From Sipunculus nudus (Eukaryota > Annelida > Sipuncula > Golfingiida > Sipunculidae): a stretch of DNA of 64,000 nucleotides. Shown here one piece after another: positions 1 through 64,000 of the stretch. Every line of letters starts with the position of its first letter. Position 1 is the first letter of the stretch. The DNA lies in contig CM049316.1 of assembly GCA_026874595.1 (NCBI GenBank), forward strand, positions 31,045,339-31,109,338, written 5' to 3'. A program made the position numbers and the translations under genes. The notes beneath the pieces are model-generated. The model searched no databases, was not told where the DNA came from, and worked only from the letters and a program-made list of their open reading frames with translations.

Positions 1-61
1 AAAATCTGACCCGTCTACTTGAAACCCGTCTATTTGGGATGGCACCGATATCTAGTTAGAC

Positions 62-184
62 AGATATACACACATACATATGTATGTACATACATTTATA
101 TATATATACATAAATATATATATATATAAATATAAGTATATATTTATATTTATATATATTTCATATATACATACAAATATATAT
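62..184. repeat. AT-rich low-complexity tract
   Basis: Alternating TA/CATA/TAAA simple sequence directly before the first satellite monomers. Open frames in it encode only Tyr/Ile runs on both strands, so no gene is called. Confidence 0.8.
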
Positions 185-224
185 AGCCCGCCTGTCCCAG
201 AAACCCCTCGCATAGGGCCCGGCG

Positions 225-1850
225 TATACTGGATAGAGCATATATTACAGGTTACAAACACTAACTGGAGTATTTCATGCCCGAAGGGTTAGGGTAACCC
301 ATATACTTTATGGAGCATATATTACAGGTTACAAACGCTAACTGGAGTATTTCATGCCGGAAGGGTTAGGGTAACCCGCATACTGGATGGAGCATATATT
401 ACAGGTTACAAACACTAACTGGAGTATTTCATGCCCGAAGGGTTAGGGTAACCCACATACTGGATGGAGCATATATTAAAGGTGACAAACACTTACTGGA
501 GTATTTCATGCCCGAAGGGTTAGGGTAACCTGTATACCGTATAAAGTACATATTAATAGTGACAAACACTAAATTTAGTATTTCCTGAATGAAGGATATG
601 GGAATCCCTTATCCCGGATATAGCATATATTACCATAAACAAACACTTGCTGGAGTATGTCATGCAGAGGAATCTCAGATATACCATATATTCCTAGTGA
701 GAAACACTTACTAGAGTATTTCATGCCCGAAGGGTTAGGGTAACCCATATACTGGATGGAGCATATATTAAAGGTGACAAACACTTACTTGAGTATTTCA
801 TACCCGAAGGGTTAGGGTTACCCGTATCCCGAATACAGAATATATTAATACTAGCAAACTCTTACTGGAGTATTTAATAGTGACAAACACTAACTTGACT
901 TTTTCCTGTATGAATGGTTAGGGTAACCAATATACTGGTTATACCATATATTAATAGTGTCAAACTTTAACTGGAGTATTTCATGCCTGAAGGGTAAGGG
1001 TAATGCGTATACTGATAGAGCATACATTTATTATGACAAACACTTACTGGAGTATTTCATGTCCGAAGGGTAAGGGTTACCCTATCCAGGATGTAGCATA
1101 TATTCATACTTACAAACCATTATTGGGGTATTTCATGCGCGAAGGGTTAGGGTAACCCATATACTGAATGGAGCATATATTACAGGTTACACACACTTGC
1201 TGGAGTATTTCATGCCCGAAGAGTTAGGGTAACCCATATACTGGACTGAGCATATATTACAGGTTACAAACACTTACTGGAGTATTTCATGCCCGAAGGG
1301 TTAGGGTAACCCGTATACTGGATGGAGCATATATTACAGGTTACAAACACTTACTGGAATATTTCATGCCCGAAGGGTTAGGGTAACCCATATACTGGAT
1401 GGAGGATATATTACAGGTTACAAACACTTACTGGAGTATTTCATGCCCGAAGGGTAAGGGTAACCCGTATACTGGATGGAGGATATATTACAGGTTACAA
1501 ACACTTACTGGAGTATTTCATGCCCGAAGGGTTAGGGTAAACCGTATACTGGACGGAGCATATATTACAGGTTACAAACACTTACTGGAGTATTTCATGC
1601 CTGAAGGGTTAGGGTAACCCGTATACTGGATGGAGCATATATTACAGGTTACAAACACTTACTGGAGTATTTCATTCCCGAAAGTTAGGGTAACCCGTAT
1701 ACTGGATGGAGCATATATTACAGGTTACAAACACTTACTGGAGTATTTCATGCCGGAAGGGTTAGGGTTACCCGTATCCCAGATATAGCATATATGAATA
1801 CTGACTAACCCTTACTGGAGTATTTAATACTGACAAACACTAACTTCACA
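225..1850 (-). repeat. 77-bp satellite array, about 21 copies (minus orientation relative to the larger array)
   Basis: Tandem monomers repeat every 77 bp. The landmark GGGTTAGGGTAACCC recurs near 288, 364, 441, 518, 735, 1147, 1224, 1301, 1378, 1455, 1532 and 1609. Copies from about 1140 to 1780 are nearly identical; copies at 540-1100 are more diverged. Each monomer carries GGGTTA-GGG-TAACCC, an imperfect palindrome able to form a 6-bp stem with a 3-nt loop, and it contains the telomere-like string GGGTTAGGG. The reverse complement matches the monomers of the 14.8-26.5 kb array, so this is the same family inverted. Small open frames here are by-products of the repeat. Confidence 0.95.
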
Positions 1851-2218
1851 GTCCCAGACAGTTAGACATCTCGCGACAGTCCACGAAGAACACGTGAAAT
1901 GACCGACAGGAGTCGCAGGAGTAGCAAAAGAACCCTTCGGATGTTAGCTCAGATGATCGTATAAATTAAAGTTATGCAATAGTGCAGAAATATGAATAAC
2001 GGGCGTGCCTGTATCAATGATAAATAAGTATTAGATGTCAAGTATAATTAAGTTTACATGTAAATATAAATATGATACATATGCATGTGTAATATAGGTA
2101 TGCAACAGTGCAAATTATGAATACGGAGCGAGTCGCCATTAAAGATAATTCAATCTTTCATGTCAAGTATAAATATGTATACATTTAAAAACGGATATAT
2201 GCATATATATATTATAAT

Positions 2219-2221
<3 letters not shown>

Positions 2222-2279
<58 letters not shown>
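2222..2279. repeat. (TA)n microsatellite
   Basis: Uninterrupted TA dinucleotides inside the complex satellite unit; they produce Tyr-Ile open frames on both strands. Confidence 0.97.
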
Positions 2280-2282
<3 letters not shown>

Positions 2283-2370
2283 AATCCGTCGGCTTCCATG
2301 ATGCCAGAACTGTCCCAGAGGGTTAGACACTTCGACTTTTCGACACTGATCAGCAAGCATATGTGGAGCG

Positions 2371-2389
2371 CCCCCCCCCCCCCCCCCCC
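2371..2389. repeat. Poly-C homopolymer
   Basis: A run of about 19 C residues followed by CACACAC. The same position in the next satellite unit (about 3130-3146) also has a long C run, so the tract belongs to the unit. Confidence 0.95.
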
Positions 2390-2724
2390 ACACACACCAC
2401 TTGAGGAAGGCTGGAACGGTCCTAGACAGTTAGACGCTTCGACTTCTCGACAGCGATCAGGAAGAATGAAGGCGGGAACATTCCCAGACATTTAGACATC
2501 TCGCGACAGACCACGAAGAATACGCGAAATGACCGACAGGGGTCGCAGGTGTAGCAAAAAAAAAAACCCCTGCGCATGTCAGCACAGGAGCACGTATAGG
2601 AATAAAGATATGCAACAGTGCAGAAATATGAATAACGAGAGTGGTTGTATGAATGATAAAAATTTATTCGATGTCAAGTGTAATTAAGTTGAAATGTCAG
2701 TATAAATATGATACATATGCATAT

Positions 2725-2734
2725 ATATATATAA

Positions 2735-2804
<70 letters not shown>
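2725..2804. repeat. (TA)n microsatellite
   Basis: Long TA run with a few AAATA interruptions at its left edge, inside the complex satellite. Confidence 0.97.
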
Positions 2805-2809
<5 letters not shown>

Positions 2810-2931
2810 CAACAGTGCAAAATATGAATAACGAGCGAGTCGGCATTAAAGAAAATTAAATCTTTGAAGTCAAGTATGAATATGTATAAATGTAAAAATA
2901 AATATATGCATATATATATATTATAATTATA

Positions 2932-2952
2932 AATATATATATATATATTTAA

Positions 2953-3020
<68 letters not shown>
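2932..3020. repeat. (TA)n microsatellite, interrupted
   Basis: TA run with short TTTAAA and TG interruptions. Together with the neighbouring tract it yields a 147-residue Ile/Tyr open frame on the minus strand that is not a gene. Confidence 0.97.
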
Positions 3021-3026
<6 letters not shown>

Positions 3027-3892
3027 TAAAGCAGCATACAGCCGGGCCGACGGCTTCCATGATGCCAGAACTGTCCGGAAAGGTTAGACAAATCGACCTC
3101 TCGACACTGATCAGCAAGCAAACGTGGAGCCCCCCCCCCCCCCCCCATTAGCTTGAGGAAGGCTAGAACAGTCCTAGACAGTTAGACACTTCGACTTCTC
3201 GACAGCGATCAGGAAAAATGAAGGCGGGAACAGTCCCAGACAGTGAGACATCTCGCGACAGACCAGGAAGAATACGTGAAATGACCGACAGGGGTCGCAG
3301 GTGAAGCCAAAGAAACCCGGCGGATGTTAGTACAGAAGATCGTATAGGAAAAAAGATATGAAACAGTGCAGAAATATGAATAACGAGCGTGTCTGTATCA
3401 ATGATAAATATATATTTGATGTCAAGTATAATTTAGTTTACATGTAAATATAGATATAATACATATGCATATGTAATATAGGTATGCAACAGTGCAAATT
3501 ATGAATACGGAGCGAGTCGGCATTAAAGATAATTCAACCTTTGATATCAAGTATAAATATGTATACATGTAAAAATAAATATATGCATATATATATTATA
3601 TTTATAAAAGATGCCTATATATATTTTGAGAAAGGCTGGAGAAGTCCTAGACAGTTAGACACTTCGACTTCTCGACACCGACCAGGAAGAATGAAGGCGG
3701 GAACAGTCCCGGACAGTTAGACATCTCCCGACAGACCACGACGAATACGTGAAATGACCGACATACAAGGGAGTGTAACTCATTATGATTATGATCAGCT
3801 GGCCCAATATTGCCATGATTGATATGGTCCCACTTCCATAACCTCTTATGTTACCTGTACATCACTATAAATTACACAAGTGCCCTCTGCCC

Positions 3893-4111
3893 TTATCCAG
3901 TATCAGTTGGTTCAGCCAATGGACCAGCTATCGGTGACACTGTAGTATGTTTGTAGCGACAGCTTGTCACCCCAAACGTCGATTTTAGATGAACTGGAGA
4001 CGATGGGGTGACAGTACAAGCTATTGGGTTCGCATCAATTCTAGTATGTGCAGATGTGCACGCCATTTCTGACACTACTTTTTCATTTTCATCTACTTCT
4101 CGAACTGCCAT
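3893..4111 (-). CDS. Possible short coding exon of the dispersed element (unknown product)
   Basis: A 72-codon frame starts MAVREVDENEKVV and runs to a TAA, with the ATG three bases after an AG that ends a pyrimidine-containing stretch. It is hydrophilic, rich in Thr, Ser and Pro, and has no signal peptide or recognisable domain. The copy at 36.3-36.5 kb has lost about 8 bases just after the ATG and is out of frame. No family is recognised. The frame could end earlier by splicing, and it may be transposon- or pseudogene-derived. Confidence 0.25.
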   Translation of the reverse strand: MAVREVDENEKVVSEMACTSAHTRIDANPIACTVTPSSPVHLKSTFGVTSCRYKHTTVSPIAGPLAEPTDTG

Positions 4112-4345
4112 TTTCCTGAGTTAAGACAAAAAGTAACGTTATTATGTTGGGGAAAATAATAATTATTACATCCACGGTTTACTTACGTGTATTCGTGCAG
4201 CAGTTTTTAATACCGAGGCTGGTTTTACTCGAAAAACTCGTCTCCACGTCTGTCAGCGGGAGAATCATAACTTCCGGTAGGGGATTTCCAAACGGCTATG
4301 TGTAAAACTCGGAAGTCCGAAGTCGGAAGCAAGGATTTTTTTAAT
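3893..4345 (-). repeat. Dispersed first-exon-like element, copy a
   Basis: On the minus strand this block reads as a GC-richer leader with an ETS-like TACCGGAAGTTA, a plausible donor (CACGTAAGT near 4185), a ~70-bp intron-like stretch, a plausible acceptor (TTAACTCAG near 4118) and then GAAAATGGCAGTTCG. Diverged copies lie at 36105-36520 in the opposite orientation and at 31062-31255 in the same orientation (leader part only). It may be a duplicated gene 5' end or part of a transposon that carries one; the sequence alone does not decide. Confidence 0.7.
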
Positions 4346-4349
4346 TAAA

Positions 4350-5049
4350 GCAATGTTCGAAGCATAATTAAAATGATACTACATCAATAGAAAGTACCAT
4401 TAATTTTTATTGATAGAATAAGGTCTTTTCTATCATTATGTAAAAAATCAAAGTTATCCATCTGAAGTTATAGACTATTTCTTGCTCGGTAATGCCCGGT
4501 TATGGTCCAAATAACATATGTAAAACTAGCCAGTAATAGCTAATGCACTGGTCATCATGTCGTCAGCAAACGTGTCAAGCATTTTCAGTTTCTTAAATAA
4601 CACATATTTATCATAAACTCTGTTTTGTAACATTAATTATGCTGTTTTTATAATATATTATATTGATATTTTATTTCATTTTGTAAAACAAGATTATATA
4701 ATTACTCATCAATATTTTCACTATTACCATATTTTTTGTTTGTGGAAACATGAAAAAAAAATAAAAATTTGATAATATTTTAAAAATTACCCTGATAATA
4801 TCATAGAGACTTAAACAGATAATTTGACAGAACCACAAAACGTCCAGTAAATGTTTTAACAAGGGTGTTTCGAACAAAATATTTTATTTATCATGTATCA
4901 ATTGAAAAACCTTTTCCTCTTCCATTGACCAAACAATTTAATCATGATTATGAATCTCTTAAACTCTTATCTATTATGTAATACTTTTTATGCCAAATTA
5001 TATTTTACATTTCATGGTCAGGTTGCACACATTTATATATATATATATG

Positions 5050-5096
<47 letters not shown>

Positions 5097-6755
5097 TAAT
5101 CACATTGCAATGTGATATTTTCCCCTATATATGTACCTGCTGTAAATGGAACCTGTTTCAATTCTTGTTTTTGAAATTTTGCCAAAATAGCATAATATAC
5201 ATGATGCTTTACAAAAATTTGTTTGCTACTGATTTCATCAGACGTATCCTGCAAAATTAAAAATAACCACAAACATTAACAAAACCTTGACAGAAAAAAT
5301 ACACAATGCATGTGTAAATAGATATGATCCCGATTGTAACATTTTACAATCATATAAAAAACAATAGTTTCTGTTTTTGCAGAACGATTCAATATATAAT
5401 CGATATTTTTTATGCAGTTAGGCACAATATTCATCAAATTAATGTTCTGAAAATTTGCAAAACCACAGGGCACAAACATTTATATACTTTATATATATAT
5501 ATATTTGTAAAATACGTCAACTAAAAAATCAATAAAACATCAAACAAAACATTTTGCATAGCCAAAAATAGTTCATTAAATGTTTAAAAATAAATTGTTA
5601 CAGAGCAAACGTTATAGATATAAAAAATTCTGTTTATTTATAGAACCTGATACCAGCAACTATTAAGTCCGGAGAGAAGGGGGTCCGAAAGCGCACGGTA
5701 CTTCTGTATCGAGAATTCCGATTATAGTCCGGTTAATTTTGTTTCTGAGCATAAAAATATAAGAATCAAATAAAAATAGTGAGTATACACCGAATATTCA
5801 GATGCATATATTTTTATATAAAGATAAAAAATTACTATACAGCAAAAGTAGAATGGGAATAATTAATATTTGTAATTGAAATATTTATCTTAGCGGTAAA
5901 TATCTTACTTGATTCATCAATCCGGTTTGGTTCCATTATTGCATGGTGTCATCATTTTTATGTGGAATTTAAAGGAATGAATCATAAAGATGAGCAACAG
6001 GTTCAATAAAAATGCCTATATCCCGTAGCATCTTTAAGACACCAGGTCACCTCTAGACAGACTTTTACTTGAAGCCCCAGATGTCTTACGTGTCGATAAA
6101 GATTCTATATGGTTATTTATTAAAGATTTTACATTCAAAATTGTAATTTCTTATCGAGATCCTTGTAATCGTATACAGTAATCCGAAGTTGAAGGGAGCA
6201 CATTCTGTTTACATGCCCTTATCATGCACATATTATAACGTATGAGAGTGAAATCAGTTGCAAATATACTTTAAAATATTATTAAATATCCATTTATTTG
6301 AAGTTGAAATGTGATGTTGAAACATCATGAGTGAATTTTAATATATAAATATCAAGATTGAAAAAGTTTGAAAGAAAGAGTTAAAACTTGAAAAAGAATT
6401 GATTTTAGTTTAAAAAAAAATGATTTGCTTAAATATACAAATCGATAAGATTTTATAATCACACATGTATTAGTATGTTATATATTACCTGGACTGTTGT
6501 ATCCCTTTTCTAAGATATATTTTACCTTTTTTTTAAATATCGTAGAACTCTAACATATTGAAGGACATTTCGTTTTGTATTTGATACATGTATGTTTTTT
6601 CCAGCGATGACCTACTGGGATATATTGAATTTTCATATTTGTTCAACGTATGGAAAATATATTACTGTTTTTATTGAATGACATGGTAATTTATAACTAT
6701 ATTTTTAATGCCGTATTAGGGTTTATTATACCATATTTATTATTCAGTGGTGCAT
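4350..6755. other. AT-rich stretch without recognisable genes
   Basis: Very AT-rich unique-looking DNA with scattered poly-A/T runs and one (TA)n tract at 5037-5092. The short frames found here are low-complexity Phe/Ile/Leu/Tyr strings without exon-like boundaries. Nothing else supportable was seen. Confidence 0.7.
5037..5092. repeat. (TA)n microsatellite
   Basis: TA dinucleotides with one ATGTATG interruption near 5049. Confidence 0.95.
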
Positions 6756-6965
6756 CCATAGAGGGCGCAAGCATAACACCGAGGAATCCCCATCCCCCCC
6801 CCCCCCCCCCATCGCAGTACCGTGTGAGTCATACACGGTCTCCCCACAGAGCTCAGCTCGGGGTGGGATCGACCGTGAAAAATCTCACGGCTCCTCGGCT
6901 GATACTCAGACTCGCGCACTGTGCTGTCCGAGTCTGCATGTGCGCTCTCAGATCACAAAATTCGG
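6750..6965. other. GC-rich island with poly-C tract, function unknown
   Basis: A sharp rise in GC within AT-rich DNA. It starts near CATCCATAGAGGGCGCAAG and includes a long C run near 6795-6812 and a short hairpin GTGAAAAATCTCAC near 6874. A 126-codon plus-strand frame crosses it but includes the C run as poly-Pro and has no recognisable domain. It could be a small transposon remnant or an exon; no decision is possible. Confidence 0.4.
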
Positions 6966-7415
6966 TGAAATGCAAAGATTGTCATAAGACTTTAACATAT
7001 CAATTATTTTACAACGATTACTACATTTAAATACTAGTAGTGACATTTTGCAAGTTATAAATGTATAGACGCGCATTTCATCATTGACATTAACATGTTA
7101 CGAACTTTTGAATATTTGGACTTTCCAATTTATACCGTAATGTTATAGAAATATAAATATTAAAGCCCAACAACCTGAAGTTTGAATACATTGTTCCAAT
7201 ACATGTAGGAGTATAGTTGTGGAACAGAAAATCTTCATAATCTTTCGTTTAAGGTGCCTCAATATATCCTCTTTACATTGCATATTTTAAAAATTTACCC
7301 CTTCCCATACCATCCCCATGTTAATATAAATAATTTTCACAAAACATAGCTCTAGATAGGGTGAAATATATTACGTGAAAATACCATCACATATATGTTT
7401 ATATATATATATATA

Positions 7416-7458
<43 letters not shown>

Positions 7459-7625
7459 TTTACAAATAAAAAAATTAAGAACTTATAGTTTTTCCGATTA
7501 TGTATCATGTTTTGTGTTATTCACGCATTTAAAGCAGAATCATGCATAAGCAATTTTAATATATGCATGCAACTATAATTATAATGAAACTGCATTGGGC
7601 TGTGGCTCTTAACTGACCACAAGTT
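6966..7625. other. AT-rich stretch without genes
   Basis: No supportable coding or RNA feature. It includes an interrupted (TA)n tract at about 7398-7455. Confidence 0.7.
7398..7455. repeat. (TA)n microsatellite
   Basis: TA dinucleotide run with one TTCAT interruption. Confidence 0.95.
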
Positions 7626-7639
7626 AACCAGTGCGTCTC

Positions 7640-7935
7640 TGTGACTTCCGAGTTATACACATTGGATAACATCCCAGCACTTCTGACTGACTTCCGAGAT
7701 TGCTTCCGAGCACAAAATCGTCCATAACGTTCAGATTGAAGAATGGATAACTATTATTCTTCACAGAATGATAATAAAGATCTTATTCTATCGGGGAAAA
7801 AAACAAAACGGTATTGAAGCGTTAGCATTTTGTATATGCTTTAAACTGCATTATTTATAAAACGATTCCTTGGTTCCCGGCGTCCAGCTTCCGACTTCCA
7901 AGTTTACATATACGACCGCGCCATGACACCTTCAC
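7640..7935 (+). repeat. Possible weak fragments of the first-exon-like dispersed element
   Basis: Two short pieces (about 7648-7668, ACTTCCGAGTTATACACATT, and about 7865-7915, with GCTTCCGACTTCC) resemble the leader of the element at 36105-36200 (CTTCCGACTTCGGACGTCCGAGTTTTACACA). The match is short and imperfect. An ATGAAAGAAG followed by GTAATAA at about 7981 would suit a first exon but is not otherwise supported. Confidence 0.3.
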
Positions 7936-7999
7936 TTTTGAATGCGAAGTACCGCTTCACGTGAATCGGTGCCACAGTGATGAAAGAAGGTAATAAATG

Positions 8000-10425
8000 T
8001 AATTATTTTTGTGTAACAACATTTTTTCTTCGATATTAAGCACATATAATACGACTATATAAGCCTGTGATGCCAAATAATACCAGACATGAAATATTTT
8101 GATCCGACCCTTAGAATGGGCGTTCTGTTGTGACTGCCATCATGACTCCAGGCCCTATCAGTTTATTTCAGAAGGCCTGAGTGTCATGATTGTCATGGCT
8201 AGTATGTTTGGTGAAAGTGTATCAGTGCCAGAGCTAGTTACAAGGACACACCAACATTTGACCATAAGAGGCATATTATTACCATGACTGTCGGTTGGAT
8301 TTTTTATGAACAGTTGACAGTTAAGTAGTTTACAGATTAGCTCAATAGGACCTAGTTGATTGTAAAATATATTATTAAATATATGTATTTATTAAGATAT
8401 TAAAATTTATAGAGTTGAAATATAACTGATGTTTCAGTCCACAGATGCAAGGACCTGGTGTTTTTTTTTTAGGGGGGGGGGGGGGGTGGTGGAGTGGAGG
8501 GAATTGATGAGATTTGAGTTTAACATCTGAGGCATGACACAACTGAACATACAAGTTGCTTTCTAAGTTCATACTTGAATATCTGAAATCCATACACATT
8601 AACCATATGAAAGTTATTTTAACATTGTTATAGGAAAAAAAATGTTATTACATTTTTTATAATAAGGGAGAAATGCTGGACAAATGGAGCTGTTCACCTT
8701 ATGTTCAATTCACTTGAGGACAGTATATGTTTAAATCAGATTTTATTTTTTTTCTTATCCAATTATATTTCAAATGAAACCAATTTGTGCACATTTGCCA
8801 TAGATATTAAAATATCCCAGTGCACAAGTACAAATCAGCAGTTGGGGGGGGGGGGGGGGAGATTAACAATACTTATACATACTGGACAAATAAAGCCTGA
8901 TCTCCAATGCGGCTGGAGAGGAAAGAAAGGAAAAAATGTTTGTCTAATAGATCCTTATTGTATTATCTGGCATTTGTTTTATTTTATGTTTATATTTCTG
9001 TTGCTTGATATGAGAAAAACCGTACACCTGCCTCCCCCAGTGACTGTAGCAAATTAGGAACCCTTGCATGGTTGCCTTCCAGTGAAGAGGAGTGGGTTGG
9101 CAGCATCTGGAAAAAAACCATTGACTACAATAGAGCCTAAAAAATTAAGAACTAGCCTAATTTTCAAGCTTTTATTTTCATATTTCAGATGTAACAAATG
9201 AAATAGTTATGTTTACATGCAGGGAAATATAAATCAACAGTTCTCACAGAAAACAGAGATTGCCCTTTTTTAAGTTATATAAAATGTAAGGTGCTGATTT
9301 TTTATTATAATGCTAATAACTGGAAGGAATTACAAAATTCAGATCGAATTTTATGTTTACATTTGTAATTTTATTAAAACAAGGGACCCATGGGTCACGG
9401 CGCTGTTGTATATGATAAAAATTATGATTTAGAAATGAGGCACATGCTTGTTTTGTGTGGAAATAAATATAAGCTGTATTATGAGTTGTGGGTGTTTAGC
9501 TTATGTATGATTTTAATAGTATCTTTGGAGACAGGGAAGAGGATTGATTTCATTTATTTTATTAACAAATGGAGAGCTATTGTCACACAGATTTTGATTT
9601 GGCCATATAACTTATAAGCAGAACATGTAATATAAGAGTTAAACTATTTATTAAAAATAATTACAAATTGTCCCAAATATAATTTTTATTAAAAATAATA
9701 AGAGAATCGTATGAATAAAATACAACTGGAATGATTATTAAAATAATATCAAAGAATATATTCATGAATGCATTCATGAATACATTTTGAAAGTATTTGC
9801 ACTGGTAATCATATACTTTCATTTTTACCTCAATTCCCATTCTTATGCAAGAACTATTATAATGGAGTACATATTCATATTCATATTCAAATACATTGGC
9901 AAAGTATTCATACCATGGCTGGTATTTATTCAGTTTTCACCAAACAATGATGTTGAGAATCCAGAATATACAAAATTCACACATTTAAATAATGATCATA
10001 AGTACCTGGTTTCATGGCTTTTATTCAGTTTAAAAATAATAAATGTAATATATTCATTTTGGACTAATTTCACATCAATGTACACACTTGACTCAGCTGG
10101 AATCTAGATTAATATTATCAACTGCATCTTTGTCTAACATTAATTTCTTCATATGATCCCTAATGATTAGTAATGATAATATGATTTATTTTCTATCATT
10201 AAAATTGAACTGAGAAATGGCATAGGTGACTGCATGGTGTTATTTGGAATAGTTGACATTCTATCAATCGATACAAATTTTTATATCATCAGTAACTGCA
10301 AGTTAATTTCCTATCATTATCAACCAACAAATTCCTAGTCCATTTTTCTTTAATTTGTTATTAAAAACCAATAAAAATTTATTAATTTATTGTTTATTGT
10401 TATTTTGTTAGTTAAAACTACTAGA
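8000..10425. other. AT-rich stretch without recognisable genes
   Basis: Contains two poly-G runs (about 8472-8487 and 8845-8860) and scattered short frames with AT-driven composition. The frames at 8099-8287 and 9390-9617 have no family resemblance and no convincing splice boundaries, so they are not called. Confidence 0.6.
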
Positions 10426-10429
10426 TGAG

Positions 10430-12135
10430 TTGGGTTGGACACCTAGACCAACTGTGGCTGGCCATAAGCTGCCTGGCTGCCCCAGTGTATGCCTAGCGTC
10501 ATGCGTGCATAATTTGATGAAAGGTCAAGAAGGTCAACATACAGGTGACTCAAGAGGAGCTGGGGAGAGCTTAGGTCTGACATGGTCTCATTAAAACATG
10601 AATGAAAGCTACAATTTTTTGGCTAATATTTTTCAGCTTTCTAAACAAAAAAGCTGAAATCCTTAGGTGTGCATGATATGAAAATAATATCCACAGTGCT
10701 CACAGGAAACAAACATGCCATGGTCAAAGTTCGGCAAAATTTGAAGGTACTACATTTATATATATACTAATAACTTACATCCCTGACATGTTACATCCCT
10801 GACAAAAAGTATCAGCAATACACTTGTAAGGGGAGTTAATATATTTCTTGATTTTTTACAAAGTGCATTATGTTTTGGCCCATAGCTGAAAACAATTACG
10901 CAATAATGACATCATTTCTGGCATGTGCATAGAGAATGTATAGAAAAATATGTATATTATATATGATTAAATTCAGATCAGTGGTTTTGAAATGGAGAAA
11001 GTTTTTCATTAATAACTCAAAGGTATTAAGTCCTAGTGACCAAATTCTTGGCATGGTAGGGGATTTTGGAGACATCTGATTGTATGCCAAATTTTAGGAA
11101 CTGAGAGCTGAAGCAGGGGAGCTGAGCTCTTGCACATTTCATGACACTAGCTTAATGTAAACAATATGTTACATGGTGCTTCAAAACGTGAATAAAATCT
11201 GCACTTTTTGATCAACTGGTTCCAAATTTTCGGTGTTAACAGACAAAATTCTAACAAAAACATGCTATGAAAATTAAATCCACGGTACTTACAGGAAAGA
11301 AATGTGTTATGGTCAAAGTTGGGCAAAATTTAAGCTACCAATTTTTCATGTTTGTTAATATTTCAAAGGAATTTAAAAGATTGTGATCTAATTTTGGAAA
11401 TACAATTTAATTTTGACTAATTAAAGTTATATTACTGGGAAAAAAGTCCATAGCTTTAACATGTTTTGTGTTAAGTGGTCAAATATCTTTCCTGATTTTT
11501 TACAATGCATTATGGTTGGGCCCATAACTTGTGTTATTAATATAATACGGATATAATTTCTGGCATGTACATGGGAACTATATAGGGGAAAATTTATGTA
11601 AAAAATGAAGAAAAACAGATGAGTAGTTATGATATTAGGCAGTCCTGAAGTATGAAAATAGGTTTTTAAATAAGAAATGGAGGTTTTTCCTTCATTTCTC
11701 AAAGGAACCAAGTTGCAAAGACCCAGTTTTCGGCTTGGTAGGACATCTTGTGGACATCTAACCTTATGCCAAATTTTGGAGTCCTAGGTCTTACGGTTTC
11801 AAAACGTGCCTGATCTACGGACGGACGGACAGACGGCAGACAGCGGACAAAGGACCACGACTATAGTTCAGATGACTTATAGTCAGCTGAGCTAAAAAGG
11901 TCTGTACCATCAAAAAGGTTCATGTTTATCAAGCAATTATTTTTCCTCTTTCTTTTACAAAGCCCAATATGTTCAAGCCCATAACTTGTGGACATTACAC
12001 TGAAGTCTTAATTTCTGGCATTTATAGGAAATATATAGGAGAGACTCCTGGTAAATATAATAAAAAAGTCCCATCTGATTGCAATTTCTCAGTGTGCAAT
12101 GCTGACACCTATAGGCGGACAAAGTGATTAACAGT
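10430..12135. mobile_element. Degenerate mollusc-type dispersed repeat, about 2.5 internal tandem copies
   Basis: Similar blocks recur about 600 bp apart: CACAGTGCTCACAGGAAA...ATGGTCAAAGTTCGG (about 10690) and CACGGTACTTACAGGAAA...ATGGTCAAAGTTGGG (about 11282). A further shared block reads TTGGCATGGTAGGGGATTTT (about 11050) and TCGGCTTGGTAGGACATCTT (about 11730). It ends with ACGGACGGACAGACGG at about 11821 and CAGCTGAGCTAAAAA at about 11893. From memory, bivalve genomes carry abundant non-autonomous repeats with such GGACGGACAGACGG and GAGCTAAA ends. No intact protein frame is present. Confidence 0.65.
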
Positions 12136-12139
12136 GATA

Positions 12140-12960
12140 GTAAAAGGAATGTAGACATCCTGACTGATCACCAGGGGGGCCACTAAAGTTAAAAATTGAG
12201 ATGATCATAGGTTGCAATGGAGATACTGCATTGAAGACAGGAAGGATACTGTTTGTAATATATGTCTATTACTTTGGCTAAAGGTCATGTACACTGACAA
12301 ACATGTAAGGAGTGTCAGATGAGGGGGTGGGAGGGTAGGGGTTCCTGACCCATTTTTTTCGGGACATAATTTTTTTTTTTTGGGGGGGGGGGTTACAAAC
12401 CAAGTTATGCAATTTTTTTGTCTGTAAGTTTGTGTGGGATCGACCCTCCCCTTTCTGAGACTAGGGACCCATCTGTGAGAGATCAGTTTCTCACAGATGG
12501 CCATTGTAATATATGCAGTGATACGGGAGGGTTTCAAATAGAGCCCATGAAAGGAGACCATATATGAAAGCAGATAATTCCATATGAATATGAGATTGGA
12601 GTTCACACACTCACACAATGTTCAGCAGTGTAAGGCTTCAAACATGAATAAGCAAGAGATATCACATGAACAATTCATTTAAAAGACATGATCGCCAGTA
12701 TTTACCAAATTTTGTTAGTTGTACCAGCAATTAGAATAAGGGATGTACATGAATGAGAACACACTTTGTGTCGGTCTCAGAAAGTCCCAGATTTATTCCC
12801 TTGCACCGAAAGAGGCGAAACATGCAAGGGAATATATGAGGCTTGGAGAGCACAGTTGAGACGGAAACTTATCATGTGCCACTTGGGGTCAGGGCCAGCC
12901 CTACTAATAGGGCAGTCCTGCCAGTCCAAAGGCACAGGGGGACCTGACTGAACAGAGCAA
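12140..12960. other. Gene-poor interval with G-tract and hairpins
   Basis: Holds a T-run/G-run pair at about 12369-12391 and a perfect hairpin at 12469-12500. The 137-codon minus-strand frame across it contains Lys and Pro homopolymer strings from these runs and is rejected as a gene. Confidence 0.6.
12469..12500. other. Perfect 12-bp inverted repeat (hairpin)
   Basis: CCATCTGTGAGA at 12469-12480 and TCTCACAGATGG at 12489-12500 are exact reverse complements around an 8-nt loop. Confidence 0.9.
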
Positions 12961-12965
12961 ATGTG

Positions 12966-13041
12966 AAGAACCCTGTGTAATATATGAAAATATATCTATA
13001 TATATCTATATATATATTTATATATATTACACAGGGTTCTT
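12966..13041. other. Perfect 20-bp inverted repeat with AT-rich loop
   Basis: AAGAACCCTGTGTAATATAT at 12966-12985 is the exact reverse complement of 13022-13041. The 36-nt spacer is TA-rich and extends the possible stem. It lies about 300 bp beyond the stop of the minus-strand gene, so it could act in that gene's 3' region, or it could be a palindromic repeat remnant. Confidence 0.85.
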
Positions 13042-13250
13042 AATAAAGGAAATATATACAATGCAGTGATAATATGAAATTTGTAAGGCAGGTGAAAACC
13101 TATCCCATCAAAAAGCAAAATAACTCAGTGTCACTAAAACTGAAGCACCGATTCACTAAAACTGAGGCACCGATATATGTATGTCTGAAGCCCTAGCTAT
13201 TGAATATCATTTCATCACAATAAGAGTGCCTGTCCCATATTTATATGTAA

Positions 13251-13252
<2 letters not shown>

Positions 13253-13316
<64 letters not shown>
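13253..13316. repeat. (TA)n microsatellite
   Basis: Uninterrupted TA run just beyond the stop codon of the minus-strand coding exon. Confidence 0.97.
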
Positions 13317-13319
<3 letters not shown>

Positions 13320-13333
13320 TGTAAACCATGAAC

Positions 13334-14401
13334 CTAGACTAAAGTGTCCAGTTTCTCTGCAACTGTCTGACTGGAATGGATGGTCTCCCTCTGTGTTGGG
13401 CATGTCCCTATAGCTTGTACCCCAACGGGCACACCCGCATCCCCAGACACACCTTCAGCTGGTGTAACAGTGAATGTTTGGGAGTTCATTGTATTGGAGG
13501 ATTCCGCCTGACACTTGCTGCTGCTGTTGGTGTGTGGGGCAGAGGAGGCAGCACCACTTGTGCATACGGTGGCTGTTTTCAATGTTAGCACTAACTTTCT
13601 CCTCTTAGGGTTAGGGCTGCCATCCGTATCCAAGCACCCATCCTGTGCGGGGGAGGTTTTGTTAACTTGTTGATGTGGGTTTGGCAAATCTGGTGTACCA
13701 GGAGTTAGAGGAGGAGTCCTGTTCGCATCATGTGCAACGGAGCACCCCTCCTGTGCAGTGGAGCTTTGGTTGAGTTGTGGACCCAAGTTGGGCAAACCTC
13801 CTTGTGTACCCAGTGTCAGAGGAGGAGTCCTGTTCTTGTTGTCTGCAACCGGGAGGCCATCCTGTGCAGAGGGGGTTTCGGTAAAATCGTTCCCTGAGGC
13901 AGGCACACCTCGAGTGCTGCTAGCAGTCAAGGAAGGCTCCTGACTAGCATATTGATGTAGACTCTGGAAAGGGCTTGAAAACCTGAACCTGGAAAAGAAG
14001 ACCTCATCTCTACCGGAGTACAGCTGTTCAAGGGCATGCCTCCCCACGCGGGGGGTAATGGAGGCGGCATCGAAAGCCTCTGTGTATTCATCTTCGCTGG
14101 GATGAAGGACATGGAGCATATCTACCGGAATAGCATCTGGTGTAGTCTTGACAAAGACTTCTGTTGTTCTAGCTGAGGTCCCTAGTCTAACTTTCTTCAT
14201 GGAACCCATCCAACTTGAGACCAATGCTGCCATGACATTTTTCACAAGAAAGACCATAGGAAATTTGGCATGTTTTGACCTTTGAAGGTCTCTTGGTGTG
14301 ATGGCTGCACCAGCAGCCCGGACAATTGTGGCTTGCAGCAATTCTTCTGTGGGCGGAATGTTGATTGTTTCCCCCTCCATCTCACTAACTGCATCAAGCA
14401 T
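13334..14401 (-). CDS. Last coding exon of an unrecognised Ser/Thr/Pro-rich, probably nuclear protein
   Basis: This is the only long credible frame in the window, about 355 codons ending in TAG at 13334-13336. Base composition is much richer in GC than the flanks, as expected for coding DNA. I start it at 14401 because on the minus strand a pyrimidine-rich TTTTCTTCATTGCAG ends at 14402, directly before ATGCTTGATGC. It is either an internal/last exon or starts at that ATG. The first ~140 residues look folded, with hydrophobic helices (around FPMVFLVKNVMAAL) and a conserved-looking DMLHVLHPSEDEY. Residues about 165-270 hold three degenerate ~37-residue repeats sharing AQ(D/E)G, RTPPLT and LPN. 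PKRRKL at about residues 265-270 is a likely nuclear localisation signal. The rest is Ser/Thr-rich and low-complexity. No catalytic motif, signal peptide or membrane segment is seen, and I do not recognise the family. A domesticated transposon or chromatin/transcription protein is possible. Upstream exons must lie beyond 14402 and were not found before the satellite begins. Confidence 0.7.
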   Translation of the reverse strand: MLDAVSEMEGETINIPPTEELLQATIVRAAGAAITPRDLQRSKHAKFPMVFLVKNVMAALVSSWMGSMKKVRLGTSARTTEVFVKTTPDAIPVDMLHVLHPSEDEYTEAFDAASITPRVGRHALEQLYSGRDEVFFSRFRFSSPFQSLHQYASQEPSLTASSTRGVPASGNDFTETPSAQDGLPVADNKNRTPPLTLGTQGGLPNLGPQLNQSSTAQEGCSVAHDANRTPPLTPGTPDLPNPHQQVNKTSPAQDGCLDTDGSPNPKRRKLVLTLKTATVCTSGAASSAPHTNSSSKCQAESSNTMNSQTFTVTPAEGVSGDAGVPVGVQAIGTCPTQRETIHSSQTVAEKLDTLV

Positions 14402-14420
14402 CTGCAATGAAGAAAACAAA
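14402..14420 (-). other. Probable 3' splice site of the 13.3-14.4 kb exon
   Basis: On the minus strand, TTTGTTTTCTTCATTGCAG gives a good polypyrimidine tract and CAG. The open frame continues a few codons upstream, which is why a simple frame call would start in the intron. Confidence 0.6.
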
Positions 14421-14785
14421 GATCACTAACTGAACCTGTAGTGGTACAAAGCCATTTGTGCCACTTTATGGTATACTAAAAAAGAATAGCTAATGTCTTG
14501 GCAGCTCTTACAAACGTAGCAAGTAAAGCACAGGAAGGTAATGTATTATACACAAGTGCAGCTGCCTCTAACAAAAGTTAGTGTCATTTACCTGTTTTTA
14601 GCTCTCATTGAAGATTTAATAATTTCTGACCAGGTAGCAAATGAATCCTTGATACACTATCAAAAAAGAATCACACAAATTTATATCCAAGTGTTCAGAG
14701 GAAATATTTCTCATGAGAACAGGGCTTGGTAAAATCCCTAGTGCTGCAGGAAGTCATTGAAATGTCAGCTTGGAAATGTAAAGTA
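14421..14785. other. Unique stretch between coding exon and satellite
   Basis: No exon, RNA gene or repeat unit could be supported here. Further exons of the minus-strand gene might be present but none has clear splice signals. Confidence 0.5.
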
Positions 14786-17700
14786 TTTGTCAGTAGTAAT
14801 GTATGCTATATCCGGAATACGGATTACCCTTACCCTTTAGGCATGAAATATTCTCCAAATGTTTGTGGATAATAAGGTGTTCTATATACGAGATATGGGT
14901 TACCCTAACCCTTCGGGCATGAAATACCCCAGTAAGTGTTGTCACTGATGGTATGTGCTTTATCTGGGATATGGGTTGGACTAACCCTCTGGGTACGAAA
15001 TATTCTCCAAGTATTTGTCAATAATAATGTATGCTATATCAAAAATACGGGTAACCCTAACCCTTCAGGCATGAATACTCTCCAAATGTTTGTGGATAAC
15101 AATGTATGCTATAAGCGAGATATGGGTTACGCTAACCCTTCGGGCATGAAATACCCAAGTATTTGTGAGTATTAATGTATGCTATATCCGGAATACGGCT
15201 TACCGTAACCCTTCAGGCATGAATTACTCCCCTAATGTTTGTGGACAATAAGGTATTTTATATACGAGATATGGGTTACCCTAACCCTTCGGGCATGAAA
15301 TACCCCAGTAAGTGTTGTCACTGTTGGTATGTGCTGTATCTGGGATATGGTTTGGCCTGACACTCTGGGTATGAAATATTCTCCAAGTATTTGTCAATAA
15401 TAACGTATGCTATATCCGAAATACGGGTAAGCCTAACCCTTCAGGCATTAATACTCTCCAAATGTTTGTGGATAACAATGTATGCTGTAAGCGAGATATG
15501 GGTTACCCTAACCCTTGGGGCATGAAAAACCCCAGTAAGTGTTGTCACTACTGGTATGTTCTGTATCTTGGATATGGGTTGGCCCAACCCTCTGGGTATG
15601 AAATATTCTCCAAGTATTTGTCAGTATTAATGTATGCTATATCCGGAATACGGGTTACCGTAACCCTTCAGGCATGAAATACTCCCCTAAGGCTTGTGGA
15701 TAATAAGGTATTTTATATACGAGATATGGGTTACCCTAACCCTTCGGGCATGAAATACCCCAGTAAGTGTTGTCACTGTTGGTATGTGCTGTATCTGGGA
15801 TATGGGTTGGCCTAACCCTCTGAGTATGAAATATTCTCCAAGTATTTGTCAGTATTAATGTATGCTATATCAGGAATGCGGGTTTCCCAAACCCTTCAGG
15901 CATGAAATGCTCTCCAAACGTTTGTGGATAATAAGGTATTTTATATACATATATGGGTTACCCTAACCCTTCGGGCATGAAATACCCAAGTAAGTGTTGT
16001 CACTGTTGGTATGTGCTGTATCTGGGATATGGGTTGGCCTAACCCTCTGATATCCGGAATACGGGTTACCCTAACCCTTCAGGCATGAAATACTCTCCAA
16101 ATGTTTGTGGATAATAAGGTTACCCTAACCCTTCGGGCATCAAATACTACATCACCTGTTTGTTACTACTAATATGTGTTATATCCGGAATACGGGTTAC
16201 CCTAACCCTTCGGGCATGAAATACCCCATTAAGTGTTGTCGCTGTTGGTATGGGCTGTATGTGGGATATGGGTTTGGCTCACCCTCTGGGTATGAAATAT
16301 TCTCCAAGTATTTGTCAGTAGTAATGTATGCTATATCCGGAATACGGATTACCCTAACCCTTTAGGCATGAAATACTCTCCAAATGTTTGTGGATAATAA
16401 GGTGTTCTATATACGAGATATGGGTTACCCTAACCCTTCGGGAATGAAATACCCCAGTAAGTGTTGTCACTGTTGGTATGTGCTTTATCTGGGATATGGG
16501 TTGGACTAACTCTCTGGGTATAAAATATTCTCCAAGTATTTGTCAATAATAATGTATGCTTTATCCAAAATACGGGTAACCCTAACCCTTCAGGCATGAA
16601 TACTCTCCAAATGTTTGTGGATAACAATGTATGCTATAAGCGAGATATGGGTTACCCTAACTCTTCGGGCATGAAAAACCCCAGTAAGTGTTGTCACTAC
16701 TGGTATGTTCTGTATCTGGGATATGGTTTGGCCTTACCCTCTGGGTATGAAATATTCTCCAAGTATTTGTCAGTATTAATGTATGCTATATCCGGAATAC
16801 GGGTTACCGTAAGCCTTCAGGCATGAAATACTCTTATATCCGGAATACGGGTTACCGTAAACCTTCAGGCATGAAATAGTCCCCTAATGTTTGTGGATAA
16901 TAAGGTATTTTATATACGAGATATGGGTTACCCTAACCCTTCGGGCATGAAATGCCCCAGTAAGTGTTGTCACTGTTGGTATGTGCTGTATCTGGGATAT
17001 GGGTTGGCCTAACCCTCTGAGTATGAAATATTCTCCAAGCATTTGTCAGTATTAATGTTTTACCGTAAACCTTCAGGCATGAAATACTCTCCAAATGTTT
17101 GTGGATAATAAGGTATTCTATATACGAGATATGGGTTACCCTAACCGTTCTGAAATACCCCAGTAAGTGTTGTCACTGTTTGTAGGTGCTGTATCTGGGA
17201 TATGGGTTGGCCCAACCCTCTGGGTATGAAATATTCTCCAAGTATTTGTCAGTATTAAAGTATGCTATATCCGGAATGCAGGTTTCCCTAACCCTTCAGG
17301 CATGAAATACTCCCCAAAGGTTTTAGATAATAAGGTATTTTATATATGAGATATGGGTTACCCTAACCCTTCGGGCATGAAATACCCCAGTAAGTGTTTT
17401 CACTGTTGGTATGTGCTGTATCTGGGAAATGGGTTGGCCTAACCCTCTGAGTATGATATATTCTCCAAGTATTTGTCAGTATTAATGTATGATATATCCA
17501 GAATACGGGTTTCCCTAACCCTTCAGGCATGAAATACTCTCCAATTGTTAGTGGATAATAAGGTATTCTATATACGAGATCTGGGTTACCTAACCCTTCG
17601 GGCATGAAATACCCCATTAAGTGTTGTCACTGTTGGTATGTGCTGTATCTGGGATATGGGTTGGACCAACCCTCTGTGTATAAAATATTCTCCAAGTAAT

Positions 17701-19532
17701 TGTTAGTATTAATGTATGCTATATCCGGAATACGGGTTACCCTAACCCTTCAGGCATGAAATACTCTCCAAATGTTTGTGGATAATAAGGTTACCCTAAC
17801 CCTTCGGGCATGAAATACTACAGCAACTGTTTGTCACTACTAATATGTGTTATATTGGGAATACGGGTTACCCTAACCCTTTAGGCATGAAATACCCCAT
17901 TAAGTGTTCTCACTGTTCGTACGTGCTGTATCTGGGATATGGTTTGGCCTAACCCTCTGGGTACGAAATATTCTCCAAGTATTTGTCAATAATAATGTAT
18001 GCTATATCCAAAATTCGGGTAACCCTAACCCTTCAGGCATGAATACCCTCCAAATGTTTGTGGATAACAATGTATGCTATAAGCGAGATATGGGTTACGC
18101 TAACCCTTCGGGCATGAAATACCCCAGTAAGTGTTGTCACTGTTGGTATGTGCTGTATCTGGGATATGGGTTGGCCCAACCCTCTGGGTATGAAATATTC
18201 TCCAAGTATTTGTCAGTATTAATGTATGCTATATCCGGAATGCGGGTTTCCCTAACCCTTCAGGCATGAAATATTCGCCAAACGTTTGTGGATAATAAGG
18301 TATTTTATATACATATATGGGTTACCCTAACCCTTGGGGCATGATATACCCCAGTAAGTGTTGTCACTGTTGGTATGTGCTGTATCTGGGATATTGGTTG
18401 GCCTAACCCTCTGATATCCTGAATACGGGTTATCCTAACCCTTCAGGCATGAAATACTCTCCAAATGTTTGTGGATAATAAGGTTACCCTAACCCTTCGG
18501 GCATGAAATACTACAGCAACTGTTTGTCACTACTAATATGTGTTATATAGGGAATACGGGTTACCCTAACCCTTTAGGTATGAAATACTCTCCAAATGTT
18601 TGTGGATAATAAGGTGTTCTTTATACGAGATATGGGTAACCCTAACCCTTCGGGCATGAAATACCGCAGTAAGTGTTGTCACTGATGGTATGTGCTTTAT
18701 CTGGGATATGGGTTGGACTAACCCTCTGGGTACGAAATATTCTCCAAGTATTTGTCAATAATAAAGTATGCTATATCCAAAATACGGGTAACCCTAACCC
18801 TTCAGGCATGAATACTCTTCAAATGTTTGTAGATAACAATGTATGCTATAAGCGAGATATGGGTTACGCTAACCCTTCGGGCATAAAATACTCCAGTAAG
18901 TGTTGTCACTGTTGGTATGTTCTGTATCTGGGATATGGGTTGGCCTTACCCTCTGGGTATGAAATATTCTCCAAGTATTTGTCAGTATTAATGTATGCTA
19001 TATCCAGAATACGGGTTACCGTAACCCTTCAGGCATGAAATACTCTCCAAATGTTAGTGGATAATAAGGTATTCTATATACGAGATATGGGTTACCCTAA
19101 CCCTTGGGGCATGAAATACCCCAGTAAGTGTTGTCACTGTTGGTATGTGCTGTATCTGGGATATGGGTTGGCCCAACCCTCTGGGTATGAAATATTCTCC
19201 AAGTATTTGTCAGTATTAAAGTATGTTTTATCCGGAATGCGGGTTTCCCTAACCCTTCAGGCATGAAATACTCGCCAAACGTTTGTGGATAATAAGGTAT
19301 TTTATATACATATATGGGTTACCCTAACCCTTCGGGCATGAAATACCCCAGTAAGTGTTGTCACTGTTGGTATGTGCTGTATCTGGGATATTGGTTGGCC
19401 TAACCCTCTGATATCCGGAATACGGGTTATCCTAACTCTTCAGGCATGAAATACTCTCCAAATGTTTGTGGATAATAAGGTTACCCTAACCCTTCGGGCA
19501 TCAAATACTACATCACCTGTTTGTCACTACCA

Positions 19533-22330
19533 ATATGTGTTTTATCCGGAATACGGGTTACCCTAACCCTTCGGGTATTAAATACCCCATTAAGTGTTGT
19601 CACTGTTGGTATGGGCTGTATCTGGGATATGGGTTTGCCTCACCCTCTGGGTATGAAATATTTTCCAAGTATTTGTTAGTATTAATGTATGCTATAGCCG
19701 GAATACGGGTTACCCTAACCCTTCAGGCATGAAATACTCTCCAAATGTTTGTGGATAATAAGGTTACCCTAACCCTTCGGGCATGAAATACAACAGCAAC
19801 TGTTTGTCACTACTAATATGTGTTATATTGGGAATACGGGTTACCCTAACCCTTCGGGCATGAAATACCCTATTAAGTGTTCTCACTGTTGGTACATGCT
19901 GTATCTAGGATATGGTTTGGCCTAACCCTTTGGGTATGAAATATTCTCCAAGTATTTGTCAGTATTAATATATGCTGTATCCGGAGTACGGGTTACCCTG
20001 ACCCTTCAGGCATGAAATACTCCTCAAATGTTTGTCGATAATAATGTATGCTATATGCGAGATATGGGTTACCCTAACCCTTCGGGCATGAAATACCCCA
20101 TTAAGTGTTGTCACTGTTGGTATGTGCTGTATCTGGGACATGGTTTCGCCTAACCCTCTGGGTATGAAATATTCTCCAAGTATTTTTCAGTATTAATGTA
20201 TGCTATATCCGGAATATGGGTTACCCTAACCCTTCAGGCATGAAATACTCTCCAAATGTTTGTGGATAATAAGGTATTCTATATACGAGATATGGGTTAC
20301 CCTAACCCTTCGGGCATGAAATACCCCAGTAAGTGTTGTCATTGTTGGTATGTGCTGTATCTGGGATATGGGTTGGACTAACCCTCTGGGTATGAAATAT
20401 TCTCCAAGTATTTGTCAATAATAATGTATGCTATATTCGAAATACGGGCAACCCTAACCCTTCAGGCATGAATACTCTCCAAATGTTTGTGGATAACAAT
20501 GTATGCTATAAGCGAGATATGGGTTACCCTAACCCTTCGGGCATGAAAAACCCCAGTAAGTGTTGTCACTACTGGTATGTTCTGTATCTGGGATATGGGT
20601 TGGCCTAACCCTCTGGGTATGAAATATTCTCCAAGTATTTGTCAGTATTAATGTATGCCATATCCGGAATACGGGTTACCCTGACCCTTCAGGCATGAAA
20701 TACTCCTCAAATGTTTGTCGATAATAATGTATGCTATATGCGAGATATGGGTTACCCTAACCCTTCGGGCATGAAATACCCCATTAAGTGTTGTCACTGT
20801 TGGTATGTGCTGTATCTGGGACATGGTTTCGCCTAACCCTCTGGGTATGAAATATTCTCCAAGTATTTTTCAGTATTAATGTATGCTATATCCGGAATAT
20901 GGGTTACCCTAACCCTTCAGGCATGAAATACTCTCGAAATGTTTGTGGATAATGAGGTATTCTATATACGAGATATGGGTTACCCTAACCCTTCGGGCAT
21001 GAAATACCCCAGTAAGTGTTGTCATTGTTGGTATGTGCTGTATCTGGGATATGGGTTGGACTAACCCTCTGGGTATGAAATATTCTCCAAGTATTTGTCA
21101 ATAATAATGTATGCTATATTCGAAATACGGGTAATCCTAACCCTTCAGGCATGAATACTCTCCAAATGTTTGTGGATAACAATGTATGCTATAAGCGAGA
21201 TATGGGTTACCCTAACCCTTCGGGCATGAAAAACCCCAGTAAGTGTTGTCACTACTGGTATGTTCTGTATCTGGGATATGGGTTGGCCTAACCCTCTGGG
21301 TATGAAATATTCTCCAAGTATTTGTCAGTATTAATGTATGCCATATCCGGAATACGGGTTACCGTAACCCTTCAGGCATGAAATACTCCCCTAATGTTTG
21401 TGGATAATAAGGTATTTTATATACGAGATATGGGTTACCCTAACCCTTCGGGCATGAAATACCCCAGTAAGTGTTGTCACTGTTGGTATGTGCTGTATCT
21501 GGGATATGGGATGGCCTAACCCTCTGGGTATGAAATATTCTCCAAGTATTTGTCAGTATTAATGTATGCTGTATCCGGAGTACGGTTTACCCTAACCCTT
21601 CAGGCATGAAATACTCGTCAAATGTTTGTCGCTAATAATGTATGCTATACGCGAGATATGGGTTACCCTAACCTGTGGGGCATGAAATACCCCAGTCAGT
21701 TTTGTCACTGTTGGTTTGTGCTGCATCTGGGATATGGGTTGGCCCAACCCTCTGGGTATGAAATATTCTCCAAGTATTTGTCAATAATAATGTATGCTAT
21801 ATTCGAAATACGGGCAACCCTAACCCTTCAGGCATGAATACTCTCCAAATGTTTGTGGATAACAATGTATGCTATAAGCGAGATATGGTTTACCCTAACC
21901 CTTGGGGCATGAAATACCCCAGTAAGTGTTGTCACTGTTGGTATGTGCTGTATCTGGGATATGGGTTGGCCCAACCCTCTGGGTATGAAATATTCTCCAA
22001 GTATTTGTCAGTATTAAAGTATGTTATATCCGGAATGCGGGTTTCCCTAACCCTTCAGGCATGAAATACTCGCCAAACGTTTGTGGATAATAAGGTATTT
22101 TATATACATATATGGGTTACCCTAACCCTTCGGGCATGAAATACCCCAGTAAGTGTTGTCACTGTTGGTATGTGCTGTATCTGGGATATTGGTTGGCCTA
22201 ACCCTCTGATATCCGGAATACGGGTTATCCTAACTCTTCAGGCATGAAATACTCTCCAAATGTTTGTGGATAATAAGGTTACCCTAACCCTTTGGGCATC
22301 AAATACTACATCACCTGTTTGTCACTACTA
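19533..22330 (+). repeat. Higher-order block copy 1 (2798 bp)
   Basis: Starts at ATATGTGTTTTATCCGGAAT. The same start recurs at 22331 and 23732. The landmark TTTGTCGATAATAATG occurs at 20031 and 20714 in this block and at 24230 and 24913 in copy 3. Both pairs are 683 bp apart internally, and copies 1 and 3 are 4199 bp apart. Confidence 0.85.
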
Positions 22331-23731
22331 ATATGTGTTTTATCCGGAATACGGGTTACCCTAACCCTTCGGGCATTAAATACCCCATTAAGTGTTGTCA
22401 CTGTTGGTATGGGCTGTATCTGGGATATGGGTTTGCCTCACCCTCTGGGTATGAAATATTTTCCAAGTATTTGTTAGTATTAATGTATGCTATAGCCGGA
22501 ATACGGGTTACCCTAACCCTTCAGGCATGAAATACTCTCCAAATGTTTGTGGATAATAAGGTTACCCTAACCCTTCGGGCATGAAATACAACAGCAACTG
22601 TTTGTCACTACTAATATGTGTTATATTGGGAATACGGGTTACCCTAACCCTTCGGGCATGAAATACCCTATTAAGTGTTCTCACTGTTGGTACATGCTGT
22701 ATCTAGGATATGGTTTGGCCTAACCCTTTGGGTATGAAATATTCTCCAAGTATTTGTCAGTATTAATATATGCTGTATCCGGAGTACGGGTTACCCTGAC
22801 CCTTCAGGCATGAAATACTCCTCAAATGTTTGTCGATAATAATGTATGCTATATGCGAGATATGGGTTACCCTAACCCTTCGGGCATGAAATACCCCATT
22901 AAGTGTTGTCACTGTTGGTATGTGCTGTATCTGGGACATGGTTTCGCCTAACCCTCTGGGTATGAAATATTCTCCAAGTATTTTTCAGTATTAATGTATG
23001 CTATATCCGGAATATGGGTTACCCTAACCCTTCAGGCATGAAATACTCTCCAAATGTTTGTGGATTACCCTAACCCTTCGGGCATCAAATACCCCAGTAA
23101 GTGTTGTCATTGTTGGTATGTGCTGTATCTGGGATATGGGTTGGACTAACCCTCTGGGTATGAAATATTCTCCAAGTATTTGTCAATAATAATGTATGCT
23201 ATATTCGAAATACGGGCAACCCTAACCCTTCAGGCATGAATACTCTCCAAATGTTTGTGGATAACAATGTATGCTATAAGCGAGATATGGGTTACCCTAA
23301 CCCTTGGGGCATGAAATACCCCAGTAAGTGTTGTCACTGTTGGTATGTGCTGTATCTGGGATATGGGTTGGCTAACCCTCTGGGTATGAAATATTCTCCA
23401 AGTATTTGTCAGTATTAAAGTATGTTATATCCGGAATGCGGGTTTCCCTAACCCTTCAGGCATGAAATACTCGCCAAACGTTTGTGGATAATAAGGTATT
23501 TTATATACATATATGGGTTACCCTAACCCTTCGGGCATGAAATACCCCAGTAAGTGTTGTCACTGTTGGTATGTGCTGTATCTGGGATATTGGTTGGCCT
23601 AACCCTCTGATATCCGGAATACGGGTTATCCTAACTCTTCAGGCATGAAATACTCTCCAAATGTTTGTGGATAATAAGGTTACCCTAACCCTTCGGGCAT
23701 CAAATACTACATCACCTGTTTGTCACTACTA
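22331..23731 (+). repeat. Higher-order block copy 2, internally deleted (1401 bp)
   Basis: Matches the first ~700 bp and the last ~650 bp of copy 1 but lacks about 1.4 kb between. A junction is visible near 23065, where TTTGTGGAT runs straight into TACCCTAACCC instead of the usual ATAAGGTATTC. The landmark TTTGTCGATAATAATG occurs once (22829). Confidence 0.8.
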
Positions 23732-25750
23732 ATATGTGTTTTATCCGGAATACGGGTTACCCTAACCCTTCGGGCATTAAATACCCCATTAAGTGTTGTC
23801 ACTGTTGGTATGGGCTGTATCTGTGATATGGGTTTGCCTCACCCTCTGGGTATGAAATATTTTCCAAGTATTTGTTAGTATTAATGTATGCTATAGCCGG
23901 AATACGGGTTACCCTAACCCTTCAGGCATGAAATACTCTCCAAATGTTTGTGGATAATAAGGTTACCCTAACCCTTCGGGCATGAAATACAACAGCAACT
24001 GTTTGTCACTACTAATATGTGTTATATTGGGAATACGGGTTACCCTAACCCTTCGGGCATGAAATACCCTATTAAGTGTTCTCACTGTTGGTACATGCTG
24101 TATCTAGGATATGGTTTGGCCTAACCCTTTGGGTATGAAATATTCTCCAAGTATTTGTCAGTATTAATATATGCTGTATCCGGAGTACGGGTTACCCTGA
24201 CCCTTCAGGCATGAAATACTCCTCAAATGTTTGTCGATAATAATGTATGCTATATGCGAGATATGGGTTACCCTAACCCTTCGGGCATGAAATACCCCAT
24301 TAAGTGTTGTCACTGTTGGTATGTGCTGTATCTGGGACATGGTTTCGCCTAACCCTCTGGGTATGAAATATTCTCCAAGTATTTTTCAGTATTAATGTAT
24401 GCTATATCCGGAATATGGGTTACCCTAACCCTTCAGGCATGAAATACTCTCCAAATGTTTGTGGATAATAAGGTATTCTATATACGAGATATGGGTTACC
24501 CTAACCCTTCGGGCATGAAATACCCCAGTAAGTGTTGTCATTGTTGGTATGTGCTGTATCTGGGATATGGGTTGGACTAACCCTCTGGGTATGAAATATT
24601 CTCCAAGTATTTGTCAATAATAATGTATGCTATATTCGAAATACGGGCAACCCTAACCCTTCAGGCATGAATACTCTCCAAATGTTTGTGGATAACAATG
24701 TATGCTATAAGCGAGATATGGGTTACCCTAACCCTTGGGGCATGAAAAACCTCAGTAAGTGTTGTCACTACTGGTATGTTCTGTATCTGGGATATGGGTT
24801 GGCCTAACCCTCTGGGTATGAAATATTCTCCAAGTATTTGTCAGTATTAATGTATGCCATATCCGGAATACGGGTTACCCTGACCCTTCAGGCATGAAAT
24901 ACTCCTCAAATGTTTGTCGATAATAATGTATGCTATATGCGAGATATGGGTTACCCTAACCCTTCGGGCATGAAATACCCCATTAAGTGTTGTCACTGTT
25001 GGTATGTGCTGTATCTGGGACATGGTTTCGCCTAACCCTCTGGGTATGAAATATTCTCCAAGTATTTTTCAGTATTAATGTATGCTATATCCGGAATATG
25101 GGTTACCCTAACCCTTCAGGCATGAAATACTCTCGAAATGTTTGTGGATAATGAGGTATTCTATATACGAGATATGGGTTACCCTAACCCTTCGGGCATC
25201 AAATACCCCAGTAAGTGTTGTCATTGTTGGTATGTGCTGTATCTGGGATATGGGTTGGACTAACCCTCTGGGTATGAAATATTCTCCAAGTATTTGTCAA
25301 TAATAATGTATGCTATATTCGAAATACGGGTAATCCTAACCCTTCAGGCATGAATACTCTCCAAATGTTTGTGGATAACAATGTATGCTATAAGCGAGAT
25401 ATGGGTTACCCTAACCCTTCGGGCATGAAAAACCCCAGTAAGTGTTGTCACTACTGGTATGTTCTGTATCTGGGATATGGGTTGGCCTAACCCTCTGGGT
25501 ATGAAATATTCTCCAAGTATTTGTCAGTATTAATGTATGCCATATCCGGAATACGGGTTACCGTAACCCTTCAGGCATGAAATACTCCCCTAATGTTTGT
25601 GGATAATAAGGTATTTTATATACGAGATATGGGTTACCCTAACCCTTCGGGCATGAAATACCCCAGTAAGTGTTGTCACTGTTGGTATGTGCTGTATCTG
25701 GGATATGGGATGGCCTAACCCTCTGGGTATGAAATATTCTCCAAGTATTT
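23732..25750 (+). repeat. Higher-order block copy 3 (~2.0 kb before diverging)
   Basis: Follows copy 1 with the same internal landmark spacing until about 25750, where TCAATAATAATGTGTGC replaces the TCAGTATTAATG of copy 1. After that the monomer order differs, suggesting an exchange point. Confidence 0.8.
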
Positions 25751-26552
25751 GTCAATAATAATGTGTGCTATATTCGAAATACGGGTTACCGTAACCCTTC
25801 AGGCATGAAATACTCCCCTAATGTTTGTGGATAATAAGGTATTTTATATAGGAGATATGGGTTACCCTAACCCTTCGGTCATGAAATACCCCATTAAGTG
25901 TTGTCACTGTTGGTATGTGCTGTATCTGGGATATGGGTTGGCTTAACCCTCTGAGTATGAAATATTCCCCAAGTATTTGTCAGTATTAATGTATGCTATA
26001 TCCGGTATACGGGTTTCCCTAACCCTTCAGGCATGAAATACTCTCAAAATGTTTGTGAACAATAAGGTATTCTATATACGAGATATGGGTTACCCTAACC
26101 CTTCGGGCATGAAATACCCCAGTAAGTGTTGTCACTGTTGGTATGTGCTGTATCTGGGATATGGGTTGGCCCAACCCTCTGGGTATGAAATATTCTCCAA
26201 GTATTTGTCAGTATTAAAGTATGTTATATCCGGAATGCGGGTTTCCCTAACCCTTCAGGCATGAAATACTCTCCAAATGTATGTGGATAATCAGGTTACC
26301 CTAACACTTCGGGCATCAAATACTAGAGCAATTGTTTCTCACTACTAATATGTGTTATATCCGGAATACGGGTTACCCTAACCCTTCAGGCATGAAATAC
26401 TCTCCAAATGTTTGTGGATAACAATGTATGCTATATGCGAGATATGGGTTACCCTAACCCTTCGGGCATGAAATACCCCAGTAAGTGTTGTCACTGTTGG
26501 TATGTGCTGTATCTGGGATATGGGATGGCCTAACCCTCTGGGTATTCTCCAA

Positions 26553-26558
26553 GTATAT

Positions 26559-26641
<83 letters not shown>
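26553..26641. repeat. (TA)n microsatellite at the satellite boundary
   Basis: Long TA run that begins within a broken monomer (after CTCCAAGTATA) and ends the 77-bp array. Confidence 0.95.
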
Positions 26642-26644
<3 letters not shown>

Positions 26645-26733
26645 CATATGACATGTCTAAAAGACGCAGAACAGCCCCTTTCCCGACTTTTGGGCTGCGC
26701 CCCCTCTATTTTGATATCCTGGATACGCCACTG
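26645..26733 (-). mobile_element. Possible hAT-type non-autonomous element end
   Basis: On the minus strand a block starts CAGTGGCGTATCCAGGATAT at 26733 and continues to GGGGGCGCAGCCC. CAGTGGCG-type ends are common in hAT-like MITEs, and the intact hAT-like MITE at 52480 starts with the same CAGTGGCGT. The other end and target-site duplication were not found, so it may be truncated by the microsatellite. Confidence 0.5.
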
Positions 26734-27384
26734 CATGTTCTACCAGTCTAAGCGCCGCCTAAATCGACGCCCGGTCTAGTAACAATCCCGGCCCGAGCGG
26801 GAAATGTTGAAGTGTCTAGTCCCTGGGGCATTTTCTGTGACATTTCGTAGGGCTCCACGGGGTGGGGGATGTATCACGAGAAGTTATATATATATATAAC
26901 ATCTAAATATATAAATTTAGATATAATTCTGTCATAATAATGTTGCAGACGACACTTGCATTTTAAAACTCTTTGTTTTTCGTACAGTCCAAGATAGGCG
27001 TCCGTTTAGTACTATTCACGAGCAGAGGGCGGAAAGTGGAAATGTCTGAATAACTGAGACATTTTCTGCGACATTTCTGAGGCCTCGAGGAGGTAGGGGA
27101 CGTGTCACGAGAAGTTATGTAAATATTTGTATATGTGGTACATTATTTTATAAATTAATAATATAATCCTTTAATAATAATATTTCGTACGAGATATTGC
27201 TATTATGCCTACCGGCACGCGACTAGTACCAAGCTCGGCCCGTACAGGAAATGTCTAAATGTCTAGTGTCTGGGACATTATCTGCGACATTTCGGAGAGC
27301 TCCAGGGGGTGGGAGACGTACCATTGGAAGTTATATATAAATTTAGATACGTAGTACGTAATGTACATACATACATACATACAT

Positions 27385-27394
<10 letters not shown>

Positions 27395-27426
<32 letters not shown>
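27395..27426. repeat. (TA)n microsatellite
   Basis: TA tract preceded by CATACATACACACACA, inside the ~290-bp satellite; equivalent tracts occur in later units. Confidence 0.93.
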
Positions 27427-27431
<5 letters not shown>

Positions 27432-27605
27432 TGTTATGTGTAATCATTTAATGATAACATTTCATACGACATATTGTTATAAAAGCATTTCCTTGTTATT
27501 TTTACCTTCGAAGCGCCACCTTAAGGTGCCCGTTTAGTACCAATCTTGAGCAGAGGTCGAAAAGTCGAAATGTCTAAGGTACTGGGACATCATCTGGGAC
27601 ATATA

Positions 27606-27618
27606 GGGGGGGGGGGCC
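27606..27618. repeat. Poly-G homopolymer
   Basis: G run after GGGACATATA. The corresponding place in the units near 29005 and 29565 also has a G run, of different length. Confidence 0.9.
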
Positions 27619-28767
27619 ACAGGTGGTCGGGATTGTATTACGAGAAGTTATGTTTATATTGATATATCTTGTACCTTATATGCATACATATGCAAATATC
27701 CATATACATATACATACATAAATATTATATATAATCGACGTATAACAATATTTCATACGACATGATGCTTAGAAAAAAGTTCATCGTTATTCGTAGTGTG
27801 TAAGCGCCGCCTATCGGCACCCGTCTAGTACAAATCTCGGTCCGAGTAGGAAATGTCGAAATGTCAAGGCACTGGGACATTATTTGCGACATTTCGGAGG
27901 CCTCGAGGGGGTAGATGACGTGTCACGAGAAGTTATGTAAATATTTATATATGTGGAACATTATTTTATAAATTAATGAGTAAATACATAATTGTTAGAT
28001 ATAATCAGTTAATAATAATATTTCGTACGACATATTGCTAATGAAAAGGTTTATTAATCTTCTTACAGTCCAAGCGCGGCATATCGGTGCTGCCTAGTAA
28101 CCACCTCGACTGGAGCAGGAAATATCGAAATGTCTAGTCACAGGGACATTTTTTGTGACATTTCGGAGGGCTGCAGAAGTGGGGGGATGTACCACGTGAA
28201 GCTATCTATATATTAAAATATCTTTTTGATATTTAAATGGATAAGTATATATATATACTTATATATAGACATATATGTAATAATTAATATTATTCCACTG
28301 TTCCCTATTTCCATTGATAACTTCATATATGAATCACGTTCCTGTTTTATTCTTGCAATTGAATAAAACCCCTACAGGCGCTGGTGTAATACCAAACTCG
28401 AACCAGAGCGTCAAGTGTAGAAATGTCTCTGGTACTACGACATTTTCGGCGACATCTGGAACGGTTATTAATATATGTAGTTCTTTATGTAAATACAGAA
28501 ATGCAGATAAATATATACCTATATAAATATTATATAGAATCATTTATTAATTAATAGCTCATATGAGACTTTGTTATAATTATGTCCACTGTTATTCTTA
28601 TAGTCCAAGCGCCGCCTACCGGCACGCGACTAGTACCAAGCTCGGCCCGTACAGGAAATGTCTAAATGTCTAGTGTCTGGGACAATATCTGCGACATTTC
28701 GGAGAGCTCCAGGGGGTGGGAGACGTATCATTGGATGTTATATATAAATTTAGATATGTAGTACATC

Positions 28768-28820
<53 letters not shown>
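28768..28820. repeat. (TA)n microsatellite
   Basis: TA tract in the first monomer type of the ~290-bp satellite. Confidence 0.95.
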
Positions 28821-28825
<5 letters not shown>

Positions 28826-29005
28826 TTAAAACTGTTATGTGTAATCATTTAATTATAACATTTCATACGACATATTGTTACAAAAGCATTTCATTGTTAT
28901 TTTTACCTTCGAAGCGCCGCCTATCGGCGGCCGTTTAGTACCAATCTTGAGCAGAGGTCGAAAAGTCGAAATGTCTAAGGTACTGGGACATCTTCTGGGA
29001 CATAT

Positions 29006-29019
29006 GGGGGGGGGGGGGG
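29006..29019. repeat. Poly-G homopolymer
   Basis: G run followed by CACAGGTGGTCGGG, the second-type monomer of the ~290-bp satellite. Confidence 0.9.
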
Positions 29020-29364
29020 CACAGGTGGTCGGGATTGTATCACGAGAAGTTATGTATATATTGATATATCTTGTACCTTATATGCATACAGATGCATATA
29101 TCCATATACATATACATACATAAATATTAAATATAATCGACGTATAATAATATCTCATACGACACTTTTGTTATAATTATGTCCACTGTTATTCTTATAG
29201 TCCAAGCGCCGCCTACCGGCACGCGACTAGTACCAAGCTCGGCCCGTACAGGAAATGTCTAAATGTCTAGTGTCTGGGACATTATCTGCGACATTTCGGA
29301 GAGCTCCAGGGGGTGGGAGACGTATCATTGGAAGTTATATATAAATTTAGATATGTAGTACATC

Positions 29365-29366
<2 letters not shown>

Positions 29367-29411
<45 letters not shown>
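29367..29411. repeat. (TA)n microsatellite
   Basis: TA tract in the next first-type monomer. Confidence 0.95.
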
Positions 29412-29416
<5 letters not shown>

Positions 29417-29565
29417 TTAAAACTGTTATGTGTGATCATTTAATTATAACATTTCATACGACATATTGTTACAAAAGCATTTCATTGTTATTTTTACCTT
29501 CGAAGCGCCGCCTGTCGGCGCCCGTTTATGATCAATCTTGAGCAGAGGTCGAAAAGTCGACATAT

Positions 29566-29583
29566 GGGGGGGGGGGGGGGGGG
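29566..29583. repeat. Poly-G homopolymer
   Basis: Longest of the three G runs at this unit position. Here the G run directly follows GTCGACATAT, and the AAATGTC...GGGACATCTTCTGG segment is missing, so a deletion accompanied the change. Confidence 0.9.
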
Positions 29584-29756
29584 CCACAGGTGGTCGGGAT
29601 TGTATCACGAGAAGTTATGTATATATAGATATATCTTGTACCTTATATGCATACAGATGCATATATCCATATACATATACATACATAAATATTATATATA
29701 ATCGACGTATAATGATATCTCATACGACACTTTTGTTATAAATTGCATGTACGTTA

Positions 29757-30000
29757 GGGAGTATGAGCCCGAATATAGCGCCCCCTGTCGGCAACCGTTT
29801 CGTGCAGATATACTACATTTGTGTTGTGATGAGTGCAGAGGAGGTCTGCAGAGTGTTGGGGACATGGAGTAAGCCCCGCGTGGTCAGCGTGCGCCCTTGT
29901 CCAAGCTGGCTGCTGCGCTGCCAGGGAGCTGCTCAAGGCCTGACACTTCTCGGAGGGTCAGCATGCACTCCCCGTGGGCAGTTCAGTGCTGTGTTATGAC
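29757..30000. other. GC-rich block beyond the satellite, function unknown
   Basis: GC content rises sharply. It begins with GCGCCCCCTGTCGGCAACCG, resembling the core of the satellite monomer, and continues into unique GC-rich sequence. Frames of 60-78 residues on both strands have no recognisable domain or splice signals. Confidence 0.4.
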
Positions 30001-30429
30001 AAACATAACCAAATCCATCCTCCGACTCCCCGTTGGGGGGTCATAATTGGGTGATTCGACTCCCCTACGTTTTCAGTGTGAATGATAGCTTTTAAGCAAT
30101 TTAATCCCTGAAAATAGGTCACTGTGACCCATACTTTCCAGGTTATCGGACTTGGTTGTGATTAATTACAAATATGATAAAAGGTTCAATATCTTAAGAA
30201 TTGCCATTATTGCCCTAAATCCTGCCAGTTTCATCAGCTGCTAAAGACTGGTAACGTCACCTGTATTTGTTATAATTTTTATGCATTTTTCTTTATTTTG
30301 CAGACTGTCAAATGAGAACAATCATATCAGTTTGTCAGATATCGTTTAATGAATCTAGTGAATTTATTGTTCTGAAACCTCATATGTTTTTTGACAATGA
30401 CTAGTTTTATCAATCCCAAAAGACTGGTT

Positions 30430-30530
30430 TCAACATCTGTTCTTTAGCTCATCTGACTTTCCATCATAATAAGCTATAGCAATAAGTCTTTGCCGTCGTC
30501 CTGCAGGTCTACCGTAAATTAACAATATTT
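30430..30530 (+). mobile_element. Start of a bivalve-type dispersed repeat (diverged)
   Basis: CTTTAGCTCATCTGACTTTCC, then AGCTATAGCAATAAG, GCCGTCGTCCTGC and CCGTAAATTAACAAT, fits from memory the left end of the abundant mollusc repeats that start TTTAGCTCACCTGA and contain GCCGTCGTCCGTC...GTAAAC. A (TA)n tract then interrupts it. Confidence 0.55.
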
Positions 30531-30536
<6 letters not shown>

Positions 30537-30577
<41 letters not shown>

Positions 30578-30582
30578 TTTAT
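30537..30582. repeat. (TA)n microsatellite
   Basis: TA tract with two TTTA interruptions. Confidence 0.95.
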
Positions 30583-31061
30583 AAGAAATTTCTAACTCAA
30601 AATCTGTGGGACGTAGTAGAGAACATCTCCTTGAATAGTGAAAATAAGGTCACAGTGTAATGTTCTGTCACAGGGTCACAAAGCTACAAAGCAAAAACAT
30701 GTTTTTCGAAACCATGTAAATCGAAATCTTCTTAGTGTTTGAATTATGGCATTTTTTTTCTCAAATATGATACACAAAGAGTTTCAGCCAGTTTCTTGGA
30801 GGAGTTATAAAGATTTTGACTTTGACCTTGATCTTCAAGTTCAGGTCCGCGGAAATATGAAATTTTCTCGTTGGGTGACATCTCCTTTCTCATGGGTGAC
30901 ATCAGCTTGCTTTTGCAAGTAAAACCATTCTCGTTTACACATATATCCAAGTCAGAATAAAAAAATAATAAAAAAAATGGTAAATTAAAAAAAAATATTC
31001 TTTTCTTGCAATACCTGTATAAATCAGTCATGATTGGATTATAATAATTTTGCATTTGTTT

Positions 31062-31255
31062 GTCGAACCGTCATTTTCCCGAGGTAAAAGAAAAAATGAC
31101 GTCATTCTGTTGAGAAAAAAATAGATATTATATTCATGGTTGACTAACGTGCATTCATGCAGCAGTTATTATTAATGAGGCTGGATTTACTCGGAAAAAA
31201 TTTGTCTCTTCTTCCATTATGACGGCTTGACAGCGGAAATTGAGATAGCCGCAAC
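31062..31255 (-). repeat. Dispersed first-exon-like element, copy c (partial)
   Basis: Matches 4085-4265 in the same orientation: CGAACCGTCATTTTCCCGAG, TGACGTCATTCTGTTGAG, CATTCATGCAGCAGTT and GAGGCTGGATTTACTCGG correspond to parts of copy a. The coding-like portion is missing and the distal leader diverges near 31255. Confidence 0.7.
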
Positions 31256-31404
31256 TGCTTCAAACCCCAGTTCTCGCAGCCAGAGAAACAATCACAAATT
31301 TTGTGTAAAATCATTTATCAGTTTAATTTAGAAAGGCTGGAAAGTTTTGTTGTCATGGCTTAACTAAAACCCGTGTGTAGGCTTTGTGGCGTTCCATGGG
31401 AATT

Positions 31405-31830
31405 ACTACCGGAAAGTAAATTGTAAATTCTTCTGAGCCAGTTCGTTGGAAGGAGACTTAAAACCTGCAGTTTAACTTTTAAAACTTTTATTGATAATCC
31501 AATAATACAAAAATAAAACAGGTTACCCATCCAGTCTGCAACTACTTTGTGCATGTGACAAAAGAAGGCCACCAACCAAAGCGGAAGGGGCTGCAGAATC
31601 AGTGGTGGAAATTGACACAGTTTTAGGGATTTTTGTGAAGAGAGAATACCAATAGACACATTTATTACATTCATTTACGTTCAATCAATTATTTTATAAC
31701 ATTTTTTCCTAATGAATGAAAATGTGCCAAAAGTTAATGTATGTTTTAACCTTCAAATTTGGCGGATTATAACAAGTATGGTTTTTCGTAACAAGATTTT
31801 CATAATTATGTTTATAAATTTGGGGAAAAA
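31405..31830. repeat. Duplicated noncoding block, copy 1
   Basis: Shares with 31900-32320 an ordered series of landmarks: GAGCCAGTTC (31435 and 31931), AAGCGGAAG/AAGCGGAGG, GTGGAAAT.GACAC, CATTTATT.CATTC and GGCGGATTAT.ACAAG.ATGG (31763 and 32226). No protein frame is shared. Confidence 0.75.
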
Positions 31831-31899
31831 AAGGGCATCGGAGTAAGTGCGAATTGGCGGGCCCCAGCGACCTAAACTCTGTAAGTGTTCCCCGGGGGC

Positions 31900-32320
31900 C
31901 AGCTTTGGGAATATAATTGTAAAGTCTTTTGAGCCAGTTCTTGGGAAGGGCCTTTCAAATTGAAAGCTGTTGGTTTGTCATGGTGATGCAATGATACACA
32001 AACAATACAATCCACCTACCTTCTGGCGAAACAAGGCCACCAGCGGAAGCGGAGGTGGTCACTGAATTAGAGGTGGAAATGGACACTGTTGTTTGGCTGT
32101 CCGTACTTGTTTGCGCGTCTTTTTACAAAGAGAAAAACAGTGGATATATTTATTTCATTCTTTCAGCCAATAATCAAATAATTTTTTTTATCCCTTTGAC
32201 TTTAAATGCGCCAACTTCCAATTATGGCGGATTATTACAAGGATGGTCTTAAATGAGACTTTTACTTTATTACTTAAGAATCAAGTTTTCGACAATATGT
32301 TCAAAAGTATGTTCATTAAT
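31900..32320. repeat. Duplicated noncoding block, copy 2
   Basis: Second copy of the block above, about 465-496 bp downstream in direct orientation and moderately diverged. Confidence 0.75.
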
Positions 32321-32324
32321 GCAA

Positions 32325-33395
32325 TAGTAATCATACAAATAAAACATGGTAAATTATGATTCACTTTTCAAACAAATATTACTTGTAATCGATCATTAAC
32401 AGCAGTACACATATATATGACTTAAATTACTCAGCAAATAACCAAGGACAAGATGAAAACCAGGTTGTTTTATGATACGTGAATAGTGTGTATTTACTAG
32501 GGGGCAAATATGTACAATCTGGCAGGCTCTAGCGATCTAAAAATTATACACCACATATTTTATGTTATCAGTTCCATTATATATAGTAGTGCGCACAGCA
32601 TCCTCAAATACCTCTAGCATTATAGGAGTATAGGGTCTTGTATTTCTCTTCCTGTCTTAGCACTCGACGTTCATGCTTTTTCTTTTACGTCATAAGACGG
32701 GTCCATAAATATGTAGGAATACACACCACATAAACCACACGTTAGATGGCAGACATTAATGATTGCTTCGTCAAAACACGCATCTGGTCCCGCTGCACAA
32801 ATCGCATCATGATCAACACATGCTGTAAATAAAAAGTAAAATAATAAATAATACTAGCTGCTCCCGTGGAAAATCCACGGCTCTATCTGATGCATATTTT
32901 TGTAATGAGCTGATAGGAACTAAACGCATATTTTAATCCCAAGGTTATTGCAGGAACTTTTGTCATGTGTTTCACAAATCTGATATAAAGATTGCTTCTG
33001 TTAGAATTTTTTCCTGGAACACCCTCCCCTAAAATATCAACATAGAAAAACAAATTATTCTATTCTAGAAATAACTAAAAATATTTTTATCCCCGATAAA
33101 AAACAAAGGTCCGACAGCTCCATTGCTTGGGAAATATCGTAGATATATCGATTGTATAAAGAAGCATTCTACCATGAAATTATATGAAAGATGCTTTGTA
33201 TTAGTTGAAGCTCAGGCGACATCGTATATCACGATGTTTATTCAGAGTAGTCAGTTGAGGGTATAGTCTAAGGCATGTTAGCAGACACATGCGTTTATTT
33301 GTATACACATGCATATGTGGTTGATGTCTCCTGTACGCGAAACGTATAGCTGTGAACAAGATAGGCCCAGACAAATATATTCCAACAGTATTAAA
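32325..33395. other. Gene-poor unique stretch
   Basis: No supportable gene. It contains a short hairpin, CCGTGGAAAATCCACGG (32864-32880), whose near copy TGTGGAAAATCCACGG occurs at about 34539, suggesting a small interspersed repeat with GCTGCTCC before the hairpin. Confidence 0.5.
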
Positions 33396-33397
33396 TT

Positions 33398-34255
33398 TTT
33401 GGTTTAAGCACTGTGAGTTGTCATGGAAAAAGCAGATTTGATGCAAATTTGACAACTCTCCCAGATAAAAAGAAAGCAGGTTGGTATATTTCGATGAAAG
33501 CATTTAGCAAAGAAACCACTTCAGCCTTGGTTCGTTGCATTGTCTTTCAGCAAATTAACGCAAAATGTAATTCACAGATTTAGCTGAAATCGGAATCACC
33601 ATAATATATTTTTTTCTTAAATGACATAATCACAGTTCCACAAAGGAATAATTATAAGGGGCTATTCCTTTGTCCCGAGTGGAAGCCGCCCATTCGTATG
33701 CAGTTGTTCTGCCACTCGCCTGGTGAACCCGTGTTTCTGAACCATGACAATGTTTTACGCCCTGACTACAGATTCTAGTTTGTTATCAGTTTAAAGATGT
33801 ACTGGTGATATTTTTTTATGATTCGACGTCCCGACAGACAACGTTTTTTAACAAATAAATTTGACCCCCCCAGCCCAGACCCCAACCCAACCCAACCCGA
33901 ATGATAATTATGTTGTGGGGCTCCTTTTTGAAAATAAACTTTACAACTTCATATGACTTGGCCGTACTTTTTAAACCATGGTTATCATGGAAAGATATTT
34001 TTGAATGTATAAAAATCAACATACCTGTAACCCATAAAATATTTGTCAAACGGTGGTCACATAACTGGACTTAGTGCCCAGTGAAAGCGGAGTCATGTGG
34101 TCTTTGGAATAAAAACCTTTACTTCCTTTTTAGAGAGAACATTTCTTTAGAGGCGTTACAATGGATACAGGGGATCAATGGGGATTAAAGTGGACCCGCG
34201 TGACCGCGTATTGCACAAAAATGCCTTTTAGGCGGGACATGCACTCTCGCCACGG
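33398..34255 (+). repeat. Triplicated noncoding block, copy A
   Basis: Shares with copies B and C, in the same order: AGCATTTAGCAAAGAAACCAC (A and B), CAAAGGA..ATT, TTCCTTTGTCCC, TTGTTCTGCCACTCGC, an AACCATGGTTATCATGG core (33976 in A, 35141 in B, altered at 35864 in C), ATAAAAATCAACATACC, and CGGTGGTCACATAACTGGAC and GGACCCGCGTGACCGCGT (A and C). Open frames do not line up between copies, so it is not a gene family. Confidence 0.85.
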
Positions 34256-34538
34256 TCTTAACAGGCAAGTGAAAATCCCCGAGGCGCCTCCTGAAAAAGC
34301 GTCACTGGCGTGGAGGACTTAGCAGCACAAAAGAAATAGGGGCACCTAAGGGGGAAATATTAAAATGATTAATTATTCAGCTTAATACGGCACAATCCTG
34401 CAAAATAAAACAAACTTGTCCTTGAAGAACTCACAAACGATACGTCTGCCGAATATGGAGAGTCAAATCAGAACGGAAGCAGGTAAACCATGGTCTAAAA
34501 AAAAACCAACTCTGTATTAATTATATACAAGCTCCTCC

Positions 34539-35400
34539 TGTGGAAAATCCACGGTTTAAGTACTGTAAATTATCATTGAATAAGCAGGTCTGAAGCAAAA
34601 TTGACAACTCTCCCAGATAAAAAGAAAGCAGGATGGTATATTTCGATGAAAGCATTTAGCAAAGAAACCACTTAAGCCTTGGTTCGTTGCATTGTCTTTC
34701 AGCAATTTAACGCAAAATGTAATATACAGATTTTGCAGAAAATTTGTAGAGATAGAGTAAAAATACATCCGTAATCCATTTCATTGTTGGAGGTAATCGG
34801 AATCATCATAATATATTTTTTTCCTAAGCGTCATAATCACCATTCCACAAAGGAATAATTAAAAGGGGTTATTCCTTTGTCCCCGAGTAGAAGTCGCCCA
34901 TTCATATGAAGTTGTTCTGCCACTCGCCTGTTGAACCTATGTTTCTGAACCATGACAATGTTTACCATGAAACGTGCACGTATGAACGAACGACCGATTA
35001 GTAGATTCCGGCGGGGGTTTCAAAGTCCCCAAGAGATTGAGGACCCTTAGAAGTGTGTGCACCCCAACCCCCTCCCCAGGGCTTTCGTTTGGAAAAAAAC
35101 TTTTTTTCAAACAACCAATAAATCGGCCGAACTATTAAAACCATGGTTATCATGGAAAGATACATCTGAATGTCTAAAAATCAACATACCTTTAAACCTA
35201 TTAAACGGTGATCGTGTTAAGGGTCTCAACTCTTTGTGTCCCCTCAACGGAAAAATGCTCCCTATTAAAAGATTCATGTGGACATGTGTTCCTGAATTTA
35301 AAATCTTTACTTCCTTTTGACAGAGTAAGATTCCTTAATAGGCGATATGAAATGGGGAAATGGAAACTGGAAATGGGGTTCAGTGGGGTTTACAGGTCGC
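34539..35400 (+). repeat. Triplicated noncoding block, copy B
   Basis: The best match to A is over 34556-34975. The middle part differs, with a GGCGGGGGTTTCAAAGTCCCC insertion-like segment near 35010. It resumes similarity at 35125-35390. Confidence 0.8.
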
Positions 35401-35429
35401 CTTCTAAAAAGCGTGACAGGTGATAATTG

Positions 35430-36110
35430 TTTTGCTGAACATTTGTAGAGTGTTAGGGTAAACACATATCAATAGTCCATTTCATTTTTGGGGTAATAAG
35501 AAATACTACAATATATATTTTCGAATAAACCATTATGACAAAGGACCATTCCTTTGTCCCCGTGTGGAAGCCACCCATTCGTATATATTTGTTCTGCCAC
35601 TCGCAAGGTAATCTCGTGTTATTGAAGCATGACAGTGTTCATGAAACGCATACACGTGAACAGATTCTGATGGAGGTCTGCACGCCCTGACTACAGATTC
35701 TAGTTTGTTATCAATTTAAAGATGTACTGGGGATATTTTTAATGTTTCACCGTCCCTACAGACAAAGAATCTCAACAAATATATGTGAATGATAATTAAG
35801 TTGTGGGGCTTCTTTTTGAAAAAAAAAAATCATAAAACACATGACTTGGCCGATCTTTTGAAAGCATGGTTAACATCGAAAGATATTTTGAATGTATAAA
35901 AATCAACATACCCGTAACCTATAAAAATTGTCAAACGGTAGTCACATAACTGGACTCAGTGCGCAGTGTTGACCAAACTGAAAAGCCCTTGCATTAAAAG
36001 CGGAGTCATGTGGAAAATTCCTTTAGAGGTGTAACAATGGATATTGGGGATCAATGGGGATAATAGTGGACCCGCGTGACCGCGTGTTGCACGGAAAAGC
36101 CTTTATTAAA
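35430..36110 (+). repeat. Triplicated noncoding block, copy C
   Basis: Lacks the first ~60 bp of A/B, then follows A closely from the TGTCCCCG segment to the GGACCCGCGTGACCGCGT end at about 36070. It is directly abutted by the inverted first-exon-like element. Confidence 0.8.
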
Positions 36111-36520
36111 AAAAATCCTTGCTTCCGACTTCGGACGTCCGAGTTTTACACATAGCCGTTTGGGAATCCCCTACCGGAAGTTATGGTTCTCCCGCTGAGG
36201 CCGTCCTGACAGACGTGGAGACGAGTTTTTCGAGTAAAACCAGCCTCGGTTTAAAAAAAACTGCTGCACAATACACGTAAATCAACCGTGGATGTAATAA
36301 TTATTCTTTTCCCAACAGAATAACGTCACTTTAGTCTTAAATCAGGAAAATGAGAAGTAGATGAAAATCAAAAGGTAGTGTCAGAAATGGCGTGCAATTC
36401 TGCACATACTTAAATTGATACGAACCCAAAAGCTTGTACTGTCACCCCATCGTCTTCAATTCAGCATAAATCGGCGTTTGGGGTGACAGGCTGTCGCTAC
36501 ATGTTTTCAGGTTCACAATA
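36105..36520 (+). repeat. Dispersed first-exon-like element, copy b (degenerate, plus orientation)
   Basis: Inverted counterpart of 3905-4350. Shared landmarks are TCCTTGCTTCCGACTTCGGA, TACCGGAAGTTATG, GACGTGGAGACGAGTTTTTC, CTTGTACTGTCACCCCATCG and GGGGTGACAGGCTGTCGCTA. An insertion GGCCGTCCTGA lies in the leader, and about 8 bases after the ATG are lost, so the coding-like frame is broken. Confidence 0.8.
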
Positions 36521-36674
36521 CAAATAATGTTCCAAGGATAGGTCTCTATATATATAATGCTGTGGATGAAATTATACAGTAATGAAACTACTAATACTTT
36601 CATGTTTTTAAATGATTTTCATACTAAAATTTAACCACAATATCACATCGAAGTCCCTGGCTGAGGCACGAATA

Positions 36675-36780
36675 ATAATAATAATCATAATAATAATAAT
36701 AATAATAATTCCTATTATTATTCTATATATTCTAAATATTCTATATATTATATATTATATAATAATTCCTATATATTATG
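36675..36780. repeat. (AAT)n/ATT-rich microsatellite
   Basis: AATAATAAT and TATTATT/TATATT runs; they yield poly-Ile frames. Confidence 0.9.
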
Positions 36781-37069
36781 TATATGCGTTAAGAGAAGTT
36801 ATAATGTTGCTCACTTCAAGTCGCACGAACAAATGAACATTTTTCTCTAAAACAGAAACCAGTTAAAGAATTTGATATAAATATCTCAATTACCTTGACC
36901 TTGAGCTGTATGTGTGATCGCGATTGCAGACGAAATGAACAATAGCCACGAGGAACCCATGGCGATGTCAGTTGCTGCGTCGTCTGAAATGGAATATTGA
37001 ACTGCGTAAAACAGGCCTCACAAGCTTTTTCGCCTAGGAAAGTAATAAATAATGCCAAAATTCCTGTCA

Positions 37070-37072
<3 letters not shown>

Positions 37073-37116
<44 letters not shown>
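37073..37116. repeat. (TA)n tract, tail of the SINE
   Basis: TA run at the 3' end of the minus-strand tRNA-derived block, matching the usual simple-repeat tail of SINEs. Confidence 0.9.
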
Positions 37117-37118
<2 letters not shown>

Positions 37119-37293
37119 TGGAAAGGGTATACACAGAAGAGTGGTTCACTGCCAGTGGGATTCGAACCCACGATCTTCCGATTTCCGGTGCGGCTGCCTT
37201 TGTTCACTTCATACATTTTGTATACTCTGTATATTATTGACTGAAGCGTATGATGGCATTTTCTGTAATGCAGCCTAGTGAAGGTTACGAACG
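37117..37293 (-). mobile_element. tRNA-derived SINE-like element
   Basis: On the minus strand, GGAAATCGGAAGATCGTGGG runs into GGTTCGAATCCCAC, a perfect RNA polymerase III B box with a T-arm-like stem (GTGGG/CCCAC). AGTGAACAAAGGCAGC upstream could be a degenerate A-box/D-arm. It is followed by about 40 bp and a (TA)n tail. A canonical A box is not clear and no intact cloverleaf forms, so this is a SINE and not a tRNA gene. Confidence 0.65.
37198..37293 (-). repeat. 96-bp inverted repeat, left arm
   Basis: By eye, an exact reverse-complement match to 38645-38740, about 1.35 kb away. It is the 5' part of the SINE-like element as read on the minus strand. Confidence 0.85.
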
Positions 37294-37865
37294 ATAAATA
37301 TATGATGTGGCCGGAGCGCACCGACAAACTGAGCACAGCAGATAGATATACATGTCCTTAAGACAGGACCGGTCTGTATCCTTATTGGTGGACCTTTGAC
37401 AATACACTGTACTAGGACTAGGTGCTCATGGCTGAGCAGAAAAGCTGGCACCCTGGGTAACTATAACGGGCAGAAGGTTGTGCTCTTCAAGTGAATGTGA
37501 ATTATGCATTCACTAACATATAACCCTTTCTTGCATGGTGTCAGGTCTGCGCGACCTCGGCCGGCATCGTCCGGCCAGGCTTTCCTTGGGCCGAGTCCAC
37601 CATATGAGTGCATAAACTGGCATGTAGAACCTACGCGAAATTTCCAAAATATTGTCGTATTGCTCAGAATTTAAGAGAAAGTATGGGAAATCGCCCCCTC
37701 AGGAAACTACTTAGCGTCCTGTCATCGCTCCCAGCGTGCACGTGCTTCCAGTGACGAAACAACGATTTAATAATAATAATGATAATTATCATTTTTTATA
37801 ATAATAATAATAAAAATAATTTTTATTATTATTATTTTGATTATTATGATTATTACGATTATAAC
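37294..37865. other. Unique stretch without genes
   Basis: Contains a GC-rich hairpin-forming segment (GGCCGG...CCGGCC at about 37559-37577) and an AAT-rich microsatellite at about 37769-37850. No gene is supported. Confidence 0.6.
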
Positions 37866-37869
37866 TATT

Positions 37870-38235
37870 AATACTATTTTTACGTGAAATACGTTGAAAA
37901 TTGCAAATGGGAAGGAAATAGAAAACGTTCCAAATTTCTCGAAACCGTACATTTAAAAATGCATTTTCAATGATACTATAAGAATATTTTTTGAATCGCT
38001 GACAACGCATAAATTTACACACAAATGCTTGAGAGTGCAGCATTCGCATGAGAACGTGGACATGTTCAAAATATTAACGCCATTGAAAAACGACAAAACG
38101 CCGAATAATGCATTGAAACACATAGAAAAACTTAAGGAAGAGCACACGAAAACAGAGCAGGAAAATGGCCACAAGGACGCTTCCGTGCGCCACTTTCGCA
38201 ACTTCCGGTTATTTCGAGCCATCGAAAAACGACAA
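37870..38235 (+). repeat. Fold-back (inverted) repeat, left arm
   Basis: Matches 38995-39690 in reverse complement: GAGAGTGCAGCATTCGCAT with ATGCGTATGCTGCACTCTC, GCAACTTCCGGTTATTTCG with CGAAATAACCGGAAGTTGC, and CTCGAAACCGTACAT with ATGTACGGTTTCGAG. The arms are diverged but clearly related. Confidence 0.8.
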
Positions 38236-38644
38236 AACGCCCAATAGCTTTATCAATCCTAATTAATAATAATAATTATTATTGTTATTGTCATCATCAT
38301 CGTCATCTTCATTAAGATAGTATTTCATTTTGATGATGATAATAGTTATTATTAATAATTTTATTACCACAATTTTTTGCTTCAATGGATTATCTAATAT
38401 AAACGACACACGTTTATTTTACATACGTTCAGACCTTAGATGAAGAACAATTGAACGTCCGGCCTGAGCTTACACGGAATGAGTATAGACTGGTAAATAC
38501 CTGGCTGTCCGCTATATAATAAACCGAACAAAGGTCGATATATATAATGCCGCCACGTACAGGCAAGGTCACCAAAGTTCCAAGTGGGATTAATCACGTC
38601 CCACTATCCTGTTTGGATGTCAATGTCCTCGTGCGGGAAGTGAA

Positions 38645-38740
38645 CGTTCGTAACCTTCACTAGGCTGCATTACAGAAAATGCCATCATACGCTTCAGTCA
38701 ATAATATACAGAGTATACAAAATGTATGAAGTGAACAAAG
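38645..38740 (+). repeat. 96-bp inverted repeat, right arm
   Basis: Exact inverted copy of 37198-37293. Similarity stops at GTGAACAAAG, just before the tRNA-like part of the left copy. Confidence 0.85.
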
Positions 38741-38994
38741 TGTCTATTAACAGGTGGTATATGTTCAGTGGCAGTCTATCAGAGCCCGGGAAGGATTAGA
38801 TTATTCACATGATCTTAAAATATGGATACTATTTGCCTAGACCTGAACGATTTATTAAGGCATAGAGCACCTTAACACTTCAGCGTTGTGCAAGCGAGTT
38901 GAGGCCAATAGAGGCCAATCGAGTTTTCATGACATACGTTGATCATGGGCTTTCCTTTACATTTCACATTTCACGCAGATTCCCATAATTTTTC

Positions 38995-39690
38995 GTTTTT
39001 ATTTTAAGGGCGCGAAATAACCGGAAGTTGCAAAAGTGGAGCACGAAAGCGTCCTTGTAGCCAGTTTCTGCTGTTTTTCTATGGGTTTCAATGCATTATT
39101 GATAGTTTTTTCGTGTGTTTTTCAATGACGTTAATATTTTGAATAATCCAAGTTCTTATGCGTATGCTGCACTCTCAAGTATTTGTGTGTAGATTTATGC
39201 GTTTCCATGCGATTAAGCGGCGTTTTAGACGATTAGGGCAACATGAGAAATAACGCGGCAAAAACGCGAGGAAAAAGTCTGAGTGTTAAGGCTTTTTTTA
39301 ACGCTTTTGTCAACAACAGGTACAGGAAATATTGTGATACAGATCAGTTTCAATTATTCACTGAATATATATATATACATATATATATATATCAGAATGC
39401 TTTCAATACGTGCAGGCTTTCACACTGGCATCCAAAAAATAAATTGTGCGTCTTTATAGACCACAGTAAACTATTATTCAATTTTTAAGATTTTTTTAAA
39501 TACCGCATTACTGTTATTTATTCATGCTTTTGACCAGGTGTTTTTGCAGAAACTATTAAATGTATAAATGATGCAAAAAAAAATGATAGGTCTCATTGAA
39601 AATGAATTTAACTGTTTATATGTACGGTTTCGAGAAATTAGGTACATTTTTTATTTTCTTCCATTTTGCAATTTTCCACGTATTTCACAT
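38995..39690 (-). repeat. Fold-back repeat, right arm with ~350-bp insertion
   Basis: Similarity to the left arm covers about 38995-39230 and 39590-39690. The part between (about 39240-39585) has no counterpart at the left and contains a small (TA)n. Confidence 0.75.
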
Positions 39691-39699
39691 ATTGCCCTT

Positions 39700-42600
39700 T
39701 TAATTCTACCCTTCGCTTAATAAATTAATGAAATATAGCTTGCTCTCTACATATTTTAGGTCTGAGAGTCTTAGAAACTAAATTTTGGTGCCGCCTTTAT
39801 GTGAAGATTAATCACGGTCGCTGAGACTCTGAGCTCTGCTCCACATACTACAGGGGTTCTCTTACTATACTACTATCAAGTTTTAATAATGTTTGCATTT
39901 CAGCTAGACTGTGTTTGCACCTCCCGGTTGTAAGCTATCGAAAGCTCTCAGTAACAGCTGCCGTAGGGCGTATTAATGATAGGATCGTCATAGTTGTGAT
40001 TATCCATTGAATCAGGGTTTTTTCTCCTCCTTTATTGCAAAGGATCATTGTAGGTCGATTAAAGGCCTCTCAATGAACTTACCTCCGATAAGTATCTCTA
40101 TGTATACGTATATCAACAGTTTATCCCCCTTGGACCATTCTCAATACTCCTTCATCATCCTCGCTATATAATGTTAATAACAGGCCCAACGCCAGCTTAA
40201 AATAGCCATATAGACGTTGGGGTTTACGTATTCTGCGGTAATACAGAATCGGGACTATTTGTTTACTACCCTCGTAGAGAAACCATATAAATACATTGTG
40301 GAATTTCCCATTCGCTATATATAAATATATATATGCATGGGGTTCTTCATCTTTCTTTTGCATTGAGAAAAGGTTTTTTTTTTCAGCTCACTCTTCAGCT
40401 AAATCCATGGTGCGGCGCCCGTTTGTCTGTCTTTTGTCTGTTAACAAAAGCGGCTTTTCTCCAGCAAAGCCTGAACAGATCAATCCAAAATTTTGTATAT
40501 AAATGTGGAATGGCAACAAAAACTGGTGATTTCATGTGCATTTTTGTGTGTTATGAGCCTGTAAGAAATTGCACTTTTTTTTATCTTTACGGTCTTTTAT
40601 GCAGTCATGGTGTAACTAATTAAAAATAAAAGGTGTGTCATCGTTGCTTATAAAAATGTATATGTTTTATTGTTTATATAAACATTGGAACAAGTATTTC
40701 GGAAATATGTCAGGCATATAAATAATTTGCCCTAGTATATGCCCGTTTTCACTAAACCCAGGGACAAAAATGGCTTTTCTAAGGAAAGGAATTCTCAGTA
40801 TATTTTACACATATGTTGAAATGGTGAATTTAACTTGATATTGTTTTTTTGGGCGGGGGGAGGAGGGAGGGGGTATCGTCATTTGTATCAATTTTATGAA
40901 GTTTTTAGTCAGTTTATAAGCACCTTAAAATTTAGTAATGTGAGTGTTTTCAAGCATTTTAACTGATATCTTTAATTAATTAAAGTAAAAAATGCGCATG
41001 TTTTCAGGTGTATTCCTCTCAACATGGAATTGAGGACATTTGGATGAAACAGGTCTTCAGAATCATTACAGACAACTCTTAAAATGGATAGTTTGAAGGT
41101 TTTTTTCCTCTTGTACTTGTAGTCAATGGCGTGTACCCGAAGAGTCTTTATTCTTTATCCATTTTTTTTTATTGTATGCTATCACCAGGTTGTTGGCTTT
41201 TCCTCAACCCTGTTACTGTTGTATAACTTGGGTCTGATCAAATTTGATTAATTTCTCTAATCATCATCTGTAAAGGTGTCAGGTCTCTCTTGAGTATATG
41301 TACATATTTGTTTCCTCAGTTTTTTTCTTAGTAATATCAAACTCCTGAAGGGGATCCCTGTACTCTTGTAATCAGCTGGTTAGTTTTCCTCATTTTTGCA
41401 CACAAGGTATTGAATTGGCCTGATCAGTTTACTCTGTTTTACTTGCTGTTGAATAAACTGATAAATACTTTATTAATATTCAGTTTTTGTCAGTAAAAAC
41501 AGGTGTATGTGTAGAGATGACAAAATCTAAGAAAATTTACACCTCATTCATAAGATCTGTTTGCAGGATTGTTCTTTTATTATCCTTCATTGTGTTTTAT
41601 TAAACAATTTGGATAGCTCATCCTTAATAATGTGGTTATGTTAATTAGGCGTAGTTTTATTTTTGAAGATCTAAAGACGGTCCCTGGAGTGTGAATAAAC
41701 ATTTTTCAGTTTTGTCTTAATATAATGCAAATCGGTGCCCTAAGACCAGTATTGTGGTATTGAAAATTAAGACTGTATCAAAATATAAGATTTTCCTAGT
41801 ATGGATGATTTATAAAGGTTGTAATATTATATAGATTCTTCTATTTACAATTTAACTTTACATTAATATTTTCTCAGTCAATGAATATACAAACTTTCTA
41901 TTTTTTTAACTTTACTTTATGGCCTACACTGAGTAGAAAAAAAAGTCATTGATAAAAACAACATTAACATTATTCTTGTAAATTGAACGATGATCAAATT
42001 AAAAATATATGAATTATCAAATGATAAATAAAGTTAAAACGTAAAACCAATAATAAAGATGTGTATACACACTCCTGAGACAGTCATGAGACCCTTAATT
42101 AAGTAATTTGTGATGCAGTTGGATTTGTTTTTTAAGTTAAGTACATACCCAAATGTATAGGTAAAAGTAAATTTTCATGGTAATTATTTGCATTAAATAT
42201 GATTTTATAAGCCACTTTGGTTTATTTACAGCTCTTCGTATTCATCAGTGTGATCAGCTTGTGTACAAGCATTGTCCACATCACTAGAAAAGTAATATAT
42301 ATATACTTCATGTATGTTCTATAATATTTAAATGACCATACGCAAAAACGCTGAAATACAAAATCGGTAAATATCTTCTCAAAATAAAATGGAAATGATG
42401 CTCGGGGAGCCACAAACGCAAGTGAGATGGTTTTGTTACTTTAAGATCAAATATTTTTTTTTTAACTTTTCACGGTGTCCCTTGACGAAGGTAGTTCGCT
42501 TTATTCCGCCAGTTGGGGTATGATTTATTTCAGTATAAGCAAAATGTGGTCGGGTTATCAGTTGTTGTTGTGTGGACTAACCGATTATATCTCCATGAAT

Positions 42601-43600
42601 GGTCGTGTATCTTCATTATAATTTCATTCTATGCTTTGATAAATGAAGATTATGGTGCACCAGGAGCAGCTTAGATTTTCCCCACTGACATAAGAGAGCC
42701 AATCGAGATGTCAGAGTGCAACGCTCAGTAATAACGAGAACTGTACTGAAAGGCTCAATGGAGCTACAAACATTTCCGTCATTGTTAAACGCGTCATGGC
42801 CAACAGATAGGTTGTCACTTAAACCAAACCAAACGTTACGCAGGATATATTTGTTATCACAGAGATTGATTTATACAAGCCAAATGCTGCTATACCTGGC
42901 TGTTTACTACGATATCGATGCCATAGGATGAAAGGCCATCACAGTGTATTTCTCCGCATGACTTGTGTCACGACGCAAAAAGGCGTACCAGTCCATTTTA
43001 AGTGCCTATGGAGTCGATTATTCACGACTACCCCTTGAGCAGCTACGCGTATCTTCCAGGGAATTGTAAAATCGGAATGAGTTGCACACATTTGGCCATA
43101 TCGTTAAATGCGTTGCACGTAACAGCTGGGTAACTACGCGTCCTGAAGGAATAAATAGGCTAGCATGAAGCCGTTTACGTATATGTCGAATCCATACTTA
43201 TTTTATTCATTTTAGCTTAAAAAGCAACTCCGACAATAAGAGTGACGAGAGCCAAGCAATCCATAACCAACCGAAAGTACGGCATCCCTATACGCAATAT
43301 TACTAGCATGACCATTTATAAGTAACACTTCTGACATGTAATATATTTGTTGAAGAGAAGTATAAACACCACTTTGCAAAACATTACTCTTAGAAAATAT
43401 ATTTTTATATAATTTATATATTTTATATAATAATTTATTAATTTTCTTTTTTAATAATATTAAATATATCTAAACATCTCTATGTATCACCTATTTCTGT
43501 TTTAAAATAGAACTTGTAGATAATATGTTGCAGATAACAAGGCACCTGACTAGTAGTATTATGTTATAAAAAACATCCTTTATGTATACAATTAAAGAAG
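39700..43600. other. Long AT-rich stretch without recognisable genes
   Basis: I see no domain-bearing frame, RNA gene or clear transposon. Short frames at 40296-40623 and 42716-42931 lack splice-like boundaries and family resemblance. G runs occur near 40853-40873. The stretch may be intron or intergenic. Confidence 0.6.
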
Positions 43601-43619
43601 CTTATCTTTATTTGTAAAC

Positions 43620-43825
43620 GTGACTGAAGGTGGTTTTCAACTTTTCACCTTAGGAACACGTGGTTATAACCGTTGCATCGTAGATGAACGTGAAATACCT
43701 CTGGAAGAACGTGCCACAAACGTCACGAGAACGAGGGCTTCATTTCATCACGCTCATTCCCGACACTGCCCCGTTCTGGCCTGCCGTAGCTTAACCGTGA
43801 GACACCGTAGAAGGAGGTGATGAGA
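43620..43825. other. GC-richer segment, possible exon of unknown type
   Basis: Base composition rises relative to the flanks and a 66-codon plus-strand frame ends in an Arg cluster. There is no known domain and no strong splice site, so it is left unassigned. Confidence 0.25.
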
Positions 43826-44189
43826 CTCATTAACGCATCTTTATATTAACCGTTAATATTTTTTATTTATTTTTCGTGAAATTACACTACTCCTTGTATT
43901 ATCATTGCTTATTTATATCTGTGTTATTGATGTAAGATTCAAACCCCTAAATACAGAAGATTTCAAAGATAGGCTCGTCATAATACCATATGGAAGACAG
44001 AGTGTTTAAAAGCCTGCTGTCATGCGTAAAACGATGGCCATCATATATGGACAAAGTGAGCTACAGTCGCAAGTAGGTCATTATAAATATTTTTTTATCA
44101 TTTTATATACCTCGGTATATGTTGTGATGACAACTGGACACTTTATTAAGAAATCTAAAAAAATTGTTGTATGTTTTTTTACTGGCAAG

Positions 44190-45545
44190 TTTCTTTCTTA
44201 ATTTTAATGGTGCTCATATATGTTTTCGCCTCATAACTCGGAGAATTTAGGTTCAATGCTGATCAAACTTTCCATGGTAATAGCCATTAAGGTTTAAACT
44301 GGGCACATCATTTCAGTGTTATAAACCAACACAATATTTGTTTCTTTAATGGTCTGGCATTCAGGGTACTCAAAATAATGTTTTTGCCATTTAGCTCGCA
44401 GAATATAAGTTACGGTGACCTAATTCTTTGGATTTCTTGGCGAGTGTCAAGATTAATCAGGATTCTGTGAATTTGTATAATCATATGGACTCCATGGATT
44501 ATTGTACCTTGCGTGTCTAATTTTATTATATTTTCATTGTTTATATTATACACGTCTTTTTGAGTGTACAAGCTTCAGCCGGTTTTGTGCACCGTTTAAT
44601 AGAACCTGGAATGCCCATTCCTTCGGAGTGTGATATCAAAATATTTTGCTAGACTTTAATAAGTGAGACGGCCAGTCGTTCTAGTCAACAGGTAGAGATT
44701 TATTCATTTCCTATCATGCTAAAATCATTGATTGAAATGCTCAACTATTTAAATATTAAAACTCTTGTTTACCTATACGAAATATATATTGTATATATAT
44801 TGTCTCAATCTCCCAGTCGATATCAGTGGCTTAATTCAGATAACATATTCAGTTTTACTCTAATTATCTGGGAATTGTTCTAACAATAAATAGAAAACCG
44901 GTAATTATAAGCCCTGATTTGTATTAACATTTTAGAATTCTTCAGGAGGATGGTCATCCGAAATTGAGAAGTCCGTTTTTCAGAACCTGGCCGACATAGG
45001 TTTATCTAACTGTAGTTGCGATAAAATACATCACTGCATGTTCTTGTTGTTACTTTGCAATAACCAGGCATATCTTAGAAGATAAAGCATCAGCCAATGC
45101 TTAAATTGATTTTTTAATATAATTTTACATAATGACGTGAACCAGTAGGTATAATTGCCAAGGTTTATAATAATTTACCTTCTTTTTTTACAAGCAAAAC
45201 AATTAATGAATATATACGGTATATTTCAGGATTGTGTCTTAAAGATGAGGTCCCTCAGCGACTCATTTGAACAACAGACTGCGAGGGACAAGTTATCAAA
45301 AACATATAGCCTTCATGGTTATGGCCATGAAATATGCCTACAACATTTTATGCTAACAGTTCTTGCTGTTGCCGGGAAATTTGGTACTAGTTTTAACATA
45401 TTGACTATGACTGTAACATTAAGTGAAGAAGGCAGCAGGGAATTACGAGAGCTTTTGTTTGAAGAGTGGGCAGGGACGGACGCACAGAAGGATGGACAGA
45501 TGTGGAACATTTTACTAGTCTCACCTCCTTACGGCGGGGACTAAT
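44190..45545 (+). mobile_element. Degenerate mollusc-type repeat, best supported at its right end
   Basis: The right end reads GGCAGGGACGGACGCACAGAAGG...ACAGATG...CTCCTTACGGCGGGGACTAATAA (45470-45548), matching the usual GGACGGACAGACGG...GGCGGGG...ATAATAA ending of bivalve repeats. Earlier parts (CGCCTCATAACTCGGAGAAT near 44230, TTTGCCATTTAGCTCGCAGAAT near 44385) resemble internal sentences of the same type. The middle is too diverged to delimit. The 129-codon frame at 45155-45544 overlaps this end and is not accepted as a gene. Confidence 0.45.
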
Positions 45546-45549
45546 AATT

Positions 45550-47980
45550 CTTGTCTTTTAAATGCATATGAGGGAAAGTATATTATGAAATATTATGTAC
45601 GACAGTTTGTTTGCATCAAGAAACAGATGTAAAGAATCCCAGAAAGAACCCGAAACATGGAAGACCAAGACAAATCAGTAAGTCACAACACAACTTACAG
45701 GCTCATTTGGGCTAAATATGTAAAAAAAGTCTACAAGATAAACTTTCATGATAAACCATAAGTATATGAATATATTTGAGACTGTGGCATATACGTGCAT
45801 ACACCAGAGTGCGAGTTTGATACATGCTTTTTTTTATCTTATGCTGTGATACACATGCACATACACTAAAATGACTGTTATCTTCGTATTCTTCTTTTCA
45901 GACAGGAATCAGTCCATTTCTTCTGTCCGGACGTCGCTCATGTAAAAAAATGGTAGCATGTGATGGAGAAAGAGTAATTTGGCAGAAGATTGATTTCAGT
46001 TCCTTTAACATGGTAGAAATTCAGTTTCCTGTATTATACAGACCTCCATTATTAAAAAAAGTACATGTATTATTTATATGATTTTCTTGGTTTTCACAGA
46101 TTATTATCCAACTGTTATAGCATAAAATTAAAAAAGATTATTTACTAATTAAAATAATATAATTCCATAATACTGTTATATTAATTTTTTTTTACAAATC
46201 ACTTTCATTTTTGCGTGTGTCGATTTGCCAAGAAAATAAAGGGAGCAAGCAGGTATCGAACCATGTTATTTCTGGAAAAAGAAAAACACAAATAGTTACA
46301 TTTATAATTTTTGTGTTACATTGAAATTTTTAAAATCTTCAAATGGCGCTGCCTAGATATATGATGTGTACAACATGTATAATAGTTTTATTCTGTTTGG
46401 TTATTTGGGTCTAGTTTGGAATTATAAAATTTTTCAATAAATGTTTACTTTATTAGTTCTCTGTTCTAACTAGGTGATGTTTGAATTTTATAACAATTTA
46501 CTGGATGTCCCTTCAATAAACCGTGATGATTAGCCAGCATAAGAAATTATTGTATGTCTCTTTAATAAAATTGTTATTACACATTCCTATGTGATTTTTA
46601 CCAAACAATGTATGTCCTTTTAACAAAACATTGTGATATTTACGTCCGTTTGTGATGTTAATCCAAAACTATAAATTACAGGATGAAATTCAGTTCCAGG
46701 TCTTTAATAATATTGAATAATCATTTGCCTATCAATATTGTACACGAACACAGGAAAGGTAATCAGGGGAAATCATTTAGACTTTTACACGTGTGCAGTC
46801 ATATTCATCTAATTTTAATAAATTTGTTTTTTTTTTCGTCCAAACACAGACCTCTATACTCTGTCTTAATTAACGATTGCAGCTGGATATTTGAAAGCAA
46901 CCGACAACATTTTTGTTCATCTTGGGTCAACATCAACAAAAATGCTGATTTTATTGCAACATATTAAAAATGACCATGGACATTCTCATCTAATTCCCAT
47001 TACAAACAGAAAAAATAATATGCATGTACAGGTATAAAACGAGTTTAAGTACACGTTTAAATTTAAAGGCGAAACATGTTGCATATAGCTTTCTTTTGTT
47101 TAACTGGCTTAGAAAAGTAGGTTCCAACTGAATAGCTTTAATTTCCAAATCATTTAAATGAAATATACAGCAAACAACTGTCTGTTAGAGGGACATCTAT
47201 CATGTATTAATGAAAGCGCTTAAGCTATATTAAAGCCGTCTTATAATATGTGATATGTGTAAACCTTTCATGACATATAAGGCAATTAAGCGAGGGACAG
47301 ATATAGTTTTCGTATCTGTGGTTTATGAATACGGATTTTTTCCTCATTTTAACACTTAGATTAATCTGTCGGCCTACAGACCATTTGAGTGACAGTCAGG
47401 TAATTAAACGCCCTAAACTGCAAAGCAAAAACTTGCACAGCCTTAGGTAGCTTTAGCACCAACCACTGCAGCTACGGCATGTAAGTTTTATAGGTATAAC
47501 AAGTCTGCGTTGGCTAGTTGTCAACGCTGATGATTCATTTGCGCATTAGTGATGAGTGAAGCAAAAGTGAAGCATAAGTGAAGCATAATGTAACTGATTT
47601 GGTCTCCCTAAATTACATGATATATGTGCTTTATATTTTTCAAGACGTGGTAAATTGTATATCATTTCGTTAACGTTAAGCCATGCAATTAAGGAATACA
47701 CAAGAATTATGATAATGGTTGTACTAAAATGTTTAACACTTTATAATTTATCAGATTTTATCTTTTAATTAATTTTATATTGTACGTGGATATTTATGAG
47801 ATTTATTTGATTTATTATTATTTTGAATATAGCAAGGACAGGTAATGTATTTTTTTAAATTTTTCTTCATGATGTCTCAAGTAAAAAACTAAGGTAACCA
47901 CATTTTGCTTCTCTCAGATTGATCCATACATGAGAGAAATCTCTTAAGTATATTTTTTATGATATCTTGGATGCATTTAA
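45550..47980. other. AT-rich stretch without recognisable genes
   Basis: No exon, RNA gene or repeat unit is supportable. The 94-codon frame at 46683-46967 is AT-driven and lacks domain features. Confidence 0.6.
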
Positions 47981-47984
47981 AGAA

Positions 47985-48175
47985 CATGTGTTAAAACGAG
48001 GCAATCTGATAAAGAACTGTCGTCAAAGTAAAAAATCTGTTATTATATGTGTGAAGCCTATCAATGAATTACATCCTGAGAAGTTAAGAGTTTATTTTTA
48101 TAGGTCTCTTCTTTCAACTGAGTGTGTAGGGTTATTAAATGTTTTGCATATGAAATGATCATGTATTAATGATAC
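47985..48175 (+). repeat. Lectin-unit upstream block, copy 1
   Basis: GAACTGTCGTCAAAGTAAAA, GTGAAGCCTATCAATGAATT, CTTTCAACTGAGTGTG and TTGCATATGAAATGATCATG recur in order at 54490-54685. It lies about 300 bp upstream of the first lectin exon, so the shared copy marks duplication of lectin gene surroundings. Confidence 0.8.
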
Positions 48176-48277
48176 GCAAACGATTCAGTTTCATGTGCAT
48201 ATGAGAAGTTACATCTCGAAATATTGACTATATAACACATTTCTTGGTTCGTATTTGTTATTCGTGATGAGCCAAGG

Positions 48278-48285
48278 TATAAAAG
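48278..48285 (+). promoter_or_regulatory. Possible TATA box of the lectin gene
   Basis: TATAAAAG lies 185 bp upstream of the ATG at 48470. The position would leave a ~155-bp 5' UTR. It is a motif match only; the region is AT-rich. Confidence 0.3.
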
Positions 48286-48469
48286 TATCCTTATTTAGAT
48301 AATGCTTTCTTATCGAGAAGTAGAAACATAATCTATAATAAATGACAAACAACATAAACAGCGTGTCAATATAAAGTATCAGAGGTAATTCAAAGTTCTT
48401 AAGGTTGTAGATTCGGATATCTTAGTATGGCTGCCTTTCACGATACACTAAAATTGATGTGTTGACAGG

Positions 48470-48509
48470 ATGAAGATTATCTTTCTACGTGCATTATATC
48501 TGCTTCACG
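48470..48509 (+). CDS. C-type lectin gene 1, exon 1 (signal peptide)
   Basis: ATG followed by 13 codons (MKIIFLRALYLLH) and one extra base, ending at a donor G|GTAAGA. Basic residue, hydrophobic core and short length fit a secretion signal. The exon at 63406 has exactly the same 40-nt length, phase 1 ending and MK...LHx pattern, which strongly supports both. It joins in frame to the exon at 49030 (G+AG gives Glu). The ORF is too short to be found by length. The encoded protein would enter the secretory pathway. Confidence 0.75.
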
Positions 48510-48639
48510 GTAAGAGCCAAGGATAAATCAGATAGCAAAACACTATCTTACTTTTTACGCCAGTAATGCCTGAAGAATAAATATATGTATGCGCGTAATT
48601 ATACATTGTTGGATACCTGAGCAGCCCAGTCATACTCTG

Positions 48640-48930
48640 AGATCGAGTTCCAGTATTGTTCTTGTGCAGCCTAAGTCACGAACCTTTTTATATGGTGACT
48701 GAGCACTTGCATGTGCTGCACCACCAAAGCGGGATCAGTTACCAGCCAGTATCAGAGATTTTGACTCCTTCAAATGTTTCAAATTACGGTTGGAAACGTA
48801 TCTGTTTGCAAATGCTTACTTGTAATGATTTTAAATATGTAGGACTATCATATCGTGTTATCTTTTATTAAAAACGTGCCGTTCTATGTAATGCGCTTTG
48901 GGCGGTTTTATAACTGGCTATTTTGAGTAA
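48640..48930 (+). mobile_element. 5'-truncated non-LTR retrotransposon (LINE) tail in lectin intron 1
   Basis: 48736-48825 reads QLPASIRDFDSFKCFK then LRLETYLFANAYL and stops. This is the hallmark C-terminus of CR1/L2/Jockey-type LINE ORF2 proteins (consensus WNxLPxxIRxxxSxxxFKxxLKTYLFxxAY). CGGGAT before it is two transitions from TGGAAT, the Trp-Asn of the consensus. The stop is followed by ~70 bp of 3' tail with ATGCGCTTTGGGCGG and then a TA-rich end near 48930. It is a decayed reverse-transcriptase remnant and cannot be autonomous. Intron 1 of the paralogue (63446-63712) is ~250 bp shorter, about the size of this insertion. Confidence 0.7.
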
Positions 48931-49029
48931 TATATATATATATGTATATATACGATTATGCTTTACCTGTTAGGGCACGTGAAACGGACATTAAGCTCAA
49001 AGTCAAATCAATTTGATTCATAGTTGCAG

Positions 49030-49242
49030 AGGTCAGTGCTTTGATTTCCAACAATGATATTATTAAGCTGAAACGTGTCCACGGATCTGGTATCACATCC
49101 AAGCACTGTGAGAATATATGTCACCGGTCAGAAGAGCATCGGTGTAATTCTATTAAGATGGAATCCAATATGTGTATCCTGCATACATCATCCCAAAGTG
49201 TAAAAGTGCCTATTCCGCCTTCATGCTGGGGAGCCAGAAGTG
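49030..49242 (+). CDS. C-type lectin gene 1, exon 2 (PAN/apple-like Cys-rich domain)
   Basis: Acceptor TTGCAG at 49029 and donor G|GTAAAT at 49243 bound a 213-nt exon, entered and left in phase 1. It encodes about 70 residues with KLKRVHGSGIT and a cysteine pattern KHCENIC...RCNSIK...MCILH...SCW. The Cys-x2/3-Cys ... Cys-x-S ... Cys-x-L spacing is that of PAN/apple domains, which often precede CTLDs in secreted invertebrate lectins and bind protein or carbohydrate. It is open throughout. The paralogous exon at 63713 has the same acceptor phase and ELKRVHRAGIS. The intervening intron carries the LINE fragment. Confidence 0.7.
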
Positions 49243-49652
49243 GTAAATATGGATTCATAGAAATCTCAAAGTAAAAATAGTTTGAATTAACCAATAAATA
49301 AGATAATTAATTACTGCCACCGCATCTGTTCCGAAGATCCCTCAGCTGTGTACATTACGGTTCAAGGAAAGGTTAACCAATTGTAGGCACCATGTTAGGT
49401 CCACTGAGGCATTGTGAGCTACAGCATATCTGTCTAAAACTGGGAACTTTGGTGAATATATTACATTTTCTGATTTTAGATGGTAAAATATATGTACCAT
49501 ATCAAATAGAAATTTGAGCAAAAACCGACAATATAAATTTTATTTTCAAATATCGTACTTCAGACTTCCAATCATTAGGTCGTAAATCGACATATTTGAC
49601 TGGGAGTTTATTCTTACTATTGATAAATAGAAGTCTGTCCGCCGGGGTTCAG

Positions 49653-49831
49653 CAATCCCTATAATGATAGTCCCCATGCCCGGCATCCCGTGTCTTGTTA
49701 CCGGTTAGTACCAAGAAAAATGACGTGGTTTGAGGCAAGATAAAATTGTATTCGCCTTAATGGGGACCTCGTCACTATCAACACGGCGGAGGAAAGTAAT
49801 CATCTCAAGTTAATCGCCCAAGAGTTTGGAG
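49653..49831 (+). pseudogene. C-type lectin gene 1, first-half CTLD exon with in-frame stop
   Basis: After CAG at 49650-49652 the exon reads in one frame SCYRLVPRKMTWFEAR-stop-NC, then IRLNGDLVTI, NTAEESNHLKLIAQEFG, and a donor G|GTTTGT at 49832. This is the first half of a CTLD (Cys-Tyr entry, W-F-E-A-R helix, Cys, G-D-L-V-T-I strand, ..E.N.. helix). The TAA at 49741-49743 replaces one codon just before the conserved NC. The exon's 3' end is phase 1 and joins properly to 50254. Its 5' end is phase 2 while exon 2 ends in phase 1, so either a further small exon lies between or the reading frame is broken. The gene is therefore probably a pseudogene, unless the stop is edited, polymorphic or a sequencing error. 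Confidence 0.7.
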
Positions 49832-50253
49832 GTTTGTCCGTACAATGATTTGCCTTAAGAAGAAGGAAAAAAATCACCAAAATCACCATAGCACCTAGGT
49901 CAAACCGAGAGCACTCTCCTATATATGTAAATTGGAGGATACTCTAAAGAAACAGCCTGCGGTCAGCAATAAACCACAATAATGTTGTTGCGTAAGATTT
50001 CCCAAACGCATACGTTTACAATTTAAAACCATATTTCCAAGTGATACGTCTCATCTTATTTGAATTTGGCAACTGCGTGAGTCGTCATACAAAGCACTAG
50101 CATATACAGTTCCAGTGATTGGATCATTTCGCATGACACTTATTACAACAATGTCACAATAGCATATATATTCACTGGTAAAATATTTGTTGTATATATA
50201 TATATATATGTATAAATATATTTATATATACTTTTGATAAACATTATATTCAG

Positions 50254-50507
50254 AGTTCTTCTTGGAAAAGGATCAGTTATGGATTGGTGGTCACGATCGA
50301 GTTTTCGAGGGAGTGTGGGTTTGGGTGTCGTCTGGTGAATTATTCTCATTTACTGCCTGGCACTCGGGTGAACCAAACAACTTTCATGGCGTGGAAGAGG
50401 ACTGTTCGGCTGCTTGGGTTAAACACGACTTTCTTTGGAATGATTCGATTTGCGAAGGCATTTTTGGATCAATATGCGAAAGGCCTGTCAGGAGACATTT
50501 AATTTAA
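50254..50507 (+). CDS. C-type lectin gene 1, last exon (second half of CTLD, EPN/WND)
   Basis: Acceptor TATATTCAG ends at 50253. Two bases complete a codon and the frame continues FFLEKDQLWIGG ... WVSSGELFSFTAW ... GEPNNF ... DCSAAW ... LWNDSICEG ... ICERP to TAA at 50505-50507. It is a textbook second half of a CTLD: WIGG core, EPN motif at the sugar site (mannose/GlcNAc-type specificity in characterised family members), WND calcium-binding motif, and the paired cysteines DC...IC...IC. The exon is fully open. Together with exons at 48470 and 49030 it would give a secreted, calcium-dependent sugar-binding protein, probably in innate recognition or mucus, as inferred from the family. A length-based frame search would place the start at a TTG at 50262; the real exon starts earlier. 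Confidence 0.85.
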
Positions 50508-50593
50508 TGAGCCTCTAAGGACCTCAAAGTGTGGCTGCTGTCCCTCGCAGAAAGAACACTACTCTAATGACGAAGTGAAAAAGTGGAAAATTC

Positions 50594-50599
50594 AATAAA
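50594..50599 (+). terminator. Polyadenylation signal of the lectin gene
   Basis: AATAAA lies 87 bp after the lectin stop codon, with a second AATAAAA overlapping just downstream. Confidence 0.5.
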
Positions 50600-50609
50600 A
50601 TAAAATCTT

Positions 50610-51325
50610 TATTTTAAATCTAATCGAACTTTTTAACTTATGATTGCAGTAATAAACAAAACGGTAAAAAACCATAACTTGTGATTGCAGTAATCCATAT
50701 AATAGTACATAGCATAATAAAAAAATAAAGTCTTCGAAAATACAAAGGAGGTCGACTGGACATTTTATATGGCTACAGACTAAATTAAGGTTCAGTTGAA
50801 CTAAAAGGTTATACAAAAACGCGGAATTGTCCCTCCACTATGATATGTAGCAGGGTTAGGACCATCTATTATTTCAACCAAAAATTGCTCTTTTGACATA
50901 AGATATCTTTCAATAAGATCGTTTTATTTGAGACATTTCAAGGGAATTCATGCCTTTTATGGTTTAATTAACGGTTATGATCATACTATTACAGAGCATT
51001 TTATATTTAAATCGCATTTGTTGTTGATCCTGGATAATGTCATATTATGCACAACAAAACTGGAGATCCTGTGAAGATAAGAAAACGAGTACTTGTAATA
51101 TCTGGAAGACAGCCGTTAAAATCACCGTCCGAGATATGTACGATATTCAAGTTTAACATTCTTTAGACTATTTTTACTTTCAGTGGAGGAAGATTCATAA
51201 TTATATATGTACATATATTTAAGTTCAAAAAGAAAGTGTCATTCTTTTTTTTATATGTTCGCAACATGGCAGGCACATAGCAGTCAACAAAATCATTGGT
51301 GTTAAAATTATTTATTCATATACGT
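50610..51325. other. Lectin 3' flank, no gene seen
   Basis: AT-rich, with a repeated CATAACTTGTGATTGCAGTAAT / AACTTATGATTGCAGTAAT pair near 50634 and 50673. Nothing else is supported. Confidence 0.6.
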
Positions 51326-51327
51326 TT

Positions 51328-51570
51328 GTTGTTAAGGTGAAATTCTCTTTTCGTGTAAGTGGGTAAATATTTTCCTATTGTGATAATATTAATGCTTAAC
51401 TTTGTGTTGTTGTAAAGTTAAAATACTGTCTTGATGTAACTGGGTAAATATTGTCCAGTTGTGATAGAAATAATGCTCAGGCATGGTATGTTGTAAAGTT
51501 GAAATACTGTCTATGTGCAAGTAAGTAAATATTTCCTTATTGTAATAATAATAATGCCCAGCCAAGTTTT
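51328..51570 (+). repeat. 81-bp tandem repeat, 3 copies
   Basis: GTTAAGGTGAAATTCTCTT at 51331, GTAAAGTTAAAATACTGTC at 51412 and GTAAAGTTGAAATACTGTC at 51493 begin units 81 bp apart. Each continues with AAGT/AACTGGGTAAATATT and TGTGATAATA..AATGC. Confidence 0.85.
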
Positions 51571-52465
51571 GTTTAGATATCGTAAAGGTTCTTGTTCATT
51601 GGTTGTTTACAAGTTGACAACCAGTCAAATATGATGTGGTGAGGAAAATGCAGTTAATAACATTTGATAATATTAAATATAAATAAATAATAATAAGCTT
51701 GTGTTTATTGTAATCTTCAGTTATGTTGTTCAGTAGATCGGTTTGTTTATGTGTCAAGCGATGGAACTTACTAAACTACTGTTTGTTATTATTAGCTGAC
51801 AGATGATTCTGGAGGTCGAGATTCTTCTTGTAGGCTCAGCTGTAGACAGTTAGAGAACACTCGTTACGAGAACATTTGTTGTAGTGTCGACATATAATTT
51901 AGGGCACCGCAGTCTCGGGGGATAGTGAGTAGAATCGTTCTGCGGAAGTGTTGTGAGATGTAGATTCTCACCAGACGGGATGTATGTCATGTACCGCGTT
52001 AGTACAATTACCGGTCCTGGAGAGAGTGTTTATATGCCAAGGAGGGCGTTAGAATTTTTGTGGACTTTGTATTTTGTAAAGTTAGAGCCAGTTAACGGCG
52101 GGCGAAAGCCAAATAACTGTTGAAGAATTGTATTGTGAGATTGAAGCAAGTCTACAGCGATGAAGGCCAATTCTGGGACGTGGTAAGTATAAACCTGTTT
52201 TGTTGTACCCCTAGAGGTTGAGTGACTTTTCTGGATTTCTGCGTGAAATCTCCCGGGAAATATATGTCCGCTGCATTTTTGGTGTGACACAAGTATCAAC
52301 CACGTTGAGTACATCACACTGTTAGAACGTAATAAAGGAGAATATATAAACTACCCTGACATACACAAAGACTAAAACAGTAAATGTATTGTCTGAAATA
52401 AAATCTTAAATATATATTGTTGCCAATGACAACGAGAACCGATAAGGCCACTCAACAATTGCGAA
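51571..52465. other. Mixed-composition stretch without confirmed gene
   Basis: Part (about 51780-52320) is richer in GC than the flanks and ends with ATTTTTGGTGTGACACAAG, which could suggest an LTR-type sequence, but no matching second LTR or polyprotein is in the window. The minus-strand 95-codon frame here is unsupported. Confidence 0.35.
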
Positions 52466-52471
52466 AAACTC

Positions 52472-52479
52472 TACGTATG
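52472..52479 (+). mobile_element. Left target-site duplication of the MITE
   Basis: TACGTATG, identical to 52864-52871. Confidence 0.9.
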
Positions 52480-52863
52480 CAGTGGCGTCAATTTTTCTTC
52501 CAGGGTGCGGGGATGACTTTGTATATTTAAATACACACACACACACACACATACCTTTTTCAGCGTCTCTGATTGGCATATTCTCATATATATATATATA
52601 TAATCATATTTCAAATAATTATAATATTGTAATAGAAAATAAGTTATTTTGTTATTCAATGCAAGGTTAAGATATATTTTTTTAGTAAATGGATACAAAG
52701 TCTTAAATTCTATTTATTAATATATTTCATTTGCAATATTATATATAATATTAGTCTGAAAAGTATGTGTGTGTGGGGGGGGGGGAGGGGGTGATTACAT
52801 TGGCCATCCCCCCTTGCCTAAAAGTGGGGGGTACCCCCAATCCCCCCTATATTGACGCCAATG
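52480..52863 (+). mobile_element. Intact 384-bp hAT-type MITE
   Basis: Left end CAGTGGCGTCAAT and right end ATTGACGCCAATG form 13-bp terminal inverted repeats with one mismatch. They are flanked by perfect 8-bp direct repeats TACGTATG, the hallmark size of hAT-superfamily insertions. The interior is non-coding: (CA)n at about 52531-52550, (TA)n, a G-run near 52776 and a GGGGGG...CCCCCC-rich right part. It needs a transposase supplied elsewhere. The clean duplications suggest a fairly recent insertion. Confidence 0.85.
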
Positions 52864-52871
52864 TACGTATG
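52864..52871 (+). mobile_element. Right target-site duplication of the MITE
   Basis: TACGTATG, identical to 52472-52479. Confidence 0.9.
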
Positions 52872-53014
52872 GGATCGTATCATTATCCATCGGGAATCGG
52901 GTTCGTAGCAGACCACAGGCTTACATTTCCCCCATGCCTTCATTTTACTGAAAAGCACGATTATATTAGGCATCATACTATCTAACTCAATAAACATCCA
53001 ACTCTATAAATTAT

Positions 53015-53185
53015 TACCTCCACCAGAAGAGAATCGGTTCATTGAGGGTCGTATGCGTATTTGTGTATGCGTGTTTGTTCAAAACACAACTTATGCAATC
53101 ATGAACGGTACCTAATGAAATATTCTGTGAATTTCGGGAAAGTGCCAATGAACAATTGATTAGATTTTTGTAAGGATCCGGCACA
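53015..53185 (+). mobile_element. Diverged TTACCTCC-type dispersed repeat
   Basis: Begins ATTACCTCCACCAGAAGAG, continues with GTATTTGTGTATGCGTGTTTGTTC, AGTGCCAATGAACAATTGATT and ends GATTTTTGTAAGGATCCGGCAC. From memory this matches the order of the widespread aquatic-invertebrate repeat with TTACCTCCGCCAAGGAGG, GTTTGTCTGTCTG, GAACTGATTAAATTTTGG and GATCCGG. It is heavily mutated. Confidence 0.55.
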
Positions 53186-53425
53186 TAAGCTGGTCTCAGG
53201 GGCGTCATCAAGGAATATTTACAAATGTACAGTCTCTTATTCACGAATGAAATTGGAAATTTCGGCTTAAAAGGTGAATACGAGTTAACACGTTTTTTGG
53301 ACCATCGTATAAATGTGACACCCCACATGAGCTTCGCGTTCCTGACAACGCAGATTTTTACATAACATATTGTTTATTACATTTTTAACGGATATGTTTA
53401 ACTAAATAACTCACCAAATACACAC

Positions 53426-53429
<4 letters not shown>

Positions 53430-53481
<52 letters not shown>
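53430..53481. repeat. (TA)n microsatellite
   Basis: Uninterrupted TA run after CACACACAAA. Confidence 0.97.
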
Positions 53482-53485
<4 letters not shown>

Positions 53486-53489
53486 TACT

Positions 53490-54120
53490 TATATAACGGT
53501 CCGTTTCGCTTTCTACATGGTGGCTTTCGTCAGTAATTCCTTTCCACGGTCGTGTGATTTTAATGGGGGATAGTTTAGGCGGCATTTGGAGATTAATGCC
53601 GATCGCTGGTTGACGCAATTTTTCATGTTAGTGGCTATTATTAATGTTTGTTCCTGGCAAAAGTTACATTGTGCGTTTGTCGTTGATGCGAGTTTGTAAT
53701 TTTCATTCTACATACATCCTATCGTAGTGTGTAGCTTTGCCTTTTTCTTCAAATGTATAGATATATTTTACAGTTCTGTTTAATTAATGTATTTTTTGTT
53801 AATGTTGGATGCTTAAGCATGGTTTCTGTATCTCTCTTTGTCTCTGAATGCCCTTTCCGTGAGGCCAAAGTAGCTTTTTTTGTGTCGTCGTGTGTCATGG
53901 TGGCTTTGTACAAAATTTCCTTCATCATACAGACCCGCGGAGGGGACAGTTTCCCTTTTGTCGGCAGTTACATTTTTTTTCAAAGTCTTCATCCTTTTTT
54001 TTAATTTTCAAACGCTTTTATTGTTGTGGGATTTCATTTTAAAATCATGTTCCTCGTGCAGCTATAGCTCACATTCAAATTATATGTGATGAATATTTTG
54101 TGCGTGCTAAAAGGACGACA
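53490..54120. other. Stretch without genes before the orphan CTLD exon
   Basis: AT/T-rich. Hydrophobic frames at 53753-54089 derive from T-rich sequence and have no domain features. No PAN-like exon was seen upstream of the orphan exon. Confidence 0.55.
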
Positions 54121-54124
54121 TCAG

Positions 54125-54287
54125 CAACACCTGGCTTCCCATGTCCTGCTACCGATAAGGAGGAAGACAGATGACGTGGCCTGATGCAAGAGATATCAGA
54201 TCTGTAAACGATTTCTTGGGGACCTCTTCACTATCGACACAAAAGAGGAAAATAATCATCCCATGAAAATAATTGAACTGCGGAGAG
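54125..54287 (+). pseudogene. Orphan first-half CTLD exon, decayed
   Basis: Aligned with 49653-49831. ATCAG ends at 54124, then SCYR-stop, MTWPDAR, a ~5-bp net length change that shifts frame, and GDLFTIDTKEENNHPMKIIEL, with donor G|GTGTGT at 54288. It keeps the CTLD signature (SCY, MTW..AR, GDL.TI) but has a stop and a frameshift, so it is non-functional. No partner second-half exon was found downstream before the next upstream-type block at 54490. It is therefore a fragment of a dismantled lectin gene. Confidence 0.8.
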
Positions 54288-54489
54288 GTGTGTCCGACCA
54301 CTAAATTGCTTTAAGTAAAAATATATATTAAAATGTTTTCAAATCTAAATTGAAACTTAGCGAAATATACGATACTCTGCCCAATGGCGAATCAAAAAGA
54401 CGAGAAAAACTCTTTAACCGGAGTTAGGTGTCATATTAAAAGTCATCTCATTTTTTTATATCCCTTGGGCTCACTCACATGTATCATGT

Positions 54490-54685
54490 ATATCTAATAA
54501 AGAGCTGTCGTCAATGTAAAATATCTGTTATTACAAATGTGAAGCCTGACAATGAATTACAACCTGACAAGTTTAAAGTTAATTTTATTTCTTTAAGTTG
54601 CATGTATCTTTTTGTCTTTCAACTGAGTGTGTATGAGTTATTAATTGATTTGCATATGAAATAATCATGTATGAATTAATCAAGT
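54490..54685 (+). repeat. Lectin-unit upstream block, copy 2
   Basis: Direct copy of 47985-48175 (AGAGCTGTCGTCAATGTAAA, GTGAAGCCTGACAATGAATT, CTTTCAACTGAGTGTGTATG). No signal-peptide exon follows at the expected ~300 bp distance, where a (TA)n tract lies instead. Confidence 0.8.
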
Positions 54686-54842
54686 ATATGTTAAGTAAAC
54701 AATACATACGAATATAACTTTAGAAATAAGGAATTGTTTTTTTTTATCTAGTTCAAAGTGCAATCCATTGCTGAAAATATGTTTGAAAAGATGAGTTTGG
54801 CTGCTAATAAGGTTCTCTTGATACTATATGAAAAATAATGCT

Positions 54843-54844
<2 letters not shown>

Positions 54845-54905
<61 letters not shown>
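54845..54905. repeat. (TA)n microsatellite
   Basis: Uninterrupted TA run where exon 1 of another lectin copy would be expected. Confidence 0.97.
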
Positions 54906-54908
<3 letters not shown>

Positions 54909-55279
54909 CTAACATTCTGACTCGGTGATTAAACGAAAAAGTGACATGTTTCCTTTCCACTTAAATGTTGACGGAAAATAGATTACATATATAACCTTAA
55001 ATCTGTAAATGGGGATTTCATACAGCATTGAGTTTGGTAGATCCTTGTGTCGGAAAGAACATAGCATTTGAGTGGCAGCAATTATATTATGATGTATGCA
55101 TGGTTTTGGATCAAAAGCATAAGCAAGACTCACAATAGCTATTAACCTATTAATTCTACTACCGTCAATCCAACTCAGACGCACATATGAGCATCATAGG
55201 TATATGGCCGCATATGTCCGAAGTCAATGTTGTATGGTTGGCAGAGGAATTTCATACATATGTTTAAGGCTTTAAACTC

Positions 55280-55370
55280 CAATAACGCCCTTGCGAGCGC
55301 GCGGTTTGTCACCGGCCTAGAATTCAAGGGCGCCCGCCCGGGCGCGCTAAAGCCCGTTTTACATACCCGT
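55280..55370. other. Small CpG-rich island
   Basis: TTGCGAGCGCGCGGTTTG and GGGCGCCCGCCCGGGCGCGC are dense in CpG within AT-rich DNA and partly self-complementary. It could be an unmethylated promoter remnant or a small transposon. No gene is seen at it. Confidence 0.5.
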
Positions 55371-55399
55371 AATTGGGGCAAGCTTTGGGGGTGAAATAT

Positions 55400-58300
55400 C
55401 TATTGTCATCTATCATATTTGTACTATATGAAAGAGCAGAACGTCAAGAGTTGTTCTAACATGTGACCAAGATCCAAACTGGCGCGGACGCCGACTTGTT
55501 GGAAAAAATGAAAAAGGATTGACTTTCACTCACGTGGCCTTGTTACATGGGCCCTGGTAACATGTCGCCTGCGAGAGTAAAATCAGACACTTGCGCTAGA
55601 TTAATCAGAAATTGGTAAATCACTAAATGTTGGCTATCAATTCCAGTGACAAAAATAAGGGCAATGTGTTTACAGATTTAACTTCCGTTAAATATTTCCA
55701 AGATCATATATTATCCCTTTTTTTATTGGTTTAACTTGTGACCAATGATCGCCGTCCGACTGACTGACACGTTTTACAGACACCACGCACGTGATCTGAG
55801 TGACCTCCTAATTGTGTCATGTAATGGCACTGGAAAACCATGTTTTACCGATATCATATAATAAGATGAGTATTTATTTTAAATAAAGCACAAGAACTTT
55901 CAATCATTTTAAGAGGCTTTTTGGATTGAAAATAAAATTAATACCGTCTTAACTTAGAAAGAGCCAGATAATTTATGGATAATGTTAATTTTCCAGTGTA
56001 AAATATAAAGATAACTTTATACTTCATTGATGTAATTATTATACGACGTACGTGGAACTGCACGCCCACACCCAGATCCTTGAATATGTAAGACAAGACA
56101 GTAAGTGACTTATACGCTTGAACAAATATGTATTAATACGGTTTCAACACATACTGAACAGATTTTACAAATTTGTATATGTGTAGTACTTCCTGTATAT
56201 GTATAGGCTACATGTGTACGTGCACGTGTGCGCGCTTATTTATACACGTATATAGTATGTGCGTATTATAATTTTCATTAGTGATTGAAAAAAGCACTGT
56301 CACTGCCAGTGAAACAGATCTTGGGCGGAGCTGCAAAACATCCTTAAATATATATGGCACATAACAAATAAAATTATAAAAATATAACCTATTATATTAT
56401 GAATTGAAGTAAATAATTGTTTTTGTAAGGCCTACATGTTTGCCTATAACAGGCTATTCATTGTTGTAAGGAATAGTACTGCGTTAAATGTTTGTACCTT
56501 TTAAACATAAAATCTTACCACTAATACCAGAACTTAGAACTCCTTTTTACATTTCACCCATGTCAATTTCTCAAATCGGTTTCATTCGCTGCCTATATTA
56601 ATAAAAAATACATACTGTATACCGCAGACCGCCTGCATATATATCGCATATACCGTGCGCCCGGTATAAACACCGCTTTATATTGATATCGCTCTCAAAA
56701 CCCAGTCACCGTGCATGCATGGCCCAGGGATTAAGTATGGAAAATGTGTCGTGGTCATGATAATCCTTTAAAGTCATACGGCGGAGTCAGTCTCAGTCAT
56801 GATACATGCAGGACAAATGAATAAAATGCATTCGCCAATCTTAAATTAGAAGCTATAGCTAGCGTAGATATATAGTGACGGTGACACAGTGAAAGTAAAA
56901 TATAAAGACCAAAGATGCGGACTTTCGATATGCATGCGCATGGTGTATTCAAAATGACGAGAAACCATGCAGGTGGACAAATTAGACTGAAATATAATTG
57001 TACCTTTCCATTGCTGTAAGATAAGATTTAAAAGACGCAGGTATACAAATATATCTATATTGCAAAATGTTTGATGGCTTTGTCTCAAACTTGCCCCTTT
57101 CGAAGACCTGAAATACCACAGGGTGTCGGCTTTTATTTTTACCCACCCGACCTTGTCATTTTCACGTTTGATTGACAGTTTTATTAACACACGGAAATTT
57201 TCCTAGCACACAGAAGATTTTAGCGGAAAGACAGCACACATCATGTGGCCAACCAGGCGGGGATTCGGAGTGAAAATTACTACTTTAAATTGGCATCTAT
57301 TACATTAATCATCAAAGGATAATGACATCATTTACAATGTTCGGGAACCGAACGACATGTATAATTGCAAGGTGTAGGTCTGGTCCGCGTCTCCACAGCT
57401 GACGGGACTGGTGAATACAAAATAAATAAATAAACAAACACCCAAGAGATCATAACTTATTAGAAGTTTTTGGAACATTCCAGGTGCTTCTTTAGAATTA
57501 TTGAATGTTGCTGCATGTTGTTTTATAATTAACTGGAACTCTGCATCTCCGTGAAATCACCACCTTGCAGACTGGGGAGACCGTATGCTTTCCTGCTGAA
57601 GCTGAAGATTTATCAGCAGTGCATGACTTCTGACTATATGAGGGCTTAAATGTACAAAGTTGCATACGGAGGTTACCAGATTAGATATATGATTTGAAGT
57701 AAGGTCTCATGTATTCATCTAATTAACCAAGGAATTGTGCGTCTCAAAACTATTAAATAAATTTCCTACTTTTCTTGAAGTTGAATTGAATAAATGTAAT
57801 TATATATTATATTTCCATTTTATATTAATTTCATAAAGTAATTATGCTTCATTTAAATGTCACTGAAATAAAGTGCAAATTGAAGACCTGGATAAGTAAG
57901 TCCATGAAGATATGTACAAGCAATTTTCCTCAAAGATACCAGAATGTACTGCTATGAAATCATAGTAACTAGGCATAATTTTGATAGGCATTGTTGGACT
58001 TACGTAGGCCTATATATTTGAATAACATAACATACATTAAAATGAACTGTGAAAAACATGTTTCTTTGGTGTTACTTCACAGTTTAGTATCGTTTTCCCA
58101 CCTTTATAAACTTTGGTTTTATGTGCATTATCCCAATAGCACATTTTAAAAACACCTTTCCAACAATAAAAAATATTGATTTTCCGTTATTTTATATATT
58201 TGTTAATAACGATTTGTTTACATTAATGTGCATATATATTATATATGTAATAAATTATTGTTCTACTATCTAAGTACTATCAGTGTTCTCATTGTTTCTG

Positions 58301-58930
58301 ATCCCTGCGGGAAAGAATCCATTCTGATGCATATATATTGCATGACGTGAGAGGATGTTTCCAGGTAACTCCAACAAATACCCCCCCCCCCCAAAAAAAA
58401 AAGAATAATTCGACCGCCAGTCGACACTGCATCTCATGATGCTTCTGATAATAAACACGCCAGACCCAGTCACGTGAACCTTGCCGATGTAAAAGTAGAT
58501 CCGATTGGTTGAGAAAAGTTTGCAGCGTCAGTGCGTCACCGCTGGCTGAGGGATGACGCGGTAGAATTAAACCGTTCAGGAAAGAAACCCAAACAGACGT
58601 GTCGTCTTGCATCTTAATTGCCCAGTAAAAGTTTAATTTATTTTTATTTTACCATTATATTGACCAGATCGGTTACCTGCAACTAAAGTCTGCACACCGC
58701 GTCATTAATGTACCTTGTGTGCTACATATTGCTAAATTCACTCATTATCGCTCAATCACCGTCAGCCGCGGAGGGGCGGGTACTTCAAAAGAAATTGGAT
58801 GGATACCCTCAATTAGGAAAATAACAGTTTTCACAAGTGTAAGACATATTTGTTTTGATTTTTATTTCAAATTTTAGTACAATTGCACTGTTTCGAATTG
58901 GAAAGATTTGGATTATCAACGTCTATTTAG
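55400..58930. other. Gene-poor stretch
   Basis: No supportable exon or RNA. It includes a C-run followed by an A-run at about 58381-58402. The 107- and 114-codon minus-strand frames at 58289-58612 and 56846-57190 lack domains and splice-like edges. Confidence 0.55.
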
Positions 58931-58934
58931 GCTA

Positions 58935-60420
58935 ATCTTTGATCGAACCAGGTGCACACCTGTTTACCTATCGCACCTGGATTTTTACCTGTGCAGATAA
59001 ACGAGACAGACCAACTAAACAGCAATTTTATTATTGCATGAAATGTAAACAAACAGAGTATACACAATTTTCCAGATTTTATTTTATAATCCGTCGGCGA
59101 TTTGTTTTTGCCTGCACATGTTAAAATATATTAATTTGACATTAAAAGGTATAATACAGGTAACCAGATAATTAGTGCATTTTACACCCATAAATTATAT
59201 ATTTTGCACATTGGACAAAAGTAAATAGTTTTTATTGCGATTTCCCTTATAACAAGTATAATATATAATTTAAATAAAAAAATGAGAATTTACCCTTATT
59301 TACCTGATCTTACCTGTGCAGGTGAGTAAACTTTTACAGGTAGCAATTGGCAAAATTGAAATGCACAAGTCTCGTGGCTGTGCAGTTAATTAAAAGATAG
59401 CTTCTGCATATTGTTTTGACTCTTCAAAAATTTCCTTTCCACTTTTAAAATGAAAAGTTGTCTTTATATTCTGTACTTACAAAGGTAATTAAATCTGTTT
59501 AAGATCAAAAGTATCATTTCAGGTAACCCAATAAATAGTGCAGTTAGTACCTGTAATTCATAAATTTTACACATGGCACTCAAAATTAAGTTGTTTGTTT
59601 TTTTGTTCTCCCTAATTACATGTATAAAATATATACTTCATTAAAAAATAATTTACCTGTATTTACCTGAACTCACCTGTACAGGTGAGTATGTTTTTAT
59701 GTGTAACTGTAACCAAAATTATCAATTTATGTTTTACATGTCTGAAAAATCAAAATATAATGGTTTTATACAGTTGACACTTGTTTATCCATATTCTTCT
59801 CAGCCACTTTTCAGCATGATTTTGTCACTGCCACAGGTAATTAGATCAGTTGAAGAACAAAGGTACTATTCACATAGGTAACTTAATAACTGTATTAAAA
59901 GCACCTGTTCTTATATCAAAATTAATTATACAGTCCATAAAGAGAGGGGTATTAATTTAAAGTAACTATAATGATGAACAAGGTGTTTATGTACATATTC
60001 AGAAAAAAAAAATTTACCTTTACTTACCTGTACAGGTAAACATATGTGTTATACGTTGATAGTCATAGAATGTGCTCTTTTGTTCAGCAAGCTTTTCGGG
60101 TGAAAAATATTTGATTTCCACAGAAAAATCCAATTTTACTTGCACATTCTGATTCGTCGGTGGTTCCCTTTCCAGTATTAAACCAAATCATTTACCTTTT
60201 TCTTACCTTTAATTTATAATTACCTTAGAGTGAAAAAATTCCTTACATTTCCCTTTTTTTATCAAATGATTAATGGGTTACCTGAACAGGACGAAAGGGA
60301 TCATTTTGGTGATATACCAGTGATTTGAAATACAGGTAGTACAGATTTACCTGTTTTTACCTGTATATACCTTAGTTACATATATATCGAACCAGGTATG
60401 TAGAAAATAAATAAAATAAC
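58935..60420 (+). repeat. ~360-bp degenerate tandem repeat with ACCTGT-ACAGGT palindromes (about 4-5 copies)
   Basis: TTTACCTG...TTACCTGTGCAGGTGAGTA-type motifs occur near 58985, 59302, 59655, 60017 and 60350. A second landmark (AGGTAACC.AATAA.TAGTGCA.TT or AGGTAACTTAATAACTG) occurs near 59158, 59522 and 59876, about 360 bp apart. The palindromic core TTACCTGTACAGGTAA is conserved better than its surroundings. Confidence 0.75.
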
Positions 60421-60424
60421 ATGA

Positions 60425-60885
60425 AGGACATATACCTGACAGTTAAAGCTGAAAATTTTACAAAGATCCCTTTAACAGTTACTGAGTTAATGTCTCTTAC
60501 ATAGATTCATGTCAAAATGTGGAAAAAATGCAAAATAAATCTGAACAGTAGGAGTGTGATCTTGTGTTATTGCAGTTGATGAAGGGGAATATGGTATCTT
60601 ACTTACTATAATAAATAATAATAAATTATTAACAAGAACACTGCCAGATCATGAAGGCCCACAGACTTTTAGTGCGGGCTGTGTAATGCTTGAAAACATA
60701 TGATAAAGGGCCTTATTACATGTATAGGGAGACAGAGAGACCAAGACCATTAGTTTAACAACTGAACAGATATGTTAAGGTTTATAACAGAGAAAGTCGT
60801 TTATGAAGGTGTAGAAGTGGAGCATCCAAAGAAACAGAGGTATAATAACATATGATGTATAAAACTGTAAGCCTGGTCAGCAATA
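60425..60885. other. Short AT-rich gap, nothing recognised
   Basis: No coding or repeat signature supportable. Confidence 0.6.
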
Positions 60886-60889
60886 TATA

Positions 60890-61232
60890 TAATAAAGCAG
60901 ACTGAACCTTTGACCCTAACCTCAAAATCAATATGGTTCTTCCCTTTTTAAAAGGTCAACGATTATTGAGAGATGAAAGGTTGTATGATGAATGTTTACG
61001 ATGCATCCACAATCTTTTTAAAGATGCCAGTCCTATGACCTTGACCTTTGACCTCATGACTCCAAAAGCAATAGGGTAAAAATCAATAGGGGTCAATAGG
61101 TAAAATCCATATGATAATTTAAACAGGCGTTATTACCCAGAAACAAGCTTTGCCCTTTGACCTTATAACCCAAAAATCGCCTATCAATGGAGGGGATTCC
61201 TGTTGATTTTGAGGTGACAAGATCAAAGGTCG
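60890..61232. mobile_element. GACCTTGACC-type mollusc dispersed repeat
   Basis: CCTTTGACCCTAACCTCAAAATC, CTATGACCTTGACCTTTGACC, ATAGGGGTCAATAGG and CCCTTTGACCTTATAACC follow the order of a repeat sentence common in bivalve genomes (from memory). It has two partial rounds and ends at a (TA)n tract. Confidence 0.6.
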
Positions 61233-61237
61233 AGGTG

Positions 61238-61239
<2 letters not shown>

Positions 61240-61274
<35 letters not shown>
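61240..61274. repeat. (TA)n microsatellite
   Basis: Uninterrupted TA run followed by TTTATATAAA. Confidence 0.95.
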
Positions 61275-61279
<5 letters not shown>

Positions 61280-61281
<2 letters not shown>

Positions 61282-63400
61282 AAATTTTGAATAGATAATC
61301 TTTATTTAACTCAATGGATGAACATCATATGCGAGACAGGGAAAAATTTTCCTGAGAATAATTCGCTCTTATATTGATTCTAACACCCACAGCCATCTTT
61401 AACTTATATACGGGTAGAAATTATATTTGGGATGCAAAGTAATCCAAAACACATGATAATCTAAGAAGATTTAAACTACAGCTCTAAAATAAAAATATAT
61501 TTTTGAGTCATGCACAAACCAAATTCAGACTGTGTCAATTAAAGCATATACATTTATATGTTCAAAATAGCGCTAGGGGCATATGGATATGTTTTTATTT
61601 TCTGATATACAGAAACATATTAAGCCATAATAGAGGATATAATCAGATAAACATCGATTTTGTATCCAATAATTGCATATATTATGATTCATAATGAAAG
61701 CTTTGTTTTGTAGGTGGATTCTATCCGGCTTTATTTTTCATAACGACATGTGCTCTTTTGTTCATTTAAATGTAATCCTGCCTTTGCTCTTGATATATAA
61801 AACAGATTAGTAAATAGATTTCAGGTAAAGACTACGGGAGGCTTTGAAATGGTGAATAAAGGTTTTATAATGTATTTAAAGAGGCACATATGTCCCTGTC
61901 GACAAATACAGCAGTTGAGTTAGTGAGAATACATGTGTTAATATATCTTTTGTTCTGTATCCTCTAAATGAAACACACATTTTGCAGAACAGCCTGAATT
62001 CGATATACTTCTAAGAAATGTTTGTTATAGACCTCGACAGCTATTGCATTTACCACTAAGGCTCCGGGTCAGAACATGCCTGTAAGCATAGGAATAATTA
62101 TTCGTGGAATGAGTATATTTACGACATATTCACGTTACTGGTTGCTTAGTAACGGAATGTCATAAATGTGTTAAGACCTAGAATCCAGCGAGGTAACTGT
62201 ATAACGTTTCAAGCAGTACATGACGTTCTTGAAAACCATCCTTTGCAGTGTTAGAGCGACACAATTACACCAAGGTATGTTCATAAATCTTAATGATGAA
62301 AGGCCGCTATATAACATATAAGACCGGCTTGAAAAATACAATTACTCTACGTATTCATGATTCAATAAATTACATATCGAACATTGAAGAGTTACAAATA
62401 ATATCTTCATTACAAATGCATGTACGAAAGGAATCTCATTTTTCATTTTGCAGCGTAGTTCATGAAGATTTATGAGTTGCGTATGTTGTCAAGAGACCTA
62501 TTTAGTGTGCGAGTGTTGAAACTTAGCAGGTTTTATGTCTTTTACAATTTTCAGGCATCGTGCATTTTGTGTTAAGCTAAGAACCTGTAGAAGCCAGCAT
62601 TGATTCTAAGTAAATAAGTGCAATATAAGAATATTCTATTTACAAGCATTATCCAATCTTGGATCGTAATTTTCTACAATGATATTTTATAACGAGATCA
62701 TCTGAGTAAGTTGTCCCTTGATAATCTGTTATTTTTTAAATTTACATAAATATATGCAATACTGTATGTATTGACTCACGCCCTTAGTTCATTTAGGCTT
62801 AATACAAAAGTTCTCTAGCATTTTCATCTCTGTGTCACAAATCATATGTGTCTATTTATCACATAGTTTTAGTGGAAGACACTATATACCTCACATACCT
62901 TAAATGGGAATAGGTCTTTAAATTTGTAATTCCTAAGCATACACTGTGTTCGCTTAAATTCACACAAAATTGTTGAAAGAGCTCCTCAAAGTAATCATAT
63001 TCTTCTTTTATATTTAAAATTTTTTGAATAACTGATAAGACTGAGCCGTGGTTCAAGTGAACGAGTTACACATGACTGATATGCAAACAATTAGGTTTTA
63101 TATACATGTCAGGTGCCACATTTGCAGACAACAGAACTGAAGTAGAACTACGTCGCCTACGTTTTAAGTGAATCAAAAGTGAGTTACTGTTTACTATATC
63201 AGCATGTTATGCAAATGTTTAAGATTTAGCATGAAGTAATGGCCTAAATATCACTTAATTACAGTCATACGATTAAAAACATTTATTTTTTTGCGATGTT
63301 GAAAAATGAAAAGGAGAAATTATATCCTTATATATACGTGTTCGAAGATCAGGTTTTCGTACTATGTGTCTCTTTTTTCCTTTACACCGAATCCTCTGTT
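61280..63400. other. Upstream region of the third lectin copy, no other gene seen
   Basis: AT-rich. GATATGCAAACAATTAGGTTTT near 63079 resembles GATACGCAAACGATTCAGTTT near 48171 upstream of lectin gene 1, suggesting shared 5' flank. TATATATA at about 63330-63337 could be a TATA element. Confidence 0.45.
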
Positions 63401-63405
63401 TTTAG

Positions 63406-63445
63406 ATGAAGACTTTCTTTATTCTTGCATTGTGTCTGCATCAAG
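63406..63445 (+). CDS. C-type lectin paralogue, exon 1 (signal peptide)
   Basis: ATG with 13 codons (MKTFFILALCLHQ) plus one base to a strong donor G|GTAAGA. Same length and phase as the exon at 48470. A typical secretion signal. It joins in frame to 63713 (G+GG gives Gly). The remaining exons would lie beyond the window. Confidence 0.75.
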
Positions 63446-63712
63446 GTAAGATTAGCTTTATATTCTTCTTCGATTATAAATAGTTACATTATTTTTCATT
63501 GATGACAATTCAGTGAGGGAAGTAATCTGACAAACCCTTTATCCTGGACACCGGTTTCAAATTTACGTTAGTAATGGCTAACAATCGAAAATACATATGC
63601 CCGTGTCAGCATTGTTTTGCAAAGGAATGGTTAGGAGGTTCGCCACTGAATCATGGCGCGAAGTCTTTTTTTAATACAGGTATATTGTTTAAAGTGTTGT
63701 AAACCGTTACAG

Positions 63713-63800
63713 GGGTCCTTGTATTGCATTCAGACAACCGCCTTGTTGAGCTGAAACGAGTGCATCGAGCAGGAATTTCAGAGAAGCAATGTCTGGATAT
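63713..63800 (+). pseudogene. C-type lectin paralogue, exon 2 (PAN-like) interrupted
   Basis: Acceptor GTTACAG ends at 63712. It encodes VLVLHSDNRLVELKRVHRAGI then SEKQC, aligned with exon 2 of gene 1 (KLKRVHGSGITSKHC). Shortly after the first cysteine, at about 63800, similarity stops. The frame runs into TAG at 63805-63807 inside what looks like an inserted dispersed repeat. Unless the true exon has diverged, this copy is inactivated here. Confidence 0.65.
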
Positions 63801-64000
63801 ACTGTAGATTCAGATAATATCGTGGGCTTAAAATTTCGTGGTTTTTGTACAAAACGCATATCGTGGGGTATTTGAATTCGTGGAAAGACAAAGAAAACTT
63901 TAGAAAATTATGGTTATTAATACCTCCAAGTGCGCAAGGAAGACGAGCCTGATGTACACAGGTGGTTTGGCGCAGATGCTTATCGCACTGTGTGCCTGTA
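63800..64000 (+). mobile_element. Dispersed repeat with TTTCGTGG motifs, inserted in exon 2 (runs off the window)
   Basis: Starts TACTGTAGATTCAGATAATA and continues with TCGTGGGCTTAAAATTTCGTGG, TTTTTGTACAAAACGC and GAATTCGTGG. From memory, repeats with TACTGTAGATTC ends and TTTCGTGG phrases are abundant in bivalves. It is incomplete at the right edge. Its left edge falls inside the lectin exon at a TA. Confidence 0.55.

What the first reader, a model, noticed from the sequence alone, without database searches (positions are those of the whole stretch)
14790..26545. Three-level higher-order satellite: 77 bp, 231 bp, then kilobase blocks
Seen: three alternating monomer types make a ~231-bp trimer. 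Blocks starting at 19533, 22331 and 23732 share start and interior, with landmarks TTTGTCGATAATAATG at 20031, 20714, 22829, 24230 and 24913. The spacings 683, 683, 1401, 2798 and 4199 show that whole blocks were copied and that the middle copy lost about 1.4 kb. Inference: growth by unequal exchange, a pattern known for centromeric alpha satellite but seldom described in molluscs.
Basis: partly seen in the sequence, partly recalled or inferred. Interest (0 to 1): 0.75.

Follow-up and report, generated by a model that had tools for sequence, protein, structure and literature searches.

The report
Ordered satellite array inside a transposon
A tandem repeat with nested levels of order, a pattern best known from centromeres, is real here, but it sits inside a large mobile DNA element that apparently also carried it to another chromosome, so it is probably not a centromere array.

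Summary
The nested repeat is real. The monomer is 76 bp, not 77, and the trimer 228 bp. Types A, B, C follow each other in 126 of 155 steps (best of 1000 shuffles: 64). Above them lie 683-bp nine-mers (about 95%) and kilobase copies of 98-99.8% identity.

It does not look centromeric. The family core has 5020 sites; the 100 listed lie in 21 separate places on three contigs. In ten other array regions, 625 of 638 monomers are plain 77-mers.

The array belongs to a large DNA transposon with inverted ends. A complete 17.45-kb copy on C2 has the same internal DNA (94-96%), a 77-bp array, the same right arm and an exact 8-bp target duplication; a C5 copy has a 7-of-8 one. Ends pair in element geometry 13 times against 1.

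A copy on C15, with both ends, carries the same ordered types, junction and right arm. B-C motifs occur at two further places, each about 11 kb from a right end.

Best reading: order arose inside the transposon, moved with it, and still grows by unequal exchange. The window copy is rearranged. Phylum and transposase are unproven.

The parts
14786..26550 (+). Higher-order satellite array: 76-bp monomers of types A, B, C in trimers, with D monomers at junctions
19533..22330 (+). Kilobase block 1 (2798 bp, holds three 683-bp nine-mers)
22331..23731 (+). Kilobase block 2 (1401 bp; 1397 bp shorter = 2 x 683 + 31)
23732..26545 (+). Kilobase block 3, 99-100% like block 1 for its first 2 kb
26554..26642 (.). 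TA run joining array and right arm; the same join at C15
26655..29877 (+). Right arm of the transposon, ending in the right end CATGGAGTAAGCCCC at 29863-29877
   Evidence: Matches C2 and C15 (96.3% over 891 bp); terminus
8200..14784 (+). Internal part of the transposon, 94-96% identical to the C2 copy, except 10882-12446 which C2 lacks
13334..14422 (-). Open frame of 362 codons, open in the C2 copy too; no Pfam match
1848..3953 (+). Left-arm units of the transposon; the left end itself is missing here
225..1825 (-). Inverted plain 77-bp array of the same family; outside the window it continues in an inverted right arm ending at C11:31040478

Best explanation
The array is part of a large transposon with inverted ends (left GGGAACTACTCCATGTCCC, right GGGGCTTACTCCATGTCCC, 8-bp target duplications) that carries a tandem array of a 77-bp repeat beside its right arm. 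In one lineage of this element diverged monomers A, B and C became fixed as a trimer. Exchange or copying between misaligned repeats inside the element then made nine-mers and, most recently, kilobase blocks. Transposition placed the ordered array on two chromosomes (C11 and C15), where each array went on rearranging by itself. The window copy was later rearranged: it has two inverted right ends and no left end, and it lacks about 1.3 kb where the array now begins. Shown by sequence: the order, the levels, the shared element parts, the ends, and target duplications at two other copies. Inferred: that a transposase moved it, the order of events, and the exchange mechanism.
For: Order and types. 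Ladder of identities: between types 0.62-0.71, within type 0.90-0.93, nine-mers about 0.95, blocks 0.98-0.998. Same internal DNA, a 77-bp array and the right arm on C2, with both ends and the 8-bp duplication CAATTTTG. C5: left arm, array, right arm, with CTGAATTC/CTGGATTC. Right-end search: 38 places on 16 contigs, 32 starting at the terminal base; left-end search: 24 places on 14 contigs, 19 starting at base 1; pairs within 90 kb: 13 in element geometry (11 of them with both matches starting at the terminal base), 1 otherwise. C15: same ABC/D order, the 108-54-77 junction, the array-TA-right arm join, right arm 96.3% over 891 bp, the same terminus, and a left end 21.4 kb away. Type A motif: 47 places, only window array (17) and C15 (30). 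Type B 100 and type C 85 places; outside those two arrays only 3 and 3, all at C11:50.18 Mb and C12:72.04 Mb, about 11 kb from a right end in the matching orientation.
Against: The window copy has no left end and its two right ends are flanked by different octamers (GAGATCCG, GCGTGGTC), so it is not itself a clean insertion. No transposase was found: the 362-aa frame and 10 other open frames have no convincing Pfam match. About 3 kb of C15 DNA upstream of its array matches neither the window, C2 nor C5, and its target duplication was not read. The right end at C12:72.03 Mb is only 92% like the window's, less than many places without B or C motifs, so the four loci are not shown to be one lineage. 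The 77-bp family also sits in a different carrier on C3 and C12. Movement of the array by ectopic recombination or gene conversion is not excluded.
Confidence: 0.8

Rival explanations
1. A centromeric or pericentromeric satellite like alpha satellite, of which the window shows one higher-order array.
For: True higher-order organisation with very similar blocks.
Against: 5020 core sites; the 100 listed fall into 21 separate places on C1-C3. Arrays read here are roughly 1.6-15 kb, and C11 has at least two. The array is bounded by transposon parts. The position of the centromere is not known.
Confidence: 0.04
2. An assembly artefact: block copies created or lost by collapse or misjoining of reads.
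For: Long exact repeats (912, 691, 642 bp) are the kind of sequence that assemblers get wrong, and no reads were available.
Against: Types and trimer are too diverged to be artefacts. The separate C15 array has a different block period of 1421 bp (37386654, 37388075, 37389496). The genome is 1.43 Gb in 153 contigs.
Confidence: 0.06
3. The array is an independent satellite that expanded at its own site, and its closeness to transposon parts is secondary; the C15 likeness arose by ectopic gene conversion or segmental duplication.
For: The same family also lies in another carrier, and at its start the array borders element DNA that on C2 continues for 1.34 kb before the array.
Against: Array, TA run, right arm and terminus come in the same order at C11 and C15, and 77-mer arrays of the same family stand in that place on C2 and C5. 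The C15 match stops at the element terminus.
Confidence: 0.1

Closest known systems
Tetris, a foldback transposon of Drosophila virilis (PMC4079207; passages read)
   Same: A non-autonomous element with 8-10-bp target duplications that holds a variable tandem array, which amplifies inside the element and gives satellite arrays.
   Different: Tetris repeats are about 220 bp, lie in both inverted repeats and are homogeneous (about 94%); 'higher-order' has 0 occurrences in its main text. Here the C2 and C5 copies have the array on one side only, and one lineage is ordered as trimer, nine-mer and blocks.
Cg_HINE Helentron elements of Crassostrea gigas (PMC7492417; abstract and one section read)
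   Same: Short satellite-like arrays dispersed over a genome as central repeats of non-autonomous mobile elements, sometimes two array types in a row.
   Different: HINEs have sub-terminal inverted repeats and a 3' palindrome and, as I recall, make no target duplication; these elements have terminal inverted repeats and 8-bp target duplications.
Human centromeric alpha-satellite higher-order repeats (recalled)
   Same: Diverged monomer types in fixed order, with larger copies far more alike than neighbouring monomers.
   Different: Alpha satellite forms very long centromeric arrays; this is an 11.8-kb array in a dispersed mobile element.

Membership tests
Higher-order satellite repeat | Monomer types recur in fixed order and cluster by type, not by position | tested here: met
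   126 of 155 steps cyclic; A 52/52, B 49/49, C 43/43 as clean splits
Higher-order satellite repeat | Multimer copies more alike than the monomers within them | tested here: met
   Nine-mers about 0.95, blocks 0.98-0.998, monomer types 0.62-0.71
Centromeric satellite | One main long array per chromosome at the centromere | tested here: not met
   Many short arrays: 21 places in the first 100 listed core sites on C1-C3; at least two on C11. Long arrays missing from the assembly are not excluded
Centromeric satellite | CENP-A chromatin | not testable with these tools
   No chromatin data
Inverted-end DNA transposon | Terminal inverted repeats at fixed ends in many copies | tested here: met
   32 of 38 right-end and 19 of 24 left-end matches start at the terminal base; 13 pairs in element geometry against 1
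Inverted-end DNA transposon | Target-site duplication | tested here: met
   8 of 8 at C2 and 7 of 8 at C5, the two copies with both ends and flanks in hand. The window's own copy fails: its two right ends have different flanking octamers
Inverted-end DNA transposon | Transposase gene | tested here: inconclusive
   No convincing Pfam match in the 362-aa frame or 10 other open frames (best E 0.042, below cut-off); superfamily searches did not complete
Foldback element (Tetris type) | Tandem arrays in both long inverted repeats | tested here: not met
   On C2 and C5 the array is on the right-arm side only. The window copy has arrays on both sides, but as a rearranged copy
Helentron / HINE | No target duplication | tested here: not met
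   8-bp duplications at C2 and C5; that Helentrons lack them is recalled

The most novel reading that the evidence does not exclude
Higher-order satellite structure can be built inside a mobile DNA transposon and transposed ready-made: two element copies on different chromosomes carry the same ordered array, and two further places near element ends hold a single B-C pair that may be the unamplified seed. Higher-order organisation would then need neither a centromere nor selection for one.
Probability: 0.6. Interest if true: 0.62.

Novelty: new variant of a known kind. Interest (0 to 1): 0.5.

Why it matters
Why satellites become ordered in higher-order repeats is usually argued from huge centromeres that are hard to sequence and possibly under centromere drive. 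Here the ladder from a plain 77-bp repeat to trimer, nine-mer and kilobase block lies in 12 kb, in an element with plain copies, two ordered copies and possible seed copies in one genome. That makes the steps comparable copy by copy, and it shows a satellite family apparently spread by a transposon that is not a Helentron.

Tried and rejected
Centromere reading: rejected on dispersal and transposon boundaries. Helentron reading: rejected because of 8-bp target duplications. A hAT-like string (CAGTGGCGTATCCAGG, likeness recalled) at 26713-26733 was tested as an element end; no partner in the window. The idea that the window's two inverted arms make one transposed foldback element was dropped: the flanking octamers differ, and C2 and C5 show another left end. 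A first value of 94.3% for block 1 against block 3 mixes a near-identical 2 kb with a diverged tail. Pfam, NCBIfam and PDB sequence searches of the 362-aa frame gave nothing useful. The mollusc haemocyanin search was uninformative. A text search for monomer letters in the paper library gave 0 papers. Structure prediction was not used. Monomers were picked by an anchor motif; only those of 60-90 bp between anchors were classed, others were left out.
Full report
WHAT IS THERE. Tandem Repeats Finder gives periods of 76 and 227-228 for the array at 14786-26537 and 77 for a second, inverted array at 225-1825. I cut the right array into 156 monomers by an anchor motif. Mean identity is 0.84 at lag 3 against 0.67-0.68 at lags 1 and 2. 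Clustering gives A 52, B 49, C 43 and D 12; 126 of 155 neighbouring steps follow A-B-C, the best of 1000 shuffles having 64; in a FastTree tree A, B and C are each one split without foreign members, with support 0.96, 0.76 and 0.98. D is nearest to the 77-bp family consensus (0.909 against 0.79-0.88 for A, B and C), and 10 of 12 D monomers follow a truncated 54-bp monomer in the recurring junction with spacings 54-77, often preceded by 108.

LEVELS AND AGES. A, B and C differ from each other by 29-39%; copies of one type differ by 7-10%. The 683-bp copies are about 95% identical over 1.3-1.6 kb, 92-97% copy by copy within block 1. Kilobase copies are 98.2% (lag 4199, 2664 bp), 99.1% (lag 2798, 1229 bp) and 99.8% (lag 1401, 1093 bp, 2 mismatches), with exact runs up to 912 bp. 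Blocks 1 and 3 are 99-100% alike for their first 2 kb of alignment and then fall to 0.86-0.97, and 0.67 in the last 21 columns. So the larger the unit, the younger the copy. Block 2 is shorter by 1397 bp = 2 x 683 + 31; loss or gain cannot be told from this sequence.

NOT A CENTROMERE-TYPE ARRAY. The window lies at C11:31045339-31109338 of a 1.43-Gb assembly in 153 contigs. The 31-bp core, with at most one mismatch, occurs 5020 times, the reversed control 0 times; only the first 100 places are listed, and they fall in 21 separate places on C1, C2 and C3. I read ten other array regions, some only in part: the window's own left array and nine places elsewhere. Of 638 monomers classed there, 625 are nearest to the plain 77-bp consensus; 11 of the 13 exceptions are on C5 (8 C-like, 3 D-like), the others one each at C11:57 Mb and C12:78 Mb. 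Some of the C-like monomers on C5 are spaced by five or six, a hint of another local order. Higher-order structure is therefore local, not a property of the family.

THE CARRIER. The contiguous stretch L035, L034, L031, L036 (C2:66947001-66974000) contains window 8200-10881 at 95.2%, 12447-12713 at 96.3% and 12709-14784 at 94.1%, left-arm units, a 77-bp array and the right arm. It has a left end GGGAACTACTCCATGTCCC at offset 9199 and a right end at offset 26648, both flanked by CAATTTTG: a complete insertion of 17.45 kb. The C5 region has left arm, 77-bp array and right arm between ends 26.2 kb apart, flanked by CTGAATTC and CTGGATTC. A search with 133 bp of right end gives 38 places on 16 contigs, 32 of them starting at the terminal base; one with 169 bp of left end gives 24 places on 14 contigs, 19 starting at base 1. 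Within 90 kb, a limit that I chose, 13 left-right pairs have the geometry of an element and 1 does not; in 11 of the 13 both matches start at the terminal base. Sizes run from 578 bp (two on C1) to 28 kb, with one of 79 kb.

THE WINDOW COPY. On the right it has internal DNA, array, TA run, right arm and right end at 29877. On the left, instead of a left end, an inverted right arm ends at C11:31040478 and is joined through the inverted 77-bp array to left-arm units. The octamers outside the two right ends differ (GAGATCCG, GCGTGGTC). It is thus a rearranged copy. Relative to C2 it has extra DNA at about 3954-8199 and 10882-12446 and lacks 1.34 kb at the array start, where flank and array share AAGT at the break. 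The 362-codon frame is open in both copies, with 25 amino-acid-changing and 15 silent codon differences and one in-frame codon gap. Relatives of it lie at ten places in the genome, this one included; all but the window and C2 ones are split or hold stops. No transposase was identified.

THE ORDERED ARRAY MOVED. With 3 mismatches allowed, the type-A motif is found at 47 places, only in the window array (17) and at C15:37.379-37.393 Mb (30). Type B: 100 places, 45 window, 52 C15, 1 at C11:50.18 Mb, 2 at C12:72.04 Mb. Type C: 85 places, 41 window, 41 C15, 2 at C11:50.18 Mb, 1 at C12:72.04 Mb. I read three pieces of C15 (12 kb of the 21.4 kb). They show ABC order with D and the 108-54-77 junction, a TA run, a right arm 96.3% identical to window 26615-27502 and the same terminus; a left end lies 21.4 kb away. 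C15 has its own block period of 1421 bp. About 3 kb upstream of its array matches none of the window, C2 and C5 regions, and its outer left flank was not read. One adjacent B-C pair each at C11:50.18 Mb and C12:72.04 Mb lies about 11 kb from a right end in matching orientation. Against one simple lineage: the right end at C12:72.03 Mb is 92% like the window's, while several places without B or C motifs reach 95%.

MECHANISM. Shown: local order, nested copies of rising identity, shared element parts, inverted ends, target duplications at two other copies. Inferred: that diverged 77-mers inside one element lineage were amplified as a trimer, that the element carried the trimer array between C11 and C15, and that exchange between misaligned repeats made nine-mers and blocks, at each site separately. 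Unequal exchange, conversion, slippage and break-induced replication cannot be told apart here.

COMPARISON. Satellite growth inside a transposon is known from Tetris (passages read), and dispersal of satellite-like arrays by non-autonomous Helentrons from the oyster (abstract and one section read). In two oyster satellitome papers 'higher-order' has 0 occurrences in the main text. A paper on the bivalve Adamussium speaks of higher-order repeat units formed from subrepeats (one passage read). Among the titles and abstract beginnings listed by searches I saw no higher-order repeat described as carried by a transposon; the library holds open-licence papers only, most listed papers were not opened, and this does not prove absence.

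LIMITS. No reads, no chromatin data, no species name. The genome search says that its repeat counts are lower bounds. Whether the species is a mollusc was not established.

Noticed in passing
L009-L013 (C3:8.954-8.969 Mb) and L023-L027 (C12:77.996-78.018 Mb); partly L018-L022 (C11:57.055-57.077 Mb): A second carrier of the 77-bp family: ends GAGATAGGCGGGGAACTGTCGG / CCGACAGTTCCCCGCATATATG, 8-bp target duplications CCATTTCT (C3) and AAGTATCG (C12), holding a 101-bp array next to the 77-bp array. The C11 copy shares the left end and about 7 kb of 95-98% identical flank with C12, but no right end was seen.
   Followed up: partly
G000 C1:65913001-65913578 and C1:66835259-66835836: Two 578-bp pairs of the transposon's left and right ends, which look like short deletion derivatives.
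   Followed up: no
L014-L017 (C5), array offsets 8186-23354: Eight C-like monomers on C5, four of the seven gaps between them being five or six monomers: a possible independent local order.
   Followed up: partly
window 3954-8199: About 4.2 kb absent from the C2 copy; the matches on either side overlap by about 11 bp on C2, as after an insertion. Its left edge 3952-4350 is 87% identical, inverted, to 36101-36501.
   Followed up: no
window 13334-14422 (-): 362-codon frame with relatives at ten places in the genome (C2, C3, C6, C10, C11, C16) and no Pfam family.
   Followed up: partly
arrays of the family in the window and elsewhere: The monomer core GGGTTACCCTAACCC contains telomere-like CCCTAA words (likeness recalled); whether this matters is unknown.
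   Followed up: no
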